NCBI RefSeq assembly: GCF_900313065.1
Contig: NZ_OMPU01000004.1
Span: 323,474-387,473 of the forward strand
Reading direction: 5' to 3'
Source of the DNA: Kiloniella sp. EL199
GTDB taxonomy: Bacteria; Pseudomonadota; Alphaproteobacteria; Kiloniellales; Kiloniellaceae
Length of the DNA: 64,000 bases
In this document: piece after piece, positions 1-64,000 of the stretch
Layout: every line of letters begins with the position of its first letter
How positions within the stretch are numbered: position 1 is the first letter of the stretch
Notes under the pieces: model-generated
Database searches by the model: none
What the model was told of the DNA's origin: nothing
The model's input: only the letters and a program-made list of their open reading frames with translations
Made by a program: the position numbers and the translations under genes

Positions 1-468
1 ATGAATGCCTGTTGTTAAGCCGTACTCTTCAGTACCAATTTTGGCAACCGTCTTAAAACGATCCCTGTAAGCATTCCATTCCAGCTCATCCATCTTTTCT
101 GCTTCATTCGCACGCCCTGCTGTTGGGGCACGACGTGGTGAAATTGAATCAATCAATACCAGATTATCCGCCCCATGTGCCACCAAGGCTTTACAGGTAC
201 GGTGTACCCCATCCAGAACATCTTCCCATTGAATTGGGTCATGAAAAGACCTAAAAACAACACCACCAATAAGAACAAGGTTATGTTCATCCAATGCTTC
301 TGCAAGTTGGCTCGGGTCTTCGGGCATAAAACCAACAGGACCTAATTCGATACCAGTATATCCTGCGTCAGCACATTCTTTCAGGACTGTTTTCCAATCT
401 GGATTACGTGGATCCTGAGCGAACTCCACCCCCCATGAACAGGGTGCGTTACCAATCTTTATAGACAT
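1..468 (-). CDS. IolE/MocC-like sugar-phosphate isomerase/dehydratase (3' part outside window)
   Basis: The ATG is the complement of 466-468 and the reading frame runs open for 156 codons to the window edge, so the C-terminal half is missing. The N-terminus (MSIKIGNAPCSWGVEF, then GYTGIELGPVGFMP) is typical of the xylose-isomerase-like TIM-barrel family that includes MocC/IolE. In the inositol pathway such proteins dehydrate or isomerise keto-inositol (2-keto-myo-inositol dehydratase is the classic role). It lies 30 bp downstream of the dehydrogenase on the same strand, probably in one operon transcribed away from iolD. Family assignment is secure. The exact substrate (inosose, or an inositol derivative such as a rhizopine) is inference. 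Confidence 0.8.
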   Translation of the reverse strand, partial: MSIKIGNAPCSWGVEFAQDPRNPDWKTVLKECADAGYTGIELGPVGFMPEDPSQLAEALDEHNLVLIGGVVFRSFHDPIQWEDVLDGVHRTCKALVAHGADNLVLIDSISPRRAPTAGRANEAEKMDELEWNAYRDRFKTVAKIGTEEYGLTTGIH

Positions 469-498
469 CACTGTCTGCCTTTCACATTTAAGAGTAAT

Positions 499-1644
499 TT
501 ATACGTTCAGCCACGTTTTTGATTCACTTGAATCGTGAGCAAGTTCAACAATACGGTTCACTTCCATCCCGTCACGAAAGGTTGGCCAAACCGCTTTTTG
601 GGTTTCAATAGCCCGTAGGAAATCCCGTGCTTCAATAATAATTTGATCCTGATAACCTGTACCGTGTCCCGGCCCCTGACAAAAAGCCAAATAATCCGGA
701 TGACTGGGTCCCGTCAGAATTTTGCGAAACCCGCGCAGGTTTTCCGGCCCTTCTGCTTTATATAGCCACAAGGCATTTTGATCTTCCTGATCAAACCTGA
801 TAGCCCCTTTGGTACCTGTTATCTCAAAAGCATATCCCATTTTTCGCCCTGTCGCGATCCGGCTAAAAAACAAATGCCCCATTGCGCCATTTTCAAAACG
901 GCACATAATCTGCCCCTGATCATCATTGGTGACATCTTCATAGACAGACAAATCTCTGGTAACGGATTCAGAAGGTTTTGCGGGACATTTTGCCGGGCGT
1001 TTTAAATGAACCGTTTCAACTTCGGCGACAAGTGTTGTAATTGGCCCAACAAGTGCCAAGGCACCATTGATCATGTGTGGAGCCAAGTCGCCCATAGTGC
1101 CATTACTTTTCCCACTTGTACGCCAACTTGCTGAGAGTTCCGGGTCAGCATAAAAATCTTCTGTATGCTCGCCTCTGAACCACGTGATATCCCCTATCTC
1201 TCCATCGGCGATAAGGGATCGGGCAAATTGAGCAGCAGGAGTACGTATATAATTAAACCCAATCATATTAACGACACCACTGCTTTCCGCGGCAGCAACC
1301 ATTGCCACACTATCTTCCAGTGACGCGCCAAGCGGTTTCTCGCAAAATACCGGCTTGCCACAAAGGAAAGCGGCTTCCGCAATCTCGCGGTGAGTTTCTT
1401 GGGGGGAGGCAATAATTATTGCTTCGACCTTGGAGTCATTAACTAACTGCTTCCAATCAGACGTACAGCGATTAAAACCAAGGGACTTCCTGTATTTTGC
1501 TGCAGATTGATCCGTCGTGGCGCAAACCATTTCCAAGCGAGGCCGCAAGTTAGTGCTAAAGACAGCACCAACAGACTGCATCGCCACAGCATGCGCCTTG
1601 CCCATATAGCCCCCACCAACGATGCCAATACCAATTTCTTTCAT
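499..1644 (-). CDS. Gfo/Idh/MocA-family oxidoreductase, probable inositol (or inositol-derivative) dehydrogenase
   Basis: 381 residues, the usual family length. The N-terminal Rossmann motif is GIVGGGYMGKAH (about residues 7-18). The catalytic-region EKP motif (FCEKPLGAS) lies near residue 97, and an MGDLAPHMINGAL segment near 185 supplies the D-x-x-x-H of the substrate pocket. The start is preceded by GAGGAGG in the leader. Enzymes of this family oxidise myo-inositol or related cyclitols with NAD(P)+, the first step before IolE and IolD. It is divergent from iolD across a short promoter region holding the palindrome at 1672-1689. An iolG-type role is inferred from context, because the family has broad specificity. 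Confidence 0.85.
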   Translation of the reverse strand: MKEIGIGIVGGGYMGKAHAVAMQSVGAVFSTNLRPRLEMVCATTDQSAAKYRKSLGFNRCTSDWKQLVNDSKVEAIIIASPQETHREIAEAAFLCGKPVFCEKPLGASLEDSVAMVAAAESSGVVNMIGFNYIRTPAAQFARSLIADGEIGDITWFRGEHTEDFYADPELSASWRTSGKSNGTMGDLAPHMINGALALVGPITTLVAEVETVHLKRPAKCPAKPSESVTRDLSVYEDVTNDDQGQIMCRFENGAMGHLFFSRIATGRKMGYAFEITGTKGAIRFDQEDQNALWLYKAEGPENLRGFRKILTGPSHPDYLAFCQGPGHGTGYQDQIIIEARDFLRAIETQKAVWPTFRDGMEVNRIVELAHDSSESKTWLNV

Positions 1645-1671
1645 TGGTAGAGCCTCCTCATGTAAAATAAA

Positions 1672-1689
1672 TTTGCAACCGGTTGCAAA
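1672..1689. promoter_or_regulatory. 18-bp perfect palindrome, probable LacI-family operator
   Basis: TTTGCAACCGGTTGCAAA is a perfect dyad with the central CG step typical of LacI/GalR-family operators. It lies in the gap between the divergent dehydrogenase gene (starting at 1644) and iolD. The LacI-family regulator at 7710-8732 is the obvious candidate ligand-responsive repressor, so one site could control both arms of the inositol regulon. Binding is inferred. Confidence 0.7.
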
Positions 1690-1779
1690 ATTAGTATCCT
1701 CAGAATCGATAACACGTCAACTGGCAATCGAACAATGACGAAAATTGACGTAATTAACCATTCGACTGCAGAGGCAGAT

Positions 1780-3651
1780 ATGAAGACTTCGGAACAGATA
1801 ATTCGCTTGACCACAGCACAGGCTATCGTGCGCTACTTCGCCAACCAGTACATTGACATAAATGGGCAAGAAATGCGTTTATGTGGTGGTGGCTTTGGTA
1901 TCTTTGGGCATGGAAACGTCACCTGCCTGGGCGAAGCATTAAACAATTACAAGGCAAAATTGCCCCTCTATCGAGGTCAAAACGAACAAAGTATGGGTTT
2001 TGCAGCTACTGCCTATGCAAAACAACATCTTCGTCGACGTTTTATGTTTTGTACAGCTTCTGCCGGGCCAGGAACAACAAACCTGCTAACTTCGGCAGCA
2101 CTCGCCCATGCAAACAGACTACCCATGTTAATGTTGTGCGGCGATACCTTTTTAACACGTCTGCCTGACCCGGTCTTGCAACAGCTTGAACACTTCGATA
2201 ATCCGACACTGGGCGTCAACGATGCCTTCAAGGCCGTTACCCGATACTGGGACCGGATTACCCACCCAGCTCAAGTTATTCAGTCTTTGCCTAATGCCTT
2301 GGCAACGCTTATTGACCCCGCAGATTGTGGTCCTGCATTTATCGGGTTGCCCCAGGATGTTCAAGGGTGGGTTTATGATTTTCCATTATCATTCTTCACA
2401 AAAAAAGTTCACCGTATTCGCAGAATTTCCCCTGATAAAATAGAAATTCAGGAAGCTGCGGAATTACTCAAGAGTGCCAAGCACCCTATGATCATTGCAG
2501 GTGGCGGCGTTCAATACTCTGGCGCAGTTGCTGAACTTACGTCCTTTGCCGAACAATTCAATATTCCTGTGGTGGAAACCATCGCTGGCAGAGCAAATAT
2601 GCTCGACACACACCCGCTGAATATTGGCCCTATCGGCGTCACAGGATCCAACTCTGCAAATGCAATTGCAGAACAAGCAGACATTATCCTCGCTGTTGGC
2701 ACCCGCCTTCAGGATTTCACAACGGGATCCTGGACCGCCTTTGCTCCTTCTGCGCGTTTTGTATCGGTTAATGCCGCACGTCACGATGCTGGTAAACATC
2801 AATCTCTACCTGTCGTCGGTGATGCCAAGATCTCATTGTCCCTGCTTCAAGGAGAATGCGGTGATTACAAAGCGCCGGAAAGCTGGACAAAGCTAGCGCA
2901 GGAAGAACGCAAAAATTGGAATGACTATGTGAAATTGAATGTCAAACCGGATAATGGCCCCAATTCTTATGCCCAGGCTATTGGCACCATTAACGCGCTT
3001 TGCGATCCACGAGACAGAATTGTCGCAGCAGCAGGTGGACTACCCGCCGAGGTCGCTGCAAACTGGCGGACATTAAGTACGGGAACAGTTGATATCGAGT
3101 TCGGCTTTTCTTGTATGGGCTATGAAATTGCTGGTGGTTGGGGCGCACGAATTGCACAGGCAGAAAGTGAACCGGCTTCTGATACGATTGTCTTTGTCGG
3201 GGATGGATCATACCTTTTGATGAATTCTGACATTTATTCATCAGTCCTGAGTCAGAAAAAACTTATCATCATAACCCTCGATAACGGTGGCTTTGCGGTT
3301 ATTAACAAACTGCAAAACAACACAGGAAACCAGAGCTTTAACAACCTTCTTTCCGATTGCCCAACAATTCAAGAACCTTTCGCCGTTGATTTTGAAGCTC
3401 ATGCCGCCTCTATGGGGGCAGTGGCTGAAACAGTTGAAACACAAAAAGAGTTAGGGGAAGCCTTTGCCCGCGCCAAAGCAAGCGATAAAACCTATGTCAT
3501 TTGCATGAAAGTTGACGCTTACGAAGGTTGGACAAAGGAAGGACATACCTGGTGGGAGGTCGGAACACCCCACATCAGTGATGATCCAAATGTCGCCAAA
3601 GCACACAACGATTGGGAATCCAGTCGTGAAAAGCAAAGGAAAGGCGTATGA
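1780..3651 (+). CDS. iolD: 3D-(3,5/4)-trihydroxycyclohexane-1,2-dione hydrolase (ThDP enzyme)
   Basis: IolD opens the cyclohexane ring of diketo-inositol to 5-deoxy-glucuronate. The protein is a thiamine-diphosphate enzyme: N-terminal PYR domain with the RGQNEQSMGFAA segment, central domain, and C-terminal PP domain with the GDGSYLLMNSD metal/ThDP motif near residue 480. I chose the ATG at 1780 because it has a GAGG ribosome site and the protein then begins MKTSEQIIRLTTAQA, as IolD homologues do. An upstream in-frame ATG at 1735 would add 15 residues. The stop overlaps the iolC start (ATGA), so the two are translationally coupled. Confidence 0.95.
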   Translation: MKTSEQIIRLTTAQAIVRYFANQYIDINGQEMRLCGGGFGIFGHGNVTCLGEALNNYKAKLPLYRGQNEQSMGFAATAYAKQHLRRRFMFCTASAGPGTTNLLTSAALAHANRLPMLMLCGDTFLTRLPDPVLQQLEHFDNPTLGVNDAFKAVTRYWDRITHPAQVIQSLPNALATLIDPADCGPAFIGLPQDVQGWVYDFPLSFFTKKVHRIRRISPDKIEIQEAAELLKSAKHPMIIAGGGVQYSGAVAELTSFAEQFNIPVVETIAGRANMLDTHPLNIGPIGVTGSNSANAIAEQADIILAVGTRLQDFTTGSWTAFAPSARFVSVNAARHDAGKHQSLPVVGDAKISLSLLQGECGDYKAPESWTKLAQEERKNWNDYVKLNVKPDNGPNSYAQAIGTINALCDPRDRIVAAAGGLPAEVAANWRTLSTGTVDIEFGFSCMGYEIAGGWGARIAQAESEPASDTIVFVGDGSYLLMNSDIYSSVLSQKKLIIITLDNGGFAVINKLQNNTGNQSFNNLLSDCPTIQEPFAVDFEAHAASMGAVAETVETQKELGEAFARAKASDKTYVICMKVDAYEGWTKEGHTWWEVGTPHISDDPNVAKAHNDWESSREKQRKGV

Positions 3652-4634
3652 TCCCCTTCCTTGAGAAAATCAAAGGAAATAACTTTGTCGTACTTGGACG
3701 TGCTGGTATGGATCTCTATCCTGATCCGCCCGGCACCAAAACAGAAGATGCGACACAGTTTGTTGCTGCCCTTGGAGGGTCGTCAGCCAATATTGCCGCT
3801 GCATTGGTTAAACATGGTAGCCAGGCATCACTGGTGACTTCTGTTTCAGACGATGCAGTTGGGCGATTTGCCCTAAACCAACTTGATAAATATGGCATTG
3901 ATCGTCGTTACGTAAGACAAGTTAGTGGTGAATTCAGAAACTCTTTGGCATTGGCAGAAACTTGTCTCGAAGACCATCAATCCGTTATTTATCGCAATGG
4001 CGCAGCAGACTTTCAAATGACGGTTGATTGTGTGGAAAAGGTAGATTACGCGACATTTACCGCCCTTATTACCACGGGGACTGTTTTTGCCGCGGAACCA
4101 TCACGTTCCGCTGCGCTTCATGCTATCAACCTCGCCAAACAAGCTGGATTACCCGTTATTTTTGACGTTGACTATCGCCCCTATTCCTGGCCTTCGCGCG
4201 AAGTCGCATCCAAAGTATATTCAAAGGTGGCTGCCCTCAGCGACATTATCATTGGGAATGACGAAGAGTTTGATTTTATGGCTGGGGGTAAAGGCCTTGG
4301 GCTTGAAAAAGCCAAAAACCTTGCCACTGAAACAAAGCGAGTTGTTGTCTATAAGATGGGTGAAAAAGGCGCGATTACCTTTACTGATAACAATGAAATA
4401 CACACCGGAATTTACCCTGTAAAAGCCCTTAAGCCCACCGGTGCCGGTGATGCTTTTATGGGCGGTTTTATCGCAGCACTGGCCAACGGGTTACAAATAA
4501 AGGAATGCATACTACGCGGGTCTGCCTCTGCAGCAATTGTGGTCACAAAAGCTGGCTGTGCCCCGGCAATGCCAACACCACAAGAACTGGACGAATTTTT
4601 ACAAAAACATCCGGGTCCTCAAAAACCAGATTGA
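3648..4634 (+). CDS. iolC: 5-dehydro-2-deoxygluconokinase (PfkB family)
   Basis: 328 residues of a PfkB/ribokinase fold. The N-terminal signature GGSSANIAAALVKHG is near residue 43, and the C-terminal signature PTGAGDAFMGGF carries the catalytic Asp near 264. It phosphorylates 2-deoxy-5-keto-gluconate in inositol breakdown. It overlaps the iolD stop by 4 bp. Many alphaproteobacterial IolC proteins are fused to a C-terminal DUF2090 aldolase-like domain. This one is not, which fits the separate class II aldolase gene two positions downstream. Confidence 0.93.
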   Translation: MIPFLEKIKGNNFVVLGRAGMDLYPDPPGTKTEDATQFVAALGGSSANIAAALVKHGSQASLVTSVSDDAVGRFALNQLDKYGIDRRYVRQVSGEFRNSLALAETCLEDHQSVIYRNGAADFQMTVDCVEKVDYATFTALITTGTVFAAEPSRSAALHAINLAKQAGLPVIFDVDYRPYSWPSREVASKVYSKVAALSDIIIGNDEEFDFMAGGKGLGLEKAKNLATETKRVVVYKMGEKGAITFTDNNEIHTGIYPVKALKPTGAGDAFMGGFIAALANGLQIKECILRGSASAAIVVTKAGCAPAMPTPQELDEFLQKHPGPQKPD

Positions 4635-4676
4635 AACACAAATAGAAGTACTAAAAGAGCAATAAAAGGACAGACC

Positions 4677-5519
4677 ATGCATATTGCCCCCTATGATAAC
4701 CAGAATAAGCCGATCGTCGATGTTGAGAACAGCTGTGTTCCGCTCAACTATTTCAACATTATCAAGTTAAAAAAAGGTGAGGCTTTCTCCTATCAAGTCC
4801 CCGGCTATGAAACCTGTATTGTCCCCGCAACAGGAACGATCGACATTGAAATAGAGGGCTTGAACTACATTGACTTGGGTAATCGCGGCATTGATGTCTG
4901 GGATGGTGAGCCGGAAGGCGTCTATGTTCCAACCGGCGCTAAAGCAACAATGGTCTGTAAGTCTGATACGACAGAAGTCTTTGTAGCAGGAGCAAAATAC
5001 GACAAAATCCTGGATCCTTTCGACGTAAGATCAGCACAAATAGATCTGGTGCAATACGGGTCTGATGACACCAAAACACACCGGAAAATCAAACATATCC
5101 TTGGGCAAAAACAACATGGTCAGGTTGGTCGCCTGCTCGTTAGTGAACTCTTTACCGTTGGTCAAGGTGGGTGGTCCGGTTTCCCGTCACACAAGCACGA
5201 TACAGATCGATTGCCAGATGAAACCCGGCACGATGAAACCTATAATTTCAGGTTCCGTCCCAATCATGGTTCCGGCGTTCAAATGCTTCAACGGGAAGAT
5301 AATAAACCCGGTGATGCCTATCATATCGTTGACGGGTCGACCATCTGCCTGGACAAAGGCTATCACCCCTGCGCGGCCCTGCCCGGTTATGAAATGTACT
5401 ATTTCACCATTCTGGGGGGGCTAAGCCAGCGCTCATTGATTCAATATTTTCAACCAACACACGCCTACCAGATTGAAACAATCCCCGGCATCAAGGACAT
5501 GATTGCGAAATTCAAATGA
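4677..5519 (+). CDS. iolB: 5-deoxy-glucuronate isomerase
   Basis: 280 residues, a bicupin of the KduI/IolB family that converts 5-deoxy-glucuronate to 2-deoxy-5-keto-gluconate. The conserved metal region reads GGWSGFPSHKHDTDRLPDETRHDETYNF (given here only as a landmark near residues 165-190), with His and Glu ligands. The AAGGA ribosome site is 8 bp before the ATG. The stop overlaps the aldolase start by 4 bp. It lies third in the iolD-C-B-J operon. Confidence 0.93.
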   Translation: MHIAPYDNQNKPIVDVENSCVPLNYFNIIKLKKGEAFSYQVPGYETCIVPATGTIDIEIEGLNYIDLGNRGIDVWDGEPEGVYVPTGAKATMVCKSDTTEVFVAGAKYDKILDPFDVRSAQIDLVQYGSDDTKTHRKIKHILGQKQHGQVGRLLVSELFTVGQGGWSGFPSHKHDTDRLPDETRHDETYNFRFRPNHGSGVQMLQREDNKPGDAYHIVDGSTICLDKGYHPCAALPGYEMYYFTILGGLSQRSLIQYFQPTHAYQIETIPGIKDMIAKFK

Positions 5520-6346
5520 CATTAGCTACTCTTTCCGATGTTTTGCAACCAGCTTACAATAATGGATATGCTGTTGCCGGATTAGTCGTCTTGGGCTGGG
5601 AAGATGCCCGTGCCTTTGTTGCCGCTGCGGAACAGGAAAATGCAGCTCTTATCCTGCAAGCTGGCCCAGGTTGTCGTGCACATACACCACTCCCCGTTCT
5701 GGGAACAATGTTTCGCACCTTGGCAGAAGAAGCAAACGTTCCTGTTGTTGCTCATCTTGATCATGGATACACGATCGATGAATGCAGAGAAGCGATTGAT
5801 TACGGTTTTACCTCTGTTATGTTTGATGGCTCCCGCATGTCTTTGGCACAGAATATTACAGAAACAAAAGCTATTGCAGAACTCGCGCACAAAGCGGGGA
5901 TATCCTGTGAAGGCGAGATTGGTTTCGTTGGTTATGACAATGGTGAAGCCTCTGCAAGTACCTCTGCTCAAGATGCAAAACGCTTTGCCGAAGAAACCAA
6001 CGTTGATGCCATGGCAATTTCTGTCGGCAATGTGCACCTGCAACAAGATAAAGCCGCAGAAATTGATCTTAATGCCGTAAAAGAGATCGATGCCTGCACT
6101 GATGTGCCTCTGGTTATTCACGGGGGATCAGGTGTGCCTACAGAAACACGCCGTTTCCTTGCTCATAATACAGCTATATGCAAGTTCAATATCGGTACAG
6201 AACTCCGTATGGCTTTTGGCCAATCTCTTCGATCAACTCTTGCATTGGACCGGGAGCTCTTTGACCGTATTTCAATTTTGAAACAAACCGAAGAACCTCT
6301 GACCAAAACCGCCAGAAACATCATTCAGAATTTATTGGCAGAATAA
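5516..6346 (+). CDS. iolJ: Class II aldolase, probable 6-phospho-5-dehydro-2-deoxy-D-gluconate aldolase
   Basis: 276 residues of the zinc-dependent fructose-bisphosphate aldolase family. Visible motifs are HLDHG (Zn-ligand His, about residue 82), GEIGFVGYDNG (near 135), and HGGSGVP (near 201). It would split 2-deoxy-5-keto-gluconate-6-phosphate into dihydroxyacetone phosphate and malonic semialdehyde. ATGA coupling to iolB and the operon context set the specificity. By sequence alone it could be a tagatose- or fructose-bisphosphate aldolase. Confidence 0.88.
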   Translation: MTLATLSDVLQPAYNNGYAVAGLVVLGWEDARAFVAAAEQENAALILQAGPGCRAHTPLPVLGTMFRTLAEEANVPVVAHLDHGYTIDECREAIDYGFTSVMFDGSRMSLAQNITETKAIAELAHKAGISCEGEIGFVGYDNGEASASTSAQDAKRFAEETNVDAMAISVGNVHLQQDKAAEIDLNAVKEIDACTDVPLVIHGGSGVPTETRRFLAHNTAICKFNIGTELRMAFGQSLRSTLALDRELFDRISILKQTEEPLTKTARNIIQNLLAE

Positions 6347-6439
6347 TCGATTAAGGCTGTAAAATCATTCAAGTATTAACTAATTACATTAAACAAACCT
6401 TGAAACTAACTGTTTTATATAAAATATCTCGACATCGTA

Positions 6440-7591
6440 TTATTTATTAAAAACAGCTTCTTGAATTTTTTGAGCTTGTGTCTTTGGCGCAAGCCCTCCT
6501 ATCGGGGGATCAATATCAAGATTAGCAGGAAAAGAATATCCCTCTGCGGCGGCGGCAATAGCACTTTTCAACATCTCATCACACAAACTTCCTGATTGTT
6601 TGGCAGATTGCAATACAGGCAAGAGTACAGACAACATTCGATTGCGATCAATCAGCTCCATTGCGCGCCCGAATGCTGACGAAACCTGTAACAGATTTGC
6701 CAAACGATAAATATCACTGGTTTTATTCTCCCCCGCAGCATGCATAAGGGCAGGATTAAAGAATACAGCATCCCCTTTTTCCAAGGAGAGTTGCACATAA
6801 TTATTTTCGAAATAATCCTGAAATTCCTGGCGGGTAAATGCCAGATATCCTTCAAGAAACAATTGGGAATAGGGCAAAAATTTTGTTGGCCCACTTTCAA
6901 CAGGCATATCACAGTGGGCCACAGCCCCCTGAAGGGTTAACAAAGGTGAAAGCTTGTGAATATGGCTTGGATAGCTAGACATCTGTTCATTTGTCATAAA
7001 CCCGAGGTGATAATCCCGATGAGCAGCTTGTGCACTACCACCCGGGTTTACCCTGTTGACCTGTGCTGTCATTTGATAGCCAACCCCAAGCCAAGCCTCA
7101 CTCACCATAGCAAGGGTAATATTCCCATAATAATGGGCGAAGTTCACCGGATCAGTGATACAATGTTTTTCCAAAGCGTTCCAGATACGATCATTTGATC
7201 CTGCTTTTGCAAAATGGTCACCAGCAGCAAGATTTGTTTCTTTTTCCGAGACAATGATACTTTCAAAGACTTCTGACGCCCGATCGACAACATCTAAATC
7301 AATCATAGCCCTTTTGATGACTAGCACACCGGGGCCTTTTGATAAGGCTATCGTCCATTCAGCCATCAGTTGTCGTTTAGCGTTTGTTTTTTGAGACAGA
7401 TCTCTTACTTTTTTCCCATCATAAATCAGTACATTATGAACAACTTCTTGAGCAAATGGCCAATCTTCTAATTTTGTCATTTGCGACACTTGTTCTTTAA
7501 AGACTTCTAAACAACCGCAATCAGCGGATATCCAAACTTCGCGATCACGCTGTTCTCTTATTGAACTATCATTCATATTCGGGGCTTTCAT
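6440..7591 (-). CDS. Phytanoyl-CoA dioxygenase (PhyH) family Fe(II)/2-oxoglutarate oxygenase
   Basis: The C-terminal two thirds carries the double-stranded beta-helix of PhyH enzymes. The proximal HxD iron motif is in AHRDYHLGF, and the distal His and 2-oxoglutarate-binding Arg are in LMHAAGENKTSDIYRLANL. The longest frame starts at 7690, but that leaves only 19 bp to the divergent LacI gene. The ATG at 7591 (MKAPNMNDSS) gives a 118-bp intergenic region and a better N-terminus. It sits between the iol operon and its regulator, so it may hydroxylate or demethylate an inositol-related compound. The substrate is unknown and cannot be read from the sequence. Confidence 0.78.
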   Translation of the reverse strand: MKAPNMNDSSIREQRDREVWISADCGCLEVFKEQVSQMTKLEDWPFAQEVVHNVLIYDGKKVRDLSQKTNAKRQLMAEWTIALSKGPGVLVIKRAMIDLDVVDRASEVFESIIVSEKETNLAAGDHFAKAGSNDRIWNALEKHCITDPVNFAHYYGNITLAMVSEAWLGVGYQMTAQVNRVNPGGSAQAAHRDYHLGFMTNEQMSSYPSHIHKLSPLLTLQGAVAHCDMPVESGPTKFLPYSQLFLEGYLAFTRQEFQDYFENNYVQLSLEKGDAVFFNPALMHAAGENKTSDIYRLANLLQVSSAFGRAMELIDRNRMLSVLLPVLQSAKQSGSLCDEMLKSAIAAAAEGYSFPANLDIDPPIGGLAPKTQAQKIQEAVFNK

Positions 7592-7650
7592 CTCACAACG
7601 GACCTCAAAGTTTACATTTGGCGGCCACAAAACTGTTTTATTCTTTAAAA

Positions 7651-7663
7651 CACAGTAACTGTG
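7651..7663. promoter_or_regulatory. Inverted repeat CACAGT-A-ACTGTG in divergent promoter
   Basis: A 6-bp dyad with a single central base, lying between the PhyH gene and the LacI-family gene. It differs from the 1672-1689 palindrome, so it may be an autoregulatory or second-regulator site. Function is inferred from position only. Confidence 0.4.
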
Positions 7664-7709
7664 ATATTCTCTGTGCGAGATAAAAAACACCTCAAAAAGA
7701 CCTCAATTA

Positions 7710-8732
7710 ATGAAACAAAAATTCCTCCTTAAAAGTATTGCCTATCAAGCCGGACTTAGCCTGGCCACTGTTGATCGTGTCGTTCATAAACGTGGTAATG
7801 TAAAACCGGAAACGGCATTGCGTGTTCAAGATGCAATCAATGAACTAGAAAAACAGCGCCAAAACACACAGCAGGCGGGAAAGAGCTTCACACTTGACGT
7901 TATTATGGAAGCACCTGAAAGATTTTCAAAAGAGGTCAAAAAGGCCTTTGAAAAAGAAATGCCCGGCATGCGACCTGCCAGTTTTCGTTGCCGCTTTCAT
8001 CTTAACGAAATCATGTCGGTCTCACAGATCATAGCACTATTAAACAAAATTCGCCGACGCGGAAGCCATGGCTTAATTTTGAAACTACCTAATGTACCTG
8101 AAATAAATCAAGTCGTGCAAAAGATTGTCGCGTCAGGCATTCCGGTTGTAAGCTTTGTTACCGATATCGCCCGATCTAACCGACTTGCCTATATCGGCAT
8201 GGATAATTATAGAGCAGGTCAAACCGCTGGTTATATGTTGAAGAATTGTCTTGGTAATCAATCTGGCCAAATCCTACTTACGCTCTCTCGAGATGTTTTC
8301 CAAGGAGAAGAAGAGAGGGAAATCGGCTTTAGATCAATCTTCTCAGATACACCTGACCAAGTTAAGATTCTCAAATTAACAGAGGGTCGCGGAGATAATA
8401 AAACAACAAAGAATTTGGCTTTTGAACTTTTAAGTCATGAAAAAAATATCCTTGCAGTCTATTCAGCAGGTGGCGGAAACAAAGCAATTTTGGAAAGCTT
8501 AAACAAGACTGAGCAACCTTACCAATTTTTCATTGCACACGACCTCGACAGAGATAATGTGCAACTCCTTCGACAGGGCAAGATATCACTCGTTATATAT
8601 CACAACTTGCGACAGGATGCCCGCCGTGCCTGTCAGCTAATACTTCAGCACCACCGCTTGCTGCCGAGCGATTTCACCATTTCACCTTCAGAAATAGGTA
8701 TCGCAACACCCTATAACATCCCCACAATATAA
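7710..8732 (+). CDS. LacI-family transcriptional regulator with periplasmic-binding-like sensor domain
   Basis: 340 residues. The N-terminal LacI helix-turn-helix (LKSIAYQAGLSLATVDRVV, hinge helix region around residues 45-55) is followed by a type I periplasmic-binding fold. That fold has recognisable IPVVSFVTDIA and AYIGMDNYRAGQTAGYML segments (near residues 145-180). It probably senses inositol or a degradation intermediate and controls the iol genes through the palindrome at 1672-1689. The ribosome site is weak, suggesting low expression. The ligand is inferred from the neighbourhood. Confidence 0.88.
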   Translation: MKQKFLLKSIAYQAGLSLATVDRVVHKRGNVKPETALRVQDAINELEKQRQNTQQAGKSFTLDVIMEAPERFSKEVKKAFEKEMPGMRPASFRCRFHLNEIMSVSQIIALLNKIRRRGSHGLILKLPNVPEINQVVQKIVASGIPVVSFVTDIARSNRLAYIGMDNYRAGQTAGYMLKNCLGNQSGQILLTLSRDVFQGEEEREIGFRSIFSDTPDQVKILKLTEGRGDNKTTKNLAFELLSHEKNILAVYSAGGGNKAILESLNKTEQPYQFFIAHDLDRDNVQLLRQGKISLVIYHNLRQDARRACQLILQHHRLLPSDFTISPSEIGIATPYNIPTI

Positions 8733-8772
8733 ACAGAACCTCCTTTGGTTTTAGTCAAAGGAGGTTCTGTTT
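8731..8772. terminator. Strong stem-loop after the LacI gene
   Basis: Two perfect 17-nt arms (8731-8747 and 8756-8772) around an 8-nt loop, starting inside the stop codon of the LacI gene. It ends in TTT rather than a long T-run but is a strong stem. It separates the inositol region from the convergent tdm operon. Confidence 0.75.
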
Positions 8773-8932
8773 AGACAAGTGACTTCGCTATAAAGTTATA
8801 TTTCTATCTGATTAAAGCCGGGGGATTTAATCAGTTTGTGGAAATAGAAATCAAAAACAGTTGCCATTATCATTCAAAGAACACTGTTTGAGTTTCTCCG
8901 CAACGAAGGGACTAAAATATCCTTTATGATTT

Positions 8933-11314
8933 TCAGTAATTACCCTTCACTCTCTCTTTTTTCGGATCAAAATGAGGGAACGGAACTACAGTAGCTTTTA
9001 ATCGCTTTTGTTCACCATCCAGCTGCCCTACCTCAAGTTCCGTTCCTGATTCAGAATGCAGCACTTCTACTCGGGCCAAGGCTATAACTTTCCCCAAAAC
9101 AGGCGACTTCATTGCAGATGTTATGACACCTACTTGCGCTTTGCCAATACGAACACAATCATCTGGTATCGGTACTATCCCACCTTCCAAATCAAGGCCA
9201 ACCAATTTCTTTTGAGGATGTGCTTTTCGCTGCTCCAAAGCCGAGCGTCCAATGAAGTCATCACTCTTTGATTTTAGCGGCACAGTAAAACCGATACCTG
9301 CTTCCATCGGGTCAGTTTGATCATCAAATTCTGAACCAGCAAAAATAAGGCCTGCTTCAATTCGCAACATATCCAATGCCGACAATCCTAACGGAATCAT
9401 CCCCAAAGGTTCTCCAGCAGCCCATATTGCATCAAAAACCTGTTCTGCATCTTTTGGATGACAAAATACCTCGTACCCCAACTCTCCCGAATAGCCTGTT
9501 CTGCTAATAACAACTGACGGGCCATGAAAGTCGCCAATCCGTCCAATCGTCAAACGAAACCAAGGTAATTCTTCGACGGTTGCTTGCTGAGGCGGCGACC
9601 AGATAACCTGTTTTAGAATATCTCTGGATAAAGGACCTTGTATTGCAATATTACAATGATGATCAGTAGAACTTCGAACCCAAACGTTCAGATTATGTTC
9701 TTCTGCCTGTTTTCTCAGCCATAAACCCGATTGATCATTTCCACCAATCCAGCGAAAATTGGTTTCGCCCAGACGGTAGACAGTACCATCATCAATCATC
9801 CCTCCGTGGTCGTAACACATTGCAGTATAGACAATACCGCCAACAGCCAGTTTCTTGATATTACGAGTAACGCAAAGTTGCATCAATTCTTCTGCATCAG
9901 GACCTGTTACTTCATATTTCCTCAAAGGTGATAAATCCATCACCACAGCTTTTTCACGTGCAGCCCAATATTCAGCAATCGCCCCATGATTTGTCATCTG
10001 ATTGGGTAACCAATAGCCCGCATACTCAACAAAATCGCGCGTATGGCGAGCGAAGCAATCATGAAATCCAGTTTTTTTTGTTTCTTCCAAATCAGCCCCC
10101 GGGGTTTTGCGCCAGCCAATAGAGCGCTTGAAATATTCTTTTTGATCATAAACGCGAACCTGAATATCGGTTGGGTTCCAACCATTTGCAGGATCAATAT
10201 CACACGGGCAAGCCGTTGAAATACAAACGATGTCAGTCAAAGCACGTAACAAAACATAATCACCAGGACGTGAATATGGATCATCCATTCCAATTGCGTT
10301 AGTCTCATCAAGCATCGTATTGAAAAAGAAGTTAATCGCGGGCCACCCCCCTCTTGGGCGGATGTCGTACCTCAATAGTTCCCTGTTGATATTATCTGAA
10401 CAATTCACATGTCCCGGATAACCTAAATCCTCATAGTACCGTGCAGTACAAGCCAGCCCAAAAGTATCATGTCGTCCGACTGTGTCCTGAATAACCTCGA
10501 CAAGAGGTTCTTGATCAATTGAGAAAAACTTGGACATAATCCCTGGCATGGGATAGAGAGACCCCATAAGGGATCGGGTCGTTGTCGGGTCAATTTCTCT
10601 TTCAATCCCGCGGTCCAACGCTCTCAGGGAAAATGCCTGAAAATCAGAGCACTCTCGCCCCTGTACATCAAGAACCTGAATGAACTGTCCAGCTTTGACA
10701 ACGTATGGTTTCGCTTCACCTGGTTGAATGTTGATATCCCGTAACGGGTCTGCAAGAGGATCAGGAGGAAGTAAAATATTTTTTGGTTCCCCCGGATTTG
10801 CCCGTCTGACATAGAGCACCACTTCAGTAGGAGGACACTGTTCATAGGGTTCCATAGCCCCCCCGATCGCACAAGCGATCAACAATCCGTCACAGGATGC
10901 AAAAAAGCTTTCATAATCACCAGCGCAAGAACCCGCTGCAAAAATTAACGAGCCATCGGCCTTGCCTAAATCAAAGCCAGAAACATCAAGTGCTTGTAGT
11001 ACCTTACGGCCAGACACATCATTTGCCAGAGCTGCTTTAAGTCCTTTGGGATCATGTCCGCCTTTTGCCCCGATCATACTCGCATCGGAAACCCCGTCAG
11101 GTGCAAAAAAGATCAATTCAACAGGTTGTAAACCTTCGCGATCCTGAATCGTAATCTCATCACCTTTATTGATTTTCAATGCACGACTTCCCCCACCGGG
11201 AATCGGATGGCGCTCTACTCCTTCGGGCAAAATAGGTAAGCCTGGTACAACTACACCAGCTCTTTCATAAGGTTTTGGAAAAGAAGGCTTGGTTTTTACA
11301 GATTGAATGTTCAT
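8933..11314 (-). CDS. tdm: Trimethylamine-N-oxide demethylase (DUF1989 + GcvT/THF-binding fusion)
   Basis: 793 residues. Residues 1-400 hold the DUF1989 catalytic part. Residues about 420-790 are a GcvT-type folate-binding module ending in a GCV_T_C domain. Cysteines at 289, 305, 369 and 371 have the C-x15-C-x63-C-x-C spacing of the structural zinc site described for the Methylocella silvestris Tdm (recalled, not checked). Tdm splits TMAO into dimethylamine and formaldehyde, and the folate module can capture the one-carbon unit. The start overlaps the cupin stop by 4 bp, so it is the last gene of the tmoXWV-cupin-tdm operon. No trimethylamine monooxygenase (tmm) gene is in the window, so TMAO itself appears to be the entry substrate. 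Confidence 0.9.
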   Translation of the reverse strand: MNIQSVKTKPSFPKPYERAGVVVPGLPILPEGVERHPIPGGGSRALKINKGDEITIQDREGLQPVELIFFAPDGVSDASMIGAKGGHDPKGLKAALANDVSGRKVLQALDVSGFDLGKADGSLIFAAGSCAGDYESFFASCDGLLIACAIGGAMEPYEQCPPTEVVLYVRRANPGEPKNILLPPDPLADPLRDINIQPGEAKPYVVKAGQFIQVLDVQGRECSDFQAFSLRALDRGIEREIDPTTTRSLMGSLYPMPGIMSKFFSIDQEPLVEVIQDTVGRHDTFGLACTARYYEDLGYPGHVNCSDNINRELLRYDIRPRGGWPAINFFFNTMLDETNAIGMDDPYSRPGDYVLLRALTDIVCISTACPCDIDPANGWNPTDIQVRVYDQKEYFKRSIGWRKTPGADLEETKKTGFHDCFARHTRDFVEYAGYWLPNQMTNHGAIAEYWAAREKAVVMDLSPLRKYEVTGPDAEELMQLCVTRNIKKLAVGGIVYTAMCYDHGGMIDDGTVYRLGETNFRWIGGNDQSGLWLRKQAEEHNLNVWVRSSTDHHCNIAIQGPLSRDILKQVIWSPPQQATVEELPWFRLTIGRIGDFHGPSVVISRTGYSGELGYEVFCHPKDAEQVFDAIWAAGEPLGMIPLGLSALDMLRIEAGLIFAGSEFDDQTDPMEAGIGFTVPLKSKSDDFIGRSALEQRKAHPQKKLVGLDLEGGIVPIPDDCVRIGKAQVGVITSAMKSPVLGKVIALARVEVLHSESGTELEVGQLDGEQKRLKATVVPFPHFDPKKERVKGNY

Positions 11315-11694
11315 GACGAAGCATCCTTTTCCCTAGATGAAAGATCTTTGGTTTTACCCCAATGAATTACAACCAATTTACATCCTGAAGAAGATACAGA
11401 GCTATGGGCAGACCCTTTTGACAGGCGAACAAAATCACCCGACCTGTATGTGTGTCCGTCACAATCTTCCAGATCCCCGCAAAGAACAAAAAATTCTTCA
11501 GCACCTTCGTGCCTGTGAAGGTTACTGCGAGCGCCTGGGGCCATAATCATTAAATAGCTGCCGTATCCTGTCTCTTCATCAAAAGACACATTGTGCCATT
11601 GGATCTTTGCATCCGGTTCGGCAAATATGCCCATGGGCTCAAACTTGGTGTTATCAAAGTTTGCAACATTTCTATATTCTGAAAGCTTTGTCAT
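11311..11694 (-). CDS. Small cupin-domain protein embedded in TMAO operon
   Basis: 127 residues forming one cupin barrel. Metal ligands are visible in NLHRHEGAEEFFVLCG (His, His, Glu) and the later His in LSKGSAHSS. The fold resembles ChrR-type cupins. It is 4 bp after tmoV and overlaps tdm by 4 bp, so it should be co-translated with the TMAO transporter and demethylase. Its role is unknown. Plausible ideas are metal delivery to Tdm, formaldehyde or TMAO sensing, or an accessory enzyme. Confidence 0.8.
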   Translation of the reverse strand: MTKLSEYRNVANFDNTKFEPMGIFAEPDAKIQWHNVSFDEETGYGSYLMIMAPGARSNLHRHEGAEEFFVLCGDLEDCDGHTYRSGDFVRLSKGSAHSSVSSSGCKLVVIHWGKTKDLSSREKDASS

Positions 11695-11698
11695 ATTA

Positions 11699-13672
11699 TC
11701 ATCCCACGCCTAATGCTTTACGACGTTCGTTTGACCAACGCATGATGATATGATCAAACGTTAACGCCATCAGGGCGACACACATACCCAAAACAAAGTT
11801 CTTTCCAAGATTGTTACCCGCCAGTGTTTTTTGCAGTTCTTGACCCAAATCCTGAGTGCCAATAAAAGCTGCAATAATGACCATAAAAAATGCAAACATG
11901 ATTGCCTGATTAAACCCTACAGCCATGGTTGGTAAAGCCAGGGGAAGCTGTACATTGATCAACTTTTGATTTCTGGTTGCGCCAGCCATATCTGCAGCTT
12001 CCAGTAATTCACTTGGTACAGCCCGTATTCCTTCAATCGTGTATCGCATCAAAGGAACAGTCGCAAAGATCAGTATCGCAAAAACAACAGCGACATCATT
12101 TACACTAAACAGCATGATCGCCGGTATCAGATAGATAAAGCTTGGAAATGTCTGAGCCGTATCACAAATTAAAAGAATAGGTTCCGACCATTTAGGATTA
12201 CGAGCAGCAGCAATACCCAGAGGGATGCCGATTAATGTTGCAAGTATTACTGATGAAATGACGGCATATAATGTGATCATTGAACGATCCCACCAACCTG
12301 TCATTGCAATGGCACCGAAGAAGAGGACGACTATAAAGGCCGACTTTCGACCGCCAACAAAATATCCAAACGCAGCTATTCCCAATATAACACTTCCGGT
12401 TGGCAACCACAGCAGTGCATCCCGGAATGGAATCAAGATCCACGTTATTAAAAACCATCGCAACCAATCAGTAACACCAGTAACTATGTCATTGGCCAAA
12501 ACAGTGCGGATCACATTATCTATATCCTTGCCCATAGAAAGATCCTGTTTACGGGTAATGTGATCAGCAACTTGCACAAACTGGGCGAGAATAATTGAGG
12601 CAACAAAGACAATAATTCCAAGAATCAAAATCTTGTGCCGAGCAAACCAGGAAGTCCCACGTTCAAAATGTTCCGGTTGCTTGACAACCCACGCCTTTGA
12701 CAATCGGTCAAGCATAACGGCAATCAGAACGATTGTAATACCGATTTCAAAGCTTCTTCCGAGCTTTAATGAATTCATCAAAGACAATAGTTTTGCGCCG
12801 AGGCCCGGCATTCCAATAAATGCCGTTAACACAACCATAGCCAGACACAACATAATGACCTGATTTACACCGACAAGTATTTCGGTCCGTGCTGCAGGCA
12901 AATACACATAACGCAACATTTGCCACCTTGTTGAACCGCTCATGTGTCCTGCTTCGATAACTTCAGCAGAGACTTTTTTCAGTCCTAAAGATGTCATTAG
13001 AACCATAGGCGGAATTGCGTAAACGATGGTAGCAATGCACCCTGCCGTGGGACCTACTTTGAAGAAAATTACCGCAGGTAAAAGATATGTAAAAAAGGGC
13101 AAGGTCTGAAGAATACTGAGTACAGGCATTATAATGCGTTCAAAACGCTTATATTTCCACGCACAAATCCCGAGTAACAATCCAATGAAAAAAGCCATCG
13201 GCGCAGCAACAGCAATCACCGACATCGTTTGCATCGCCAGTTTCCATTGCCCAATTAAAGCAACCCAGACAAATGTTCCTCCAGCCAAAAGGGCCATTTT
13301 CCACCCTTTTAGCCAGTACCCTATAACAGCAGCAACAGCGGCAACAGCAATCCAGGGAACAGGTCCAATATTCGGCCACCTTCTTTTCCCGTACAAAAGA
13401 TTGGCTGTAATATCTAACAGCCACTCTAAAACCGACGAAATACCGCGAGTTAAAGTTAAAAGACCCAGATCATCTTTTATAAAATCAAATACAGTTTGCA
13501 GCCAGATGTCATAAGGCAGGATAAGATCAACAGGAATACGAACAAAAATATTCGGTAACATAGGCTTTATAATAGCGGTAAAAACAGCCAGTATAAAAAG
13601 AATCTGTGCTATTTGAGTGCGTGTAAGAGGGCCAGCTTTTCCGGCTAATTGTGACTCAGCAATCGCCATCAA
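11699..13672 (-). CDS. tmoV: TMAO ABC transporter permease, duplicated ProW-like
   Basis: 657 residues containing two BPD-transport permease modules in tandem. Each has a conserved EAA-type loop: SAEVIEAGHMSGSTRWQ near residue 230 and PSELLEAADMAGATRNQ near 560. The second module aligns with ProW-type glycine-betaine permeases, as in the TmoV protein of marine bacteria. It is an inner-membrane protein with many transmembrane helices. It overlaps the tmoW stop by 4 bp. The double-length permease is normal for this transporter type and is not an artefact. Confidence 0.88.
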   Translation of the reverse strand: MMAIAESQLAGKAGPLTRTQIAQILFILAVFTAIIKPMLPNIFVRIPVDLILPYDIWLQTVFDFIKDDLGLLTLTRGISSVLEWLLDITANLLYGKRRWPNIGPVPWIAVAAVAAVIGYWLKGWKMALLAGGTFVWVALIGQWKLAMQTMSVIAVAAPMAFFIGLLLGICAWKYKRFERIIMPVLSILQTLPFFTYLLPAVIFFKVGPTAGCIATIVYAIPPMVLMTSLGLKKVSAEVIEAGHMSGSTRWQMLRYVYLPAARTEILVGVNQVIMLCLAMVVLTAFIGMPGLGAKLLSLMNSLKLGRSFEIGITIVLIAVMLDRLSKAWVVKQPEHFERGTSWFARHKILILGIIVFVASIILAQFVQVADHITRKQDLSMGKDIDNVIRTVLANDIVTGVTDWLRWFLITWILIPFRDALLWLPTGSVILGIAAFGYFVGGRKSAFIVVLFFGAIAMTGWWDRSMITLYAVISSVILATLIGIPLGIAAARNPKWSEPILLICDTAQTFPSFIYLIPAIMLFSVNDVAVVFAILIFATVPLMRYTIEGIRAVPSELLEAADMAGATRNQKLINVQLPLALPTMAVGFNQAIMFAFFMVIIAAFIGTQDLGQELQKTLAGNNLGKNFVLGMCVALMALTFDHIIMRWSNERRKALGVG

Positions 13673-14703
13673 CTATCCCCCAGTAAAATGTTGAGGGCTT
13701 CCTGCCTGTTCATGCCACCTATTAAAACACCATCCTTGTTTGCAACAGGCAGAACATCTCGTTCATCACTTATAAGTTGGCGAGAAAGTTGCAAAATAGT
13801 AGAATCAGAAGCAATCGAGCTACCTTCAAGTTTGTAACCATTAATGGGTTTTGTTAAAACACCAGCATGAATTACACGAGATTTTTCAATATCTTCTGTA
13901 AACTTTGCAACATATTCTGTTGCCGGGCTCAATACTATTTTGTCAGGGGTATCGCACTGTTCAACAGCACCATCTTTCATTATAGCAATACGATCAGCCA
14001 AGCGTAGTGCTTCATCAAAATCATGTGTAATAAACACAATCGTCTTGCCCAGCATTTCCTGTAATCTTAGGAACTCGTCCTGCATTTCTCTGCGAATTAA
14101 TGGATCCAGTGCCGAAAAAGGCTCATCAAGGAACCAGATATCAGGTTCAATAGCCAAACTCCGGGCAATCCCTACCCTCTGTTGTTGCCCCCCTGATAAT
14201 TCTCTCGGGAAATATTCTTCACGTCCCTCCAGACCAACGAGCTTGATAACTTCCATCGCACGTTCTCGTCGGTCGTGACGATCTTGTCCACGCATTTCCA
14301 AAGGAAAAGCCACATTTTCGAGTACAGTTCTGTGAGGTAACAATCCAAAGCTTTGAAAAACCATCCCCATCTTTTTCCGGCGGAGGTCTATCAACTCTTT
14401 TTCACTTAAATCCATAATATTCTGGCCATCAACATTCACTTCACCGCCAGTAATATCAATCAAACGGGACAAACATCGGACTAATGTGGACTTCCCAGAC
14501 CCCGACAGTCCCATAATTACAAGCATTTCACCGCGGGCAATATCCAAAGAGACATTCCGTACAGCAGCTATATATCCGGCCTGGCGTATCTGTTCGAACG
14601 ATTGCCCTTCTTGTATAGAGGCAAGGTATTTTTCGGCATTTCCACCAAAAAGTTTCCAGACATTTTTGCAGGAAATCACCGGATTTATATCGCTCATACT
14701 CAA
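13669..14703 (-). CDS. tmoW: TMAO ABC transporter ATP-binding protein
   Basis: 344 residues, ProV-like. It has Walker A GLSGSGKST, signature LSGGQQQR, Walker B WFLDEPFSALDP and the switch His in FITHDFDEA. The last about 60 residues (DVLPVANKDGVLIGGMNR) are a CBS-like regulatory tail of the kind that tunes ProV-type transporters to ionic strength. It drives uptake through TmoV. It is separated from tmoX by an 85-bp gap with a strong stem-loop and is coupled to tmoV by ATGA. Confidence 0.9.
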   Translation of the reverse strand: MSMSDINPVISCKNVWKLFGGNAEKYLASIQEGQSFEQIRQAGYIAAVRNVSLDIARGEMLVIMGLSGSGKSTLVRCLSRLIDITGGEVNVDGQNIMDLSEKELIDLRRKKMGMVFQSFGLLPHRTVLENVAFPLEMRGQDRHDRRERAMEVIKLVGLEGREEYFPRELSGGQQQRVGIARSLAIEPDIWFLDEPFSALDPLIRREMQDEFLRLQEMLGKTIVFITHDFDEALRLADRIAIMKDGAVEQCDTPDKIVLSPATEYVAKFTEDIEKSRVIHAGVLTKPINGYKLEGSSIASDSTILQLSRQLISDERDVLPVANKDGVLIGGMNRQEALNILLGDS

Positions 14704-14719
14704 TCTCTAAATTTTATTT

Positions 14720-14747
14720 CCCCTGCCTGTGTATAGTCAGGCAGGGG
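14720..14747. terminator. Intra-operon stem-loop between tmoX and tmoW
   Basis: CCCCTGCCTG pairs with CAGGCAGGGG across an 8-nt loop, with no T-run on the coding strand. It follows the stop of the binding-protein gene. It most likely stabilises or partly terminates the transcript, so that the periplasmic binding protein is made in excess over the ATPase and permease. Confidence 0.7.
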
Positions 14748-14788
14748 ATTATAGTTGGCCAATAATAAAGAAAATTTGTAAAACTGAG

Positions 14789-15742
<954 letters not shown>

Positions 15743-15855
15743 TTAATTGCTGTTATTGATTCTTCACCCTGGAATTCTATGTCCAGTATTGGAAACCATT
15801 TTGACTACAAAGTTGTAATTTTCTGCATATATTTTTAATTGGCTATGACTCAAAA

Positions 15856-15875
15856 AATTAGTGTCTAAGCTAATT
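15856..15875. promoter_or_regulatory. Candidate LysR-type operator in tmoX/lysR divergent promoter
   Basis: AATTAG and CTAATT are inverted around an 8-bp spacer in the 259-bp region between tmoX and the LysR gene. The size suits a LysR-type regulator site. The same region has a direct repeat of AAATATTACT nearer the LysR gene. The assignment is positional. Confidence 0.4.
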
Positions 15876-15989
15876 ATTCGTGTATAAATAAAAGCATAAC
15901 AAAAATGAATTGCTATACAGGTTTCACAAAAATATTACTGTTATGAAATAAATATTACTAATTTTAACAAGGTTGAATTTAAATAGTCG

Positions 15990-16931
15990 ATGCAAAACAA
16001 AAAGAATCCCCTACCACCTCTTGATTATATTCTAGCTTTTGAAGCTACAGCAAACTGTGAAAGTTTTGTAGGGGCTTCTAAACTGTTGAATATCAGTGAA
16101 ACTGCCATTAGTCGGAAAGTAAATTTACTGGAATTGCACTATAACACTTCATTTTTTTTGCGCCGTCATAAATCTATTAGATTGACGTCACAGGGACAGT
16201 CATTTCTTGCAAAAATTTCACCCGCTTTGGAAATGCTGCGCGATGTCTCGGCACAGACAATTGAAAAGTCAGAGGATCAAACAGTAACTCTTGCCGCAAC
16301 CAATTCAGTTGCCTCGTTATGGTTGATGCCAAGACTGCGTATTTTTAACAATGCTAATAAACATCTGAAAATTATGCTCGTTGCTTCTGACAGTGACAAA
16401 GAGTGCCTTGCTGAAACAGTTGACTTATCTATATTACGGGGTGATGGAGATTGGCCGGGTTATCAATCTCGACTTTTATTTGGCGAAACAGTTTTTCCAG
16501 TTTGCTCGCCTGAATTCTTAAAGGCTAACCCTCAAGCTTCAAAAATATCAAACTTAAAAAAGTTGGCACTCATTGAAGTTTCCAGTAATCATTCCGAATG
16601 GATGAACTGGGCTACTTGGCTAGCCCACAAGAAAGTTGATAGCGCTGAATATCATCAAGTAGCGCTCTTCAATACATATCCTCTTTCAATTCAGGCCGCG
16701 GTTGATGGCCTTGGAATAGCACTCGGATGGGGCCATCTCGTAGATCATTTGCTGGAAGAAGGCAAATTGGTGCGCCCGCTTGGTTCAGCAGATATACGTA
16801 CAGAATATGGCTATTATCTATTAACACCAGAGAAGAATTTTAAATTTCCAGCATGCAAAAATGTTGAGCAGTGGTTGTTAAATATCAGTGCCAGACGAAA
16901 AAGATATAGCAGACCGGAAACCTCTGTTTAA
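15990..16931 (+). CDS. LysR-family transcriptional regulator (GcvA-like)
   Basis: 313 residues. The N-terminal winged HTH spans about residues 8-66 (LLNISETAISRKVNLLE recognition region). The C-terminal effector domain starts with TVTLAATNSVASLWLMPRL, typical of the GcvA/AmpR branch. It is divergent from tmoX and is the natural candidate for controlling the TMAO operon. The inducer (TMAO or a derivative) is inferred. Confidence 0.85.
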   Translation: MQNKKNPLPPLDYILAFEATANCESFVGASKLLNISETAISRKVNLLELHYNTSFFLRRHKSIRLTSQGQSFLAKISPALEMLRDVSAQTIEKSEDQTVTLAATNSVASLWLMPRLRIFNNANKHLKIMLVASDSDKECLAETVDLSILRGDGDWPGYQSRLLFGETVFPVCSPEFLKANPQASKISNLKKLALIEVSSNHSEWMNWATWLAHKKVDSAEYHQVALFNTYPLSIQAAVDGLGIALGWGHLVDHLLEEGKLVRPLGSADIRTEYGYYLLTPEKNFKFPACKNVEQWLLNISARRKRYSRPETSV

Positions 16932-17069
16932 TGCTTTTTCTTTTAAATCATAATTTCATTTTAATATATTTTTTACACTAACAGGAAACAAAGTTGGTGT
17001 TTGATGCAGATACTATTATACTGTCGTTGATGGATAACGCACACAAACAAACTTAAAAGGGTTGATAAA

Positions 17070-17723
17070 ATGGACGCTAAAACGTCAGAAAATGAATCTT
17101 CTATGATCGTGTTATCGCAAAACCCCCATCGTGTTAGAGATGAACGAGAAAAAATCCTTGAAGTTGCCATCGGACGCGAAGTTCGTGTTTTCCGCCGTCA
17201 AAAAGGTATTACCGTTGCAGATCTTTCGAAATTAACGGGCCTTTCCATAGGAATGCTTTCAAAAATCGAAAACGGGAACACTTCTCCCTCCTTGACGACT
17301 CTTCAAACTCTATCAAATGTTCTGAGTGTCCCTTTGACATCCTTTTTCAGACGATTTGAAGAAACCCGTGATGCGGTCCATACCAAATCTGGCGAAGGTG
17401 TTGAAATGGAACGGGATGGGACACGAGCCGGACATCAATACAATCTGTTGGGACATATAGGTTCCAATGCCAGCGGTGTTATAGTTGAACCATACTTAAT
17501 TACTTTAACAGAGAAATCAGATATTTTCCCTACTTTTCAGCACGAAGGTATAGAAATGCTTTATATGCTGGAAGGTCAAGTGGATTACAGACACGGCAAC
17601 AAAATTTATACACTAGAACCGGGAGACACTCTCTTTTTTGATGCCGATGCTCCTCACGGACCAGAAGTTTTAAAAAAATTACCTGCTCGTTACCTGTCGA
17701 TTATTTCTTATTCGCAAGCATAA
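17070..17723 (+). CDS. XRE-family regulator with C-terminal cupin sensor
   Basis: 217 residues. The XRE helix-turn-helix is at about residues 36-90 (VADLSKLTGLSIGMLSKIENG). The cupin domain is at about 145-215 with FQHEGIEMLYMLEGQVDYRHG and a late His in DADAPHGPE. Regulators of this architecture commonly sit beside glutamine-synthetase-like and methylamine genes. It faces dmmC across a shared terminator and probably regulates the dmm/gma genes. Confidence 0.85.
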   Translation: MDAKTSENESSMIVLSQNPHRVRDEREKILEVAIGREVRVFRRQKGITVADLSKLTGLSIGMLSKIENGNTSPSLTTLQTLSNVLSVPLTSFFRRFEETRDAVHTKSGEGVEMERDGTRAGHQYNLLGHIGSNASGVIVEPYLITLTEKSDIFPTFQHEGIEMLYMLEGQVDYRHGNKIYTLEPGDTLFFDADAPHGPEVLKKLPARYLSIISYSQA

Positions 17724-17743
17724 TTATCAAACTTGTCATTCAA

Positions 17744-17781
17744 GCAAGCAGGGTGCCCGATAATAAAACACCCTTGTTTGC
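17744..17781. terminator. Bidirectional terminator between XRE gene and dmmC
   Basis: GCAAGCA-GGGTG pairs with CACCC-TTGTTTGC (one G-U pair, one extra base) around an AT-rich loop. It lies between convergent genes, so it can serve both. Confidence 0.65.
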
Positions 17782-17806
17782 GAATGTAGTAATTAATCAC
17801 CGCCGA

Positions 17807-18847
17807 TTAGTCGGGCCAAATCCCGTCTGAGGTAGGTTGTCCATCATCAAATGCAGATAGATATTCGACAATCATCGGACGGTTATTGATGAAGCCTTTA
17901 TAAGTTGCAAGCTCTTCAGGTAAATCTCTGATAACTCTATGGAACCGCCGTCCCCACTTGGGAACAGTAACCAGTTCTTCTAATTTAATTAGATAGCAGC
18001 GTATGGGAAACACCAGGGCATTTGATCTTGGTAATCTGAAAAAAGTCTGCAATTCAACTCTAAGATGTTGTTTTTCACCGACGTTTTCTTTAGCTAATGT
18101 AGATTTTTCAACGCCCCATTTATGATAGTTTTCCGGGCTTGTATCCAGTAAAGGATTTACGGTCATCGTCCAGTTTAATCGACGGGCTGGTGAACCTTGT
18201 TGAATATTCAAAAGGAATTTCAAAGCACGAACAAAGATACCCATCTCGTGTGCTTTTGGTACAGGGGCATGCCATTCAAAAAAATTCATACCAATGTCAA
18301 AGTCCAATGACCAGTCAGCTTGTGTTGTAACCATACCCGCATCCATCCAGAGATTATCATCTCGTTGATCCAGGACAGCAAAATCACCTTGTGTTTGACG
18401 TGTGATATATTCCATTGGCCCATAAGGCAAGGTTGTTTCATCCATAAAAACAAACTGATCATCAATATTCATAGGCTTATTGACCCAACGCCAATTATTA
18501 CCTTCACGATGCAACTCAAATAAATCAGGATAATCTTCTGATTTACTCACCATAATCAATTCCAGCAAATCCCAACCGGCAAGTGTCATATGTGGTAAGG
18601 ACTGGCAGCGAAGAGGATCCTCGGCCAGAACAATTGCTCGATCTTCCATCTCAGACAGATAATGTTCATCAACATCAAATCTTTTTTCGAAAACGGAACC
18701 TTTTGGCCCACCCTGATGCTGCTCCATATTTACCGAGTACATATAGCTGTCTTCATGAAAGGGAAAAGGGAAACGATCAATTGCCCATTGAGAGTTTCTA
18801 AAAGTATAATCATTGCGAAAAGTTTCTTTTTTGAACTGTATACTCAT
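17807..18847 (-). CDS. dmmC: Dimethylamine monooxygenase heme subunit (DUF3445/HODM family)
   Basis: 346 residues of the DUF3445 family, now known as the PAS-fold heme subunit of heme-dependent oxidative N-demethylases. It has the family landmarks RFPFPFHEDSYMY, EDPLRCQSLPHMTLAGWDLLE and WTMTVNPLLDTSPENYHKWG. It oxidatively demethylates dimethylamine to methylamine and formaldehyde using electrons from the reductase DmmB. Subunit letters follow the dmmDABC order known from Ruegeria pomeroyi, which matches the order here. It is 11 bp downstream of dmmB and has a GGAGAG ribosome site. Confidence 0.85.
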   Translation of the reverse strand: MSIQFKKETFRNDYTFRNSQWAIDRFPFPFHEDSYMYSVNMEQHQGGPKGSVFEKRFDVDEHYLSEMEDRAIVLAEDPLRCQSLPHMTLAGWDLLELIMVSKSEDYPDLFELHREGNNWRWVNKPMNIDDQFVFMDETTLPYGPMEYITRQTQGDFAVLDQRDDNLWMDAGMVTTQADWSLDFDIGMNFFEWHAPVPKAHEMGIFVRALKFLLNIQQGSPARRLNWTMTVNPLLDTSPENYHKWGVEKSTLAKENVGEKQHLRVELQTFFRLPRSNALVFPIRCYLIKLEELVTVPKWGRRFHRVIRDLPEELATYKGFINNRPMIVEYLSAFDDGQPTSDGIWPD

Positions 18848-18858
18848 CTTCTCTCTCC

Positions 18859-19824
18859 TTAACGATCAAGAACGAGAGATTTTCCCTCGAATCTACTGAC
18901 ACATGGCATTATTTTTTTCCCACTGGCTTTTTGGCTATCATCCAGCCAATGATCTCTGTGAAAGAAATTTCCATCGAAGCTAATAACGTTGGTTTCACAT
19001 TGTCCGCATGCTCCTCCACGGCACAAATAAGGCGCATCAACATCAGCAGCTTCCATTGCTTCCAGAAGACTTTGGTGTTCACCGACACAGATAGTTTTGT
19101 TTGATTGTTTCAACTCGACTTCAAAGGGTTTACCGGATTGTGGAGCAAGAAATTCCTCATAGTGGATAGCCTCGCGAGGCCACCCAATTGATGCCGCAGT
19201 TTCACGAACCCAGGCTATCATGCTTTTTGGGCCACAAATATAAAGATGAGTACCCAAAGGCTGACCATCTAATAATTGCACAAGCTTAATCAATTGCCCG
19301 TGATCACTGTAATAGATATGTGTGTTCCGGGGATAAATTTCAGTTAATTCATCAACATAAGATCCAACGGTTTTATTTCGCACAGAATAATGCAGTTCAA
19401 AGTGGCCTTGTAACGCTGAAAGCTGTTTTATTTGTGCCAAAAAAGGCGTAATCCCGATACCACCCGCAATCATCAGATGTTTTTTTGCTCTGAGATCAAG
19501 AGCAAAAAGGTTAACAGGATAGCTGATTGTTAATTCATCACCCACTTTAACCTGCTGATGCATAAACAACGATCCACCACGTCCCTCATCGTCACGTCGT
19601 ACAGATATTGTATAAGCATCTTGATTCATCGGGTCCGACATTAACGAGTAGGGATTAAGACGTGTTACCCCTCTATCCAGCATTTCAACAACAGTATGTG
19701 CTCCGCCTGAAAACACTGGTAACTGTCCCCGGTCAGCGCGTTCAAATTTGAACCGTTTAACAAGCTTATTGATTTCTACGATGTCTGTTACCGTTACAAC
19801 TATTTTATTAGTTCCTGCACTCAT
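18859..19824 (-). CDS. dmmB: Dimethylamine monooxygenase reductase subunit (FMN/2Fe-2S)
   Basis: 321 residues of the phthalate-dioxygenase-reductase type. It has an N-terminal flavin-binding barrel (NPYSLMSDP near residue 57), a central NAD-binding domain (IAGGIGITPFLAQIK, YICGPKSMIAWV) and a C-terminal plant-type ferredoxin with C-x4-C-x2-C (LCRGGACGQC) plus a distant Cys in IMPCVS. It passes electrons from NAD(P)H to the heme subunit. Its start overlaps the dmmA stop by 4 bp. Confidence 0.88.
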   Translation of the reverse strand: MSAGTNKIVVTVTDIVEINKLVKRFKFERADRGQLPVFSGGAHTVVEMLDRGVTRLNPYSLMSDPMNQDAYTISVRRDDEGRGGSLFMHQQVKVGDELTISYPVNLFALDLRAKKHLMIAGGIGITPFLAQIKQLSALQGHFELHYSVRNKTVGSYVDELTEIYPRNTHIYYSDHGQLIKLVQLLDGQPLGTHLYICGPKSMIAWVRETAASIGWPREAIHYEEFLAPQSGKPFEVELKQSNKTICVGEHQSLLEAMEAADVDAPYLCRGGACGQCETNVISFDGNFFHRDHWLDDSQKASGKKIMPCVSRFEGKSLVLDR

Positions 19825-20429
19825 GAATATAACTCCACTGGATCAGGTATATCACCAGGGTTTTCCGCATCAACACACACACCCTGAAAAGCAGCATGTC
19901 GCCGCGAGTAATGATCACGAACAAATAAATTCAACCCACAATGAGAACAAACAAAGGGATCATAAATCACATCTTCAGTGATACCTTTGCAATGGACACA
20001 TTGCATTCTTCTCGCAACAGAACCTCTATGTTCAGTCTGTACCTCAGTATGAGGAATTCCAGCAGCAGCAACTTCTTGCATTCCTTGCCCTATCAGACTT
20101 TCAGTGCCTGTCAAATAAATTTGTAGGCCAACCTTTGCATCATTTAGTATCTTTCGTAACCGGGAAACAGATGCTTCGTAGCTTGGGCCAATATACAATT
20201 GGGCGGCACCAAGTTCCTCAAGTTTTCCAATGTATGATTGACCGGTATTTTTTGGAAAATACATGATATGGCTTTTGGCCATAATTTCGGGATCAGCCAG
20301 TGCAACGTCAAAAAGGGCTTCTGCCCCTTCAGCATCAGCAATCATCAGATGAAATTTACCCTGTCTTGGTTTAAGGACACCGTAAAGAGGGCGGCTGATA
20401 ATCGACTTTGGGAATTGAAATCTGGACAT
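19821..20429 (-). CDS. dmmA: Dimethylamine monooxygenase subunit DmmA-like, zinc-ribbon C-terminus
   Basis: 202 residues. The C-terminal third holds two CxxC pairs (MQCVHCKG and FVCSHCGLN) spaced like a zinc ribbon. The N-terminal part resembles a small nucleotide- or flavin-binding-like domain with no clear catalytic motif. It fits the DmmA family, the accessory subunit of the heme-dependent N-demethylase complex. It is translationally coupled to dmmB. Its precise role in the complex is not evident from sequence. Confidence 0.8.
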   Translation of the reverse strand: MSRFQFPKSIISRPLYGVLKPRQGKFHLMIADAEGAEALFDVALADPEIMAKSHIMYFPKNTGQSYIGKLEELGAAQLYIGPSYEASVSRLRKILNDAKVGLQIYLTGTESLIGQGMQEVAAAGIPHTEVQTEHRGSVARRMQCVHCKGITEDVIYDPFVCSHCGLNLFVRDHYSRRHAAFQGVCVDAENPGDIPDPVELYS

Positions 20430-20466
20430 GTTATCAACATCTCCCTAAATATACAGTTATTAATCA

Positions 20467-20508
20467 AAGAGATACATGCCCGATGAAAATTTAGGGCATG
20501 TATCTCTT
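20467..20508. terminator. Intra-operon 15-bp perfect hairpin between dmmD and dmmA
   Basis: Arms 20467-20481 and 20494-20508 are perfectly complementary (15 nt each) around a 12-nt loop, just after the dmmD stop. On the transcribed strand the stem is followed by TTTGATTAAT, a weak T-tract. It probably attenuates or processes the message, giving more DmmD than DmmABC. Confidence 0.75.
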
Positions 20509-20514
20509 GTACGA

Positions 20515-21648
20515 TTAGCCTTTCGCCGTACGACGCTTCTTATCAACATCATAAAACGGCATCGAATGGGCCGTGCATCTTATTTCATTATTCCCGTTTT
20601 TAACGGACATAACTGTGCCATCAACTGCACAATCAACCGGCATTCGTGCTATACCGACATTATGTTTGTTTAAAGAAGAATACATTCCAATAGTTACAAC
20701 ACCAACCTGCTGACCATCTTTCAATAATGCGGCACCTTCTTCGGCAGGTTCTGTACCATCCAGCTTGACGCCGTAAATTTTGAATCGCTCTTTGCCTTTA
20801 AGACGATAATGTTCTTCGGCACCTCTAAACCCTGTTTTTCCGGGAGACACTGTAAAGTCCAGGCCTAGCTCCCATAAAGTATCGCCATGTTTCTCGTTCT
20901 CAAACGGGTACATTTCTGAATTATCATATGGAAAGAACAAAAGATAACTTTCGGCGCGCAACCAGTCCAGCGTTGTAAAGCGTGTCGGGATAATCCCCAA
21001 AGGCGCACCTTTTTGAACCAGCGTATCCCAGATGTCAGGTGCATCCTGCCCGCGACAGAAAATTTCGTATCCACGTTCGCCAGTATACCCGGTACGGGAA
21101 ATTGTTACGGGTTTGTCGAAAAGAGTAGTATGGATATGACTAAAATAAACAACATCACGAATACCAGGCACATAATCTTGCAAAAAATCGACAGCAAGCG
21201 GTCCCTGTAATGAAATATCATGCAAATTATCGTCAAACCGGATGTCGACATCTCGCCCGATGGCAGCTTGGGTCAGCTGCTCATGCCCCTGTCCGGAACC
21301 ATGCACAACCATAAAGCTGTTTGGTCCCATTCGATAGATCACACAGTCATCAACAAACTTGCCATCATCATTTAACATACAAGCATAAGTCGACCTGCCT
21401 GGTTTTATTTTTTCAACATTGCGTGTCGTTGCCCTGTCGATAACATGACTCGCATGCGGCCCTATAACATGAACTTTTTTCAAGCCGGATACATCCATGA
21501 ATCCGGCTTTAGTTCTGATTGCCAAATATTCTTCTTCTTGATCTTTATCATAAGACCAAGCGGTTCCCATACCGCTCCAGTCTTCAAGTTGAGACCCCAT
21601 TGCTCTATGTCGATCAGCTAATGTTGAAAATCTCCAAGATGCAGTCAT
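20515..21648 (-). CDS. dmmD: GcvT-family THF-binding subunit of dimethylamine monooxygenase
   Basis: 377 residues. The aminomethyltransferase/GcvT folate-binding domain spans the first about 270 residues (MDVSGLKKVHVIGP, then ISRTGYTGERGYEIFC), followed by a GCV_T_C barrel. In the heme-dependent demethylase complex this subunit is thought to trap formaldehyde as methylene-THF. It is the first gene of dmmDABC, with a GGGAGAAGGA leader. It is related in fold to the C-terminal half of Tdm but is a separate protein. Confidence 0.85.
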   Translation of the reverse strand: MTASWRFSTLADRHRAMGSQLEDWSGMGTAWSYDKDQEEEYLAIRTKAGFMDVSGLKKVHVIGPHASHVIDRATTRNVEKIKPGRSTYACMLNDDGKFVDDCVIYRMGPNSFMVVHGSGQGHEQLTQAAIGRDVDIRFDDNLHDISLQGPLAVDFLQDYVPGIRDVVYFSHIHTTLFDKPVTISRTGYTGERGYEIFCRGQDAPDIWDTLVQKGAPLGIIPTRFTTLDWLRAESYLLFFPYDNSEMYPFENEKHGDTLWELGLDFTVSPGKTGFRGAEEHYRLKGKERFKIYGVKLDGTEPAEEGAALLKDGQQVGVVTIGMYSSLNKHNVGIARMPVDCAVDGTVMSVKNGNNEIRCTAHSMPFYDVDKKRRTAKG

Positions 21649-21811
21649 TTCCTTCTCCCTGATACTTTTTAGCCAAATAATTAGAATCGATTTTTAACCA
21701 ATTTCAATAGACAGGTTGACAGAATGTCCCCTTTGAACGCAATACTAAAAGAAAAAAATTTCACTACCAGGCAACTTTTCACAAGTAAAAAAGTAAACGG
21801 GGAGTTTGAAA

Positions 21812-23170
21812 ATGGATGGAAATCTAAATGCACTGACAACTATTTTCACTGAATTCTATTACTGGGTAACAGTAGTATTCATGTTCTTAATTCATGTAGG
21901 TTTTTGTATGTACGAAGTCGGCGTAAGCCGACGGCGTAATCACATGCACACATTAATGAAGAACGTTATGATCATTCCTTTGGTAACCGTAACGTTCTTC
22001 TTTTTCGGCTGGTGGATATATTGGGCCTTCCCGGATTTCCCCCTTTTTGGCGGGTTGAATCACGAGATGGGCAATCCTAATTTACCATGGTCAGAAACGA
22101 TGGGAACCAACCTGAGCGACAGAATAACCGGCGTATTCTGGGCAGCTTTCCTACTCTTTTCATGGACTGCAGCATCTATAGTATCTGGCTCAGTCATAGA
22201 GAGAATTCGTTCAAGTGCACTATGGGTGCACGCTGTATTGATTGGGTCGGTTTTCTGGATAATAGATGCCGCCTGGGGATGGCACTATGCAGGCTGGATG
22301 GTAAAGTATCTTGGTTATCATGATGCATACGCTTCCGGTGTAATCCATGCTATTGCTGGTGGCTATGCGCTGGGCGTGCTAATGGTTTTGGGCCCTCGGC
22401 TTGGCAAATTTACGAAAAGTGGAACACCACGCGATATTCCTCCGCATAATACCTGGATGGTTACAATCGGAATATTCCTGATTTATACAGGTTTTTGGGG
22501 GTTCTACGCCGCCTGTAACGTGCCAGCTATTTCTCCGGAAGCCATTGGTGGCGAAATTACAGGAACAACGTGGACAGCAACGAACATATACTTGGCTCCC
22601 ACGTCGCTTTCCGGAATAACCTTCAACTTCCTTATGTCATTATCAGGCGGCTTAATGGCTGCATATGTCATTTCAAAAGGTGACGCCTTTTGGACCTTTT
22701 CGGGTGGCCTGGCTGGCATAATCACTGCATCGGCCGGTAATGATCTTTATCACCCTATTCAGGCAATGATTATTGGCGCAATCGGTGTTGTGATTGCATA
22801 TAAGCTTCACTTCTGGGTGGAACGCCGTTTCAAAATCGATGACGCTGTAGGTGCAGTTGCTGTTCATGGTTATTCAGGCTTTGTCGGCCTCATAATTGCT
22901 GGGTTCGTTCTTTGGGGAGCACCTTCGTCTCCTTTCGAAGGTTATGCATCAATTAACCCAGTTGGTCAGACCCTCGGTGCCATCATTATGTTTTTTGTAT
23001 TGGGCTTTCTGCCGGGATGGATCGTCGCAAAAATGCAAAATGCGGTCGGGGCATTGCGAATTCCCGAAGAAGTTGAATTACAAGGTCTCGATTATGCTGA
23101 ACACCATACATATGAAGATGCAAAAAACGAAATAATAGAATCTGACAAAGCATATCTGGCAGACAAATAA
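21812..23170 (+). CDS. Ammonium/methylammonium transporter, Amt/Rh family
   Basis: About 452 residues with roughly 11 membrane helices. Amt features include the twin-His region (VIHAIAGGYALGVLM and DDAVGAVAVHGYSGFVG). I used the ATG at 21812 (MDGNLNALT), 7 bp after a GGGGAG site, rather than the TTG two codons upstream. Placed between dmmD and mgsA, it may recapture or import methylamine and ammonium released in the pathway. It is divergent from dmmDABC. Confidence 0.85.
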   Translation: MDGNLNALTTIFTEFYYWVTVVFMFLIHVGFCMYEVGVSRRRNHMHTLMKNVMIIPLVTVTFFFFGWWIYWAFPDFPLFGGLNHEMGNPNLPWSETMGTNLSDRITGVFWAAFLLFSWTAASIVSGSVIERIRSSALWVHAVLIGSVFWIIDAAWGWHYAGWMVKYLGYHDAYASGVIHAIAGGYALGVLMVLGPRLGKFTKSGTPRDIPPHNTWMVTIGIFLIYTGFWGFYAACNVPAISPEAIGGEITGTTWTATNIYLAPTSLSGITFNFLMSLSGGLMAAYVISKGDAFWTFSGGLAGIITASAGNDLYHPIQAMIIGAIGVVIAYKLHFWVERRFKIDDAVGAVAVHGYSGFVGLIIAGFVLWGAPSSPFEGYASINPVGQTLGAIIMFFVLGFLPGWIVAKMQNAVGALRIPEEVELQGLDYAEHHTYEDAKNEIIESDKAYLADK

Positions 23171-23180
23171 GGAGGAAAAA

Positions 23181-23396
23181 ATGTCAACTATTGGTCTTGA
23201 AAACTGGGCTGTGGATCTTGCTGAAGTCGGCCCGATATATCCCTTTCAGGGATGGGAAATAGCGATGACAGTTATCGGTGTTGTTTTCTGGTTAGGATGG
23301 CATCGGATTCAGTATGTGCGTGAAACTGAACATCTGAAAAACGTTCGCAACATAGGCGATAAAGAGAAAATTGCCAAAGCTCTTGAGAGATATTAG
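23181..23396 (+). CDS. Small single-pass membrane protein co-transcribed with the Amt gene
   Basis: 71 residues, 10 bp after the Amt stop, with a perfect GGAGG site 6 bp before the ATG. There is one hydrophobic helix (about residues 25-42, IAMTVIGVVFWLGWHRI) and a charged C-terminal tail. It could be a small partner or regulator of the transporter. No family was recognised. Confidence 0.72.
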   Translation: MSTIGLENWAVDLAEVGPIYPFQGWEIAMTVIGVVFWLGWHRIQYVRETEHLKNVRNIGDKEKIAKALERY

Positions 23397-23410
23397 CAAA
23401 AGCCTTCTGT

Positions 23411-23433
23411 GGGCGATGAGTTTTTCATCGCCC
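23411..23433 (+). terminator. Rho-independent terminator after Amt operon
   Basis: GGGCGATGA and TCATCGCCC form a 9-bp stem with a 5-nt loop, followed by ATTTTCC. It closes the two-gene Amt unit. Confidence 0.8.
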
Positions 23434-23530
23434 ATTTTCCTTAAAATAAAATATTTTTCTTGTCAGTTGAATTGAATTTAATTCAGTGATAGCGTTTGGA
23501 TCTAATCTACTTAAAGAAGGATGAATACCA

Positions 23531-24427
23531 ATGTGCGGTATCGTTGGTCTGTTTATAAAAGATAAATCACTCGAGTCAGAATTAGGTTCGTTGCTGACTG
23601 ATATGCTGGTAACGATGACTGATCGTGGACCAGACAGCGCAGGTATTGCTGTGTACGGCAACAATACCGATCAACATGTAAAGTTAACGATACAATCTGA
23701 CAATCCATCAGAAGACTTTGCGAATCTTGATGCTGAGCTTAGTGAAACGCTGAACACATCAGTATTGATACGGCATAAAGATACGCATGCCGTTTTAGAA
23801 ATTCCTGCCGACAAGGCGATAAAAGCACGGCAAATATTAAATAATATACGGCCAAATGTCTGCGTTATGAGTGCAGGTGCTTCAATTGAAATCTACAAAG
23901 AGGTCGGCTTGCCAAAAGATGTGGCCAATCGGTTTGAGATTTCAGGCATGAGCGGCAGCCATGGAATTGGTCATACCCGTATGGCAACAGAATCTGCAGT
24001 TACGACAATGGGAGCACACCCCTTTTCGACAGGCGCAGATCAATGTCTCGTCCACAATGGATCACTCTCGAATCATAACAGCCTGCGAAGAAAGCTTGTT
24101 CGCGAAGGAATTCACGTTGAAACCCTCAATGACACCGAGGTTGGTGCAGCATATCTTACATGGAAAATGAAACAGGGCAGTTCACTGGGCGAAGCATTAA
24201 AAAGCAGCCTAGAAGACCTTGACGGATTTTTTACTTTTGTTGTTGGAACCAAAGATGGTTTTGGTGTTGTCCGCGACCCGATAGCCTGTAAACCAGCCGT
24301 CATGGCAGAAACAGATCAATACGTCGCGTTTGGATCTGAATACAGAGCGTTGGTCAATTTACCCAAGATTGGAAACGCAAGAGTTTGGGAACCCGAGCCA
24401 GCTACAGTATATTTTTGGAACCACTGA
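23531..24427 (+). CDS. mgsA: N-methylglutamate synthase subunit A (class II glutamine amidotransferase)
   Basis: 298 residues. Translation starts M-C-G, so removal of Met exposes the N-terminal nucleophile Cys of Ntn amidotransferases. Further motifs are MTDRGPDSAGIAVYG, HTRMATESAVTTMGAHPF and VHNGSLSNH. In the indirect methylamine pathway this subunit handles the glutaminase-like half reaction on gamma-glutamylmethylamide, giving N-methylglutamate with MgsB and MgsC. The next gene starts 1 bp after its stop. Confidence 0.9.
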   Translation: MCGIVGLFIKDKSLESELGSLLTDMLVTMTDRGPDSAGIAVYGNNTDQHVKLTIQSDNPSEDFANLDAELSETLNTSVLIRHKDTHAVLEIPADKAIKARQILNNIRPNVCVMSAGASIEIYKEVGLPKDVANRFEISGMSGSHGIGHTRMATESAVTTMGAHPFSTGADQCLVHNGSLSNHNSLRRKLVREGIHVETLNDTEVGAAYLTWKMKQGSSLGEALKSSLEDLDGFFTFVVGTKDGFGVVRDPIACKPAVMAETDQYVAFGSEYRALVNLPKIGNARVWEPEPATVYFWNH

Positions 24428-24428
24428 T

Positions 24429-25112
24429 ATGCAAACATTTGACTTAGAAACTCATAGCTTACGTGAATTAAACGCAACACTGCACGAACAAAAGGACAAT
24501 ACAAATCAAACTTCATGGGAAGTTATTAATGCCAGAGGCAGCCATGCTATCGCTGTTGGACTGGACGCGCCCATAGAAGTAACGATCAAAGGATCAACAG
24601 GCTATTACTGCGGTGGGATGAACAAACAGGCAACGATTAACGTGCACGGTTCTGCAGGCCCCGGTGTTGCAGAAAACATGATGTCCGGCACTGTCATTAT
24701 TGAAGGCGATGCCAGTCAATATGCCGGGGCAACAGGGCATGGCGGATTACTCGTCATCAAAGGGAATGCCTCCTCCCGCTGTGGAATATCCATGAAGGGT
24801 ATAGATATTGTTGTTCATGGAAACATTGGACACATGTCAGCGTTCATGGCGCAATCTGGAAATCTGGTCGTTTGCGGAGATGCAGGAGATGCACTTGGCG
24901 ATAGTCTCTACGAAGCGCGGCTTTTTGTGCGCGGGTCGGTTAAAAGCCTGGGAGCTGATTGTATAGAAAAAGAAATGCGCCCGGAACACATTGAGGTTTT
25001 GAGGGATTTATTAACAAGATCAGGTTCAGACGCAAAGCCTGAAGAATTCAAAAGATACGGATCTGCAAGGCAGCTATACAATTTCAACGTAGATAATGCA
25101 GCAGCCTATTAA
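24429..25112 (+). CDS. mgsB: N-methylglutamate synthase subunit B (GXGXG domain)
   Basis: 227 residues of the glutamate-synthase C-terminal GXGXG right-handed beta-helix (VHGSAGPGVAENM, GHGGLLVIKGNAS, VVCGDAGDALGDSLYEA). I took the ATG at 24429, directly after the mgsA stop. A longer frame from 24330 would lie inside mgsA. It is a structural partner of MgsA and MgsC in the heterotrimer. Confidence 0.9.
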   Translation: MQTFDLETHSLRELNATLHEQKDNTNQTSWEVINARGSHAIAVGLDAPIEVTIKGSTGYYCGGMNKQATINVHGSAGPGVAENMMSGTVIIEGDASQYAGATGHGGLLVIKGNASSRCGISMKGIDIVVHGNIGHMSAFMAQSGNLVVCGDAGDALGDSLYEARLFVRGSVKSLGADCIEKEMRPEHIEVLRDLLTRSGSDAKPEEFKRYGSARQLYNFNVDNAAAY

Positions 25113-25122
25113 GGATATAGTT

Positions 25123-26463
25123 ATGAAAGATATAAACGATACATCTATCCCTCGCACGCATCCCATCCAGTCTGCTACATTTACAAACCCGATCAATGCA
25201 GAAATTCGCCGAGCGGCTGCCACTGGTATTTATGATATTCGCGGTGGCGGTGCCAAGCGTCGGGTGCCTCACTTTGATGATCTCCTGTTTCTTGGAGCAT
25301 CAATCTCCCGATACCCTCTGGAAGGGTACAGGGAAAAATGTGAAACCAGTGTTACTTTAGGAACCCGATTTGCAAAGAAGCCTATTGAGTTAGAAATACC
25401 CGTAACAATTGCAGGAATGAGTTTCGGGGCATTATCCGGGCCAGCAAAAGAAGCACTTGGCCGGGGAGCTTCTGCAGCCGGAACATCCACAACCACAGGT
25501 GATGGCGGTATGACCCCTGAAGAAAGAGGCCATTCTGATAAACTTGTCTATCAATATTTGCCCTCACGTTATGGTATGAATCCCGATGATCTTCGCAAAG
25601 CCGATGCCATCGAAATTGTCATAGGACAAGGCGCCAAGCCCGGCGGTGGAGGCATGCTTCTGGGGCAAAAAATCAGTGACCGTGTGGCCGAAATGAGAAA
25701 TTTGCCCAAAGGCATTGACCAGCGTTCCGCATGCCGACATCCGGACTGGACAGGTCCAGATGACTTGGAAATTAAAATCCTTGAATTGCGTGAAATTACA
25801 GGATGGGAAAAACCTGTGTACGTAAAAATAGGGGGAACCCGGCCTTATTTTGATACAACCCTTGCAATCAAAGCTGGTGCAGATGTGGTTGTTTTAGACG
25901 GTATGCAAGGCGGAACAGCAGCAACTCAGGATGTGTTTATTGAACATGTTGGGTTACCGACATTGGCTTGTATTCGCCCCGCAGTTCAGGCGCTACAAGA
26001 TCTTGGAATGCATAGAGAGGTCCAACTAATTGTTTCAGGAGGTATTCGTACAGGCGCTGATGTAGCCAAAGCAATGGCCCTCGGTGCCGATGCCGTTGCA
26101 ATCGGGACGGCAGCTCTGATTGCTCTTGGTGACAACGACCCTAAATGGGAAAGTGAATATCAAAAACTGGGAACAACAACAGGTGCGTACGATGATTGGC
26201 ACGAAGGGCAAGATCCTGCAGGGATAACAACACAAAATCCAGAATTGATGGCTCGATTTGATCCTGTAGAAGGAGGCCGTAAATTAAAAAACTACCTGAA
26301 AGTACTGACGTTGGAAGCACAAACTATCGCCCGGGCTTGTGGTAAAAACCATTTACACAACCTGGAGCCGGAAGATCTTTGTGCCTTGACAATGGAAGCT
26401 GCTGCGATGGCACGCGTACCTCTTGCCGGAACACAATGGTATCCCGGGAAGACTGATTTCTAA
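25123..26463 (+). CDS. mgsC: N-methylglutamate synthase subunit C (FMN glutamate-synthase-like)
   Basis: 446 residues from the ATG at 25123, which has AAGGA upstream. An ATG at 25096 would overlap mgsB. The protein is the FMN-binding barrel of glutamate synthases: ITIAGMSFGALSGPAKEALG, KPGGGGMLLGQKI, VVLDGMQGGTAATQDVF and the phosphate-binding SGGIRTGADVAKAMALGADAV. It performs the synthase half of N-methylglutamate formation. Confidence 0.9.
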   Translation: MKDINDTSIPRTHPIQSATFTNPINAEIRRAAATGIYDIRGGGAKRRVPHFDDLLFLGASISRYPLEGYREKCETSVTLGTRFAKKPIELEIPVTIAGMSFGALSGPAKEALGRGASAAGTSTTTGDGGMTPEERGHSDKLVYQYLPSRYGMNPDDLRKADAIEIVIGQGAKPGGGGMLLGQKISDRVAEMRNLPKGIDQRSACRHPDWTGPDDLEIKILELREITGWEKPVYVKIGGTRPYFDTTLAIKAGADVVVLDGMQGGTAATQDVFIEHVGLPTLACIRPAVQALQDLGMHREVQLIVSGGIRTGADVAKAMALGADAVAIGTAALIALGDNDPKWESEYQKLGTTTGAYDDWHEGQDPAGITTQNPELMARFDPVEGGRKLKNYLKVLTLEAQTIARACGKNHLHNLEPEDLCALTMEAAAMARVPLAGTQWYPGKTDF

Positions 26464-26475
26464 GAAATAATAGAG

Positions 26476-26503
26476 AGGCGCAATTTTACACCAAACTGCG
26501 CCT
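26476..26503. terminator. Stem-loop between mgsC and gmaS
   Basis: AGGCGCA and TGCGCCT form a 7-bp GC-rich stem with a 14-nt loop, followed by TCTTATAATT. It may partially terminate the mgs transcript before gmaS. Confidence 0.5.
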
Positions 26504-26543
26504 TCTTATAATTAATTAAACAACAGGGAAAAGGAAACGGACC

Positions 26544-27860
26544 ATGACAACAGATCTGGCTGCTTTCGCTAAAGAAAAAAATATAAAGTACTTCATGATT
26601 TCATTTACTGACCTTTTTGGCGGACAAAGAGCTAAGTTGGTACCAGCACAAGCAATCACGGACATGCAAAAAGACGGTGCCGGTTTTGCAGGATTTGCAA
26701 CTTGGCTAGACATGACCCCTGCTCATCCTGATATGCTTGCTGTCCCTGATCCGTCTTCGGTAATCCAGCTCCCTTGGAACCCTGAAGTCGCTTGGGTTGC
26801 CGGTAACTGCGTTATGGAAGAACAGGATGTTGCGCAAGCTCCGAGAAATGTACTCAGAAACCTTATTGCAGAAGCTGCAAAGGAAGGCATGCATGTCAAA
26901 ACAGGTATTGAAGCAGAATTTTTCCTGTTAACACCGGAAGGTGACGAAATTTCCGATCCCTATGATACTGCGGCAAAACCCTGTTACGATCAACAAGCCG
27001 TGATGCGCAGATATGATGTCGTAAAAGAAATATGTGATTACATGCTTGATATGGGATGGGGGCCTTATCAAAACGATCATGAGGATGCAAACGGTCAGTT
27101 CGAAATGAATTGGGATTTTGATGATGCCCTCATTACAGCTGACAAGCACAGCTTTTTTAAATTCATGACAAAATCTATAGCCGAAAAACATGGATTTAGG
27201 GCAACATTTATGCCCAAACCAATAGAAGGCTTAACCGGCAACGGTTGTCATGCTCATATATCTGTCTGGGATGCGCCAGGTGCAGATGCAAGCACAAATA
27301 TTTTTGCAGATAACAGTAAAGAACTTGGTTTGTCTGACAAAGGTCGTACTTTTCTTGGCGGCATCATGAGACACGCAAGTGCTTTGGCAGCGATAACAAA
27401 CCCGACAGTTAACAGCTATAAACGTATAAATGCACCTCGCACAATTTCCGGCGCAACCTGGGCACCCAATACTGTGACATGGACAGGAAATAACCGTACG
27501 CACATGGTTCGTGTCCCCGGACCAGGTCGTTTTGAACTTCGTCTTCCGGATGGAGCCGTCAATCCCTATTTGTTACAAGCAATCATCATTGCTGCAGGTG
27601 TGGATGGCGTGCGCACAAATGCTGACCCTGGTAAACGCTGGGATATTGATATGTATGCCGAAGGACATAAGATAACGGGAGCGCCAAAGTTACCATTGAA
27701 TATGCTTGATGCTCTCAGAGAATACGATAAGGACGAAGCACTTAAGGAAATTATGGGTAATGAATTTTCAAATGCTTATTTAAAATTGAAACACCAAGAA
27801 TGGAATTCTTTTGTTTCTCATTTTTCTAAATGGGAAAAAGACAATACACTTGATATATAA
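26544..27860 (+). CDS. gmaS: Gamma-glutamylmethylamide synthetase (glutamine-synthetase family)
   Basis: 438 residues of the glutamine-synthetase fold. Visible landmarks are the beta-grasp start (YFMISFTDLFGGQRAKLVP), the metal-binding Glu in GIEAEFFLL, NDHEDANGQFEMNW, NGCHAHISVWD and RIPG-equivalent MVRVPGPGRFELRLPDGAVNP (about residues 322-342). It joins methylamine to glutamate using ATP. The mgsABC-gmaS linkage separates it from a nitrogen-assimilating GlnA. The AAAGGAAAC leader gives a good ribosome site. Confidence 0.92.
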   Translation: MTTDLAAFAKEKNIKYFMISFTDLFGGQRAKLVPAQAITDMQKDGAGFAGFATWLDMTPAHPDMLAVPDPSSVIQLPWNPEVAWVAGNCVMEEQDVAQAPRNVLRNLIAEAAKEGMHVKTGIEAEFFLLTPEGDEISDPYDTAAKPCYDQQAVMRRYDVVKEICDYMLDMGWGPYQNDHEDANGQFEMNWDFDDALITADKHSFFKFMTKSIAEKHGFRATFMPKPIEGLTGNGCHAHISVWDAPGADASTNIFADNSKELGLSDKGRTFLGGIMRHASALAAITNPTVNSYKRINAPRTISGATWAPNTVTWTGNNRTHMVRVPGPGRFELRLPDGAVNPYLLQAIIIAAGVDGVRTNADPGKRWDIDMYAEGHKITGAPKLPLNMLDALREYDKDEALKEIMGNEFSNAYLKLKHQEWNSFVSHFSKWEKDNTLDI

Positions 27861-27873
27861 GCATTAAAAAAAC

Positions 27874-27913
27874 CCGCGGTAATCATTATGTTATGATTAC
27901 CGCGGTTTTTTTT
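27874..27913 (+). terminator. Rho-independent terminator after gmaS
   Basis: A 13-bp perfect stem (27874-27886 with 27893-27905), 6-nt loop and eight T residues. It is one of the clearest terminators in the window, with an A-run on the other side so that it could also act for the haemoglobin gene. Confidence 0.93.
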
Positions 27914-27963
27914 ATCTTCACAGCTATGAATCTTTTCATTTCTTTACCTTTTACAGATCAAAG

Positions 27964-28377
27964 TTATTTGGTCTTCAGTTGCCCCCAATCATCAAGATCA
28001 TTAACTAATAACAAACAAATCTGCCGGAAAGTTTTACGTAACTTGTCAATTTCAATTCCTTCCAGTCTGTTTTGTGACAAAGCGTAATCCATGCATGTAA
28101 GCCAATCCTCTGCGTCTTGCTCAGATATCGGAATATGTGCATGCATTAACTTAACATCCATATGTCCATACTTTTCTTCGTAATAACGCCTGCCTCCCAA
28201 AAAGCCGGATAAAAAATTAAATTGCTCGGTACGAACATGATCCAAGCCGTGTCCGCGCAAATGTAATTTACGTAATTTTTCTCCTTCAGGGATCGTTTCA
28301 ATTAAATCATAAAAGTCGTTTACTAATTTCCGTAGTGATTTTTCCCCGCCAATAAAATCAATCATTTTTTGTGACAT
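27964..28377 (-). CDS. Group II-type truncated haemoglobin
   Basis: 137 residues of the bacterial truncated-globin family. It contains FNFLSGFLGGRRYYEEKYGHMDVK (landmark only) followed by LMHAHIPI, where the second His aligns with the proximal heme ligand F8, and the C-terminal ADWLTCMDYAL. It binds heme and probably oxygen or NO. Next to oxygen-consuming demethylases it might buffer oxygen or protect heme enzymes, but this is inference. It stands alone, convergent with gmaS. Confidence 0.82.
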   Translation of the reverse strand: MSQKMIDFIGGEKSLRKLVNDFYDLIETIPEGEKLRKLHLRGHGLDHVRTEQFNFLSGFLGGRRYYEEKYGHMDVKLMHAHIPISEQDAEDWLTCMDYALSQNRLEGIEIDKLRKTFRQICLLLVNDLDDWGQLKTK

Positions 28378-28523
28378 GTCTTAATCCTTAAGCATATTCT
28401 CTAATAATGCTTCTCAACAAAACTATAGGTTATAAGAAATAAATTCATGTTTCTCAACGGGAATATTTTTGCACTAAAAAGAATATATTACTATAGTAAT
28501 GTTTAAACCGCATTTTCTTAAAT

Positions 28524-29390
28524 ATGTATCCGCCAAAAGGATTGGGTTCTTTGTCACTCACACTTGGGTTATTAGCTGCACTTGCCTGGGGAATACATGA
28601 TGTATGTGTACGTTATGTTAGCCAAAAAACGAATATTTTCCCTGCTTTTCTGACAGTTTTGATCATCGGAACAATTTTTACACTTCCCATAGCTTTAATA
28701 ATGGGAAATTGGAAAGGGATGACAAATCTCGGATACTATTTCAGTATTGTGTCTGGTATTTTTTATGCGATCGGAGGGATAAGTCTCTACATGGCATTCT
28801 CCATTGGTCCGGTACGCATAGCTGCGCCCATAATAGGTGCTTACCCTATAATATCAGTTGGTTGGGCTTCTTTAACCGGAGAATCTGTGTCACTTCATGA
28901 ATGGGCTGCTGTATTCATAATAGTCACAGGGGTATCGTTGGTGACAAAATTATCAGACAAGGCAGATAAAGAAAAAACTCAAAAGCAACAAATATTCTGG
29001 GCGTTTTTATCCTGTTTCTTCTTTGGAGCAACTTTTGCAGCAGGACAGCTGGCAACTCGGCATGGAGGAGAATTCCCTGTAATTCTAATAGCCCGCATCA
29101 CCTCTGTCACAGTCATATTACTTATAGCACTCTCAATGCAAAAGAGCTTGAAACTCCACTTTAGGCAAATGCCTATACTCGCCTCTATGGGATTTTTAGA
29201 TGCCCTTGCTCTTGGGTTAGTCACCGCAGCTGGCACATTGCCTTATCCAGAATACGCCGCCATCACATCATCTCTTTTTGGTATGTTAACAGTTATACTG
29301 GCTTGGGCATTTTTAAAAGAAACAATGACTCTTGCACAATGGTGCAGCGTTATTCTCGTTTTTACAGGAGTAGGTATTCTCGGATACTAA
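28524..29390 (+). CDS. EamA-family (DMT superfamily) transporter
   Basis: 288 residues with about ten membrane helices arranged as two five-helix EamA repeats. The first runs from the N-terminal WGIHDVCVRYVS to VTGVSLVTKL, the second from WAFLSCFFFGATFAAGQLA to FTGVGILGY. It is a probable exporter or importer of a small metabolite. The substrate is not readable. It is convergent with fhs across a shared terminator. Confidence 0.85.
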   Translation: MYPPKGLGSLSLTLGLLAALAWGIHDVCVRYVSQKTNIFPAFLTVLIIGTIFTLPIALIMGNWKGMTNLGYYFSIVSGIFYAIGGISLYMAFSIGPVRIAAPIIGAYPIISVGWASLTGESVSLHEWAAVFIIVTGVSLVTKLSDKADKEKTQKQQIFWAFLSCFFFGATFAAGQLATRHGGEFPVILIARITSVTVILLIALSMQKSLKLHFRQMPILASMGFLDALALGLVTAAGTLPYPEYAAITSSLFGMLTVILAWAFLKETMTLAQWCSVILVFTGVGILGY

Positions 29391-29436
29391 AACAGAATGA
29401 ATTTTCTTATATTTTTAAATCGGTATATAAAACAAA

Positions 29437-29466
29437 AAAATGGGGCTAGAAAACTAACCCCATTTT
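29437..29466. terminator. Bidirectional terminator between EamA gene and fhs
   Basis: AAAATGGGG and CCCCATTTT form the stem, with additional TAG/CTA pairing near the loop. The A/T-rich arm ends give U-tails in both directions for the convergent genes. Confidence 0.85.
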
Positions 29467-29489
29467 GAATTTCACCGGATTTTATCAAA

Positions 29490-31166
29490 TTAAAATAACC
29501 CTTCGATATTCCCCATATCATTTAACATGATTGCTTCTGCACTTGGAATTCGCGGCAAGCCAGGCATCGTCATGATCTCACCACAAATAACAACGATAAA
29601 GCCAGCACCCGCAGATAACCTTACTTCACGAATAGGAACACTGTGCCCTGTTGGTGCACCTCTCAGATTTGGATCGGTAGAGAAACTATATTGTGTTTTG
29701 GCCATACAAATAGGCAAGTGCCCAAATCCTGCTTCCTCCCACTGATGTAGTTGATCACGGATTTTTTTATCTGCGATAACTTCATCTGCGCGATAAATTC
29801 GTTTAGCTATTGCATCCATTTTCTCAAACAAGGGTAAATCATCGGAATATAGTGGACTAAATTGAGAAACATCACTATCAGCAATTTCTGCTACCCGTGT
29901 CGCCAACTCCTCAATGCCTGCTGATCCAAGTTCCCAGTGACGGCACAGAATTGCTTCTGATCCTTGTGTCGCAACATAGTCTTTGACTGCCTGAACCTCA
30001 GAATCAGTGTCTGTTACAAAATGATTTATTGCCACAACAACAGGAACCCCGAAAGATTTAAGATTCCCAATATGACGACCAAGGTTTTCGCATCCTCGTT
30101 TAACCGCGCTAACATTTTCGACTGCCAAGTCAGCTTTTGAAACTCCTCCGTTCATTTTCATAGCGCGGACTGTCGCAACTAAAACAACACAATCAGGCGA
30201 GATGCCAGCTTTTCGGCATTTTATATTCATGAACTTTTCTGCACCAAGGTCAGCACCAAACCCAGCTTCGGTTACCACATAATCAGCAAGTTTGAGCGCC
30301 GTTGATGTCGCAATAACACTGTTACATCCATGTGCAATATTGGCAAACGGCCCTCCATGAACAAAGGCCGGATTATTCTCCAATGTTTGCACAAGGTTTG
30401 GTTGCATTGCATCTTTCAGCAATACAGTCATAGCCCCGTCAGCTTTAACATCACGACAGTAAACAGGAGAACGATCCCTGCGATAGGCAACAATTATATT
30501 GCCCAATCGTTCTTGCAAATCTTCAAGGCTCGTTGCCAAACACAAAATCGCCATGACTTCTGATGCAACAGTAATATCAAACCCGGTTTGCCTTGGGAAT
30601 CCATTTGCAACACCGCCAAGGCTGGTTACAACGTCTCTTAACACACGATCATTCATATCCAGAACTCTACGCCAAGTTACGCGACGTTCATCTATTTTGA
30701 GCTCATTACCCCAATAAATATGATTATCAATCATAGCACTCAAAAGATTATGAGCACTGGTAATCGCGTGGAAATCTCCCGTAAAATGAAGATTCATATC
30801 CTCCATGGGAACTACTTGTGCATATCCTCCTCCTGCAGCTCCGCCTTTCATTCCAAAGCATGGCCCAAGAGATGCTTCTCTAATGCAGATTGCCGCTTTT
30901 TTACCTATACGGTTTAACCCGTCACCAAGCCCTACTGTTGTGGTCGTTTTGCCTTCTCCTGCCGGTGTTGGATTAATTGCTGTCACAAGAACAAGTTTGC
31001 CATTTTTCTTGTTCTTAACAGAATCAATAAACTCCTGACTTACTTTTGCTTTATCGTGTCCATAGGGTAAGAGATGTTCACTTTTAATGCCTAATTTTTC
31101 ACCTATTTCCTGCACAGGGCGCTTTTGCGCTTCTCGTGCAATTTCAATATCACTCTTGTATGACAT
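29490..31166 (-). CDS. fhs: Formate-tetrahydrofolate ligase
   Basis: 558 residues, the standard length. The ATP-binding P-loop [15 protein letters not shown] is near residue 67, and other signatures are [22 protein letters not shown] (landmark), FTGDFHAI and [12 protein letters not shown]. It makes 10-formyl-THF from formate, ATP and THF, closing the one-carbon loop fed by Tdm, Dmm and the N-methylglutamate route. The GGGAG site precedes the ATG. Confidence 0.95.
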
Positions 31167-31756
31167 GTGTCGTCTCCCATTAATCCACTGTTAAAGCTCG
31201 GGTTACCTGCCCTTACAGGCAATAAGAAGTAGAATTGAGCAATTAATAAATTATATTCCTATTAGGAAATATTTATTACACACAGTCAATGATTAATCTA
31301 TACCACAGAAATTAATTTAAAAATCATAGGTAGTTTTGAGCAAATTCGAATGCTTTCGCGCTTTAGCTAGGATTTATATTCAAGCATCTCGGGAATGATT
31401 GAGCTGATCTCTTGGGTTCACAACACCCCCGTCGCTGTTTAAATCTGAAAGAGTTTGTTTATTGGTTACAGGGCACAGAACATGCGTTGGAAACTCTTAG
31501 GAGCGTGCTTTACTCGCAACTTAATTCTTTTTACCGCATAGATCAGGTGAATTTAACCGATTGTGAGACAATAAAAAATAGAGCATATTTCTTGACCACA
31601 GCTTTTAACACAACGAAGCCTCTAAACGATCTCAATACGAATAAAATCCAGTGGCATGGTTCTCCCTAGAACAATGTATTATATTAATAGCTTGTTTTAC
31701 ATTGACAGGAATTTTCAGATCACAAATTTTATAACTTATCAAAACTGGAGAACACT
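31167..31756. other. 590-bp intergenic region between fhs and the cox regulator
   Basis: Divergent spacer. It holds a 13-bp palindrome TTCCTATTAGGAA at 31256-31268, about 90 bp upstream of fhs, that could be an fhs operator. An open frame of 85 codons at 31412-31669 has no recognisable domain or good ribosome site and is probably chance. No RNA gene was recognised. Confidence 0.5.
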
Positions 31757-32902
31757 ATGCCTTTAGAGGTGGCTTATTCACCACTTCTCATTATCAGCTC
31801 TTTGGCTGTTGCCATAATGGGGGCCTTTACGGCTCTGCGTTTAACGTCGAACCTGCGCAACCTTGATGCTGGAAAAAGAAAGGCACGGGTAACCCAAGGG
31901 GCTTTGGCATTAGGTACTGGTATCTGGTCAATGCATTTTACAGGCATGCTTGCTGTAGAACTTCCCATTACTATCAGTTACGATCCCCTTCGGACGCTGG
32001 CATCTGCCCTTATTGCTGTGTTAGTAGTCGGTATCGCTCTCCTCTCTTTGCATTTTGGGATCAGAACCAAGACAAGAATCGCTATTGCCGGAACCATTAC
32101 TGGTTTAGGCATCGTTGGCATGCACTATCTTGGTATGAGCGCAATCTCGGCCAACTGTATCGTAACCTATAGTCCTACTGGTATTATTTTAGCGATAGGC
32201 ATTGGTATTGCCAGTTCAATTGCTGCCATAGAACTGGCTTATGGTAATCGTTCACTTCTAAGTATATCAGCCGGCTCCGTTGTCCTCGGTCTCGCGATCT
32301 CGGCAATGCACTACTCTGCTATGTACTTTACCGTCTTTAGTCTGAGTACCGATTTAACACCAATCTCCCCAAACCTTCTAGATAACGACCGCCTGGCACT
32401 CGTCATCGTATTGTCATCTTTTGTCATTTCGGGTCTGTTTCTTTTACTCGCCATTCCCGGTGGCAAGACAGTAAATCAAACGAATAATATTCCAGAAAAA
32501 GTAATAAAAAGCCTGACCACAGAGAACACCATTACAGCAGAACTCAATAACAGTGTGATACAGCAAGATGAAATCAAGATTCCTTACGAACAGAATAAAA
32601 TTCAACGCCTCTTGTCTGCAAAGGATATCCATGTAGTTAAGGCTGATGGGCACTATACTCTGATAAACGATGGGTCAGAAGATCTTTTTTGCCCGTGGTC
32701 CATATCCCGTTTGGAAAAACACCTTAACCCTGAGAATTTTATCCGTACCCATCGAAGTTTTATCGTTAACAGAAAACAGATCATCGGGTTTCGTCGTGAT
32801 GGCGATAAAGCTTATTGCATTATCGGAAACCAACTTGCTTTGGAAATTCCTGTCAGCCGAACCAAGATAACTGAACTTAGAAAGATTATTGAGGAGGCTT
32901 AA
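31757..32902 (+). CDS. coxC: CoxC-type membrane sensor/regulator (MHYT + LytTR)
   Basis: 381 residues. The N-terminal about 235 residues form a seven-helix MHYT sensor with three repeats of the signature (SMHFTGM, GMHYLGM, AMHYSAM), thought to bind metal and sense diatomic gases. The last about 100 residues are a LytTR DNA-binding domain (VVKADGHYTLI ... RTHRSFIVNRKQI). This architecture is that of CoxC/CoxH in Oligotropha carboxidovorans. It lies directly upstream of coxMSL and probably activates it through the direct repeats at 32911-32948. The choice of letter C over H is by position. Confidence 0.85.
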   Translation: MPLEVAYSPLLIISSLAVAIMGAFTALRLTSNLRNLDAGKRKARVTQGALALGTGIWSMHFTGMLAVELPITISYDPLRTLASALIAVLVVGIALLSLHFGIRTKTRIAIAGTITGLGIVGMHYLGMSAISANCIVTYSPTGIILAIGIGIASSIAAIELAYGNRSLLSISAGSVVLGLAISAMHYSAMYFTVFSLSTDLTPISPNLLDNDRLALVIVLSSFVISGLFLLLAIPGGKTVNQTNNIPEKVIKSLTTENTITAELNNSVIQQDEIKIPYEQNKIQRLLSAKDIHVVKADGHYTLINDGSEDLFCPWSISRLEKHLNPENFIRTHRSFIVNRKQIIGFRRDGDKAYCIIGNQLALEIPVSRTKITELRKIIEEA

Positions 32903-32910
32903 CGAAATCA

Positions 32911-32948
32911 TTACGTGCATTTCGTGCAAAATAATCGCATTTCGTGCA
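32911..32948. promoter_or_regulatory. Direct repeats upstream of coxM, candidate LytTR binding site
   Basis: GCATTTCGTGCA occurs twice (32917-32928 and 32937-32948) with a 20-bp period, and a variant TTACGTGCA abuts the first copy. LytTR regulators typically bind pairs of short direct repeats about two helical turns apart, and the gene just upstream encodes a LytTR protein. Binding by CoxC is inferred. Confidence 0.65.
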
Positions 32949-33061
32949 GAATTGCCGAAACCTGCGGGTTACCACTCTCTCCTCTTCCGAATAGATGCTT
33001 ACCCTGTTTAAAAAATAAATGGCCCTCGAAAATCATGAGGCCAGTCAAACAGGAGAGAAGT

Positions 33062-33925
33062 ATGATACCTGGTTCTTTCGAGTACCATCGGCCATCATCC
33101 CTTAGCGACGCCATTGGATTATTATCCTCTTATGGGAACGAAGCCATGGTTGTCGCCGGGGGACACAGTTTAATCCCCATGATGAAGCTGCGCATGGCAA
33201 TGCCAGGACATCTGGTCGATCTTCAAGATATTCAGACCCTGAAAAGCATTTCTATTAAGGACGATGAGATCATCTTGGGGGCGATGGTGACTCAGGCTGA
33301 AATCATTGGTTCTGATGACCTCGCTAAATTTTGCCCGCTTCTTCAAGAAGTCGCGATTCAAATCGCGGACCCCCAAGTTCGTTACCTCGGTACAATTGGA
33401 GGTAATATTGCAAACGGTGATCCTGCGAATGATATGCCTGCCGTGATGCAAACGCTTGATGCGGCCTTGATCCTTACTGGCCCCAATGGTTCAAAGGAAG
33501 TACCTGCAAGACGTTTCTATCACGGTGCTTATGACACAGAACGTAAAGAAGGTGAAATCCTCAGCGCTATTAAAATTCCCGTGCCAACAGCAGGACATGG
33601 GTATGCTTATGAGAAGCAAAAACGCAAAATAGGTGATTACGCGACTGCAGCCGCAGCTGTTGTTATTGCCATGTCGAACGGAATTTGTACTTCAGCATCC
33701 ATTGGATTAACAAACCTGTCTGAAACTCCCCTCTGGGCCGAAAAATCCGCATCCATATTAATTGGAACAGATCTCAATAAAGAAGCGGTCAAAGCCGCAT
33801 CTGCAATAGCCAAAGCCATTAGCAATCCCGCTGAAGATGGAAGAGGTCCCGCAGAATTTCGGACTCATGTTGCCGGAATTATGGTCGAGCGTGCCATTGC
33901 CAAAGCACATAGTCGGGCACAATAA
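33062..33925 (+). CDS. coxM: Aerobic CO dehydrogenase medium (FAD) subunit
   Basis: 288 residues from the ATG at 33062 ([11 protein letters not shown], identical in style to known CoxM), preceded by GGAGAG. A longer frame to 32915 would run through the direct-repeat promoter and is rejected. FAD-binding motifs are [11 protein letters not shown] and [17 protein letters not shown]. It transfers electrons from the CoxS iron-sulphur clusters to quinone or other acceptors. It is the first structural gene of coxMSL. Confidence 0.95.
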
Positions 33926-33951
33926 GCCTTCAAAGGGATGGAGAAGATAAA

Positions 33952-34443
33952 TTGTCAAAAATAAACGTAAAAATGATCATTAACGGTCAAGAGATCGAAA
34001 CATCGGCAGACCCGAGAACATTGTTAATCCATTTCCTCCGGGAAAATCAAGGCCTCACCGGTTCACACATTGGTTGTGATACCAGCCACTGTGGTGCTTG
34101 TACTATCGATATGGACGGTAAATCAGTTAAATCCTGTACTCTTTTTGTTGGGCAGGCTGATGGAAGCGATATAAAAACCATTGAGGGTATTGCACATCCA
34201 GATGGAACATTACATGCGATTCAGGAAGCATTCCGACAGAACCACGGGCTGCAATGCGGCTTCTGTACCCCGGGAATGATCACGCGTGCGTACCGTTTGC
34301 TACAGGAGAATCCCACCCCAACAGAAGAAGAAATTCGTTATGGAATTTCGGGGAACCTATGTCGCTGCACAGGATACCAGAACATTGTGAAGTCTGTCAT
34401 GGCAGCCAGCAGAGAACTGTCTATGAAGGAGGCGGCAGAATAA
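33952..34443 (+). CDS. coxS: Aerobic CO dehydrogenase small (2Fe-2S) subunit
   Basis: 163 residues starting at a TTG codon with GGAG 9 bp upstream. The N-terminal plant-type cluster motif is [22 protein letters not shown] (landmark, near residue 43). The second cluster motif is CGFCTPGM ... CRCTGYQ in the C-terminal helical domain. It relays electrons from the Mo-Cu site in CoxL to FAD in CoxM. It is separated from coxL by one base. Confidence 0.95.
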
Positions 34444-34444
34444 T

Positions 34445-36868
34445 ATGAATGCACAATCTCCAATTTCAAGAAAAGATCGCATCAATAAACTTCAGGGTCT
34501 GGGTTGTTCACGCAAGCGTGTAGAAGACGCCCGTTTCACTCAGGGCAAAGGTAATTATGTCGATGACATCAAACTTCCGGGAATGCTCTTTGGCGACTTT
34601 GTGCGTAGCCCCTACGGACATGCCCGTATTATCTCCATAGATAAAGAAGCCGCTTTGGCTGTCCCTGGAGTGGTAGCTGTGCTCACTGCGGATGATTTAA
34701 AACCGCTAAATCTTCATTATATGCCCACACTGGCAGGTGATGTGCAGGCTGTACTCGCCGATGAAAAAGTACTTTTTCAAAACCAGGAAGTCGCTTTTGT
34801 TATCGCCAAAGATCGTTATGCAGCGGCAGATGCCGTTGAGTTGGTTGATGTTGAATATGAAGAACTTCCCGTCATTAACGATGCTTTCAAGGCACTTGAT
34901 GAAGATGCCCCTCTTCTTAGAGAAGACATCAAAGACAAGATGGAAGGTGCGCACGGCCGAAGAAAACATCACAATCATATCTTTCTGTGGGAAGAAGGAG
35001 ATAAAGCAGCAACAGAGCAGGCTTTGGACAGTTCTGAAATTATTGCAGAAGAACTTATTACCTATCAAAGAGTCCATCCTTGTCCACTTGAAACTTGTGG
35101 CTGTGTAGCATCCATGGACAAGATCAACGGAAAGCTTACTCTCTGGGGAACCTTTCAGGCTCCTCATGCGGTACGTACCGTAGCTTCCTTGATCACCGAA
35201 ATACCTGAACACAATATTCGTGTCATTTCCCCTGATATTGGCGGGGGCTTTGGCAACAAGGTTGGGGTTTATCCTGGATATATCTGTTCAGCTGTAGCCT
35301 CTATTGTCACCGGACAACCTGTGAAGTGGGTTGAAGATCGTATTGAGAACTTAACGTCAACAGCCTTTGCCCGTGACTATCATATGACAGGGAAAATTGC
35401 CTCAACTAGGGATGGTAAAATCACAGGTCTCTGGGTTCATGTTCTTGCAGATCATGGCGCATTTGATGCTTGTGCAGATCCGACAAAATTCCCGGCCGGT
35501 TTCTTTCATATCTGCACAGGTTCCTACGATATTCCGGTTGCTTACGTTGGCGTAGATGGGGTCTATACCAACAAAGCCCCGGGCGGGGTAGCCTATCGCT
35601 GCTCCTTCAGAGTTACCGAAGCCGCCTATCTCATAGAACGTATGATTGATGTCCTGGCGCGGAAACTTGATATAGACCCGGCTAAACTAAGAATGAAGAA
35701 CTTTATCAAGAAAGAACAATTCCCTTATCAATCAGCACTTGGGTGGGAATATGATTCAGGGGATTACCATACCGCCATGGAAAAAGGCATGGCCGCCGTG
35801 AACTATCCGCAACTACGCCAGGAACAAGCCAATAACCGAGTAGCATTTGAACGTGGAGAAACCCGTAAATTGATGGGGATAGGCCTTGCCTTCTTCACCG
35901 AAATTGTCGGTGCAGGGCCAGTGAAGAACTGTGACATTCTTGGTCTTGGTATGTTTGACTCCTGTGAAATTCGTATCCACCCAACCGGATCAGCCATTGC
36001 CAGACTGGGCACCATATCCCAAGGCCAGGGGCATGCAACTACTTTCGCACAAATTCTGGCCTCTGAAATTGGCATCCCTGCTGCTGACATAACATTGGAA
36101 GAAGGTGATACAGATACAGCTCCATATGGCCTAGGAACCTATGGGTCCCGTTCTACACCTGTTGCCGGTGCGGCCACAGCAATGGCAGGTCGAAAGATCC
36201 GCGCAAAAGCTCAAATGATTGCTGCCTACCTGCTTGAAGTTCATGAAGGTGATCTGGAATGGGATGTGGATCGTTTCCAAGTTAAAGGTAACCCTGAAGC
36301 ACATAAAACCATGAAAGAGATCGCCTTTGCAGCCTACAATCAAGCAATTCCAGGCTTGGAACCCGGTCTTGAAGCAGTTTCCTACTATGACCCACCAAAC
36401 ATGACCTATCCCTTTGGCGCGTACATCTGTGTGGTTGATGTCGATGTTGACACAGGTGTTGTCGATATCCGCAAATTCTATGCGCTGGATGATTGCGGTA
36501 CACGTATCAATCCCATGATAATTGAAGGACAGGTCCACGGAGGACTGACCGAAGCTTTAGCTATCGCCATGGGACAGGATATTTCCTATGACGAGATCGG
36601 TAACGTCAAAGGTGCCAGCTTGATGGATTTCTATCTTCCTACAGCAGTCGAGACACCAGTATGGGAAACCGATCATACTGAAACACCTAGTCCTCACCAT
36701 CCAATTGGCGCTAAAGGTGTTGGTGAAAGCCCAAATGTCGGCGGCGTACCTGCTTTTTCTAACGCAGTTAATGATGCCTTTGCGCATAAAGGTCTGATGC
36801 ACACCCAAATGCCACATGACCATTGGCGTGTATGGAAAACAGCACAACGTCTGGGCTTAACGGGCTAA
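34445..36868 (+). CDS. coxL: Aerobic CO dehydrogenase large (Mo-Cu) subunit, form I
   Basis: 807 residues. The active-site loop reads AYRCSFR at residues 383-389, with Cys386 the ligand for the Cu of the CuSMo centre. This motif is diagnostic for form I (true CO-oxidising) enzymes, in contrast to AYRGAGR of form II. Other cofactor motifs include GGGFGNKVGVYP and GAKGVGESPNVGGVPAFSNAV. It binds molybdopterin cytosine dinucleotide and oxidises CO to CO2. It is followed by a 63-bp gap before coxD. Confidence 0.97.
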   Translation: MNAQSPISRKDRINKLQGLGCSRKRVEDARFTQGKGNYVDDIKLPGMLFGDFVRSPYGHARIISIDKEAALAVPGVVAVLTADDLKPLNLHYMPTLAGDVQAVLADEKVLFQNQEVAFVIAKDRYAAADAVELVDVEYEELPVINDAFKALDEDAPLLREDIKDKMEGAHGRRKHHNHIFLWEEGDKAATEQALDSSEIIAEELITYQRVHPCPLETCGCVASMDKINGKLTLWGTFQAPHAVRTVASLITEIPEHNIRVISPDIGGGFGNKVGVYPGYICSAVASIVTGQPVKWVEDRIENLTSTAFARDYHMTGKIASTRDGKITGLWVHVLADHGAFDACADPTKFPAGFFHICTGSYDIPVAYVGVDGVYTNKAPGGVAYRCSFRVTEAAYLIERMIDVLARKLDIDPAKLRMKNFIKKEQFPYQSALGWEYDSGDYHTAMEKGMAAVNYPQLRQEQANNRVAFERGETRKLMGIGLAFFTEIVGAGPVKNCDILGLGMFDSCEIRIHPTGSAIARLGTISQGQGHATTFAQILASEIGIPAADITLEEGDTDTAPYGLGTYGSRSTPVAGAATAMAGRKIRAKAQMIAAYLLEVHEGDLEWDVDRFQVKGNPEAHKTMKEIAFAAYNQAIPGLEPGLEAVSYYDPPNMTYPFGAYICVVDVDVDTGVVDIRKFYALDDCGTRINPMIIEGQVHGGLTEALAIAMGQDISYDEIGNVKGASLMDFYLPTAVETPVWETDHTETPSPHHPIGAKGVGESPNVGGVPAFSNAVNDAFAHKGLMHTQMPHDHWRVWKTAQRLGLTG

Positions 36869-36931
36869 TGCATAGGTAACAGAGGTTCAGTTTCAAGCCT
36901 CAGACACCAGGTCGATTAAACGAGAAGTCTG

Positions 36932-37804
36932 ATGTATCAAACAATTAAAACTCGCTTATCAGGCGTTGGCTATATTGCAGATGACAGCCTTACGACTGCC
37001 ATTGAATTAGCTCTGGACTTAGCACGCCCCTTGCTACTTGAAGGCGAAGCGGGTGTAGGTAAGACGGAGGTAGCAAAGTCACTTGCAAAAATACTCGATA
37101 CAAACCTCATTCGTCTGCAATGTTACGAGGGATTAGATGTCGCCAATGCAATCTATGAATGGAACTATCAAAAACAGCTTCTTGCAATAAAAATATCTGA
37201 GAGCCGATCTTCACCGGCAGAAGGAATAGAAGATCAAATTTTCTCTGAAAAATACCTCCTGACACGCCCATTATTACAAGCTGTCCGTCAAGAAAATCCA
37301 CCCGTATTGCTCATAGATGAAATCGACCGGGCAGATATGGAATTCGAAGCTTATCTCCTTGAGATACTATCCGATTACCAGATTACCGTCCCTGAACTCG
37401 GCACCATAAAAGCGACCTCTGTCCCCCATGTTATACTCACCTCTAACGGTACAAGAGAACTGTCTGATGCCCTCAGACGAAGATGCCTTTATTCTTACGT
37501 GGATTTTCCAGAACCGGAAATTGAACGGGAAATAATCTTGGCTCGACTTCCTGAAATTGAAATTCAACTGGCAGATCAGATTGCGCGATTTGTATCCGGG
37601 TTGCGTAGAGAGGACCTTGAAAAACTCCCAGGCATGGCGGAAACTCTGGACTGGGCACATGCGCTCTATGGCATGAAAATCACCTCTATAGATCAGGATT
37701 TTGGTAAACTGCAACAAACGCTTATTTGCCTCCTCAAGACAGAGCGTGATTTAAAATCTGTTACACCTGAAGTAACCAGCCGTCTAGCTGGTAAGGCGGC
37801 ATAG
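36932..37804 (+). CDS. coxD: CoxD, MoxR-type AAA+ ATPase for CO dehydrogenase maturation
   Basis: 290 residues. Walker A is GEAGVGKTEVAKSLA near residue 38. Walker B is VLLIDEIDRADMEFEAYLLE near 125. Sensor 1 is ILTSNGTRELSDALRRRC. CoxD is the chaperone needed for sulphuration and copper insertion at the Mo-Cu centre and works with the vWA protein encoded next. Its stop abuts the coxE start. Confidence 0.92.
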   Translation: MYQTIKTRLSGVGYIADDSLTTAIELALDLARPLLLEGEAGVGKTEVAKSLAKILDTNLIRLQCYEGLDVANAIYEWNYQKQLLAIKISESRSSPAEGIEDQIFSEKYLLTRPLLQAVRQENPPVLLIDEIDRADMEFEAYLLEILSDYQITVPELGTIKATSVPHVILTSNGTRELSDALRRRCLYSYVDFPEPEIEREIILARLPEIEIQLADQIARFVSGLRREDLEKLPGMAETLDWAHALYGMKITSIDQDFGKLQQTLICLLKTERDLKSVTPEVTSRLAGKAA

Positions 37805-38995
37805 ATGGTAAAGGCAGGCTCAACAGGCCCTTTGGATAACGTACAAGGCTTTGTCTCTCATCTAAGATCCAATGGCTTTTCTCTTGGACAGAAAGAAACC
37901 GAGCAAGCCTTGAATGTATTGATAAACACCAACGGGAATCTGGCAAGAGACAGGAATAGACTTAAAGCTCTTTTCACAGGCAATCATGATCAGTGGAGCA
38001 GTTTTGACAATCTTTTTGAAGCTTTCTGGTTTCGTCGAGGAAAAAAGAGAAATACTTGGCAACATAACACCAAGACTTCAGAGAAATCCTGTAAACTCCC
38101 CGAAGTCTGGTCTGATCACTTAAACGAAGAAACTAACGGACAAGAGAACGCAACTCCTCAGATCGAAACAAACGTTCATGAACACAACGATGGAGAAGAG
38201 AAAAACCAGGTAGCCACTGGCAGGCTTATAGCAACCAAACACACTGCAAGGACCAAAACGGACCTAAGGCAATTTGTTGACCCGGAAGAAATCGCAGAAG
38301 CTGAAAAACTGGCTTACAATCTGGCCAAAGCCATTCAACATAAACTATCTCGTCGACGCCGATTGGACAAACGCGGGAGATGGCTGGATTTTCGCAGGAC
38401 GATCAGATCAAACGTGCGCTACGGAGGAGATCTCATCGATATTAAAAAACAGCGTATTCCTGAACGACCGGTCAAAATAGTTGTGCTTCTGGATGTATCG
38501 GGATCAATGCAACACTACAGTCGCTTTTTCCTTCAGTTTGTTAAGGGTCTGGTCTGTCAATGGCTAGAAAGTGATGCATTCCTCTTTCACACCAAACTCA
38601 TTCGTGTGACGGATACTATTCGCGATAATAACACTACACGAGCGATGACCAAGCTTTCTTTAATGGCAGAGGGTTTCGGTGGCGGGACAAAACTCGGTGA
38701 ATGTTTGAAAGTTTTTAATGCCACTTATGCAAAGAAAACACTGACATCAAGGACCACAGTGATAATCCTGAGCGACGGGTACGAAGTAGGCTCAGCAGAG
38801 AACCTTAAAACTGAACTTCAACAATTGAAAAAAAGAGCAAAGAGGCTCATCTGGCTCAATCCACTCTTGGGTTGGGAGAACTACGCCCCAGTTACCGCAG
38901 CCATGCAAGCCGCATTACCGCATATAGATCATTTTGCAGCAGCAAACACACTTGTATCCCTTGCTGCAATTGAACCAGAACTTGCTCGTCTCTAG
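37805..38995 (+). CDS. coxE: CoxE, von Willebrand factor A-domain maturation protein
   Basis: 396 residues. The central linker is charged and low-complexity (about residues 80-150). The C-terminal vWA domain starts at about 220 with the MIDAS motif DVSGSMQHYSR and later FGGGTKLGECL and ILSDGYEVG. It partners CoxD in assembly of the active site. The start is the ATG immediately after the coxD stop. Confidence 0.92.
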   Translation: MVKAGSTGPLDNVQGFVSHLRSNGFSLGQKETEQALNVLINTNGNLARDRNRLKALFTGNHDQWSSFDNLFEAFWFRRGKKRNTWQHNTKTSEKSCKLPEVWSDHLNEETNGQENATPQIETNVHEHNDGEEKNQVATGRLIATKHTARTKTDLRQFVDPEEIAEAEKLAYNLAKAIQHKLSRRRRLDKRGRWLDFRRTIRSNVRYGGDLIDIKKQRIPERPVKIVVLLDVSGSMQHYSRFFLQFVKGLVCQWLESDAFLFHTKLIRVTDTIRDNNTTRAMTKLSLMAEGFGGGTKLGECLKVFNATYAKKTLTSRTTVIILSDGYEVGSAENLKTELQQLKKRAKRLIWLNPLLGWENYAPVTAAMQAALPHIDHFAAANTLVSLAAIEPELARL

Positions 38996-39006
38996 AGGAA
39001 AAAATC

Positions 39007-39840
39007 ATGACCGCTTCTGACACAACTCTGGATCTCATCGAAAACTTGAGAAAACAAGGAAAATCCTTCTGCATCGCAACCATCCTTCGAACAGAAAACA
39101 CTACTTCTGCCAGACCCGGTGCAAAAGCAGTAATCACCACTGACGGGGATCTCTTTGGTTTTGTCGGGGGTGGATGTGTTACCAGTGCCGTCAAAAGAGG
39201 TGCTCAGGAAGTTATCAGTGATGGTTACCCTAAAATGATCAGGATAAAACCACGGAAAGATGTACGATCAGAAATCGATGTGGATGGCATACAACTGCAT
39301 AAATCAAGTTGCCCATCTGGCGGTACTATTGAGGTGTTTTTGGAACCTATGCGTGCGCCCAAAAACCTGTTCATTCTAGGCGCATCTCCAATCGCACAGG
39401 CTTTACTCCCTTTAGCAAAAGGATTGGGATACCAAACCACCGTTATCTGCTCGGTAGATGATAAAGACAAGATACTTGGAGCTGCTTCGTATCTAACAGA
39501 TTTCAACCTCCCCCAACTCAATTCAAGTGACGCTGTTATCGTCGCCACACAAGGTAAGCGTGATCTGGATGCATTGAGAGCCATGTCTGTATCTGAGGCC
39601 GGTTATAAGGGAATGGTATGTAGTCGGAAAAAGATCGCTACACTAAATAAGAAACTCTTTGCAGAAACCGGGAAATATCAAACATCTGTCGCAGATTTAC
39701 ATGCACCGGCTGGCCTCAACATTGGTGCCATCGAGCCAGAAGAAATCGCCCTTTCTGTTATCAGTGAAATTGTCTCTGTTCAAAGACTGGGGAACAGTAA
39801 CAAACAGTCATCCATGCTTTTGCAACAGGTAACAGCCTGA
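39007..39840 (+). CDS. coxF: CoxF, XdhC-family cofactor maturation protein
   Basis: 277 residues. The N-terminal XdhC domain has ATILRTENTTSARPGAKAVI and FVGGGCVTSAV with the conserved Cys. The C-terminal Rossmann part has FILGASPIAQALLPLAKGLG. XdhC-type proteins bind the molybdenum cofactor and protect or sulphurate it before insertion. It has a GAGGAAAA leader and is 2 bp from the next gene. Confidence 0.9.
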   Translation: MTASDTTLDLIENLRKQGKSFCIATILRTENTTSARPGAKAVITTDGDLFGFVGGGCVTSAVKRGAQEVISDGYPKMIRIKPRKDVRSEIDVDGIQLHKSSCPSGGTIEVFLEPMRAPKNLFILGASPIAQALLPLAKGLGYQTTVICSVDDKDKILGAASYLTDFNLPQLNSSDAVIVATQGKRDLDALRAMSVSEAGYKGMVCSRKKIATLNKKLFAETGKYQTSVADLHAPAGLNIGAIEPEEIALSVISEIVSVQRLGNSNKQSSMLLQQVTA

Positions 39841-39841
39841 T

Positions 39842-40498
39842 ATGTACAGATCTGATAAAAAAGAGATTAATCATCATCATCGGGGCACTGGCATTGAGAT
39901 AATCCTTCTTGCGGCTGGCTTATCGCAAAGGATGGGAAAGAAAAATAAACTTTTAATGCCTTTCTTGGGCAAACCTATAATTCGCCACGTAGCAGAACAG
40001 CTATTAATCTCTGAGATCGGCTCTGTGACAGTCATTACCGGTCATGAACGTGATTATGTAGAGCAAACGCTTTCTGATTTACCACTCCATCTCAACTTTA
40101 ATCCTGGCTACAAAACCGGACAAATGGCTTCAGTAAATTTTGGTCTTCATTCTCTCAGAGAATACGCTTCGGGCGTTATGATCGCTTTGGGGGACATGCC
40201 AAGCCTTACTGCTATGGATTACAAATCCATCGTCCAGGGTTTCCGTCAACAGGATGAACAGAAAATAACAATCCCCTGTTTTGAAGGTCAACGTGGTAAC
40301 CCGATTATACTACCCAGAAAGTTAATAGGTAAAATTCTGTTCGGTTCTATAAATGCTGGTTGTAAAAAGCTAATCGAAGAACACCCGGAAAAGGTGCATC
40401 AACTCGAAGTAAATGCGTCTTGCCACATACGGGATATAGATACACCCCAAGATTACGTTACCCACCAACAATCAGTAATTTTCCCGGCCTGTTGTTAA
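39842..40498 (+). CDS. MobA/MocA-like molybdenum cofactor cytidylyltransferase
   Basis: 218 residues of the NTP-transferase family: LAAGLSQRMGKKNKLLMPFLGKPI (landmark, residues 20-43), then ALGDMPSLTAMDY and GQRGNPIIL. The family transfers CMP to molybdopterin to form the MCD cofactor that CO dehydrogenase requires. Location between coxF and coxG supports that use. The first about 15 residues include a histidine cluster (HHHHRG). I leave the symbol blank because mocA is used for several genes. Confidence 0.88.
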   Translation: MYRSDKKEINHHHRGTGIEIILLAAGLSQRMGKKNKLLMPFLGKPIIRHVAEQLLISEIGSVTVITGHERDYVEQTLSDLPLHLNFNPGYKTGQMASVNFGLHSLREYASGVMIALGDMPSLTAMDYKSIVQGFRQQDEQKITIPCFEGQRGNPIILPRKLIGKILFGSINAGCKKLIEEHPEKVHQLEVNASCHIRDIDTPQDYVTHQQSVIFPACC

Positions 40499-40509
40499 GA
40501 GGAGTTGTT

Positions 40510-41100
40510 TTGGAGCTTAAAGACGAACAAAAAATCATTGCGCCCCGTGAAGAAGTATATGCGGCGCTTAATGATCCAGAAATTCTACAAAAATGTATCC
40601 CTGGATGTGAGGTTCTTGAAAAGATATCTGACACAGAAATGACCGCAATAATCATCCTTAAGATCGGACCTTTAAAAGTCAAAATGAAAGGAGTTGTAGA
40701 GCTTTCCAATTTGAAGCCACCTGAAAGCTATACAATCACAGGGGAAGGCAAAGGAGGTCCTTCAGGATTTGCCAAGGGTGGCGCAGACATCGACTTGGTC
40801 GAAGAAACAGATGGCACTCTTCTGAAATATAATGTGAAGATAGATATTGGCGGTAAAATTGCTCAGCTAGGTACTCGTTTGATTGACTCAACAGCTCAAA
40901 AACTTGCAAGACAATTCTTTGATAAGTTTAATGAATTGCTTTCAACAGCTGTAAAGGATGTCAATACAGCTGCACCAGAAACATCGTTACTCTCCGACAG
41001 TTATTCTCAACCAGAAAGCAATTCTAAAAACAGGCTATGGATATATGTATGTGCAGTTGTCTTAATTATCGCTGGTTATGCAGTATTCATAAACACCTGA
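40510..41100 (+). CDS. coxG: CoxG, SRPBCC-family membrane-anchoring protein
   Basis: 196 residues from a TTG at 40510 that has AAGAGGAG upstream and gives the usual N-terminus MELKDEQKIIAPREEVYAAL. The longer frame from 40420 overlaps the preceding gene and is rejected. The SRPBCC fold covers residues 1-145 (NDPEILQKCIPGCE, GEGKGGPSGFAKGGADI). The C-terminal hydrophobic helix (LWIYVCAVVLIIAGYAVFI) anchors it. CoxG recruits CO dehydrogenase to the membrane and links it to quinone. Confidence 0.92.
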   Translation: MELKDEQKIIAPREEVYAALNDPEILQKCIPGCEVLEKISDTEMTAIIILKIGPLKVKMKGVVELSNLKPPESYTITGEGKGGPSGFAKGGADIDLVEETDGTLLKYNVKIDIGGKIAQLGTRLIDSTAQKLARQFFDKFNELLSTAVKDVNTAAPETSLLSDSYSQPESNSKNRLWIYVCAVVLIIAGYAVFINT

Positions 41101-41228
41101 TCTAAGTAATACTCAGACTATTTTCTCATTTTGTTAGCAGTAATTTAAGATATCTATGTGATTGTACTCTCTCTGTTTAACATCTTGTGAATTAGTATTT
41201 TGTAAAGTGATAGGATAGAGGATCTATA

Positions 41229-41561
41229 TTGAGCATCACAAAATGCAATGCCTTGATAAAAAATCTGTTTCCAGCACTTATGCTGTTTCTTGTAAGCAGT
41301 ATTTATTTTGGATATCTCTATCTGCATCCAACAGACAATGTCAAACAGTTAGCCGTGTTATTTCCCCCTCAGCAATCATTTGAAGAAACGCTGAAAGCAT
41401 TAGATGTTGTCGATGCACGATTAGTCAGGATCGGATATTGGGACAATCTTCTCATTGTCGATCTAGGAGAAACGATACCCTTATCATCCGTAAAAATACC
41501 CAGTGCGCTCCTATTGCTGGACTCAGTGACAACCGGGGGATGTTTCTTTACCAGAACCTAA
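41229..41561 (+). CDS. Hypothetical membrane-anchored protein
   Basis: 110 residues from a TTG start. It has one N-terminal hydrophobic helix (about residues 11-32, LFPALMLFLVSSIYFGYLYL), then a short soluble domain with an ALDVVDARLVRIGYWDNLLIVDL stretch and a hydrophobic end. It is 27 bp before the chemotaxis receptor, so the two are probably co-transcribed. No family was recognised. Confidence 0.55.
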   Translation: MSITKCNALIKNLFPALMLFLVSSIYFGYLYLHPTDNVKQLAVLFPPQQSFEETLKALDVVDARLVRIGYWDNLLIVDLGETIPLSSVKIPSALLLLDSVTTGGCFFTRT

Positions 41562-41587
41562 GGCAACGCAACTTAAAAATTCAAACA

Positions 41588-43075
41588 ATGCAAAATCGAG
41601 TTAGAGCTATGAACGAACTAGATATTATCCGATCCCGAGCGGCAAAAATGTTCATCATATTTATTTTTGCCCATGTGATAATAACTCCCTTTGTGGCAAT
41701 AGTCTTGGAAACATCCTTCGTTGATGCAACTATAATATCTGTTATAATTGCTTGTGCTGTTGGCCTGACATGTAAATTTTCTGGTATTAACTCCACAGCG
41801 ACCCACTACATTATTGCTGTCGGTTTAAGCTTGATGCCGGCAATCATGACTTATCTCTTCCGCGGACATCCCTGGCAAATTGACATTCACATGTATTTCT
41901 TTGCCAGTTTGGCCATGGTGACAGCCCTCTGTAATTGGCGCGCTATCGTAATCGCCGCTGGAACGGTTGCCATTCATCATTTGGTATTGAACTTTCTAAT
42001 GCCTCTGGCAATCTTTCCAGCAGGTGCCGATTTATTCAGAGTTATTTTACATGCTGTAATAGTTATAGGCGAAACTGTTGTATTACTTTGGCTTGCCTTG
42101 AAATTGGAAAATGCCTTCAAAATTGCCGCAGAAGCTCTTGCTGAGGCAACTTCTGCACAAAAAGAAATTGAGAAAACCAGGCAAGAACAATTGACCGCTG
42201 AACGCAGTGCAAAGGAAAAGACCAATGAAGCCCGAATTCAAATGGCCAACGACTTTGAGGATTCAATAGGAAAAATCATCTCCTCCCTTTCAGGCTCAGC
42301 CGATGGTATGTGCTCCATTGCTGAAAGCATGTCCAGTGCGGCCACACAATCATCAAGCCAAACGTCTGTTGTTGCTCGTGCCGCCGAAGAAGCTTCCAGT
42401 AACGTACAATCCGTTGCTGCGGCAACCGAAGAGCTATCCGCTTCGATCAATGAAATATCATCCCAGGTACAGCGCTCTGCCGATATAGCAAGTAATGCCG
42501 TTGATGAAACATCAAAAACCAATGAAAAAGTTGAAGGTCTGGCAAACGCCGCCGATAAAATTGGCGAGGTCGTCAAACTCATCAATGATATTGCAGAGCA
42601 AACCAACTTACTTGCTTTGAACGCAACAATTGAAGCCGCCCGTGCAGGAGAAGCAGGTAAAGGCTTTGCGGTCGTAGCCTCTGAAGTTAAATCACTGGCC
42701 AGTCAAACAGCCAAAGCCACAGAAGACATTTCTTTACACATTAATTCCATTCAATCCGAAACCAGGGATGCCGTTGAGGCAATCCAAAGTATCTCTGGGA
42801 CTATCACCTCCATTCACGAAGTATCCACTGCGATTGCATCGGCTGTTGAAGAACAGGGCGCTGCAACTTCAGAGATTACGAGTTCTGTACAACAAGCTGC
42901 CAGCGGAGCTGATCAAGTCACCGAGAATATAATACAAATAAGAGAAACAGCAGATTCTACAGGGTCTGCCGCACACAAAGTTCAGAATTCAGCCTCAAAT
43001 CTTGCTGATGAGGCTGGGCAGTTAAAAAGCCAAGTCAAAGATTTTATTGGGAAAATTCGTGTAGGAAACTCCTGA
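41588..43075 (+). CDS. Methyl-accepting chemotaxis protein with integral-membrane sensor
   Basis: 495 residues from the ATG at 41588 (another is at 41609). The N-terminal about 180 residues are six membrane helices with the conserved HPWQIDIHMYFFA segment, without a periplasmic ligand domain. The C-terminal signalling domain has the hairpin-tip sequence INDIAEQTNLLALNATIEAARAGE (landmark). The sensing mode is probably membrane redox or a diffusible small molecule. Next to cox genes it could guide cells to CO or energy-rich zones, which is inference. Confidence 0.88.
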   Translation: MQNRVRAMNELDIIRSRAAKMFIIFIFAHVIITPFVAIVLETSFVDATIISVIIACAVGLTCKFSGINSTATHYIIAVGLSLMPAIMTYLFRGHPWQIDIHMYFFASLAMVTALCNWRAIVIAAGTVAIHHLVLNFLMPLAIFPAGADLFRVILHAVIVIGETVVLLWLALKLENAFKIAAEALAEATSAQKEIEKTRQEQLTAERSAKEKTNEARIQMANDFEDSIGKIISSLSGSADGMCSIAESMSSAATQSSSQTSVVARAAEEASSNVQSVAAATEELSASINEISSQVQRSADIASNAVDETSKTNEKVEGLANAADKIGEVVKLINDIAEQTNLLALNATIEAARAGEAGKGFAVVASEVKSLASQTAKATEDISLHINSIQSETRDAVEAIQSISGTITSIHEVSTAIASAVEEQGAATSEITSSVQQAASGADQVTENIIQIRETADSTGSAAHKVQNSASNLADEAGQLKSQVKDFIGKIRVGNS

Positions 43076-43622
43076 CTAATACATTGCCAAATGACCGGGT
43101 TTCACATTTTGTAGAGTTTTTGATCCCTATATGGGTATAGGGTGTTTTTGTGTTTTTTATAAGCAACTAGCAACTGTATCCACAGGATCGCCACGAACAC
43201 ATTATCGCCTATGTTGAGGAGGTCATAGCCGCTGCGCAGCAATAAGGCGCTTCAAATACCGCCCTTTTTAACGACAGTGCATCTGCCTTGTAGAAGAATT
43301 GGTAGAGACACTCCAAAGGCACTTGCCAATTTAGCACTGACACCAAACTCTCTATATAAAAACCACGCATCCAAAGGTAATAAGGTCAAGTGTTGGGCAT
43401 TAATACATGAATATCTGTAGTAAAATAAGAATTTCGGTTAAGTAATCCCCCTCCCCACCCCTCAGAGCAGAAAATCCCCGCCAGTTTTCTCCGCCGAGGC
43501 TTTTATATTGGTTGCGGGGGCACACAACCACCGAGAAATTGGTTCCATAATTCAACTTCTTAATCACATGTTTACTACCATGCCTTTAAAAATAAGAGTG
43601 TTATTAAACAACTCACACAGGC
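43076..43622. other. 547-bp intergenic region with possible gene remnants
   Basis: No intact gene. Two short stretches read like coding fragments: about 43182-43246 encodes QDRHEHIIAYVEEVIAAAQQ then stop. About 43490-43600 is open (VAGAHNHREIGS) and runs toward the regulator gene. They may be remnants of an older gene between the cox and exopolysaccharide regions. No terminator for the chemotaxis gene was recognised. Confidence 0.35.
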
Positions 43623-45116
43623 ATGGCTTCCTTGGCTAAGAAAGAAAAGATCCTTCTTATTGAAGATGCGTTACCCATGGCACGTATCTATATGGAATAT
43701 ATGGCGAACGAGCCTTATGACATAACCCATGTAGATACGGGTAAAAAAGCCTTTGCAGCTATTAAGGAGAGCGTGCCGGATGCTATTATTCTGGATATGA
43801 AACTCCCTGATATGGATGGCATGGAGATATTAGGTTATCTCCAGGAAAACGCTATTCCATCCAGTGTTGTTGTTATTACGGCAAATGCCTCTATTTCCGT
43901 TGCTGTTCAGGCTATGCAGGCCGGAGCTTCGGATTTTATTGTAAAGCCCTTCAATGCGGATCGTTTGATTTACACCTTACGCAATGCATTGGAACACCAA
44001 GACCTCGTCAAAATTGTTGGAAGCCTTAAACAGAAATACAGCAAGGGGAATTATTGCCGTTTTATTGGCTCTTCAATGGCAATGAAAGCCGTTTACCAAA
44101 CCATTGATAACGCCGCGACCAGTAAGGCCTCCGTCTTTATCACCGGTGCATCCGGCACAGGTAAAGAACTTTGTGCGGAAGCCCTGCACAGCCAAAGCCC
44201 ACGGCAAAAAGCCAAGTTCATTGCCTTGAACTGTGCTGCTATTCCAAAAGACTTGATGGAATCAGAAATCTTCGGACACGTAAAAGGTGCCTTTACCGGA
44301 GCTGCTCAGGAAAGAGAGGGTGCAGCGAAACTGGCTGATGGTGGAACCCTCTTTCTCGATGAAATCTGCGAAATGGATATCCAGCTTCAGGCCAAAATCC
44401 TTCGTCTTATTCAAAGCGGCACCTTTCAAAAAGTCGGTTCTAGCGATGAAGAAAAAGTCGATATCAGATTTGTTTGTGCTACCAATAGAGTTCCCTGGGA
44501 AGAAGTCCAAGCTGGCCGGTTTAGAGAAGACCTTTACTACCGCCTTCACGTTATTCCCATCCACCTCCCCTCGCTCTATGAACGAGACGGTGATGCCCTG
44601 GAGATTGCCAAAAGCTTCCTGAAGAACTTTACCGAAGAAGAAGGTAAGGCTTTTAAAGGTTTCTCTCCTGAAGTTGAAAAATACATAGGCGACTACAGCT
44701 GGCCCGGAAATGTACGTGAACTTCAAAATGTTGTCCGAAATGCCATCGTCTTAAATGATGGCGAAGAATTAACGCTCGATATGTTACCTCAATCACCAGG
44801 GCTACAGGGAACGACACCTCCTCATGTAACTGGTATAGCTCCCTCTTCTCCTCAGCCAATACCCAGTGCACAACCTGAGCATTCAAATATCACTCCCATT
44901 CCCTCTCCGATGCAGGAGAACTCATCTTCTGTAGGAACAATCAATACAGAAATTCGCCCGATGTGGATGATAGAAACAGAGATGATAATTGCCGCCTTGG
45001 AACAGACCGATGGCAGCGTTCCTAAGGCTTCAGCACTTTTAGAGATAAGTGCCTCAACAATTTACCGAAGATTGAAAGAGAAAAAAGAAGCTGAAAAGCA
45101 AGAAGCTCAACAATAA
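43623..45116 (+). CDS. NtrC/LuxO-type sigma-54-dependent response regulator
   Basis: 497 residues. The receiver domain (1-120) has phospho-acceptor Asp in IILDMKLPDMDG. The AAA+ domain has Walker A GASGTGKE, the sigma-54 contact loop GAFTGA and Walker B GGTLFLDEICEM. A Pro/Ser-rich linker is followed by a Fis-type HTH at the end (ALEQTDGSVPKASALLEIS). It is the only sigma-54 activator in the window and sits beside four sigma-54 promoters, so it very probably controls the exopolysaccharide locus. The cognate kinase is not adjacent. Confidence 0.93.
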   Translation: MASLAKKEKILLIEDALPMARIYMEYMANEPYDITHVDTGKKAFAAIKESVPDAIILDMKLPDMDGMEILGYLQENAIPSSVVVITANASISVAVQAMQAGASDFIVKPFNADRLIYTLRNALEHQDLVKIVGSLKQKYSKGNYCRFIGSSMAMKAVYQTIDNAATSKASVFITGASGTGKELCAEALHSQSPRQKAKFIALNCAAIPKDLMESEIFGHVKGAFTGAAQEREGAAKLADGGTLFLDEICEMDIQLQAKILRLIQSGTFQKVGSSDEEKVDIRFVCATNRVPWEEVQAGRFREDLYYRLHVIPIHLPSLYERDGDALEIAKSFLKNFTEEEGKAFKGFSPEVEKYIGDYSWPGNVRELQNVVRNAIVLNDGEELTLDMLPQSPGLQGTTPPHVTGIAPSSPQPIPSAQPEHSNITPIPSPMQENSSSVGTINTEIRPMWMIETEMIIAALEQTDGSVPKASALLEISASTIYRRLKEKKEAEKQEAQQ

Positions 45117-45126
45117 ACGGTAAAAA

Positions 45127-45180
45127 ATGGTGGTGAAAAGATCCCTCATACCAGGGATTCCTTCCCGCTTTCACCACCAT
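45127..45180. terminator. Cruciform-like terminator between the sigma-54 activator and RTX gene
   Basis: Outer arms ATGGTGGTGAAA and TTTCACCACCAT (12 bp, perfect) enclose a second small stem (ATCCCT/AGGGAT). It sits between convergent genes. Confidence 0.75.
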
Positions 45181-45206
45181 CTGCCTGTTCTTATGAAATA
45201 GCCTGA

Positions 45207-47597
45207 TTAGCCGACATAAATATCATTTATCGTATCCAATGAGGCCAGATCAATCCCATCCAATGTGACAAGATCAACTGTCCAATTGGTTCCAAGGCCC
45301 GAGGTATCAATCTGGACCACACAGCTTCCAGCACCATCGTCAACCACTTGGAAATAGGCACCTAGGGGATCGGGTCCTGCACCCAGATCATCCAATAGAT
45401 CTGAGATATCCAGATACTCACCTTCTACCTCGGTTTCAAAACCCATAATGGTATCACCGAACTCAAGGTAGGATCTGTAGATAAAGATATCAGCTCCACT
45501 ACCACCTGTTAGGGTATCTGCACCACGATAACCGTTTAGGCTGTCATCGTCTGTGCCACCAAAGATAAAGTCGTCTCCAGACCCACCGTTGATATAATCA
45601 TTGCCAGCGTCGCCATAGAGATAATCATCACCTGTACGTCCATAAACTCTGTCATCTCCATCGCCTCCTGAAACCGTGTTATCAATGTGACTACCAGAAA
45701 GTTTGTCGTTAAAAGCCGTTCCGATCAGGTTCTCGATACTCAGAAGGGTATCGTTACCATCTCCTTTTGAGGATTTAGTATGCAGGCTGGCAATAACCTT
45801 TTTTCCGGCACTGGAATAATCGATGGTATCTGTGCCAGATCCCCCGTTTATGCTGTCATTACCAGTACCCCCTACAAATGTGTCGTTACCTGAGCCGCCA
45901 TGCAGGGTGTCGTGACCACTACCACCATCTAAATGATCGTTTCCGGAGTTTCCGTTTAAGATATCATCTCCTGATCCACCATAGAGATTATCGTCACCAG
46001 AATTACCATTTAAAATGTCATGGTTAGAGCCACCAAAGAGGCTATCGTTGCCAGATCCTCCATGCAATGTATCCTGTGCAGAATCACCGTAGAGGGTGTC
46101 ATTACCGGACCCACCTTTCAAAACGTCAGAGCCATCGCCGCCGTAAAGGATATCATGGCCTTTCTCACCATAGATAGTATCGGCACCGTTACCGCCATAG
46201 ATCTGGTCATTAAAAGAGGCAATGGTGTAGTTACCAACTTTGTCGAAGCGATCAGATGAACTCTCGCCCAAAGTATTCTCTGAGACCAATGTTGCGCCCC
46301 AAGTAAAATCATCACCGACACTTAAACCAAATTCACTCAATGAGACCGATAGATATAACTCACCATCTCTTAATGTGGCTAATCCAGTATCTGTCCCGTC
46401 TCCAACAAGGGCCCCACTTTCTACAGAGTAAAGGGTTGATATTAATCCACCGCTGGTGAGATCAACCACCAAGGCATGTGACCAACCACCTGACAAATCA
46501 GCAGAACCGTTTACGATATTTGGAAGGGAAGAAACGCCAGCCAGATCCAAAAGAAAGACAGCCTGCCCACTCATACCTGCGTTGACGGATATTCCACCGC
46601 CATAAGCTGTCATACGAAAAGAAAGGCTTTGGGTATTGTTGGTTACGCCTACATGACGAATATCCCAGGCATCTGAAAGAGATCCTGCAGAATAGGTTAA
46701 ATCTGACGCAGCATCACTAATACGGGATACCACACCATTATTAACCTCGTATCCATCACTGCCGTATTGACTATGCGCGTTTAGTATCGCTGCGTTTGCC
46801 TGGCCAATATCAACAGTGAAGACGGTATCATCAAAGTCCCGATCGCCACCATTATAAAGATCTTCGAACCCTAAGGTCAGCGTTCCCTGATCCACATCCA
46901 GTCTGCCAACCGTATGCAAGATGCCATCAGGGTTAAGGGCTAAAGTATCTCCATAGGCGGCTGTGTGATAATCATGGTTACGAATTTCTGTTTCAGTACC
47001 ATCCGGTGCTACGTGATAAAGTGACGGATTGGTGCTATAAATAGATGCGACAGTACCGTCGGCATTACGCATCTCAAAGTACCCTGTACCATCCCAGTTG
47101 GTGAAGAAGCTGTTGTTTATCCCATAGCCGTTTGCGACGATGAAAAATCCAATTTGATCACCTGACGATACATCCAGAGATTCTTGTGTAACACCGTTTA
47201 TTAAATTACCACCACTGCCCTGAGATGACGCATTTTCCCAAATAAACTGAACGTCATATATTTGACCTGTGGTGGTGTTGACCTTGTACCAACCAAAGGA
47301 GTTCCGATAACCAGCGCCCTCACCTTCGAAGGTTACTGTTACGGGATGATCATCTGTAATGACAATTTGGGTTAAATCCGCAAACTTAATCTGACGGTCC
47401 CCATAAAGAACATCTGCTCCTGAGTTTCCTGTGACATAATCATCACCGGAACCAGCGTAAACGTGATCATTACCACTATTAGCCAGAATGGTATCGTCTC
47501 CAGCGTATCCGCTGATTACTTCACCAGAAGAAGTTCCATTTAAAGTGTCGTCTCCGTTAGTCCCTGTTAAGGGTGATATTGCTGTTGTATTTGCCAT
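45207..47597 (-). CDS. RTX-repeat exoprotein with DUF4114 domain
   Basis: 796 residues with no signal peptide, as expected for type I secretion. Layout: a short RTX block at about residues 8-65, a DUF4114-like beta domain at about 85-265 ([17 protein letters not shown]), a lectin-like middle region, a long array of GGxGxDxLxG nonapeptides at about 460-690, and a C-terminal secretion region ending YVG. Calcium-binding arrays suggest an extracellular matrix or adhesin role, perhaps holding the polymer made by the neighbouring genes. It is 41 bp downstream of the algA/manC gene in the same unit. No type I exporter is in the window. Confidence 0.87.
45480..46212 (-). repeat. RTX nonapeptide-coding repeat array
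   Basis: About 240 codons of degenerate 27-bp units encoding GGxGxDx(L/I)x within the RTX gene. The DNA repeats are imperfect and in frame, so they reflect the protein motif and are not a CRISPR array or satellite. Confidence 0.85.
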
Positions 47598-47638
47598 AAT
47601 AAATTCCTCATGATCCCCTCACGCGAAATTAAACAAGA

Positions 47639-49114
47639 TTATTCTGCGGCTGTTGATGGGACTGGTTCATCTTCTGGAATTCGTCCATAGACATCATCGA
47701 GGCGGACAATATCGTCCTCTCCCAGATAGTCTCCGAACTGAACTTCAATGAGATGAAGAGGCGTATCACCAGGATTGTGCAATCTATGTGCAACTCCTAA
47801 GGGGATATAAACAGATCCATTTTCCTCGATCCGTTTGACTTCTTTGCCTAAGGTCACCTCCGCCACACCAGCGACAACAACCCAGTGTTCTGCTCTGTGG
47901 TGGTGATATTGGTAAGATAGGATTTCGCCCGGCTTTACAGTGATATGTTTAACCTGGTGATTAACACCGACATCAATACTTTGATATGCACCCCATGGAC
48001 GGCGGACCTTCGCCTGTGTATCAGCCTCATCCCTGCCCATACCGCGTAGTTTTGTGACCATCTTTTTCACATCCTGAACACGATCTTTGGCTGCGACCAG
48101 AATGGCATCATCTGTTTCGATGATTATCTGATCTTCCAAACCAATCGCGGTGACCAATCGTCCTGAACTATTGATATAGGTGCCTTTACAATCCTGAAGT
48201 AAAGCATCGCCTTCTTTGACGTTCCCATCAATATCGCTATCTCCCAGGTCCGCAATTGCGTTCCAAGAGCCGATATCACTCCATCTAAAAGAAGAGACCA
48301 TAACTACGGAGGAAGATGTTCGCTCCATTAGTGCATAGTCTATGGAAATCTTAAGCGCCTTTGAAAACTCATCATGATCAGGCAGAACAAAAGGCCAGGC
48401 TTCTGTGCCTTTTTTGAGAGCCAAGCGACAGGCTGAAACAATAGAGGGGTGGAAAAGTTCCATCTGCTCTAGAAACTGGCGTGCGGTAAACATAAACATG
48501 CCGCTGTTCCAATGATGACCACCGCTAGCCAAAAGTTCCTCAGCTGTTTTTACATCCGGCTTTTCAATAAAAGCAGCTGCCCGATAGCAATCGCCCTCGT
48601 AATTAAGCTTTTCACCTTGAGCGACATAGCCATAAGCCGTTTCAGGACGATCTGCCGCCATACCAAAGGTAACAAGTTCACCAGCGCTTGCAGCTTGATA
48701 GGCCGTGGATACTGTTTCGTGGAATAGCTTCTTCTTACCAACAGAGTGATCTGAAGGCATAACCAACATACAAGCATTAGGGTCTATACATTCCAGTGCC
48801 AAGGCAGCCAAAGTTATTGCTGGGGCTGTATCCCTGCTTTCAGGCTCTAATACAACACCACTGACATCTGCATCGATTTCCTTCATCTGCTCACTGATAA
48901 CAAAACGAAAGGCTTCGTTGGAAATGAGCAACGGTGCATTGTAGGCGTCTCGATCTGAAACAAGTTCAACCGTCTCCTGCAGCAGGCTACGTTCACTTAG
49001 TAAGCGAATGAACTGTTTTGGCCAGGTATTACGGGACACAGGCCATAACCGAGTGCCAGAGCCGCCGCAAAGAATGACAGGGAAAATCTTATTAAGGTTC
49101 GTATCATTTGGCAT
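47639..49114 (-). CDS. algA: Mannose-1-phosphate guanylyltransferase / mannose-6-phosphate isomerase
   Basis: 491 residues from the ATG at 49114, which has CAGGAGG 5-6 bp upstream. An ATG 24 bp further up would add eight residues. The N-terminal nucleotidyltransferase signature is LCGGSGTRLWPVSRNTWPKQF (landmark). The C-terminal cupin isomerase has VKPGEILSYQYHHHRAEHW (landmark), with metal-ligand His residues. It supplies GDP-mannose for AlgD. It is the first gene of a unit with the RTX gene, read from a sigma-54 promoter at 49211-49225. Confidence 0.92.
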   Translation of the reverse strand: MPNDTNLNKIFPVILCGGSGTRLWPVSRNTWPKQFIRLLSERSLLQETVELVSDRDAYNAPLLISNEAFRFVISEQMKEIDADVSGVVLEPESRDTAPAITLAALALECIDPNACMLVMPSDHSVGKKKLFHETVSTAYQAASAGELVTFGMAADRPETAYGYVAQGEKLNYEGDCYRAAAFIEKPDVKTAEELLASGGHHWNSGMFMFTARQFLEQMELFHPSIVSACRLALKKGTEAWPFVLPDHDEFSKALKISIDYALMERTSSSVVMVSSFRWSDIGSWNAIADLGDSDIDGNVKEGDALLQDCKGTYINSSGRLVTAIGLEDQIIIETDDAILVAAKDRVQDVKKMVTKLRGMGRDEADTQAKVRRPWGAYQSIDVGVNHQVKHITVKPGEILSYQYHHHRAEHWVVVAGVAEVTLGKEVKRIEENGSVYIPLGVAHRLHNPGDTPLHLIEVQFGDYLGEDDIVRLDDVYGRIPEDEPVPSTAAE

Positions 49115-49210
49115 GATGCCCTCCTGACATTGGGACACCTATATAAAGGTGTCGAAAGGTGAAGGATGCTTCTTGAGTACTTGATTAAAGAAGTACCGAT
49201 ACCTTTATCC

Positions 49211-49225
49211 GCAAAGGGCATGCCA
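49211..49225 (-). promoter_or_regulatory. Sigma-54 (-24/-12) promoter for algA-RTX unit
   Basis: On the minus strand the sequence reads TGGCATGCCCTTTGC, matching the consensus TGGCAC-N5-TTGC at all but one position, with correct GG-to-GC spacing. It lies about 97 bp before the algA start. Confidence 0.75.
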
Positions 49226-49326
49226 AATCACACAAAATCACTATTTATTTTTTAATATCAATAAGATAGACAAAAGTACCAAGTTTCATGGAAATTTATG
49301 AAATCAGATAAAATTGTAGGTATTTT

Positions 49327-49376
49327 TCATTTTGACGATCACACTGATAATTTCCGCCGAAAGCCTATCAATTTGG
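49327..49376. promoter_or_regulatory. Candidate enhancer sites for the sigma-54 activator
   Basis: TCATTTTGA (49327-49335), the reverse complement of TCAAAATGA, and TCAATTTGG (49368-49376) lie between the two divergent sigma-54 promoters. Similar motifs occur upstream of the other two sigma-54 promoters. Activator binding is inferred. Apart from these and the two promoters, the 300-bp region has no gene. Confidence 0.5.
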
Positions 49377-49408
49377 AGAAAAACACACTGAAATAGCCCA
49401 TTTGGGGC

Positions 49409-49423
49409 TGGCACAGCTTTTGC
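49409..49423 (+). promoter_or_regulatory. Sigma-54 (-24/-12) promoter for alg44-alg8
   Basis: TGGCACAGCTTTTGC is an essentially perfect sigma-54 promoter (GG at 49410-49411, GC at 49422-49423), about 30 bp before the alg44 start. Confidence 0.88.
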
Positions 49424-49453
49424 TCTTACTAGGTACACGCACCGAAGAGGAGC

Positions 49454-51052
49454 ATGAAAATGAAGATCAGACGAGAGAGACCAAGCCAAAGACTTCACCA
49501 TAGAGTGTCTGCGCCTATTCGTATTGATCTGACAGATGGCGTTTATAAAGCTCATGACTGGAGCCTGGGTGGTTTCGCCATTAATGACTATCAAGGTAAA
49601 ACTGATGTCGGCGAAGAACTACCGGGAACATTACACATTCCCTTCCAAGGTTTTGATATCTCCTTCCCCTTTGTAGCTGATGTCATACGGAAAACTGATG
49701 ATAATCAACTAGCCGTAAAATTCCAGGACCTGAGCGAACGTGAAGTGGAAATGATGACCCACTTTGTTGATGAGCTGGTTCGCGGTTCCATGACTTCTGT
49801 TGATGATGCTCTTTTAAGGATTGATACCCCGGTAACACCAGTCCCCACGACGCCCGATAAAAATGACAGCAAGCAGATCCCTCTGAAGCGTTGGTCTCTA
49901 AAACCAATCCTCTTTACACTTTTTTATATATGCCTAGGGGCCCTGGTAATTGGTTATGCTGGGCTAACAGCTTATAGCTACATCTTCCGGATGGAAATAA
50001 ACACAGCTGTTGTTACTGCCCCAGTGGAACCTTTAAAAGCTTCTGTTACTGGTAAAATTCAAAAAGTTATTGTTCCTTCAGATGTGCTTGTACCAGGAAA
50101 GACACCAATTGTTGTTTTTGAGGACCCTAAGTTAAAAGAGGACATTGATCTCGCACGGATCAAAATTGATCGTCGCGCTATGGAGGTACTGGCCAGGCAG
50201 AAGGAACTAGAATCTGAAATGGCCAAGGTGAATGACTATCGCCTCATAGCCGAAGGAGAGATTGCCCGACTAAAGAGCAGAGTTAGTACCCTCGCCCATC
50301 AGGTAAAGCTTGCTCACAATCAAATGGTCAGACTTAAAAATCTCGAGAAGAAAGGCTGGATGAGTAAAGCCCGCCGAGAAGAGATTGAAGCACAACATGC
50401 GAAAGTTCGTGGAGAGCTTGAAGAAGCCAAAATTCTTTTATCTGAACGTCAAACACTTCTAAGTACCCTGGATGAAGGACGTTATTTCTCTAGTGGACGC
50501 TTTGAAGGAAATATAAGCGAAAGACAAACTGATCTAGATCTGGCTCTTAACCGTGTCACACTTGCAAAGAGTGAATTACAGGCCCTTATGAGCCACCGTG
50601 ACCGTCTTGCTATCCATGCGCCTTCTGACGGTCGGATCCTTAGGTTTTTAAAACTCGAAGGTAACCCCATCAAACAGGGGGAAACCATCGCCCTTTTTGA
50701 AAAAGATGAACGCCGAACGATACATGCCTTTCTAACCCAGGAAGAAGTCCTCGAGGTCGGTCTTGGAGATAAAGCAACCATCTTCTTTCCTTCCATAGAT
50801 GAAAGAGCTGATGCCTTTGTGATTAAGGTCGATCGTACCAGCGGCTTCGTCGAAGAAATGCAATCCCGTTACCAATGGCGCGGCCCCAAAGATCGTTCTG
50901 CTCTTATCGTTCTCTCTTTTATTGGGCTGACCTCAGAGGAAATCCGAAGCCGCTTTTCACCTGGTTTGCCTGCTATAGTGATTTTTGATCGTGGAAACAC
51001 CAGCGAGCTTACCAGCAAAGTTACTGCCATGGTTGTTGAAAGGGGGGCCTGA
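49454..51052 (+). CDS. alg44: Alg44-like c-di-GMP receptor and membrane-fusion protein
   Basis: 532 residues. The N-terminal PilZ domain keeps both c-di-GMP signatures: RLHHR (RxxxR) near residue 15 and DWSLGG (DxSxxG) near 36. One membrane helix lies at about 155-180. The C-terminal half is a HlyD-like periplasmic domain with a coiled coil (about 235-350) and lipoyl-like barrel (IHAPSDGRILRFLKLEGNPI). A second ATG at 49460 is better spaced from GAGGAG. It activates polymerisation by Alg8 when c-di-GMP is bound. It overlaps alg8 by one base. Confidence 0.88.
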   Translation: MKMKIRRERPSQRLHHRVSAPIRIDLTDGVYKAHDWSLGGFAINDYQGKTDVGEELPGTLHIPFQGFDISFPFVADVIRKTDDNQLAVKFQDLSEREVEMMTHFVDELVRGSMTSVDDALLRIDTPVTPVPTTPDKNDSKQIPLKRWSLKPILFTLFYICLGALVIGYAGLTAYSYIFRMEINTAVVTAPVEPLKASVTGKIQKVIVPSDVLVPGKTPIVVFEDPKLKEDIDLARIKIDRRAMEVLARQKELESEMAKVNDYRLIAEGEIARLKSRVSTLAHQVKLAHNQMVRLKNLEKKGWMSKARREEIEAQHAKVRGELEEAKILLSERQTLLSTLDEGRYFSSGRFEGNISERQTDLDLALNRVTLAKSELQALMSHRDRLAIHAPSDGRILRFLKLEGNPIKQGETIALFEKDERRTIHAFLTQEEVLEVGLGDKATIFFPSIDERADAFVIKVDRTSGFVEEMQSRYQWRGPKDRSALIVLSFIGLTSEEIRSRFSPGLPAIVIFDRGNTSELTSKVTAMVVERGA

Positions 51053-52650
51053 TGGATAACCTCCAATCATATAAGTACTTCGTGGATGATCCAGATAGAC
51101 CGGTTCCTTTTAAAGAGAAGTGGTCGCCGAAGATGCTCTATCACATCTGGCTTTATTTCATGATCTGTTTCATTGCACTGACTGCCCTCCCCAATAACTA
51201 CTGGGATCCGCAAGTCAGGGAAGTCACTATCATCATCGGTACCCTTGGGATATGGCGTTATGGTTGGTGGTTCACCCATGCGGTTCGGGCACGCATCTAT
51301 CAATATTTAGTCTATCCAAAACTTCGGGCTAAAGCGGATGCTGTCTTTGCCAGTGGTTGGAAGGCAAGTCATGTTCACTTCATGATGACTACCTTTAAAG
51401 AACACCGGCAAGTTACTGAAATGGTGATGCAAAGTATCATTGACCAAATAAAGGATTTGGGATCACCAGGTACGATATGGCTTGGGTCTGGAGATATATA
51501 TGACGAGAGAATTATCTCTAATTATCTACGACAGAACGCCAAAGGCATCGACCTTGATCTTGTCATCATTAGACAAAACCAGCCAGGTAAGCGCCTTGCA
51601 ATAGGCCTCGTTCTGAGGGCAATGAACCGAGGTAATATTGGCAAGGACGATATTGTAGTTTTTATGGATGGTGATGCCATTATTGGCCCTGGCTGTGTAC
51701 GGAAATGTGCCACCCTATTCCTCGATGATCCTGATTTACAAGCTGTTACAACGGACGAAGAAGTCATCTGTTTTGGTCCGGCATGGGTAAGGACTTGGCT
51801 ACTTATGCGTTTTGCCCAACGACGGATTGCCATGCAAAGCCATGCCTTATCAAAGAAGGTTCTCACTCTAACAGGACGGATGTCTGTATTTCGGGCTAAA
51901 CACTTGGCGAGTTTGAAGATGATCAGGCTTTTAGAAGCGGATCATCTGGAACATTGGCTATGGGGAGAATTTCGTTTCCTATCGGGCGATGACAAGAGCA
52001 CCTGGTATTACATGCTACTCCAAAATGCCAAGATGCTCTACGTACCAGATGCCATGGTTTATACTATTGAGTTTATTGAAGGAACTGGCCTGGATCGAAT
52101 GGTTCAGAACTTTCGTCGCTGGTCCGGTAATATGCTCCGCAACGGTTCCCGTGCCCTTGCTTTGGGGCCACGTAAAATAGGTTTCTTTATCTGGTGGTGC
52201 ATCCTGGATCAACGTATTGCTATGTGGACCATGTTAGTTAGCCCGATCCTGGCTGTGATGACTACCCTGCTGCACAGTGCGAGTTATTTGATTTCCTATG
52301 CCGTTTGGATCGCTGTATCCAGGATGGCACTTTCTATCATTCTCTACAGCTATATGCGCCGGATCCATTTAGCCGTTCCTGGTATTTTGTATTTCAACCA
52401 ATTCATCAATGCAGCAGTTAAAGTTTACTGTCTCTTTCGTCTCTCCAAACAGCGTTGGAGCAACAGGGGAGATCAGAAATCCGCTGATGGTACCGGTTGG
52501 CTCGAAGTATTCCGAACAACAATGGCTTCATATCTCACCGCCCTTTATCTCGCTATGCTTTGTTTAGGTGTTACGCTCTATTCGGGCCTTATCCCTCTAC
52601 CATCCCTTCCAATGATCGAGATGGTTCTTAGCAGTATCTTTCCTTATTAA
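51052..52650 (+). CDS. alg8: Alg8-like family 2 glycosyltransferase (polymerase)
   Basis: 532 residues. N-terminal membrane helices are followed by a GT2 domain with the DxD-type DGDAI, the TDEE catalytic region (VTTDEEVICFG) and the acceptor motif QNFRRW, then several C-terminal helices. It polymerises GDP-mannuronate (or a related GDP-uronate) across the inner membrane together with Alg44. It is the second gene of a two-gene unit read from the 49409 promoter. Confidence 0.9.
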   Translation: MDNLQSYKYFVDDPDRPVPFKEKWSPKMLYHIWLYFMICFIALTALPNNYWDPQVREVTIIIGTLGIWRYGWWFTHAVRARIYQYLVYPKLRAKADAVFASGWKASHVHFMMTTFKEHRQVTEMVMQSIIDQIKDLGSPGTIWLGSGDIYDERIISNYLRQNAKGIDLDLVIIRQNQPGKRLAIGLVLRAMNRGNIGKDDIVVFMDGDAIIGPGCVRKCATLFLDDPDLQAVTTDEEVICFGPAWVRTWLLMRFAQRRIAMQSHALSKKVLTLTGRMSVFRAKHLASLKMIRLLEADHLEHWLWGEFRFLSGDDKSTWYYMLLQNAKMLYVPDAMVYTIEFIEGTGLDRMVQNFRRWSGNMLRNGSRALALGPRKIGFFIWWCILDQRIAMWTMLVSPILAVMTTLLHSASYLISYAVWIAVSRMALSIILYSYMRRIHLAVPGILYFNQFINAAVKVYCLFRLSKQRWSNRGDQKSADGTGWLEVFRTTMASYLTALYLAMLCLGVTLYSGLIPLPSLPMIEMVLSSIFPY

Positions 52651-52702
52651 ATTTGTGATTTAATTTTGAATCTCCCTTCTCAATCAAATTGTTTTCATTT
52701 TC

Positions 52703-52723
52703 TCAATTTGAAAATCAATTTGA
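52703..52723. promoter_or_regulatory. Tandem TCAATTTGA sites upstream of SGNH-algI unit
   Basis: TCAATTTGA occurs at 52703-52711 and 52715-52723, and a near match TCAAATTGT at 52684-52692. They lie 70-110 bp upstream of the sigma-54 promoter at 52796, a normal enhancer distance for NtrC-type activators. Confidence 0.55.
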
Positions 52724-52795
52724 TCCAAAATGAAATCCATTCTCCTACCTCAAAATAACACATTGATTTATATAACAATTTTCTCTCTCAACTCG

Positions 52796-52810
52796 TGGCA
52801 CATCCTTTGC
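52796..52810 (+). promoter_or_regulatory. Sigma-54 (-24/-12) promoter for the SGNH/algK-like/algI unit
   Basis: TGGCACATCCTTTGC matches the consensus fully at both elements. It lies 34 bp before the ATG at 52845. Confidence 0.88.
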
Positions 52811-52844
52811 TCTTATCAGTTAAATATCTGTGAGGAGAAAAACC

Positions 52845-54131
52845 ATGAGGACACAAACAGGTTCAACAAAAGTCTATTGCTTAAGTACCCTGCTCGTTTT
52901 TTTCCTCGGGCTAATGCCGGTATTTTTCAATGCCATTATTGATCCCTACGAACGGCATCAGTTGATCGATCTAGACTTGGACAAAAAGAAGGTCAGTGAG
53001 AAAGCTCACTATCCCCTTTGGAAGATTAATCACTACCCAGAAAATACAACTAACATCATTATTCTCGGTGATAGCCGTGCCCGAGCTCTACGAGATAAAT
53101 ACTGGCATGAGCTTGGCTTAAAAGGTGCTTATAATTTTGCCTATGGTGGGGCAACAATCTACGAAATTTATGACACCTTCAACTATGTCAAAGATAACCC
53201 CAATCTGAAAAAACTCATTATAGGTATTCAACTAAGAAGCTTTGATGAGGACCATAAAGGCGGCCTTAACCGGGTTCCTGAAGCTATAAGGCTGCATCAA
53301 AATACATTCCAGTACTATTCCAACTGGTTTGTTTCCCGCATTGCTCTGAAAAACCTAGAGCGCAAATATAAATCAGAGTTAAAACAAATTACCTCTGTAC
53401 TGCCTTCAATTATCTCTGCGGCAGATGCCCAGAACTTAAACCTTAACAATGGGCTAGAGAAATTAATTGATCCAGAAAACTGCCGAAACTGCCTTTTGCC
53501 TCAAGGTATCCCGTCTTCGCCTTATAGAACTCAACATATTGGTCAAGGGTATTACTTCGGACATGATCTCGGTAGATGGGGACGTTTATGGGATCCGATT
53601 TCAATCGACAGAACGCTTCCAAAGAAGTTCGACAAACAAGTACTGAAGAACGCGCGTTCTGATTGGCAAGCCTTCCACTTTTCAGAAAAACTCTGGGCCT
53701 ACCTTATTGATATTGCAACATGGTGCCAGAAAAATAACGTCGAGTTGGTATTTGTCATTCCCCCCACCATAGTGGAAATGCAGCAACGTATTGTCGATTT
53801 TGGTTATGGGGATCTTAATCACGAGTTTCGTAAAAACCTCTCTCGTCTAGGGGCGGTTATAGATTTTGACTTTGTAAACGAAGTCACCTTGGATCTAACC
53901 CGCTTCACCGATGCCTATCACTTTGATTACAAGCTCTCCAAGTTGATGGTGGGTGAGATAACAAGGTTTATCAAAGCTGATACTCCCTCAACAAAATTCG
54001 CGCTTAAACGTCGTAAGGACGTCATCTGTCCCATTCGATCTGAGGATATTTCAAACAAAATGGAGGATGAAACCTTCCTGGTCAAAGAAGGACAGGCCTG
54101 CCGGATATGGAGTATGAAAAATGACGGATAG
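52845..54131 (+). CDS. Membrane-anchored SGNH-type protein, probable polymer O-acetylation factor
   Basis: 428 residues from the ATG at 52845 (GAGGAG upstream). A GTG at 52830 would add five. A signal-anchor helix is at about residues 11-32. SGNH block I is ILGDSRARAL (Ser nucleophile) near residue 85, and block V is DAYHFD near 372. AlgJ, AlgX and DltD share this fold and motif order. Just upstream of an algI-type acyltransferase gene, it likely carries out or assists acetyl transfer to the polymer in the periplasm. Similarity to AlgJ is functional by context, not a clear orthology. Confidence 0.72.
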   Translation: MRTQTGSTKVYCLSTLLVFFLGLMPVFFNAIIDPYERHQLIDLDLDKKKVSEKAHYPLWKINHYPENTTNIIILGDSRARALRDKYWHELGLKGAYNFAYGGATIYEIYDTFNYVKDNPNLKKLIIGIQLRSFDEDHKGGLNRVPEAIRLHQNTFQYYSNWFVSRIALKNLERKYKSELKQITSVLPSIISAADAQNLNLNNGLEKLIDPENCRNCLLPQGIPSSPYRTQHIGQGYYFGHDLGRWGRLWDPISIDRTLPKKFDKQVLKNARSDWQAFHFSEKLWAYLIDIATWCQKNNVELVFVIPPTIVEMQQRIVDFGYGDLNHEFRKNLSRLGAVIDFDFVNEVTLDLTRFTDAYHFDYKLSKLMVGEITRFIKADTPSTKFALKRRKDVICPIRSEDISNKMEDETFLVKEGQACRIWSMKNDG

Positions 54132-55314
54132 AACAAAACGTACAGTCATACCAACCACAATCCTTTTAATGCTTACGGCTGGTATCTTTTACTGGCTTTG
54201 GCAAAACCATGATTGGCGCACAAAAAACGCCCCAACCGACCCGATTGTAAATGAATACATCAGCCAGGCTCGCGGATTACAAAAACAAGGCAAACTCAAT
54301 GATGCCATTGTGATCTTTGAAAAATACGCCCTACAAGGTTATCCCGATGCAATGTTTCATGTGGCAAAAGCTTACAGCCGCGGCTGGGGTGTTGAGCCTG
54401 ATTTGGATACAGCCCGTCACTATTACCTCTTAGCTGTTCAATACAGCTTTTCTTACAGGGCTGAAACAGCCCATGAACTAGGCCGCTTGTTTCAGAGATC
54501 CAAAGGTCCGGATTGCAACACCATTGCCGTTGAATGGTTTAAAAAGGCCCTGAAATGGAAATACAATAAAGCCGCTCTGCAATTGGCCATTCATTATGAA
54601 AAAGGCTTAGGGGTAGATCAGGATATCAACAAAGCGATCGAATATTATGAAATCGCAGCCAACTCCGGTATTGAGCAAGCGCTATTAAAGTATGCACGGC
54701 TTTTAGCCAAAGGAAGATATGGGATTACTCCTGATCCAGACAAAGCCTTATCCTTAACTGAGGTCGCCGTCATTTCACTGGAACAGAAAGCGCGTTCTGG
54801 CTCCGCAAGTGCAGCAAAACAATTGGGTCGTCTCTATAGAGATGGTGAGTTAATCAAGAAAAACACGACTAAAGCTGAAAGCTGGCTTCTTAAAGCAGCA
54901 CGATTAGGAAGTGTCGGTGGCATGCATGACTACGCCCACCTTCTGTTGGACAAAAAACCGCTTTCCAAGAACAACAGCTCTTCTGCACTTGATTGGCTAA
55001 ACAAAGCTGCTGACCTCGGTCATGGAGGAGCTATGACAGCCCTGGGGCGCTTTCACATCGACAAAAAATACGACTTGAAACCCGCCGGCGCACTAGAATT
55101 TTTCGAGCGAGGAACCAAGGTAGGGCACGGTGGAGCGATGGAAGAACTCGCCCGTCTCTACGCCAAGGGATACCTCGTTAAGGAAGACCGCCAGAAAGCT
55201 ATTGAGCTAGCCACAATTGGCAGCAACAAAGGTCACTTGGGCTGTAGCCGATTACTGGAAAAGCTGACCAAGAAGGCCAGCGCCGATAACCAAACTTCCC
55301 AAACAAAATCTTGA
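54121..55314 (+). CDS. Sel1-repeat (TPR-like) periplasmic scaffold, AlgK-like
   Basis: 397 residues. It has a single N-terminal membrane anchor (about residues 8-25) with no lipobox Cys. Eight or so Sel1 repeats follow (for example AMFHVAKAYSRGWGVEPD, ALQLAIHYEKGLGVDQD, AMEELARLYAKGYLVKED). It overlaps the SGNH gene by 11 bp. AlgK scaffolds the alginate export complex through similar repeats, and this protein takes that place in the cluster. It is anchored differently from lipoprotein AlgK. Confidence 0.75.
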   Translation: MTDRTKRTVIPTTILLMLTAGIFYWLWQNHDWRTKNAPTDPIVNEYISQARGLQKQGKLNDAIVIFEKYALQGYPDAMFHVAKAYSRGWGVEPDLDTARHYYLLAVQYSFSYRAETAHELGRLFQRSKGPDCNTIAVEWFKKALKWKYNKAALQLAIHYEKGLGVDQDINKAIEYYEIAANSGIEQALLKYARLLAKGRYGITPDPDKALSLTEVAVISLEQKARSGSASAAKQLGRLYRDGELIKKNTTKAESWLLKAARLGSVGGMHDYAHLLLDKKPLSKNNSSSALDWLNKAADLGHGGAMTALGRFHIDKKYDLKPAGALEFFERGTKVGHGGAMEELARLYAKGYLVKEDRQKAIELATIGSNKGHLGCSRLLEKLTKKASADNQTSQTKS

Positions 55315-55325
55315 GGAGATAAACC

Positions 55326-56843
55326 ATGGTATTTAGCTCTCTTGAATTCATTTACCTCTTTCTGCCTCCAGTTTTGTTGGTGTTCTACCTGCTTCGTTTT
55401 CTGCAGTGGGAGAACGGTATAGTTTGGTGGCTGATTGCAGCTTCCCTAGCTTTTTATGCTTGGTGGAGCCCCATACACCTTATTCTTCTGCTCTTCTCAG
55501 TAACAGCCAACTTTTATCTTCATAAGGTCTTGCTCGAACGTAAAAGCAGGCTCGTACTCACGAGTGGGATTATTGGAAATCTAGGATTACTTTTGTACTT
55601 TAAGTATGCAGATTTTCTTATCGGTAATGTAAATGCTATTGCAGGTTCTGAAATTCCGCTCTTGGGGATAGTACTTCCTCTTGCGATCTCATTCTTTACC
55701 TTCCAGCAGATCTCCTTCCTTTTTGATACCTATAGAGGTGAAATTGAGCAGTGTAATTTCTCCAAGTACTGCCTCTTTGTGGTCTTCTTTCCACAGTTAA
55801 TTGCCGGACCAATTGTTTTACAAAAACACACCATCCCGCAGTTCACTTTAAAGACCTTTACCCAACGCGTAGGCCTCAACTTTGCGACAGGTGCTACTCT
55901 CTTTGTCATTGGCTTGTTTAAGAAGATTGTCATTGCGGACGGTATTGCCCCCTACTCCACCTCTGTCTTTACCCTGGCAGAACAGGGACAAGCTCTGCCA
56001 ATTGACGTGGCCTGGATGGGGACCATTGCCTATACGTTCCAAATATATTTCGACTTCTCAGGCTATTGCGACATGGCACTGGGGCTTGCAAGAATGTTTG
56101 GCATCAAACTCCCTCTGAACTTCAACTCCCCTTATAAAGCCCAAAACATTGTCGATTTTTGGCGCCGTTGGCACATTACGCTTTCGGTTTTTCTCCGGAA
56201 CTACCTCTACATTCCTTTAGGCGGCAATCGGAAAGGTCCTGTTAGACGCTATGTAAACTTGACCATCACCATGTTACTCGGTGGGTTATGGCATGGTGCA
56301 AGCTGGAACTTTGTTTTCTGGGGTTTGCTACACGGTATCTATCTGTCCATTAATCACGCTTGGTCAGCAATTGGTTTTCACAAAAACCTCGAAGTCTTTT
56401 TCCATCCTCTTGTGATTAAGGTTTTCTACCATGCTTTAACCCTCTTGGGTGTTATGGTCGCCTGGATCTTTTTCAGGGCTGAAAGCTTTACAGGGGCCGA
56501 AACCATGTTGCTTAGCATGTTTGGGCAAGCCGGATATATCTACCCTGATATTATCAAGGACCTCGCTCTTGATCATGAGTTCTTCTGGTTTATCAGCTGT
56601 GTCATTGGTTTCATCATCTTCTTCTGTCCCAACTCTGTTGAAATCACGCGTAGATATCAACCGACCATCGACTACAAGAGCCTGCTGGATAAAACCCATC
56701 AGCTAAAAGCACGATTTATCAAAGCCTATGCCTGGCGCCCCTCAACCAACTGGTCCTGCGCCATGCTGGGAGTGGGCGTCATCAGCCTACTCCAGATCTA
56801 TCGTCTCGATGAACTTACAGAATTTATCTACTTCAATTTTTAG
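55326..56843 (+). CDS. algI: AlgI-like MBOAT O-acyltransferase
   Basis: 505 residues with about 11 membrane helices. MBOAT landmarks are PQLIAGPIV, DFWRRWHITLSVFLRNYLYIPLGG (landmark) and the catalytic His in GGLWHGASWNFVFWGLLHG. It passes acetyl groups across the inner membrane for polymer acetylation, in concert with the SGNH protein two genes upstream. It starts 11 bp after the Sel1 gene. Confidence 0.9.
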   Translation: MVFSSLEFIYLFLPPVLLVFYLLRFLQWENGIVWWLIAASLAFYAWWSPIHLILLLFSVTANFYLHKVLLERKSRLVLTSGIIGNLGLLLYFKYADFLIGNVNAIAGSEIPLLGIVLPLAISFFTFQQISFLFDTYRGEIEQCNFSKYCLFVVFFPQLIAGPIVLQKHTIPQFTLKTFTQRVGLNFATGATLFVIGLFKKIVIADGIAPYSTSVFTLAEQGQALPIDVAWMGTIAYTFQIYFDFSGYCDMALGLARMFGIKLPLNFNSPYKAQNIVDFWRRWHITLSVFLRNYLYIPLGGNRKGPVRRYVNLTITMLLGGLWHGASWNFVFWGLLHGIYLSINHAWSAIGFHKNLEVFFHPLVIKVFYHALTLLGVMVAWIFFRAESFTGAETMLLSMFGQAGYIYPDIIKDLALDHEFFWFISCVIGFIIFFCPNSVEITRRYQPTIDYKSLLDKTHQLKARFIKAYAWRPSTNWSCAMLGVGVISLLQIYRLDELTEFIYFNF

Positions 56844-56854
56844 GAGATCTTAGT

Positions 56855-58801
56855 ATGAAGCGCTTCATCCTCCCCCTTCTCCTATTAAGTGTTCCATTTG
56901 TGGCTTATTCTGAAGAGTACCCTGACTGGCTGATTACTCTTCAGGGCTCAAATCAAACATACAACACCCAAACACAGGAAGGCTCACGTAAAGGTGTTAC
57001 TCGTAAAGGCTTAATCTCTGTTTCTAAAAGCGGATCGAACCAGCTTGAAGTTTACTGGGAACCTGGCGCATACAGGGCAACATCTGTATTTAATCAGACA
57101 AAAATTATTGATGGTTTTGACCTCGATGATGTCTCTAGAACAAAGAGTTTCCGCTTCAATAAAGAGGGTGATACGGCCTACATCCGGACAACTAAAGGCC
57201 CTCAAGCTATTGTAGAGCTCATCTATAACCAAAAGAGCATCGTCGCCTGGCCTAGGCTTTCCATCGTGAGCCTCCTGTCCTTTCAAAAGACGGGGTTTTA
57301 TATCTCTCTATTTTCTAAGAAGACCCAAGCCACGGAGTTTTGGTTTTATTCTTTACCCTCTGATGATCACCTTCAGGCAAAGGGGGAAAAAGTCGGCACT
57401 TTAAAAAACTGTTCTCTACTCAGTAGTAAAGTCGTGAAAACAGGTATCGCTATGTCAGTCTACTGTGATCGGGAAAGAGGCAGTGATGTTGTTTTCTTAA
57501 GCTTCAAAACCGGCAAAATCGAGAAGATAAAAGCAACATCTGACGATGAATTCCTTGCCTATTCACATCTAAAAAAGAGCAAAGATAGCATTCCGGTAAT
57601 GTCATTATCCGGTAGCAATCAGGGACGCATCTTTTTCCACGCTATATCGCAGAGTTTTACCAAGTATCTTGGGGAGCCCATAGCCTACAGTTCTGATGAA
57701 AGCGGTAAACAAAGCTGGAGCCAGTCTTATAGAACCCTGAGCTTAGCCAACCTGTACAAAAAAACTGGTCATCCTGTTTTTGCCACACTTGCTCAACAGG
57801 CTATGGAAAGAACACTGGACCAGCAAAACCTATTAAGGGGCATAGGCGGAGATCACAATCCGTCTTGTGCTTGGGCATCTCGGATCTATTCAGAAGATGG
57901 CAAGAGCCCACTGTCTTTTATGATTAATCAGGGAATGATCTCGTCAGGTTTAATTTATGCCTGCGAGCTTCTTGGTGATAACTGTCCCCTTAAACTCAGA
58001 CAAGCAATCTTGAACAATGCATCTTGCTTGGCCGTTTCTTACGAGAAGTATTACCTACCTGACGAGGGACTTTATCGGATCCCCTATGCAGCCCCCTTTA
58101 GATATGACGGTATCTGGGCACCCTGGAACTGGCATATGATGTGGTCATCGGTCCTGTCATACGTTGGCCATGAGACCGATAATAGAGCCCTGACTAAACG
58201 TGCCCATTCCATAACAAACCGTTTTATTAAAACATGGGAAGAAACAAGAGAGCCCACCTCGAAAATTCTTTGGCGTTACTGGCCAGAACAATATTATCGC
58301 GGCTGGCAATCTGAAGACTTGGTTTCTGCATCTCGTCCAAAACAAAAAAAGAAAAACCTCCAGAAAGAGAGGTACGAGGATATAAACCACGCAAGCATTA
58401 GCCTGCTTGGCCTTTCACATATGAAGCAACAGCTATCTTCTGAACAAATAAACGGTTTAGAGAACACGTTGAAATTCTTGCTTCAACAAGGGACGATCCT
58501 CCCAAGAGATATGGATGGTCAGGGCCCGAGAAGCCCAAGGTGGCTACCTGGTGCAGGTTGGCATATCATTGCAAATCCAGCATTAGAACAGCTCTATTCC
58601 CGATATCTCCCGGGCGCCTCGACAGGCGATCAACATCTTGCTTATGCCCAACTGTTTGATCCAGAAAAAGAGTTTTCCATAGAGCTTAGCTTCTCACAAT
58701 GTCGGCAATCGGCTTGCGAAAAAATTAATAGCCATAGCTTTGATAACCCAAAGGAATTTTTAACAGAAAATCCAATCTTTAGCCTCAGAGAAATCCAATA
58801 G
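56855..58801 (+). CDS. Secreted protein with probable (alpha/alpha) toroid domain, function unknown
   Basis: 648 residues. A signal peptide (cleavage about VAYS-EE, residue 20) is followed by a beta-rich N-terminal half. The C-terminal half is rich in helices and aromatic residues: LYRIPYAAPFRYDGIWAPWNWHMMWSS near residue 415, given only as a landmark, and YEDINHASISLLGL near 508. Such toroids occur in polysaccharide lyases and uronyl C5-epimerases. It occupies the position where algG/algL would be expected, 11 bp after algI. A lyase or epimerase acting on the polymer is the leading guess, but no family was recognised with confidence. Confidence 0.6.
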   Translation: MKRFILPLLLLSVPFVAYSEEYPDWLITLQGSNQTYNTQTQEGSRKGVTRKGLISVSKSGSNQLEVYWEPGAYRATSVFNQTKIIDGFDLDDVSRTKSFRFNKEGDTAYIRTTKGPQAIVELIYNQKSIVAWPRLSIVSLLSFQKTGFYISLFSKKTQATEFWFYSLPSDDHLQAKGEKVGTLKNCSLLSSKVVKTGIAMSVYCDRERGSDVVFLSFKTGKIEKIKATSDDEFLAYSHLKKSKDSIPVMSLSGSNQGRIFFHAISQSFTKYLGEPIAYSSDESGKQSWSQSYRTLSLANLYKKTGHPVFATLAQQAMERTLDQQNLLRGIGGDHNPSCAWASRIYSEDGKSPLSFMINQGMISSGLIYACELLGDNCPLKLRQAILNNASCLAVSYEKYYLPDEGLYRIPYAAPFRYDGIWAPWNWHMMWSSVLSYVGHETDNRALTKRAHSITNRFIKTWEETREPTSKILWRYWPEQYYRGWQSEDLVSASRPKQKKKNLQKERYEDINHASISLLGLSHMKQQLSSEQINGLENTLKFLLQQGTILPRDMDGQGPRSPRWLPGAGWHIIANPALEQLYSRYLPGASTGDQHLAYAQLFDPEKEFSIELSFSQCRQSACEKINSHSFDNPKEFLTENPIFSLREIQ

Positions 58802-58835
58802 ATAATACTTTAATTGGATCTCTCTTTTTCTTTTC

Positions 58836-58873
58836 TCAAAATGAGAAAATCAGCTTTTATCCTTTCAATATGA
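58836..58873. promoter_or_regulatory. Two TCAAWWTGA palindromes upstream of algD
   Basis: TCAAAATGA (58836-58844, inside the larger dyad TTTTCTCAAAATGAGAAAA) and TCAATATGA (58865-58873) lie 66-103 bp upstream of the sigma-54 promoter at 58939. They resemble the sites before the other sigma-54 units. Confidence 0.55.
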
Positions 58874-58938
58874 AAAACCACTTGAATAATATTTTCAAAG
58901 GCCACCACTAACCCATTGTAATTACATAATTATAAAAA

Positions 58939-58953
58939 TGGCACGCTTTCTGC
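58939..58953 (+). promoter_or_regulatory. Sigma-54 (-24/-12) promoter for algD
   Basis: TGGCACGCTTTCTGC has a perfect -24 element and a one-base change in the -12 element (CTGC for TTGC), 41 bp before the algD ATG. Confidence 0.8.
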
Positions 58954-58993
58954 CTTTACCTACTTAGAAACACAACTCTATTTGGAGAAGACG

Positions 58994-60799
58994 ATGAAAG
59001 CCGACATCTCAGAAGTTCGACAAAAACAAGAGCTCCGCTCTGTAACGATAAATCAATACAATGATCGTGAATTGGAACTCGTCCCGGAAAGAATGGGCAT
59101 CAGTATCATTGGCCTTGGGTATGTCGGCCTCGTTTCCGCAGCCTGCCTTTCTTCCTGTGGTCATAACGTGATTGGCTTGGATAAGGACCAATCCAAACTT
59201 AATGACCTAAGAAGAGGCATTTCTCCTATTGTTGAAGAAATGCTTCCTGAACTCCTTGAACAAGGGGTCCACGACAAAACCATTTCTGCGACAGATGATG
59301 TTACAGAAGCTATAGCTAATACAGATATGACCTTTGTCTGTGTTGGCACCCCGAGTACAGAAACAGGGCATTGCGATTTAACCGCTTTGAGATCTGTAGC
59401 TGTTGATCTCGGGAAGGCACTCAAAGAGAAATCTAAATATCATCTGATCGTCATTAGAAGTACGATCCCTCCCGGAACAACGCGCAATGAACTTTTACCT
59501 ATTTTAGAGCGCTATTCTGAACTTGAATGCGGGAAAGATTTTGGTCTTTGTTTTCATCCAGAATTTTTGCGGGAGAGTTCTGCCGTAAAAGACTTTTATT
59601 CACCTCCCAAAACAGTGTGTGGGGGCTACGACGAACGCAGTTCAGTTATCCTTGCCAAGCTCTATGACAACATTGATGACAAGGTCATCTATACCTCAAT
59701 TGAGGCCGCAGAAACTGTTAAATATGTGGACAACACATGGCACGCGCTAAAAGTGTCTTTTGCGAATGAAATTGGCAAAATCTGTAAGGCAGCGGATATA
59801 GATAGTCATGAAGTTATGGATATCTTTATTCAGGATACCAAGCTCAATCTCTCTTCCTACTATCTAAAGCCCGGTTTTGCTTATGGCGGATCATGTCTGC
59901 CTAAGGATGTGCGTGGCATCAATCACCTCGCCCGTTCTCTCGGCGTAACGACACCTATTTTAGCTGCAATTGATCACAGCAACCGATCTCAGATCGAACA
60001 TGCCATGGACATGATTGAGGCCACAGGAGGCAAGAAACTGGGTTTCTTAGGCCTAACCTTTAAGCCTGGTACAGATGATCTTCGTGAAAGCCCGATCCTC
60101 CCTGTTATCTCAATGCTCATGAGCAAAGGCTATCAAGTCCGTATTTACGATTCAAATCTGGATGTCGATCGTTGCGTTGCCCATTACAAACAACATGCAA
60201 AGGCAGCTAATTCATGGGAAACCCAATGTCTAGAGCATCTAGATGAAATTGTCTGCACAACCCTTGCTGAAATTAAATCCTATAGTGATACCCTCATCAT
60301 TTGTCATGATACACCGGAATTCAGAGACGAAACCGTTGAAAGACGTGATGATCAGGAAGTAGTGGATCTGGTAAGAACCTTTGGATCTATCACCCATAAA
60401 GACAAGATTTTTACTGTTGGTATGGATGATTACATTCAAAAACCTCTCACCCAGAGCTCCCTGATAGAAAAAATTCCCCCAACGGATGATAAACAAAAGC
60501 CAATGCGTGTTCTTGTTGCTGATGACAATCCAGCCAATGCAAGAATTGCACAGGTCATGTTGGAAAAGATTGGTCATAAAGCAGTCACTGTTCTGGACGG
60601 CAACGAAGCTATGCGCAAACATCTTACCAATAATTTCGATCTTATTCTGATGGACTTGAACATGCCCGAACTCGACGGTCTGGGTGCAACCAAGCTCATC
60701 CGAAATCTTCCTGGTGATAAACGCGACGTTCCCATCATCGCCCTCACCTCTCATGCCGCACCAGAAGAGAGCACAACATATCGCGGCCTGTGTTGGTAA
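58994..60799 (+). CDS. algD: GDP-mannose 6-dehydrogenase with an internal permuted receiver domain
   Basis: 601 residues from the ATG at 58994 (GGAG 7 bp upstream), against about 435 for ordinary AlgD. A 33-residue N-terminal extension precedes the Rossmann start MGISIIGLGYVGLVSAACL. The catalytic Cys is in PGFAYGGSCLPKDVRG. The C-terminal GDP-binding region continues to EVVDLVRTFGSITHK. Then 124 residues of receiver-domain sequence intervene (60401-60772) before the final TTYRGLCW, which resembles the YxGxCW end of GDP-mannose dehydrogenases. The enzyme oxidises GDP-mannose to GDP-mannuronate, the alginate precursor. The frame is intact and all active-site residues I can check are present, so it is likely functional. 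Confidence 0.88.
   Translation: MKADISEVRQKQELRSVTINQYNDRELELVPERMGISIIGLGYVGLVSAACLSSCGHNVIGLDKDQSKLNDLRRGISPIVEEMLPELLEQGVHDKTISATDDVTEAIANTDMTFVCVGTPSTETGHCDLTALRSVAVDLGKALKEKSKYHLIVIRSTIPPGTTRNELLPILERYSELECGKDFGLCFHPEFLRESSAVKDFYSPPKTVCGGYDERSSVILAKLYDNIDDKVIYTSIEAAETVKYVDNTWHALKVSFANEIGKICKAADIDSHEVMDIFIQDTKLNLSSYYLKPGFAYGGSCLPKDVRGINHLARSLGVTTPILAAIDHSNRSQIEHAMDMIEATGGKKLGFLGLTFKPGTDDLRESPILPVISMLMSKGYQVRIYDSNLDVDRCVAHYKQHAKAANSWETQCLEHLDEIVCTTLAEIKSYSDTLIICHDTPEFRDETVERRDDQEVVDLVRTFGSITHKDKIFTVGMDDYIQKPLTQSSLIEKIPPTDDKQKPMRVLVADDNPANARIAQVMLEKIGHKAVTVLDGNEAMRKHLTNNFDLILMDLNMPELDGLGATKLIRNLPGDKRDVPIIALTSHAAPEESTTYRGLCW
60401..60772 (+). other. Circularly permuted REC (receiver) domain inserted in AlgD
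   Basis: Residues 470-593 of AlgD. The order is beta5-alpha5 first (TVGMDDYIQKPLTQSSLIEKI, landmark), a linker PPTDDKQKP, then beta1 to alpha4 (RVLVADDNPANARIAQVML ... LILMDLNMPELDG ... IIALTSHAAPEES). The acidic pair D510/D511, phospho-acceptor D554, T585 and the beta5 K483 are all retained. The two ends join as a normal REC without duplicated or missing residues, so it is one complete permuted domain. Confidence 0.8.
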
Positions 60800-60828
60800 A
60801 TTCTTCACTTGAATTCTAGACCGCGTAT

Positions 60829-60868
60829 GGACCCGGAGAGGTCTCCCCCCAGCACCTCATCCGGGTCC
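60829..60868. terminator. Stem-loop between algD and algC
   Basis: GGACCCGGA-GAGGT pairs with ACCTC-A-TCCGGGTCC (14 bp with one bulged A), no T-run. It lies in the 105-bp algD-algC gap and could attenuate or process the transcript. Confidence 0.65.
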
Positions 60869-60904
60869 GCCCAAATTCACCTCTTAAACCGGAGGACCAA
60901 GACA

Positions 60905-62350
60905 ATGGTTACAACTCATACAAGTCAAAGCGCTGAAAGGTTTGCAGAAATCCCTGAGGCTTTTATCAACCCACATAAACTCTCTTCAACTATTCTAAGA
61001 GAATACGATATCAGAGGCACCGTCGGCAAAGATCTCTCAAGAGAAGATGCCTACGCTATTGGCCTTAGTTTCGGCTATCTGGTTAAAGAAGTTGGTGGGT
61101 TTCATGTCTGTGTTGGACGCGATGGTCGCCATAGTTCACCAGCGCTCTCGAAAGCTTTAATCGCTGGCCTTACACAGGTAGGTATAACAGTAACGGATAT
61201 CGGTCTATGCCCCACACCGATGGTCTATTTTGCTGATCGTGCTTTGAATACACATGGCGCCATCATGGTTACGGGATCACATAACCCGCCAGACCAGAAT
61301 GGTTTTAAAATGGTTTGGCAGCATAAACCCTTCTTTGGCAAACAGATCCAGAGACTTGGTGCCGTAGCAGCATCTGGCATCTTCCATAAAAGTCTCTCAA
61401 AACTGGAAAGCCTGGATATCTCCCAAGCCTACTGTTACCGCATGCTGGAAAGTTGCAAAATTTTAAAGGAACCTAAAGTAGCCTGGGATCCTGGTAATGG
61501 TGCAGCAGGTGAAATTCTTGAAAAGTTACTGCCCCTGCTCCCTGGTGAACACATCCTCATTAACGCTAAGATTGACGGTGATTTTCCAAGCCATCATCCT
61601 GATCCAACCGTTCCAGAAAACCTGGAACAGCTGACCCAGAAAATACTTGAGAACAACTGTGATTACGGCTTTGCCTTTGACGGAGATGGCGACCGGGTTG
61701 GTGTTGTTGATAATAAGGGCCAGATCCTATGGGGAGATCAGCTTTTGGCCTTACTGGCTGAAGAGTTACTTGAAAGTTCTCCGGGCGCGACAATCATCGC
61801 AGATGTGAAAGCCAGTCAGGTTCTCTTTGATCATGTTGAGGCAAAAGGAGGTAATCCCCTGATGTGGAAGACTGGCCATTCTCTTATAAAAAATAAAATA
61901 ACCTCAACCGGCGCCCTCCTCGCTGGAGAGATGAGCGGTCACATATTTTTTGCCGATAGTTACTACGGTTTTGATGATGCCATCTATGCGGCAATCCGAT
62001 TGATGAATTGTTTTGAAAGCCGTGGGAAAAGAGTTTCCGAACTAAGAGATGGCCTACCAAAGGTACTCAACACTCCAGAGTTAAGGTTCCCCTGCGAGGA
62101 AGATCAGAAATTTGGCTTTATTGAACGTATAAAAGCCTATGTAGAAAAGAAACGTTTTGAATATTCTGATGTCGATGGTGTGCGTGTGAAGTGTCACGAT
62201 GGTTGGTGGTTACTTCGAGCCTCAAATACCCAGGCTGTTTTGGTTGCCCGTTGTGAAGCACCAGATGAAAAGCGCCTTGAACTCGTTAAAAACCATCTAC
62301 GAACTTCTCTGCGAAAATGCGAAATCCCTATGCCACCCGACTTTCATTAA
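60905..62350 (+). CDS. algC: Phosphomannomutase/phosphoglucomutase
   Basis: 481 residues from the ATG at 60905, preceded by CCGGAGGA. A longer frame to 60809 runs through the hairpin and is rejected. Motifs are the phospho-Ser loop MVTGSHNPPDQNG, metal loop FAFDGDGDRVG, sugar loop GEMSGHIFF and C-terminal phosphate loop RASNTQAVLVARCEA. It interconverts mannose-6-phosphate and mannose-1-phosphate, upstream of AlgA and AlgD. It probably shares the algD promoter. Confidence 0.93.
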   Translation: MVTTHTSQSAERFAEIPEAFINPHKLSSTILREYDIRGTVGKDLSREDAYAIGLSFGYLVKEVGGFHVCVGRDGRHSSPALSKALIAGLTQVGITVTDIGLCPTPMVYFADRALNTHGAIMVTGSHNPPDQNGFKMVWQHKPFFGKQIQRLGAVAASGIFHKSLSKLESLDISQAYCYRMLESCKILKEPKVAWDPGNGAAGEILEKLLPLLPGEHILINAKIDGDFPSHHPDPTVPENLEQLTQKILENNCDYGFAFDGDGDRVGVVDNKGQILWGDQLLALLAEELLESSPGATIIADVKASQVLFDHVEAKGGNPLMWKTGHSLIKNKITSTGALLAGEMSGHIFFADSYYGFDDAIYAAIRLMNCFESRGKRVSELRDGLPKVLNTPELRFPCEEDQKFGFIERIKAYVEKKRFEYSDVDGVRVKCHDGWWLLRASNTQAVLVARCEAPDEKRLELVKNHLRTSLRKCEIPMPPDFH

Positions 62351-62371
62351 TCATCAAGTGGTTTAATGATC

Positions 62372-62405
62372 ACAAAGGCCTTTTCATTCAAGGAAAGGCC
62401 TTTGT
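62372..62405 (+). terminator. Terminator after algC
   Basis: ACAAAGGCCTTT and AAAGGCCTTTGT form a 12-bp perfect stem with a 10-nt loop, 21 bp after the algC stop. Confidence 0.8.
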
Positions 62406-62486
62406 TCTGTTAAGGTATATCCACTCATGATAGATAATTTTCTTTAACGGCATTGTATTTTTCCCTAAAGCAGCTATCCAGTAATT

Positions 62487-63405
62487 ATGACAATCCCTAT
62501 CATCACAGGTATTTCAAAAATCATTAATGACTATGATCTTTTCATCCTTGATCTCTGGGGTGTCATTCATAATGGCGTTCAAGCCTATCCGAAAGCTCTC
62601 AACTGTCTGAAACAATTACATCATCTGTTGGAAAAAAAGTAGCTCTTCTATCCAACGCCGCCAGAACTGGCAACGAGATATCAAGACATCTTGAAAACCT
62701 AAGCATATCAACTCGTTTATATGATCATCTACAGACTTCTGGCGATGCTACTGCACGAAACATTCAAGCCCGATCAAAGGAGTTGAACAGTTCTACCTAC
62801 CCGCTCTTTTTTCATGTCGGACCTGACAGAACCCAGGCAACATTAACGGCCTGTGGTGGCACAGCTGTTCCGCTAGAAGAAGCTGAACTCATAATCTGTA
62901 CGGGTTTATTTAATGATGAAAAAGACCAGTTGGCCGACTATGAAAACCTTCTTTTAGAGGCGGCCAAACACGAACAATTAATGATATGTGCGAACCCGGA
63001 CAGGGTTGTTAAACGCGGGGACAAAACGATTATTTGCGCAGGAAGCCTTGCCTTAAGATATGAAGAGTTAGGCGGAAAAGTTAGCTACATTGGCAAGCCT
63101 TATCCAGATGTCTTTCACCAAGTAATTAATAGGTTCCCAACCATCCCCAACAGCCGTACGGTGATGATAGGTGATAGTCTTCATACGGATATAGAGGGCG
63201 CTAAGATATAGAGGGCGCTAAGAATGTTGGTCTCGATACGGTCTGAGTGGCTGGGGGGATACACACTAAGGAATTACGGTTGCCCCAAGGGCAGCGTTTA
63301 ACACCTAAGTCTCTTCAAAACGTTGCAAAAAATATGGTGCATCTCCAACGAATGCAATGCCATACCTTACTTGGTAGCAAATTTCCAGAGACCTTCGCCC
63401 ATTGA
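62487..63405 (+). pseudogene. Decayed HAD-superfamily class IIA hydrolase (TIGR01459-like)
   Basis: An intact N-terminus (MTIPIITGISKIINDYDLFILDLWGVIHNG, landmark) reads to a stop at 62639-62641. The family sequence continues in another frame (GKKVALLSNAARTG, then FHVGPDRTQATL, YIGKPYPDVFH, MIGDSLHTDIEGAK), so there is a frameshift near 62615-62635. A 17-bp tandem duplication (63188-63221) breaks it again, and the last part (GLDTV-stop-VAGGIHTKEL) has an in-frame TGA. Three independent lesions indicate a true pseudogene and not one sequencing error. Confidence 0.85.
63188..63221 (+). repeat. 17-bp perfect tandem duplication inside pseudogene
   Basis: GATATAGAGGGCGCTAA occurs twice head to tail (63188-63204, 63205-63221). 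Removing one copy restores the family reading DIEGAKNVGLDTV. Confidence 0.95.
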
Positions 63406-63421
63406 TCAAGAAGCTTCGATG

Positions 63422-64000
63422 TTAGTGGACCATCCAGCCTTTGTCTTGTTTATATTGGCGTAGAGCTGCAAATACTTCTTCAGCAACCTTGGGCATTCTT
63501 GCCGCTGTTTCTAAAGCTGCATCATTCAATACACGCTGGCAGAGCATTTCTACTTCCATGGCTATGGATTGCATTTCCATCGCACCATATGCAGCCGCAG
63601 AACTTCCAAGGGTGTGGCATTCCAGTTCCAAGGTTTCCAAATCACGCTGCTTTGTTGCTTGAGATATGGCAAGCACTCTGCGTGCAGCATCTTCAAGGAA
63701 GAGATCTATCAATTCTGGCATCATGGAAAGGTCAGTTTCATTAGCCAGGCGTCTTAGAACAGAAGTGTCAATCGGCTTATCCATATCACTACTTATAAGC
63801 GATTTATTGTTATCTTCCAAATGTTCAGTTTCGTCGGAAGACTGCAAAGCTGTTTCAACAACATTTTCACCTTTCTCTGCGGTCTCCATGACTTCAATAA
63901 AGGTATCAAGAACCTCAATAACACGCTCTTTTCGTATAGGTTTTCTGATGTATTCATCCATTCCAGCTTCCAAAACCTTTTCACGAAACCCCTGCATGGC
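63422..64000 (-). CDS. Hybrid histidine kinase, C-terminal part (REC end + Hpt); 5' part outside window
   Basis: The frame is open to the window edge and begins in the alpha4-beta5 part of a receiver (AMQGFREKVLEAGMDEYIRKP with the conserved Lys). A linker of about 60 residues leads to an Hpt domain whose phospho-accepting His is in ECHTLGSSAAAYG. The ATG at 63997 is internal, not the start. It is the tail of a multistep phosphorelay kinase, located two genes from the receiver-bearing algD. A functional link is possible but not shown. Confidence 0.85.
   Translation of the reverse strand, partial: AMQGFREKVLEAGMDEYIRKPIRKERVIEVLDTFIEVMETAEKGENVVETALQSSDETEHLEDNNKSLISSDMDKPIDTSVLRRLANETDLSMMPELIDLFLEDAARRVLAISQATKQRDLETLELECHTLGSSAAAYGAMEMQSIAMEVEMLCQRVLNDAALETAARMPKVAEEVFAALRQYKQDKGWMVH

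Follow-up and report, generated by a model that had tools for sequence, protein, structure and literature searches.

A circularly permuted receiver domain inside an AlgD-type GDP-mannose dehydrogenase and its possible phosphorelay control at an alginate locus

Introduction

Alginate is a slime polymer, the building block of which is made by AlgD, the committed enzyme of the alginate pathway. In the window analyzed here (the whole stretch of DNA, 64,000 nucleotides in length), an algD gene encodes a product in which sequence resembling a response regulator receiver domain (REC) separates the enzyme core from its C-terminal tail. Receivers usually work on separate output domains attached at their ends. 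The locus raises the question of whether the insert is a complete receiver, whether it has been kept as a working one, and what signal it could bring to the enzyme.

Results

The insert lies in the frame of an AlgD-type enzyme

The algD-REC gene spans positions 58994 to 60799 of the forward strand (ATG at 58994, stop at 60797-60799) and encodes 601 aa. The insert, at 60401-60772 (residues 470-593), falls within this open reading frame, with the frame and coordinates that the first-pass annotation had given. The N-terminal, central and C-terminal UDPG_MGDP_dh domains (PF03721, PF00984 and PF03720) each scored above their Pfam cut-off and, together with an alignment of the proteins carrying the insert (hereafter carriers), place the AlgD body at residues 36-464 (59099..60385, forward strand); in that alignment the body closes with the strand VVDLV of the final Rossmann domain. 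The closest solved structure is the P. aeruginosa GDP-mannose dehydrogenase 1mfz (E 1.8e-117, residues 34-461), to which the AlgD-REC model was matched by Foldseek with a TMt of 0.90. C301 of the GGSCLPKD motif and H250 are invariant in the alignment of five carriers and both align to the P. aeruginosa chain, where His217 is the histidine typical of GDP-mannose dehydrogenases according to the accessible part of PMC4794789. As judged from its sequence, the 601-aa product is an AlgD-type GDP-mannose 6-dehydrogenase, predicted to oxidize GDP-mannose.

After the insert, the chain resumes with the tail TTYRGLCW (60773..60796, forward strand), which had been read as the C-terminal tail of AlgD. A comparison of AlgD C-termini bears this out, since a G[IVLF][CGAN]W terminus is present in 59 of 60 distinct REC-less sequences taken as AlgD-type, a count that excludes L087, L112 and the more distant L052-L062 (in that group L052 and L053 terminate in YYALCW, and the rest have other ends). 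The same figure rules out a spurious tail.

The insert is a circularly permuted receiver

The 124 residues of the insert comprise, in this order, half of α4, β5, α5, a linker, β1-α1-β2-α2-β3-α3-β4 and the start of α4. Response_reg (PF00072) matched residues 506-591 with 76.1 bits against a curated cut-off of 30.2, a match that rules out a chance likeness to REC. The match spans profile positions 1-83 of 111 only, and the lacking last quarter (GMDDYIQKP and α5) precedes it. When the halves were rejoined with the front piece moved to follow the back one, the window protein scored 91.6 instead of 78.6 bits; the corresponding values were 83.1 versus 69.5 bits for L026 and 84.6 versus 70.6 bits for L029, that is, gains of 13.0, 13.6 and 14.0 bits, and the rejoined sequences covered profile positions 1-110, 1-110 and 2-110 of 111 in the three of three proteins tested (1-110 in the window). 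We chose the cut points manually, six residues before the G of GMDDY and eight before the end, a choice that partly predetermines the normal length of the rejoined α4 but not the gain in score and cover. All five β-α units of a receiver are thus present in the rejoined halves, but the order from β1 to α5 is not kept. Because β5-α5 precede β1, the insert is a permuted variant of PF00072 rather than an ordinary member. The original claim that the two ends of a rotated receiver together make up one domain agrees with these gains of 13-14 bits and the near-full profile cover.

The signature residues of a receiver were found at the positions first claimed for K483, D510, D511, D554 and T585. On the forward strand these are the receiver lysine Lys483 at the end of β5 (60440..60442), the acidic pair Asp510-Asp511 (60521..60526), the predicted phosphorylated aspartate Asp554 (60653..60655) and Thr585 at the end of β4 (60746..60748). 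Lys483 and Asp554 are invariant in the five aligned carriers, the acidic pair is Glu-Asp in the remaining carriers and Thr585 is replaced by Ser in L029; the full signature set (acidic pair, phospho-Asp, Thr/Ser and Lys) is accordingly kept in five of five aligned carriers, and likewise in a sixth (L201/L209). The right border of the REC can be placed only to within a few residues, since a similar stretch precedes the tail in REC-less relatives (L030 ...PEDSDTYHGICW versus ...PEESTTYRGLCW); this pre-tail stretch is PEDS-like in REC-less relatives (L030: DQPEDSDTYHGICW) and reads PEES or PEQS in carriers.

The full-length protein was modeled with AlphaFold2 from an alignment of 33 rows (5 carriers, 20 REC-less AlgD and 8 receiver pieces), yielding a mean pLDDT of 86.2 and a pTM of 0.68. 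Structure prediction of the whole protein had been proposed at the outset as a check on the insert, and the insert came out ordered (pLDDT 73-97 in ten-residue blocks over 471-580), with its elements in the permuted order: H468-474, E479-482, H487-493, E505-509 and H513-525 in the first half and E529-533, H536-545, E550-554, H562-570 and E581-585 in the second. The junction blocks are weaker (pLDDT 62 for 461-470; 75 and 67 over 581-600). When the insert was folded alone, from its single sequence without alignment, pLDDT was 58.7 and β5 was absent. Foldseek gave 1955 matches; the 50 that were listed are all sugar dehydrogenases, with no receiver among them. Closure of the two halves into one receiver is suggested by the order of the elements and the confidence of the model. 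The two REC pieces might instead pair between the chains of an AlgD dimer, or between dimers, and such domain swapping has a parallel in P. aeruginosa AlgD, which is a domain-swapped dimer according to the accessible parts of PMC10740432 and PMC4794789. The model with one chain, ordered over the insert, and the match of the rejoined halves to a whole receiver profile speak for closure within a chain, although both are compatible with swapping; we regard pairing between chains as decidedly unlikely.

The insert is shared by six genomes and is under purifying selection

A search for orthologs with the same insert, suggested as a test in the first-pass annotation, yielded five further genomes in which the phosphorylation residues are kept, so that six genomes carry the insert at the same place: the window, L026, L027, L028, L029 and L201/L209 (genome G821). 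An insert common to six genomes is more than chance, and their agreement on the architecture also rules out an assembly or sequencing error, the probability of which we put at practically nil. L026 to L029 matched with 48-53% identity in the best segment, and their records are titled metagenome-assembled Alphaproteobacteria. Since L026, L027, L028 and L201 are close kin (82-92% identical), the six carriers represent about three lineages. These fall in three orders, as the own order of the window genome, the order of G442/G443 and the order of G444 each hold carriers of their own only.

Few AlgD owners carry the insert. With one genome taken per species and patterns that reach close relatives only, a pattern scan returned 44 relatives, 4 of which matched over the full length, and in a protein search of 58 relatives 37 matched at E 1e-60, with the REC covered in the own genome only. 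Matches were obtained in 26 of 385 genomes of a class sample (1 carrier), 7 of 61 genomes of the own order (1 carrier), 29 of 249 sampled from the order of G442 (2 carriers), 2 of 25 in the order of G444 (1 carrier) and 19 of 199 in the family of G442 (3 carriers), where G821 (L201, L209) was found. A phylum sample searched at E 1e-150 gave matches in 20 of 398 genomes and 1 carrier; few candidates were scored per genome in the large samples. Within its genus the window AlgD is sporadic: at E 1e-110, AlgD-type matches were absent from all eight other genomes (G001-G008, with G005 just 77% complete). L045, L048 and L049 are AlgD genes that group with proteobacterial AlgD, while the titles of their records name Anaerolineae, Acidimicrobiales and Phycisphaerae; they reflect either transfer or mis-binned contigs.

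The insert is under purifying selection in the three close pairs that could be compared, as dS is saturated for distant pairs (ambiguous bases of L028 were skipped). Its dN/dS was 0.013 (L026/L027), 0.059 (L026/L028) and 0.076 (L027/L028), against 0.047, 0.070 and 0.064 for the body in the same pairs; the insert is lower twice and slightly higher once. The first-pass annotation had offered, as an alternative to regulation, a fragment of a tandem REC that was transposed and retained because it folds. The part of this reading that concerns origin is plausible from sequence order, since one tandem REC, that of L065, has its parts arranged as in the insert; disregarding tandem status, at least 80% of the insert was covered in one place by 233 of 1185 matching plasmid records. 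Passive keeping of a receiver fragment inserted by chance, without signalling, fits this tandem REC and the lack of the insert in the close relatives L030 and L032/L071; it is very improbable in view of insert dN/dS values of 0.013-0.076 and signature residues kept in six of six carriers.

In trees of the AlgD body, carriers do not form one clade, and the group of L026, L027, L028 and L201 is nearest to REC-less L032/L071 and L030. This topology would fit several origins of the insert, yet a single clade of carriers survived a tree test that left out L051, L085, L112 and L087 (p-AU 0.395). The identical rotation and place of the insert favor a single origin, which would have been followed by losses or transfer.

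A hybrid kinase and an NtrC-type regulator accompany all carriers

The C-terminal part of a hybrid kinase (end of REC, Hpt) lies at 63422..64000 on the reverse strand. The gene continues past the window, the whole being L121:896-3634, and encodes 912 aa with a PAS-HisKA-HATPase-REC-Hpt architecture by Pfam; it ends at 63422, 2.6 kb past algD. An NtrC-type response regulator (REC-Sigma54_activat-HTH_8 by Pfam) is encoded at 43623..45116 on the forward strand, 13.9 kb before algD. A homologous hybrid kinase is present at six of six carrier loci (five of 886-922 residues and the sixth matched over residues 22-922), as is a homolog of the NtrC-type sigma-54 regulator. PAS, HisKA, HATPase, REC and Hpt were detected in all three kinases scanned (L121, L113 and L120), and the kinases of the other three carrier loci match these across nearly their whole length. 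At the G444 locus the kinase directly follows algD on the opposite strand. Two further genes adjoin kinases of this kind: a stand-alone 139-aa receiver (L121:3838-4257, forward strand) just past the window, and a phosphonate-type periplasmic binding protein by Pfam (L113:7911-8786, reverse strand) beside the G442 kinase, with homologs in G441 and G443, which may feed a signal to the kinase.

By tblastn, the pair of kinase and NtrC-type regulator also occurs in 5 of 20 neighborhoods of REC-less AlgD (L124, L125, L130, L134 and L136, the kinase of L136 being without Hpt by Pfam); three others (L126, L127 and L129) have a kinase but no NtrC. The control stretches reach about 10 kb to either side (L123, L134 and L142 are short, at 11.5, 15.3 and 4.0 kb) and the carrier stretches are longer, at 20-37 kb; with the carriers, too, limited to about 10 kb, the pair was found in five of six of them versus 5 of 20 REC-less neighborhoods. 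The view that the kinase is tied to AlgD-REC alone is thus unsupported. The pair therefore either predates the AlgD receiver or is independent of it, and may serve transcription alone.

Among 58 REC stretches of the own genome, the REC of the adjacent kinase (L149) scored best against five of five AlgD RECs tested, with 44-53% identity over 83-84 residues; for the AlgD REC of the window its lead is slight (79.7 versus 78.2 bits for L181, which has the higher identity). Matches to HKREC_L113 and HKREC_L120 were disregarded because those rows contain AlgD genes themselves. When kinases of other alginate loci were added, the REC of the L125 kinase, from a REC-less locus, was the best for four of five AlgD RECs and that of the window kinase for the fifth; no Hpt was detected in the L125 kinase. 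A tree of RECs, built with 49 of the 58 own RECs and without the long row L130a, leaves the nearest relative of the AlgD REC undecided. Since the best matches are RECs of kinases, the AlgD receivers belong with the receivers of hybrid kinases, those of alginate loci among the closest.

Sigma-54-like sites precede algD and other genes of an alginate-type cluster

The algD-REC gene sits in an alginate-type cluster that combines AlgA and AlgC-like equivalogs with PilZ, GT2, Sel1 and MBOAT neighbors. AlgA/ManC (47639..49138, reverse strand) matched the GMP_PMI equivalog above cut-off and has a sigma-54-like site 87 bp upstream. On the forward strand follow an Alg44-like protein (49454..51052; PilZ above cut-off, a weak HlyD match below, and a sigma-54-like site 45 bp upstream), an Alg8-like family 2 glycosyltransferase (51052..52650), an AlgK-like Sel1-repeat protein (54121..55314; the NCBIfam AlgK match is far below cut-off), an AlgI-like MBOAT protein (55326..56843) and, beyond algD, an AlgC-like phosphoglucomutase/phosphomannomutase (60809..62350; PgmG equivalog above cut-off). 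The PilZ domain is kept in the Alg44-like protein, so that control of the polymerase by c-di-GMP may coexist with the control of AlgD proposed below. Two products of the cluster are less easily placed. Between the AlgI-like gene and algD, a 648-aa protein (56855-58801) gave no Pfam or NCBIfam match and one weak solved-structure match (E 0.09), and it has homologs at other alginate loci (G444, with 52% identity, L126, L130 and L137). At 45207-47597 on the reverse strand, a 796-aa RTX-repeat protein has DUF4114 and a type I secretion domain; other NCBIfam RTX names are far below their cut-offs for this protein, and RTX-type matches occur at many alginate loci.

The sigma-54-like -24/-12 site of algD, TGGCACGCTTTCTGCC, is located at 58939..58954 of the forward strand, 55 bp before the ATG. 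Sites of this type (TGGCAC start, with GG and GC ten bases apart) lie 46-57 bp before the start codon in six of six carriers; among REC-less controls, a site was found within 450 bp of the match start in 4 of 20, with about 0.034 expected per stretch from overall density. Besides the sites before the AlgA and Alg44-like genes, one in the window precedes a 433-aa gene at 52830; allowing up to two mismatches, four of ten sites in the window lie before alginate genes and six elsewhere. Only the algD site matches the shorter pattern TGGCACGNNNNNTGC exactly. The NtrC-type regulator would be the activator at these sites.

Discussion

A proposed phosphorelay acting on alginate transcription and on AlgD

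Kinase, regulator, promoter-like sites and further carriers extend the finding beyond the first observation of a receiver in AlgD. Starting from the architecture, conservation, selection, signature residues, neighbors and promoter-like sites described above, we infer phosphotransfer to the enzyme, the use of α4 as a lever and the sign of the effect as follows. The receiver would have been opened inside α4, its old ends joined by the α5-β1 linker, and fitted into AlgD after the final strand of the core and ahead of the tail, whereby a GDP-mannose dehydrogenase would have been made into a response regulator. The hybrid kinase of the locus (HisKA-HATPase-REC-Hpt) would autophosphorylate and hand the phosphate to its Hpt, which would in turn supply the NtrC-type regulator as well as AlgD, the latter at Asp554; the regulator would drive the sigma-54-like promoters of alginate genes, including that of algD. 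In ordinary receivers, α4 is the element that shifts most. Phosphorylation of Asp554 would move this helix, the two ends of which lead into the enzyme core and the tail, and the shift would act on the tail or on dimer packing and so change dehydrogenase activity, most likely upwards; activation is our guess because the same relay would induce the alginate genes. The permutation would matter precisely because the open ends lie in α4, so that its movement reaches the enzyme through both junctions, with the core and with the tail. To open a domain in a moving helix and close it elsewhere is a design of engineered sensors.

The suggestion in the first-pass annotation that this is a phospho-regulated AlgD fares differently in its two parts. 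A working receiver is favored because the insert is conserved in six genomes, is under purifying selection, keeps its signature residues and is accompanied at its loci by a kinase with Hpt; phosphorylation of Asp554 and its effect on the enzyme are predictions. As the arrangement is kept with a sensor kinase in six genomes of three orders, the enzyme is probably switched by phosphate. We consider it reasonably probable that one phosphorelay controls both alginate transcription and AlgD itself via the permuted REC. The fuller claim, a natural allosteric switch that arose by circular permutation and through which a single phosphorelay sets alginate transcription and the activity of the committed enzyme, is more tentative, and we give it slightly less than an even chance. 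The REC could also leave catalysis unchanged and serve for docking or localization, keeping AlgD close to the polymerase or to the kinase in the membrane, or it could act as a sink for the kinase's phosphate and so dampen the signal that reaches the NtrC-type regulator. The closeness of the kinase REC to the AlgD REC, through which AlgD could compete for the same Hpt, and the presence of the kinase and NtrC pair at loci without an AlgD REC are in keeping with such a role. A mere tag would be simpler at an end of the protein, however, and six of six carriers have the same insertion point, between core and tail and open at α4, which makes this explanation unlikely in our judgment.

If the allosteric reading is true, the locus provides a naturally permuted receiver and a sugar-nucleotide dehydrogenase under phospho-Asp control, AlgD-REC becomes a direct test of how α4 motion is passed on, and one phosphorelay governs a biopolymer pathway through its genes as well as its enzyme.

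Comparison with known systems

Among the matches listed from the open-access literature, which leaves subscription journals mostly outside, no natural permuted receiver domain was found; nor, among those matches, was any sugar-nucleotide dehydrogenase with a receiver, in line with the original remark that no dehydrogenase of this arrangement had been described. The cRec domain is a proposed cyclic-phosphate-processing receiver, which the accessible part of PMC7824862 does not term permuted.

With P. aeruginosa AlgD (1mfz, 1muu, 1mv8) the window enzyme shares a full-length dehydrogenase core, in which GGSCLPKD and the WHA histidine are kept; the P. aeruginosa chain, at 436 residues, has no room for a receiver, whereas the window AlgD has 601 aa and contains one. 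The AlgD REC has all strands, helices and signature residues in common with the receivers of hybrid kinases (PF00072; L121:896-3634) and differs from them in its rotated order, its opening in α4 and its position inside an enzyme. Activation of a sugar-nucleotide dehydrogenase by phosphorylation, as proposed here, has counterparts in Ugd of E. coli and B. subtilis and Cap5O of S. aureus, which are activated by phosphorylation of the enzyme's own tyrosine according to the accessible part of PMC4794789; those enzymes are modified on a tyrosine of their own, whereas the window AlgD has a built-in receiver for which phosphorylation on Asp is proposed. In Pseudomonas, the NtrC-family two-component regulator AlgB is reported to be needed for algD transcription. 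An NtrC-type regulator is common to that system and to the present locus, which has, in addition, a receiver inside the enzyme itself.
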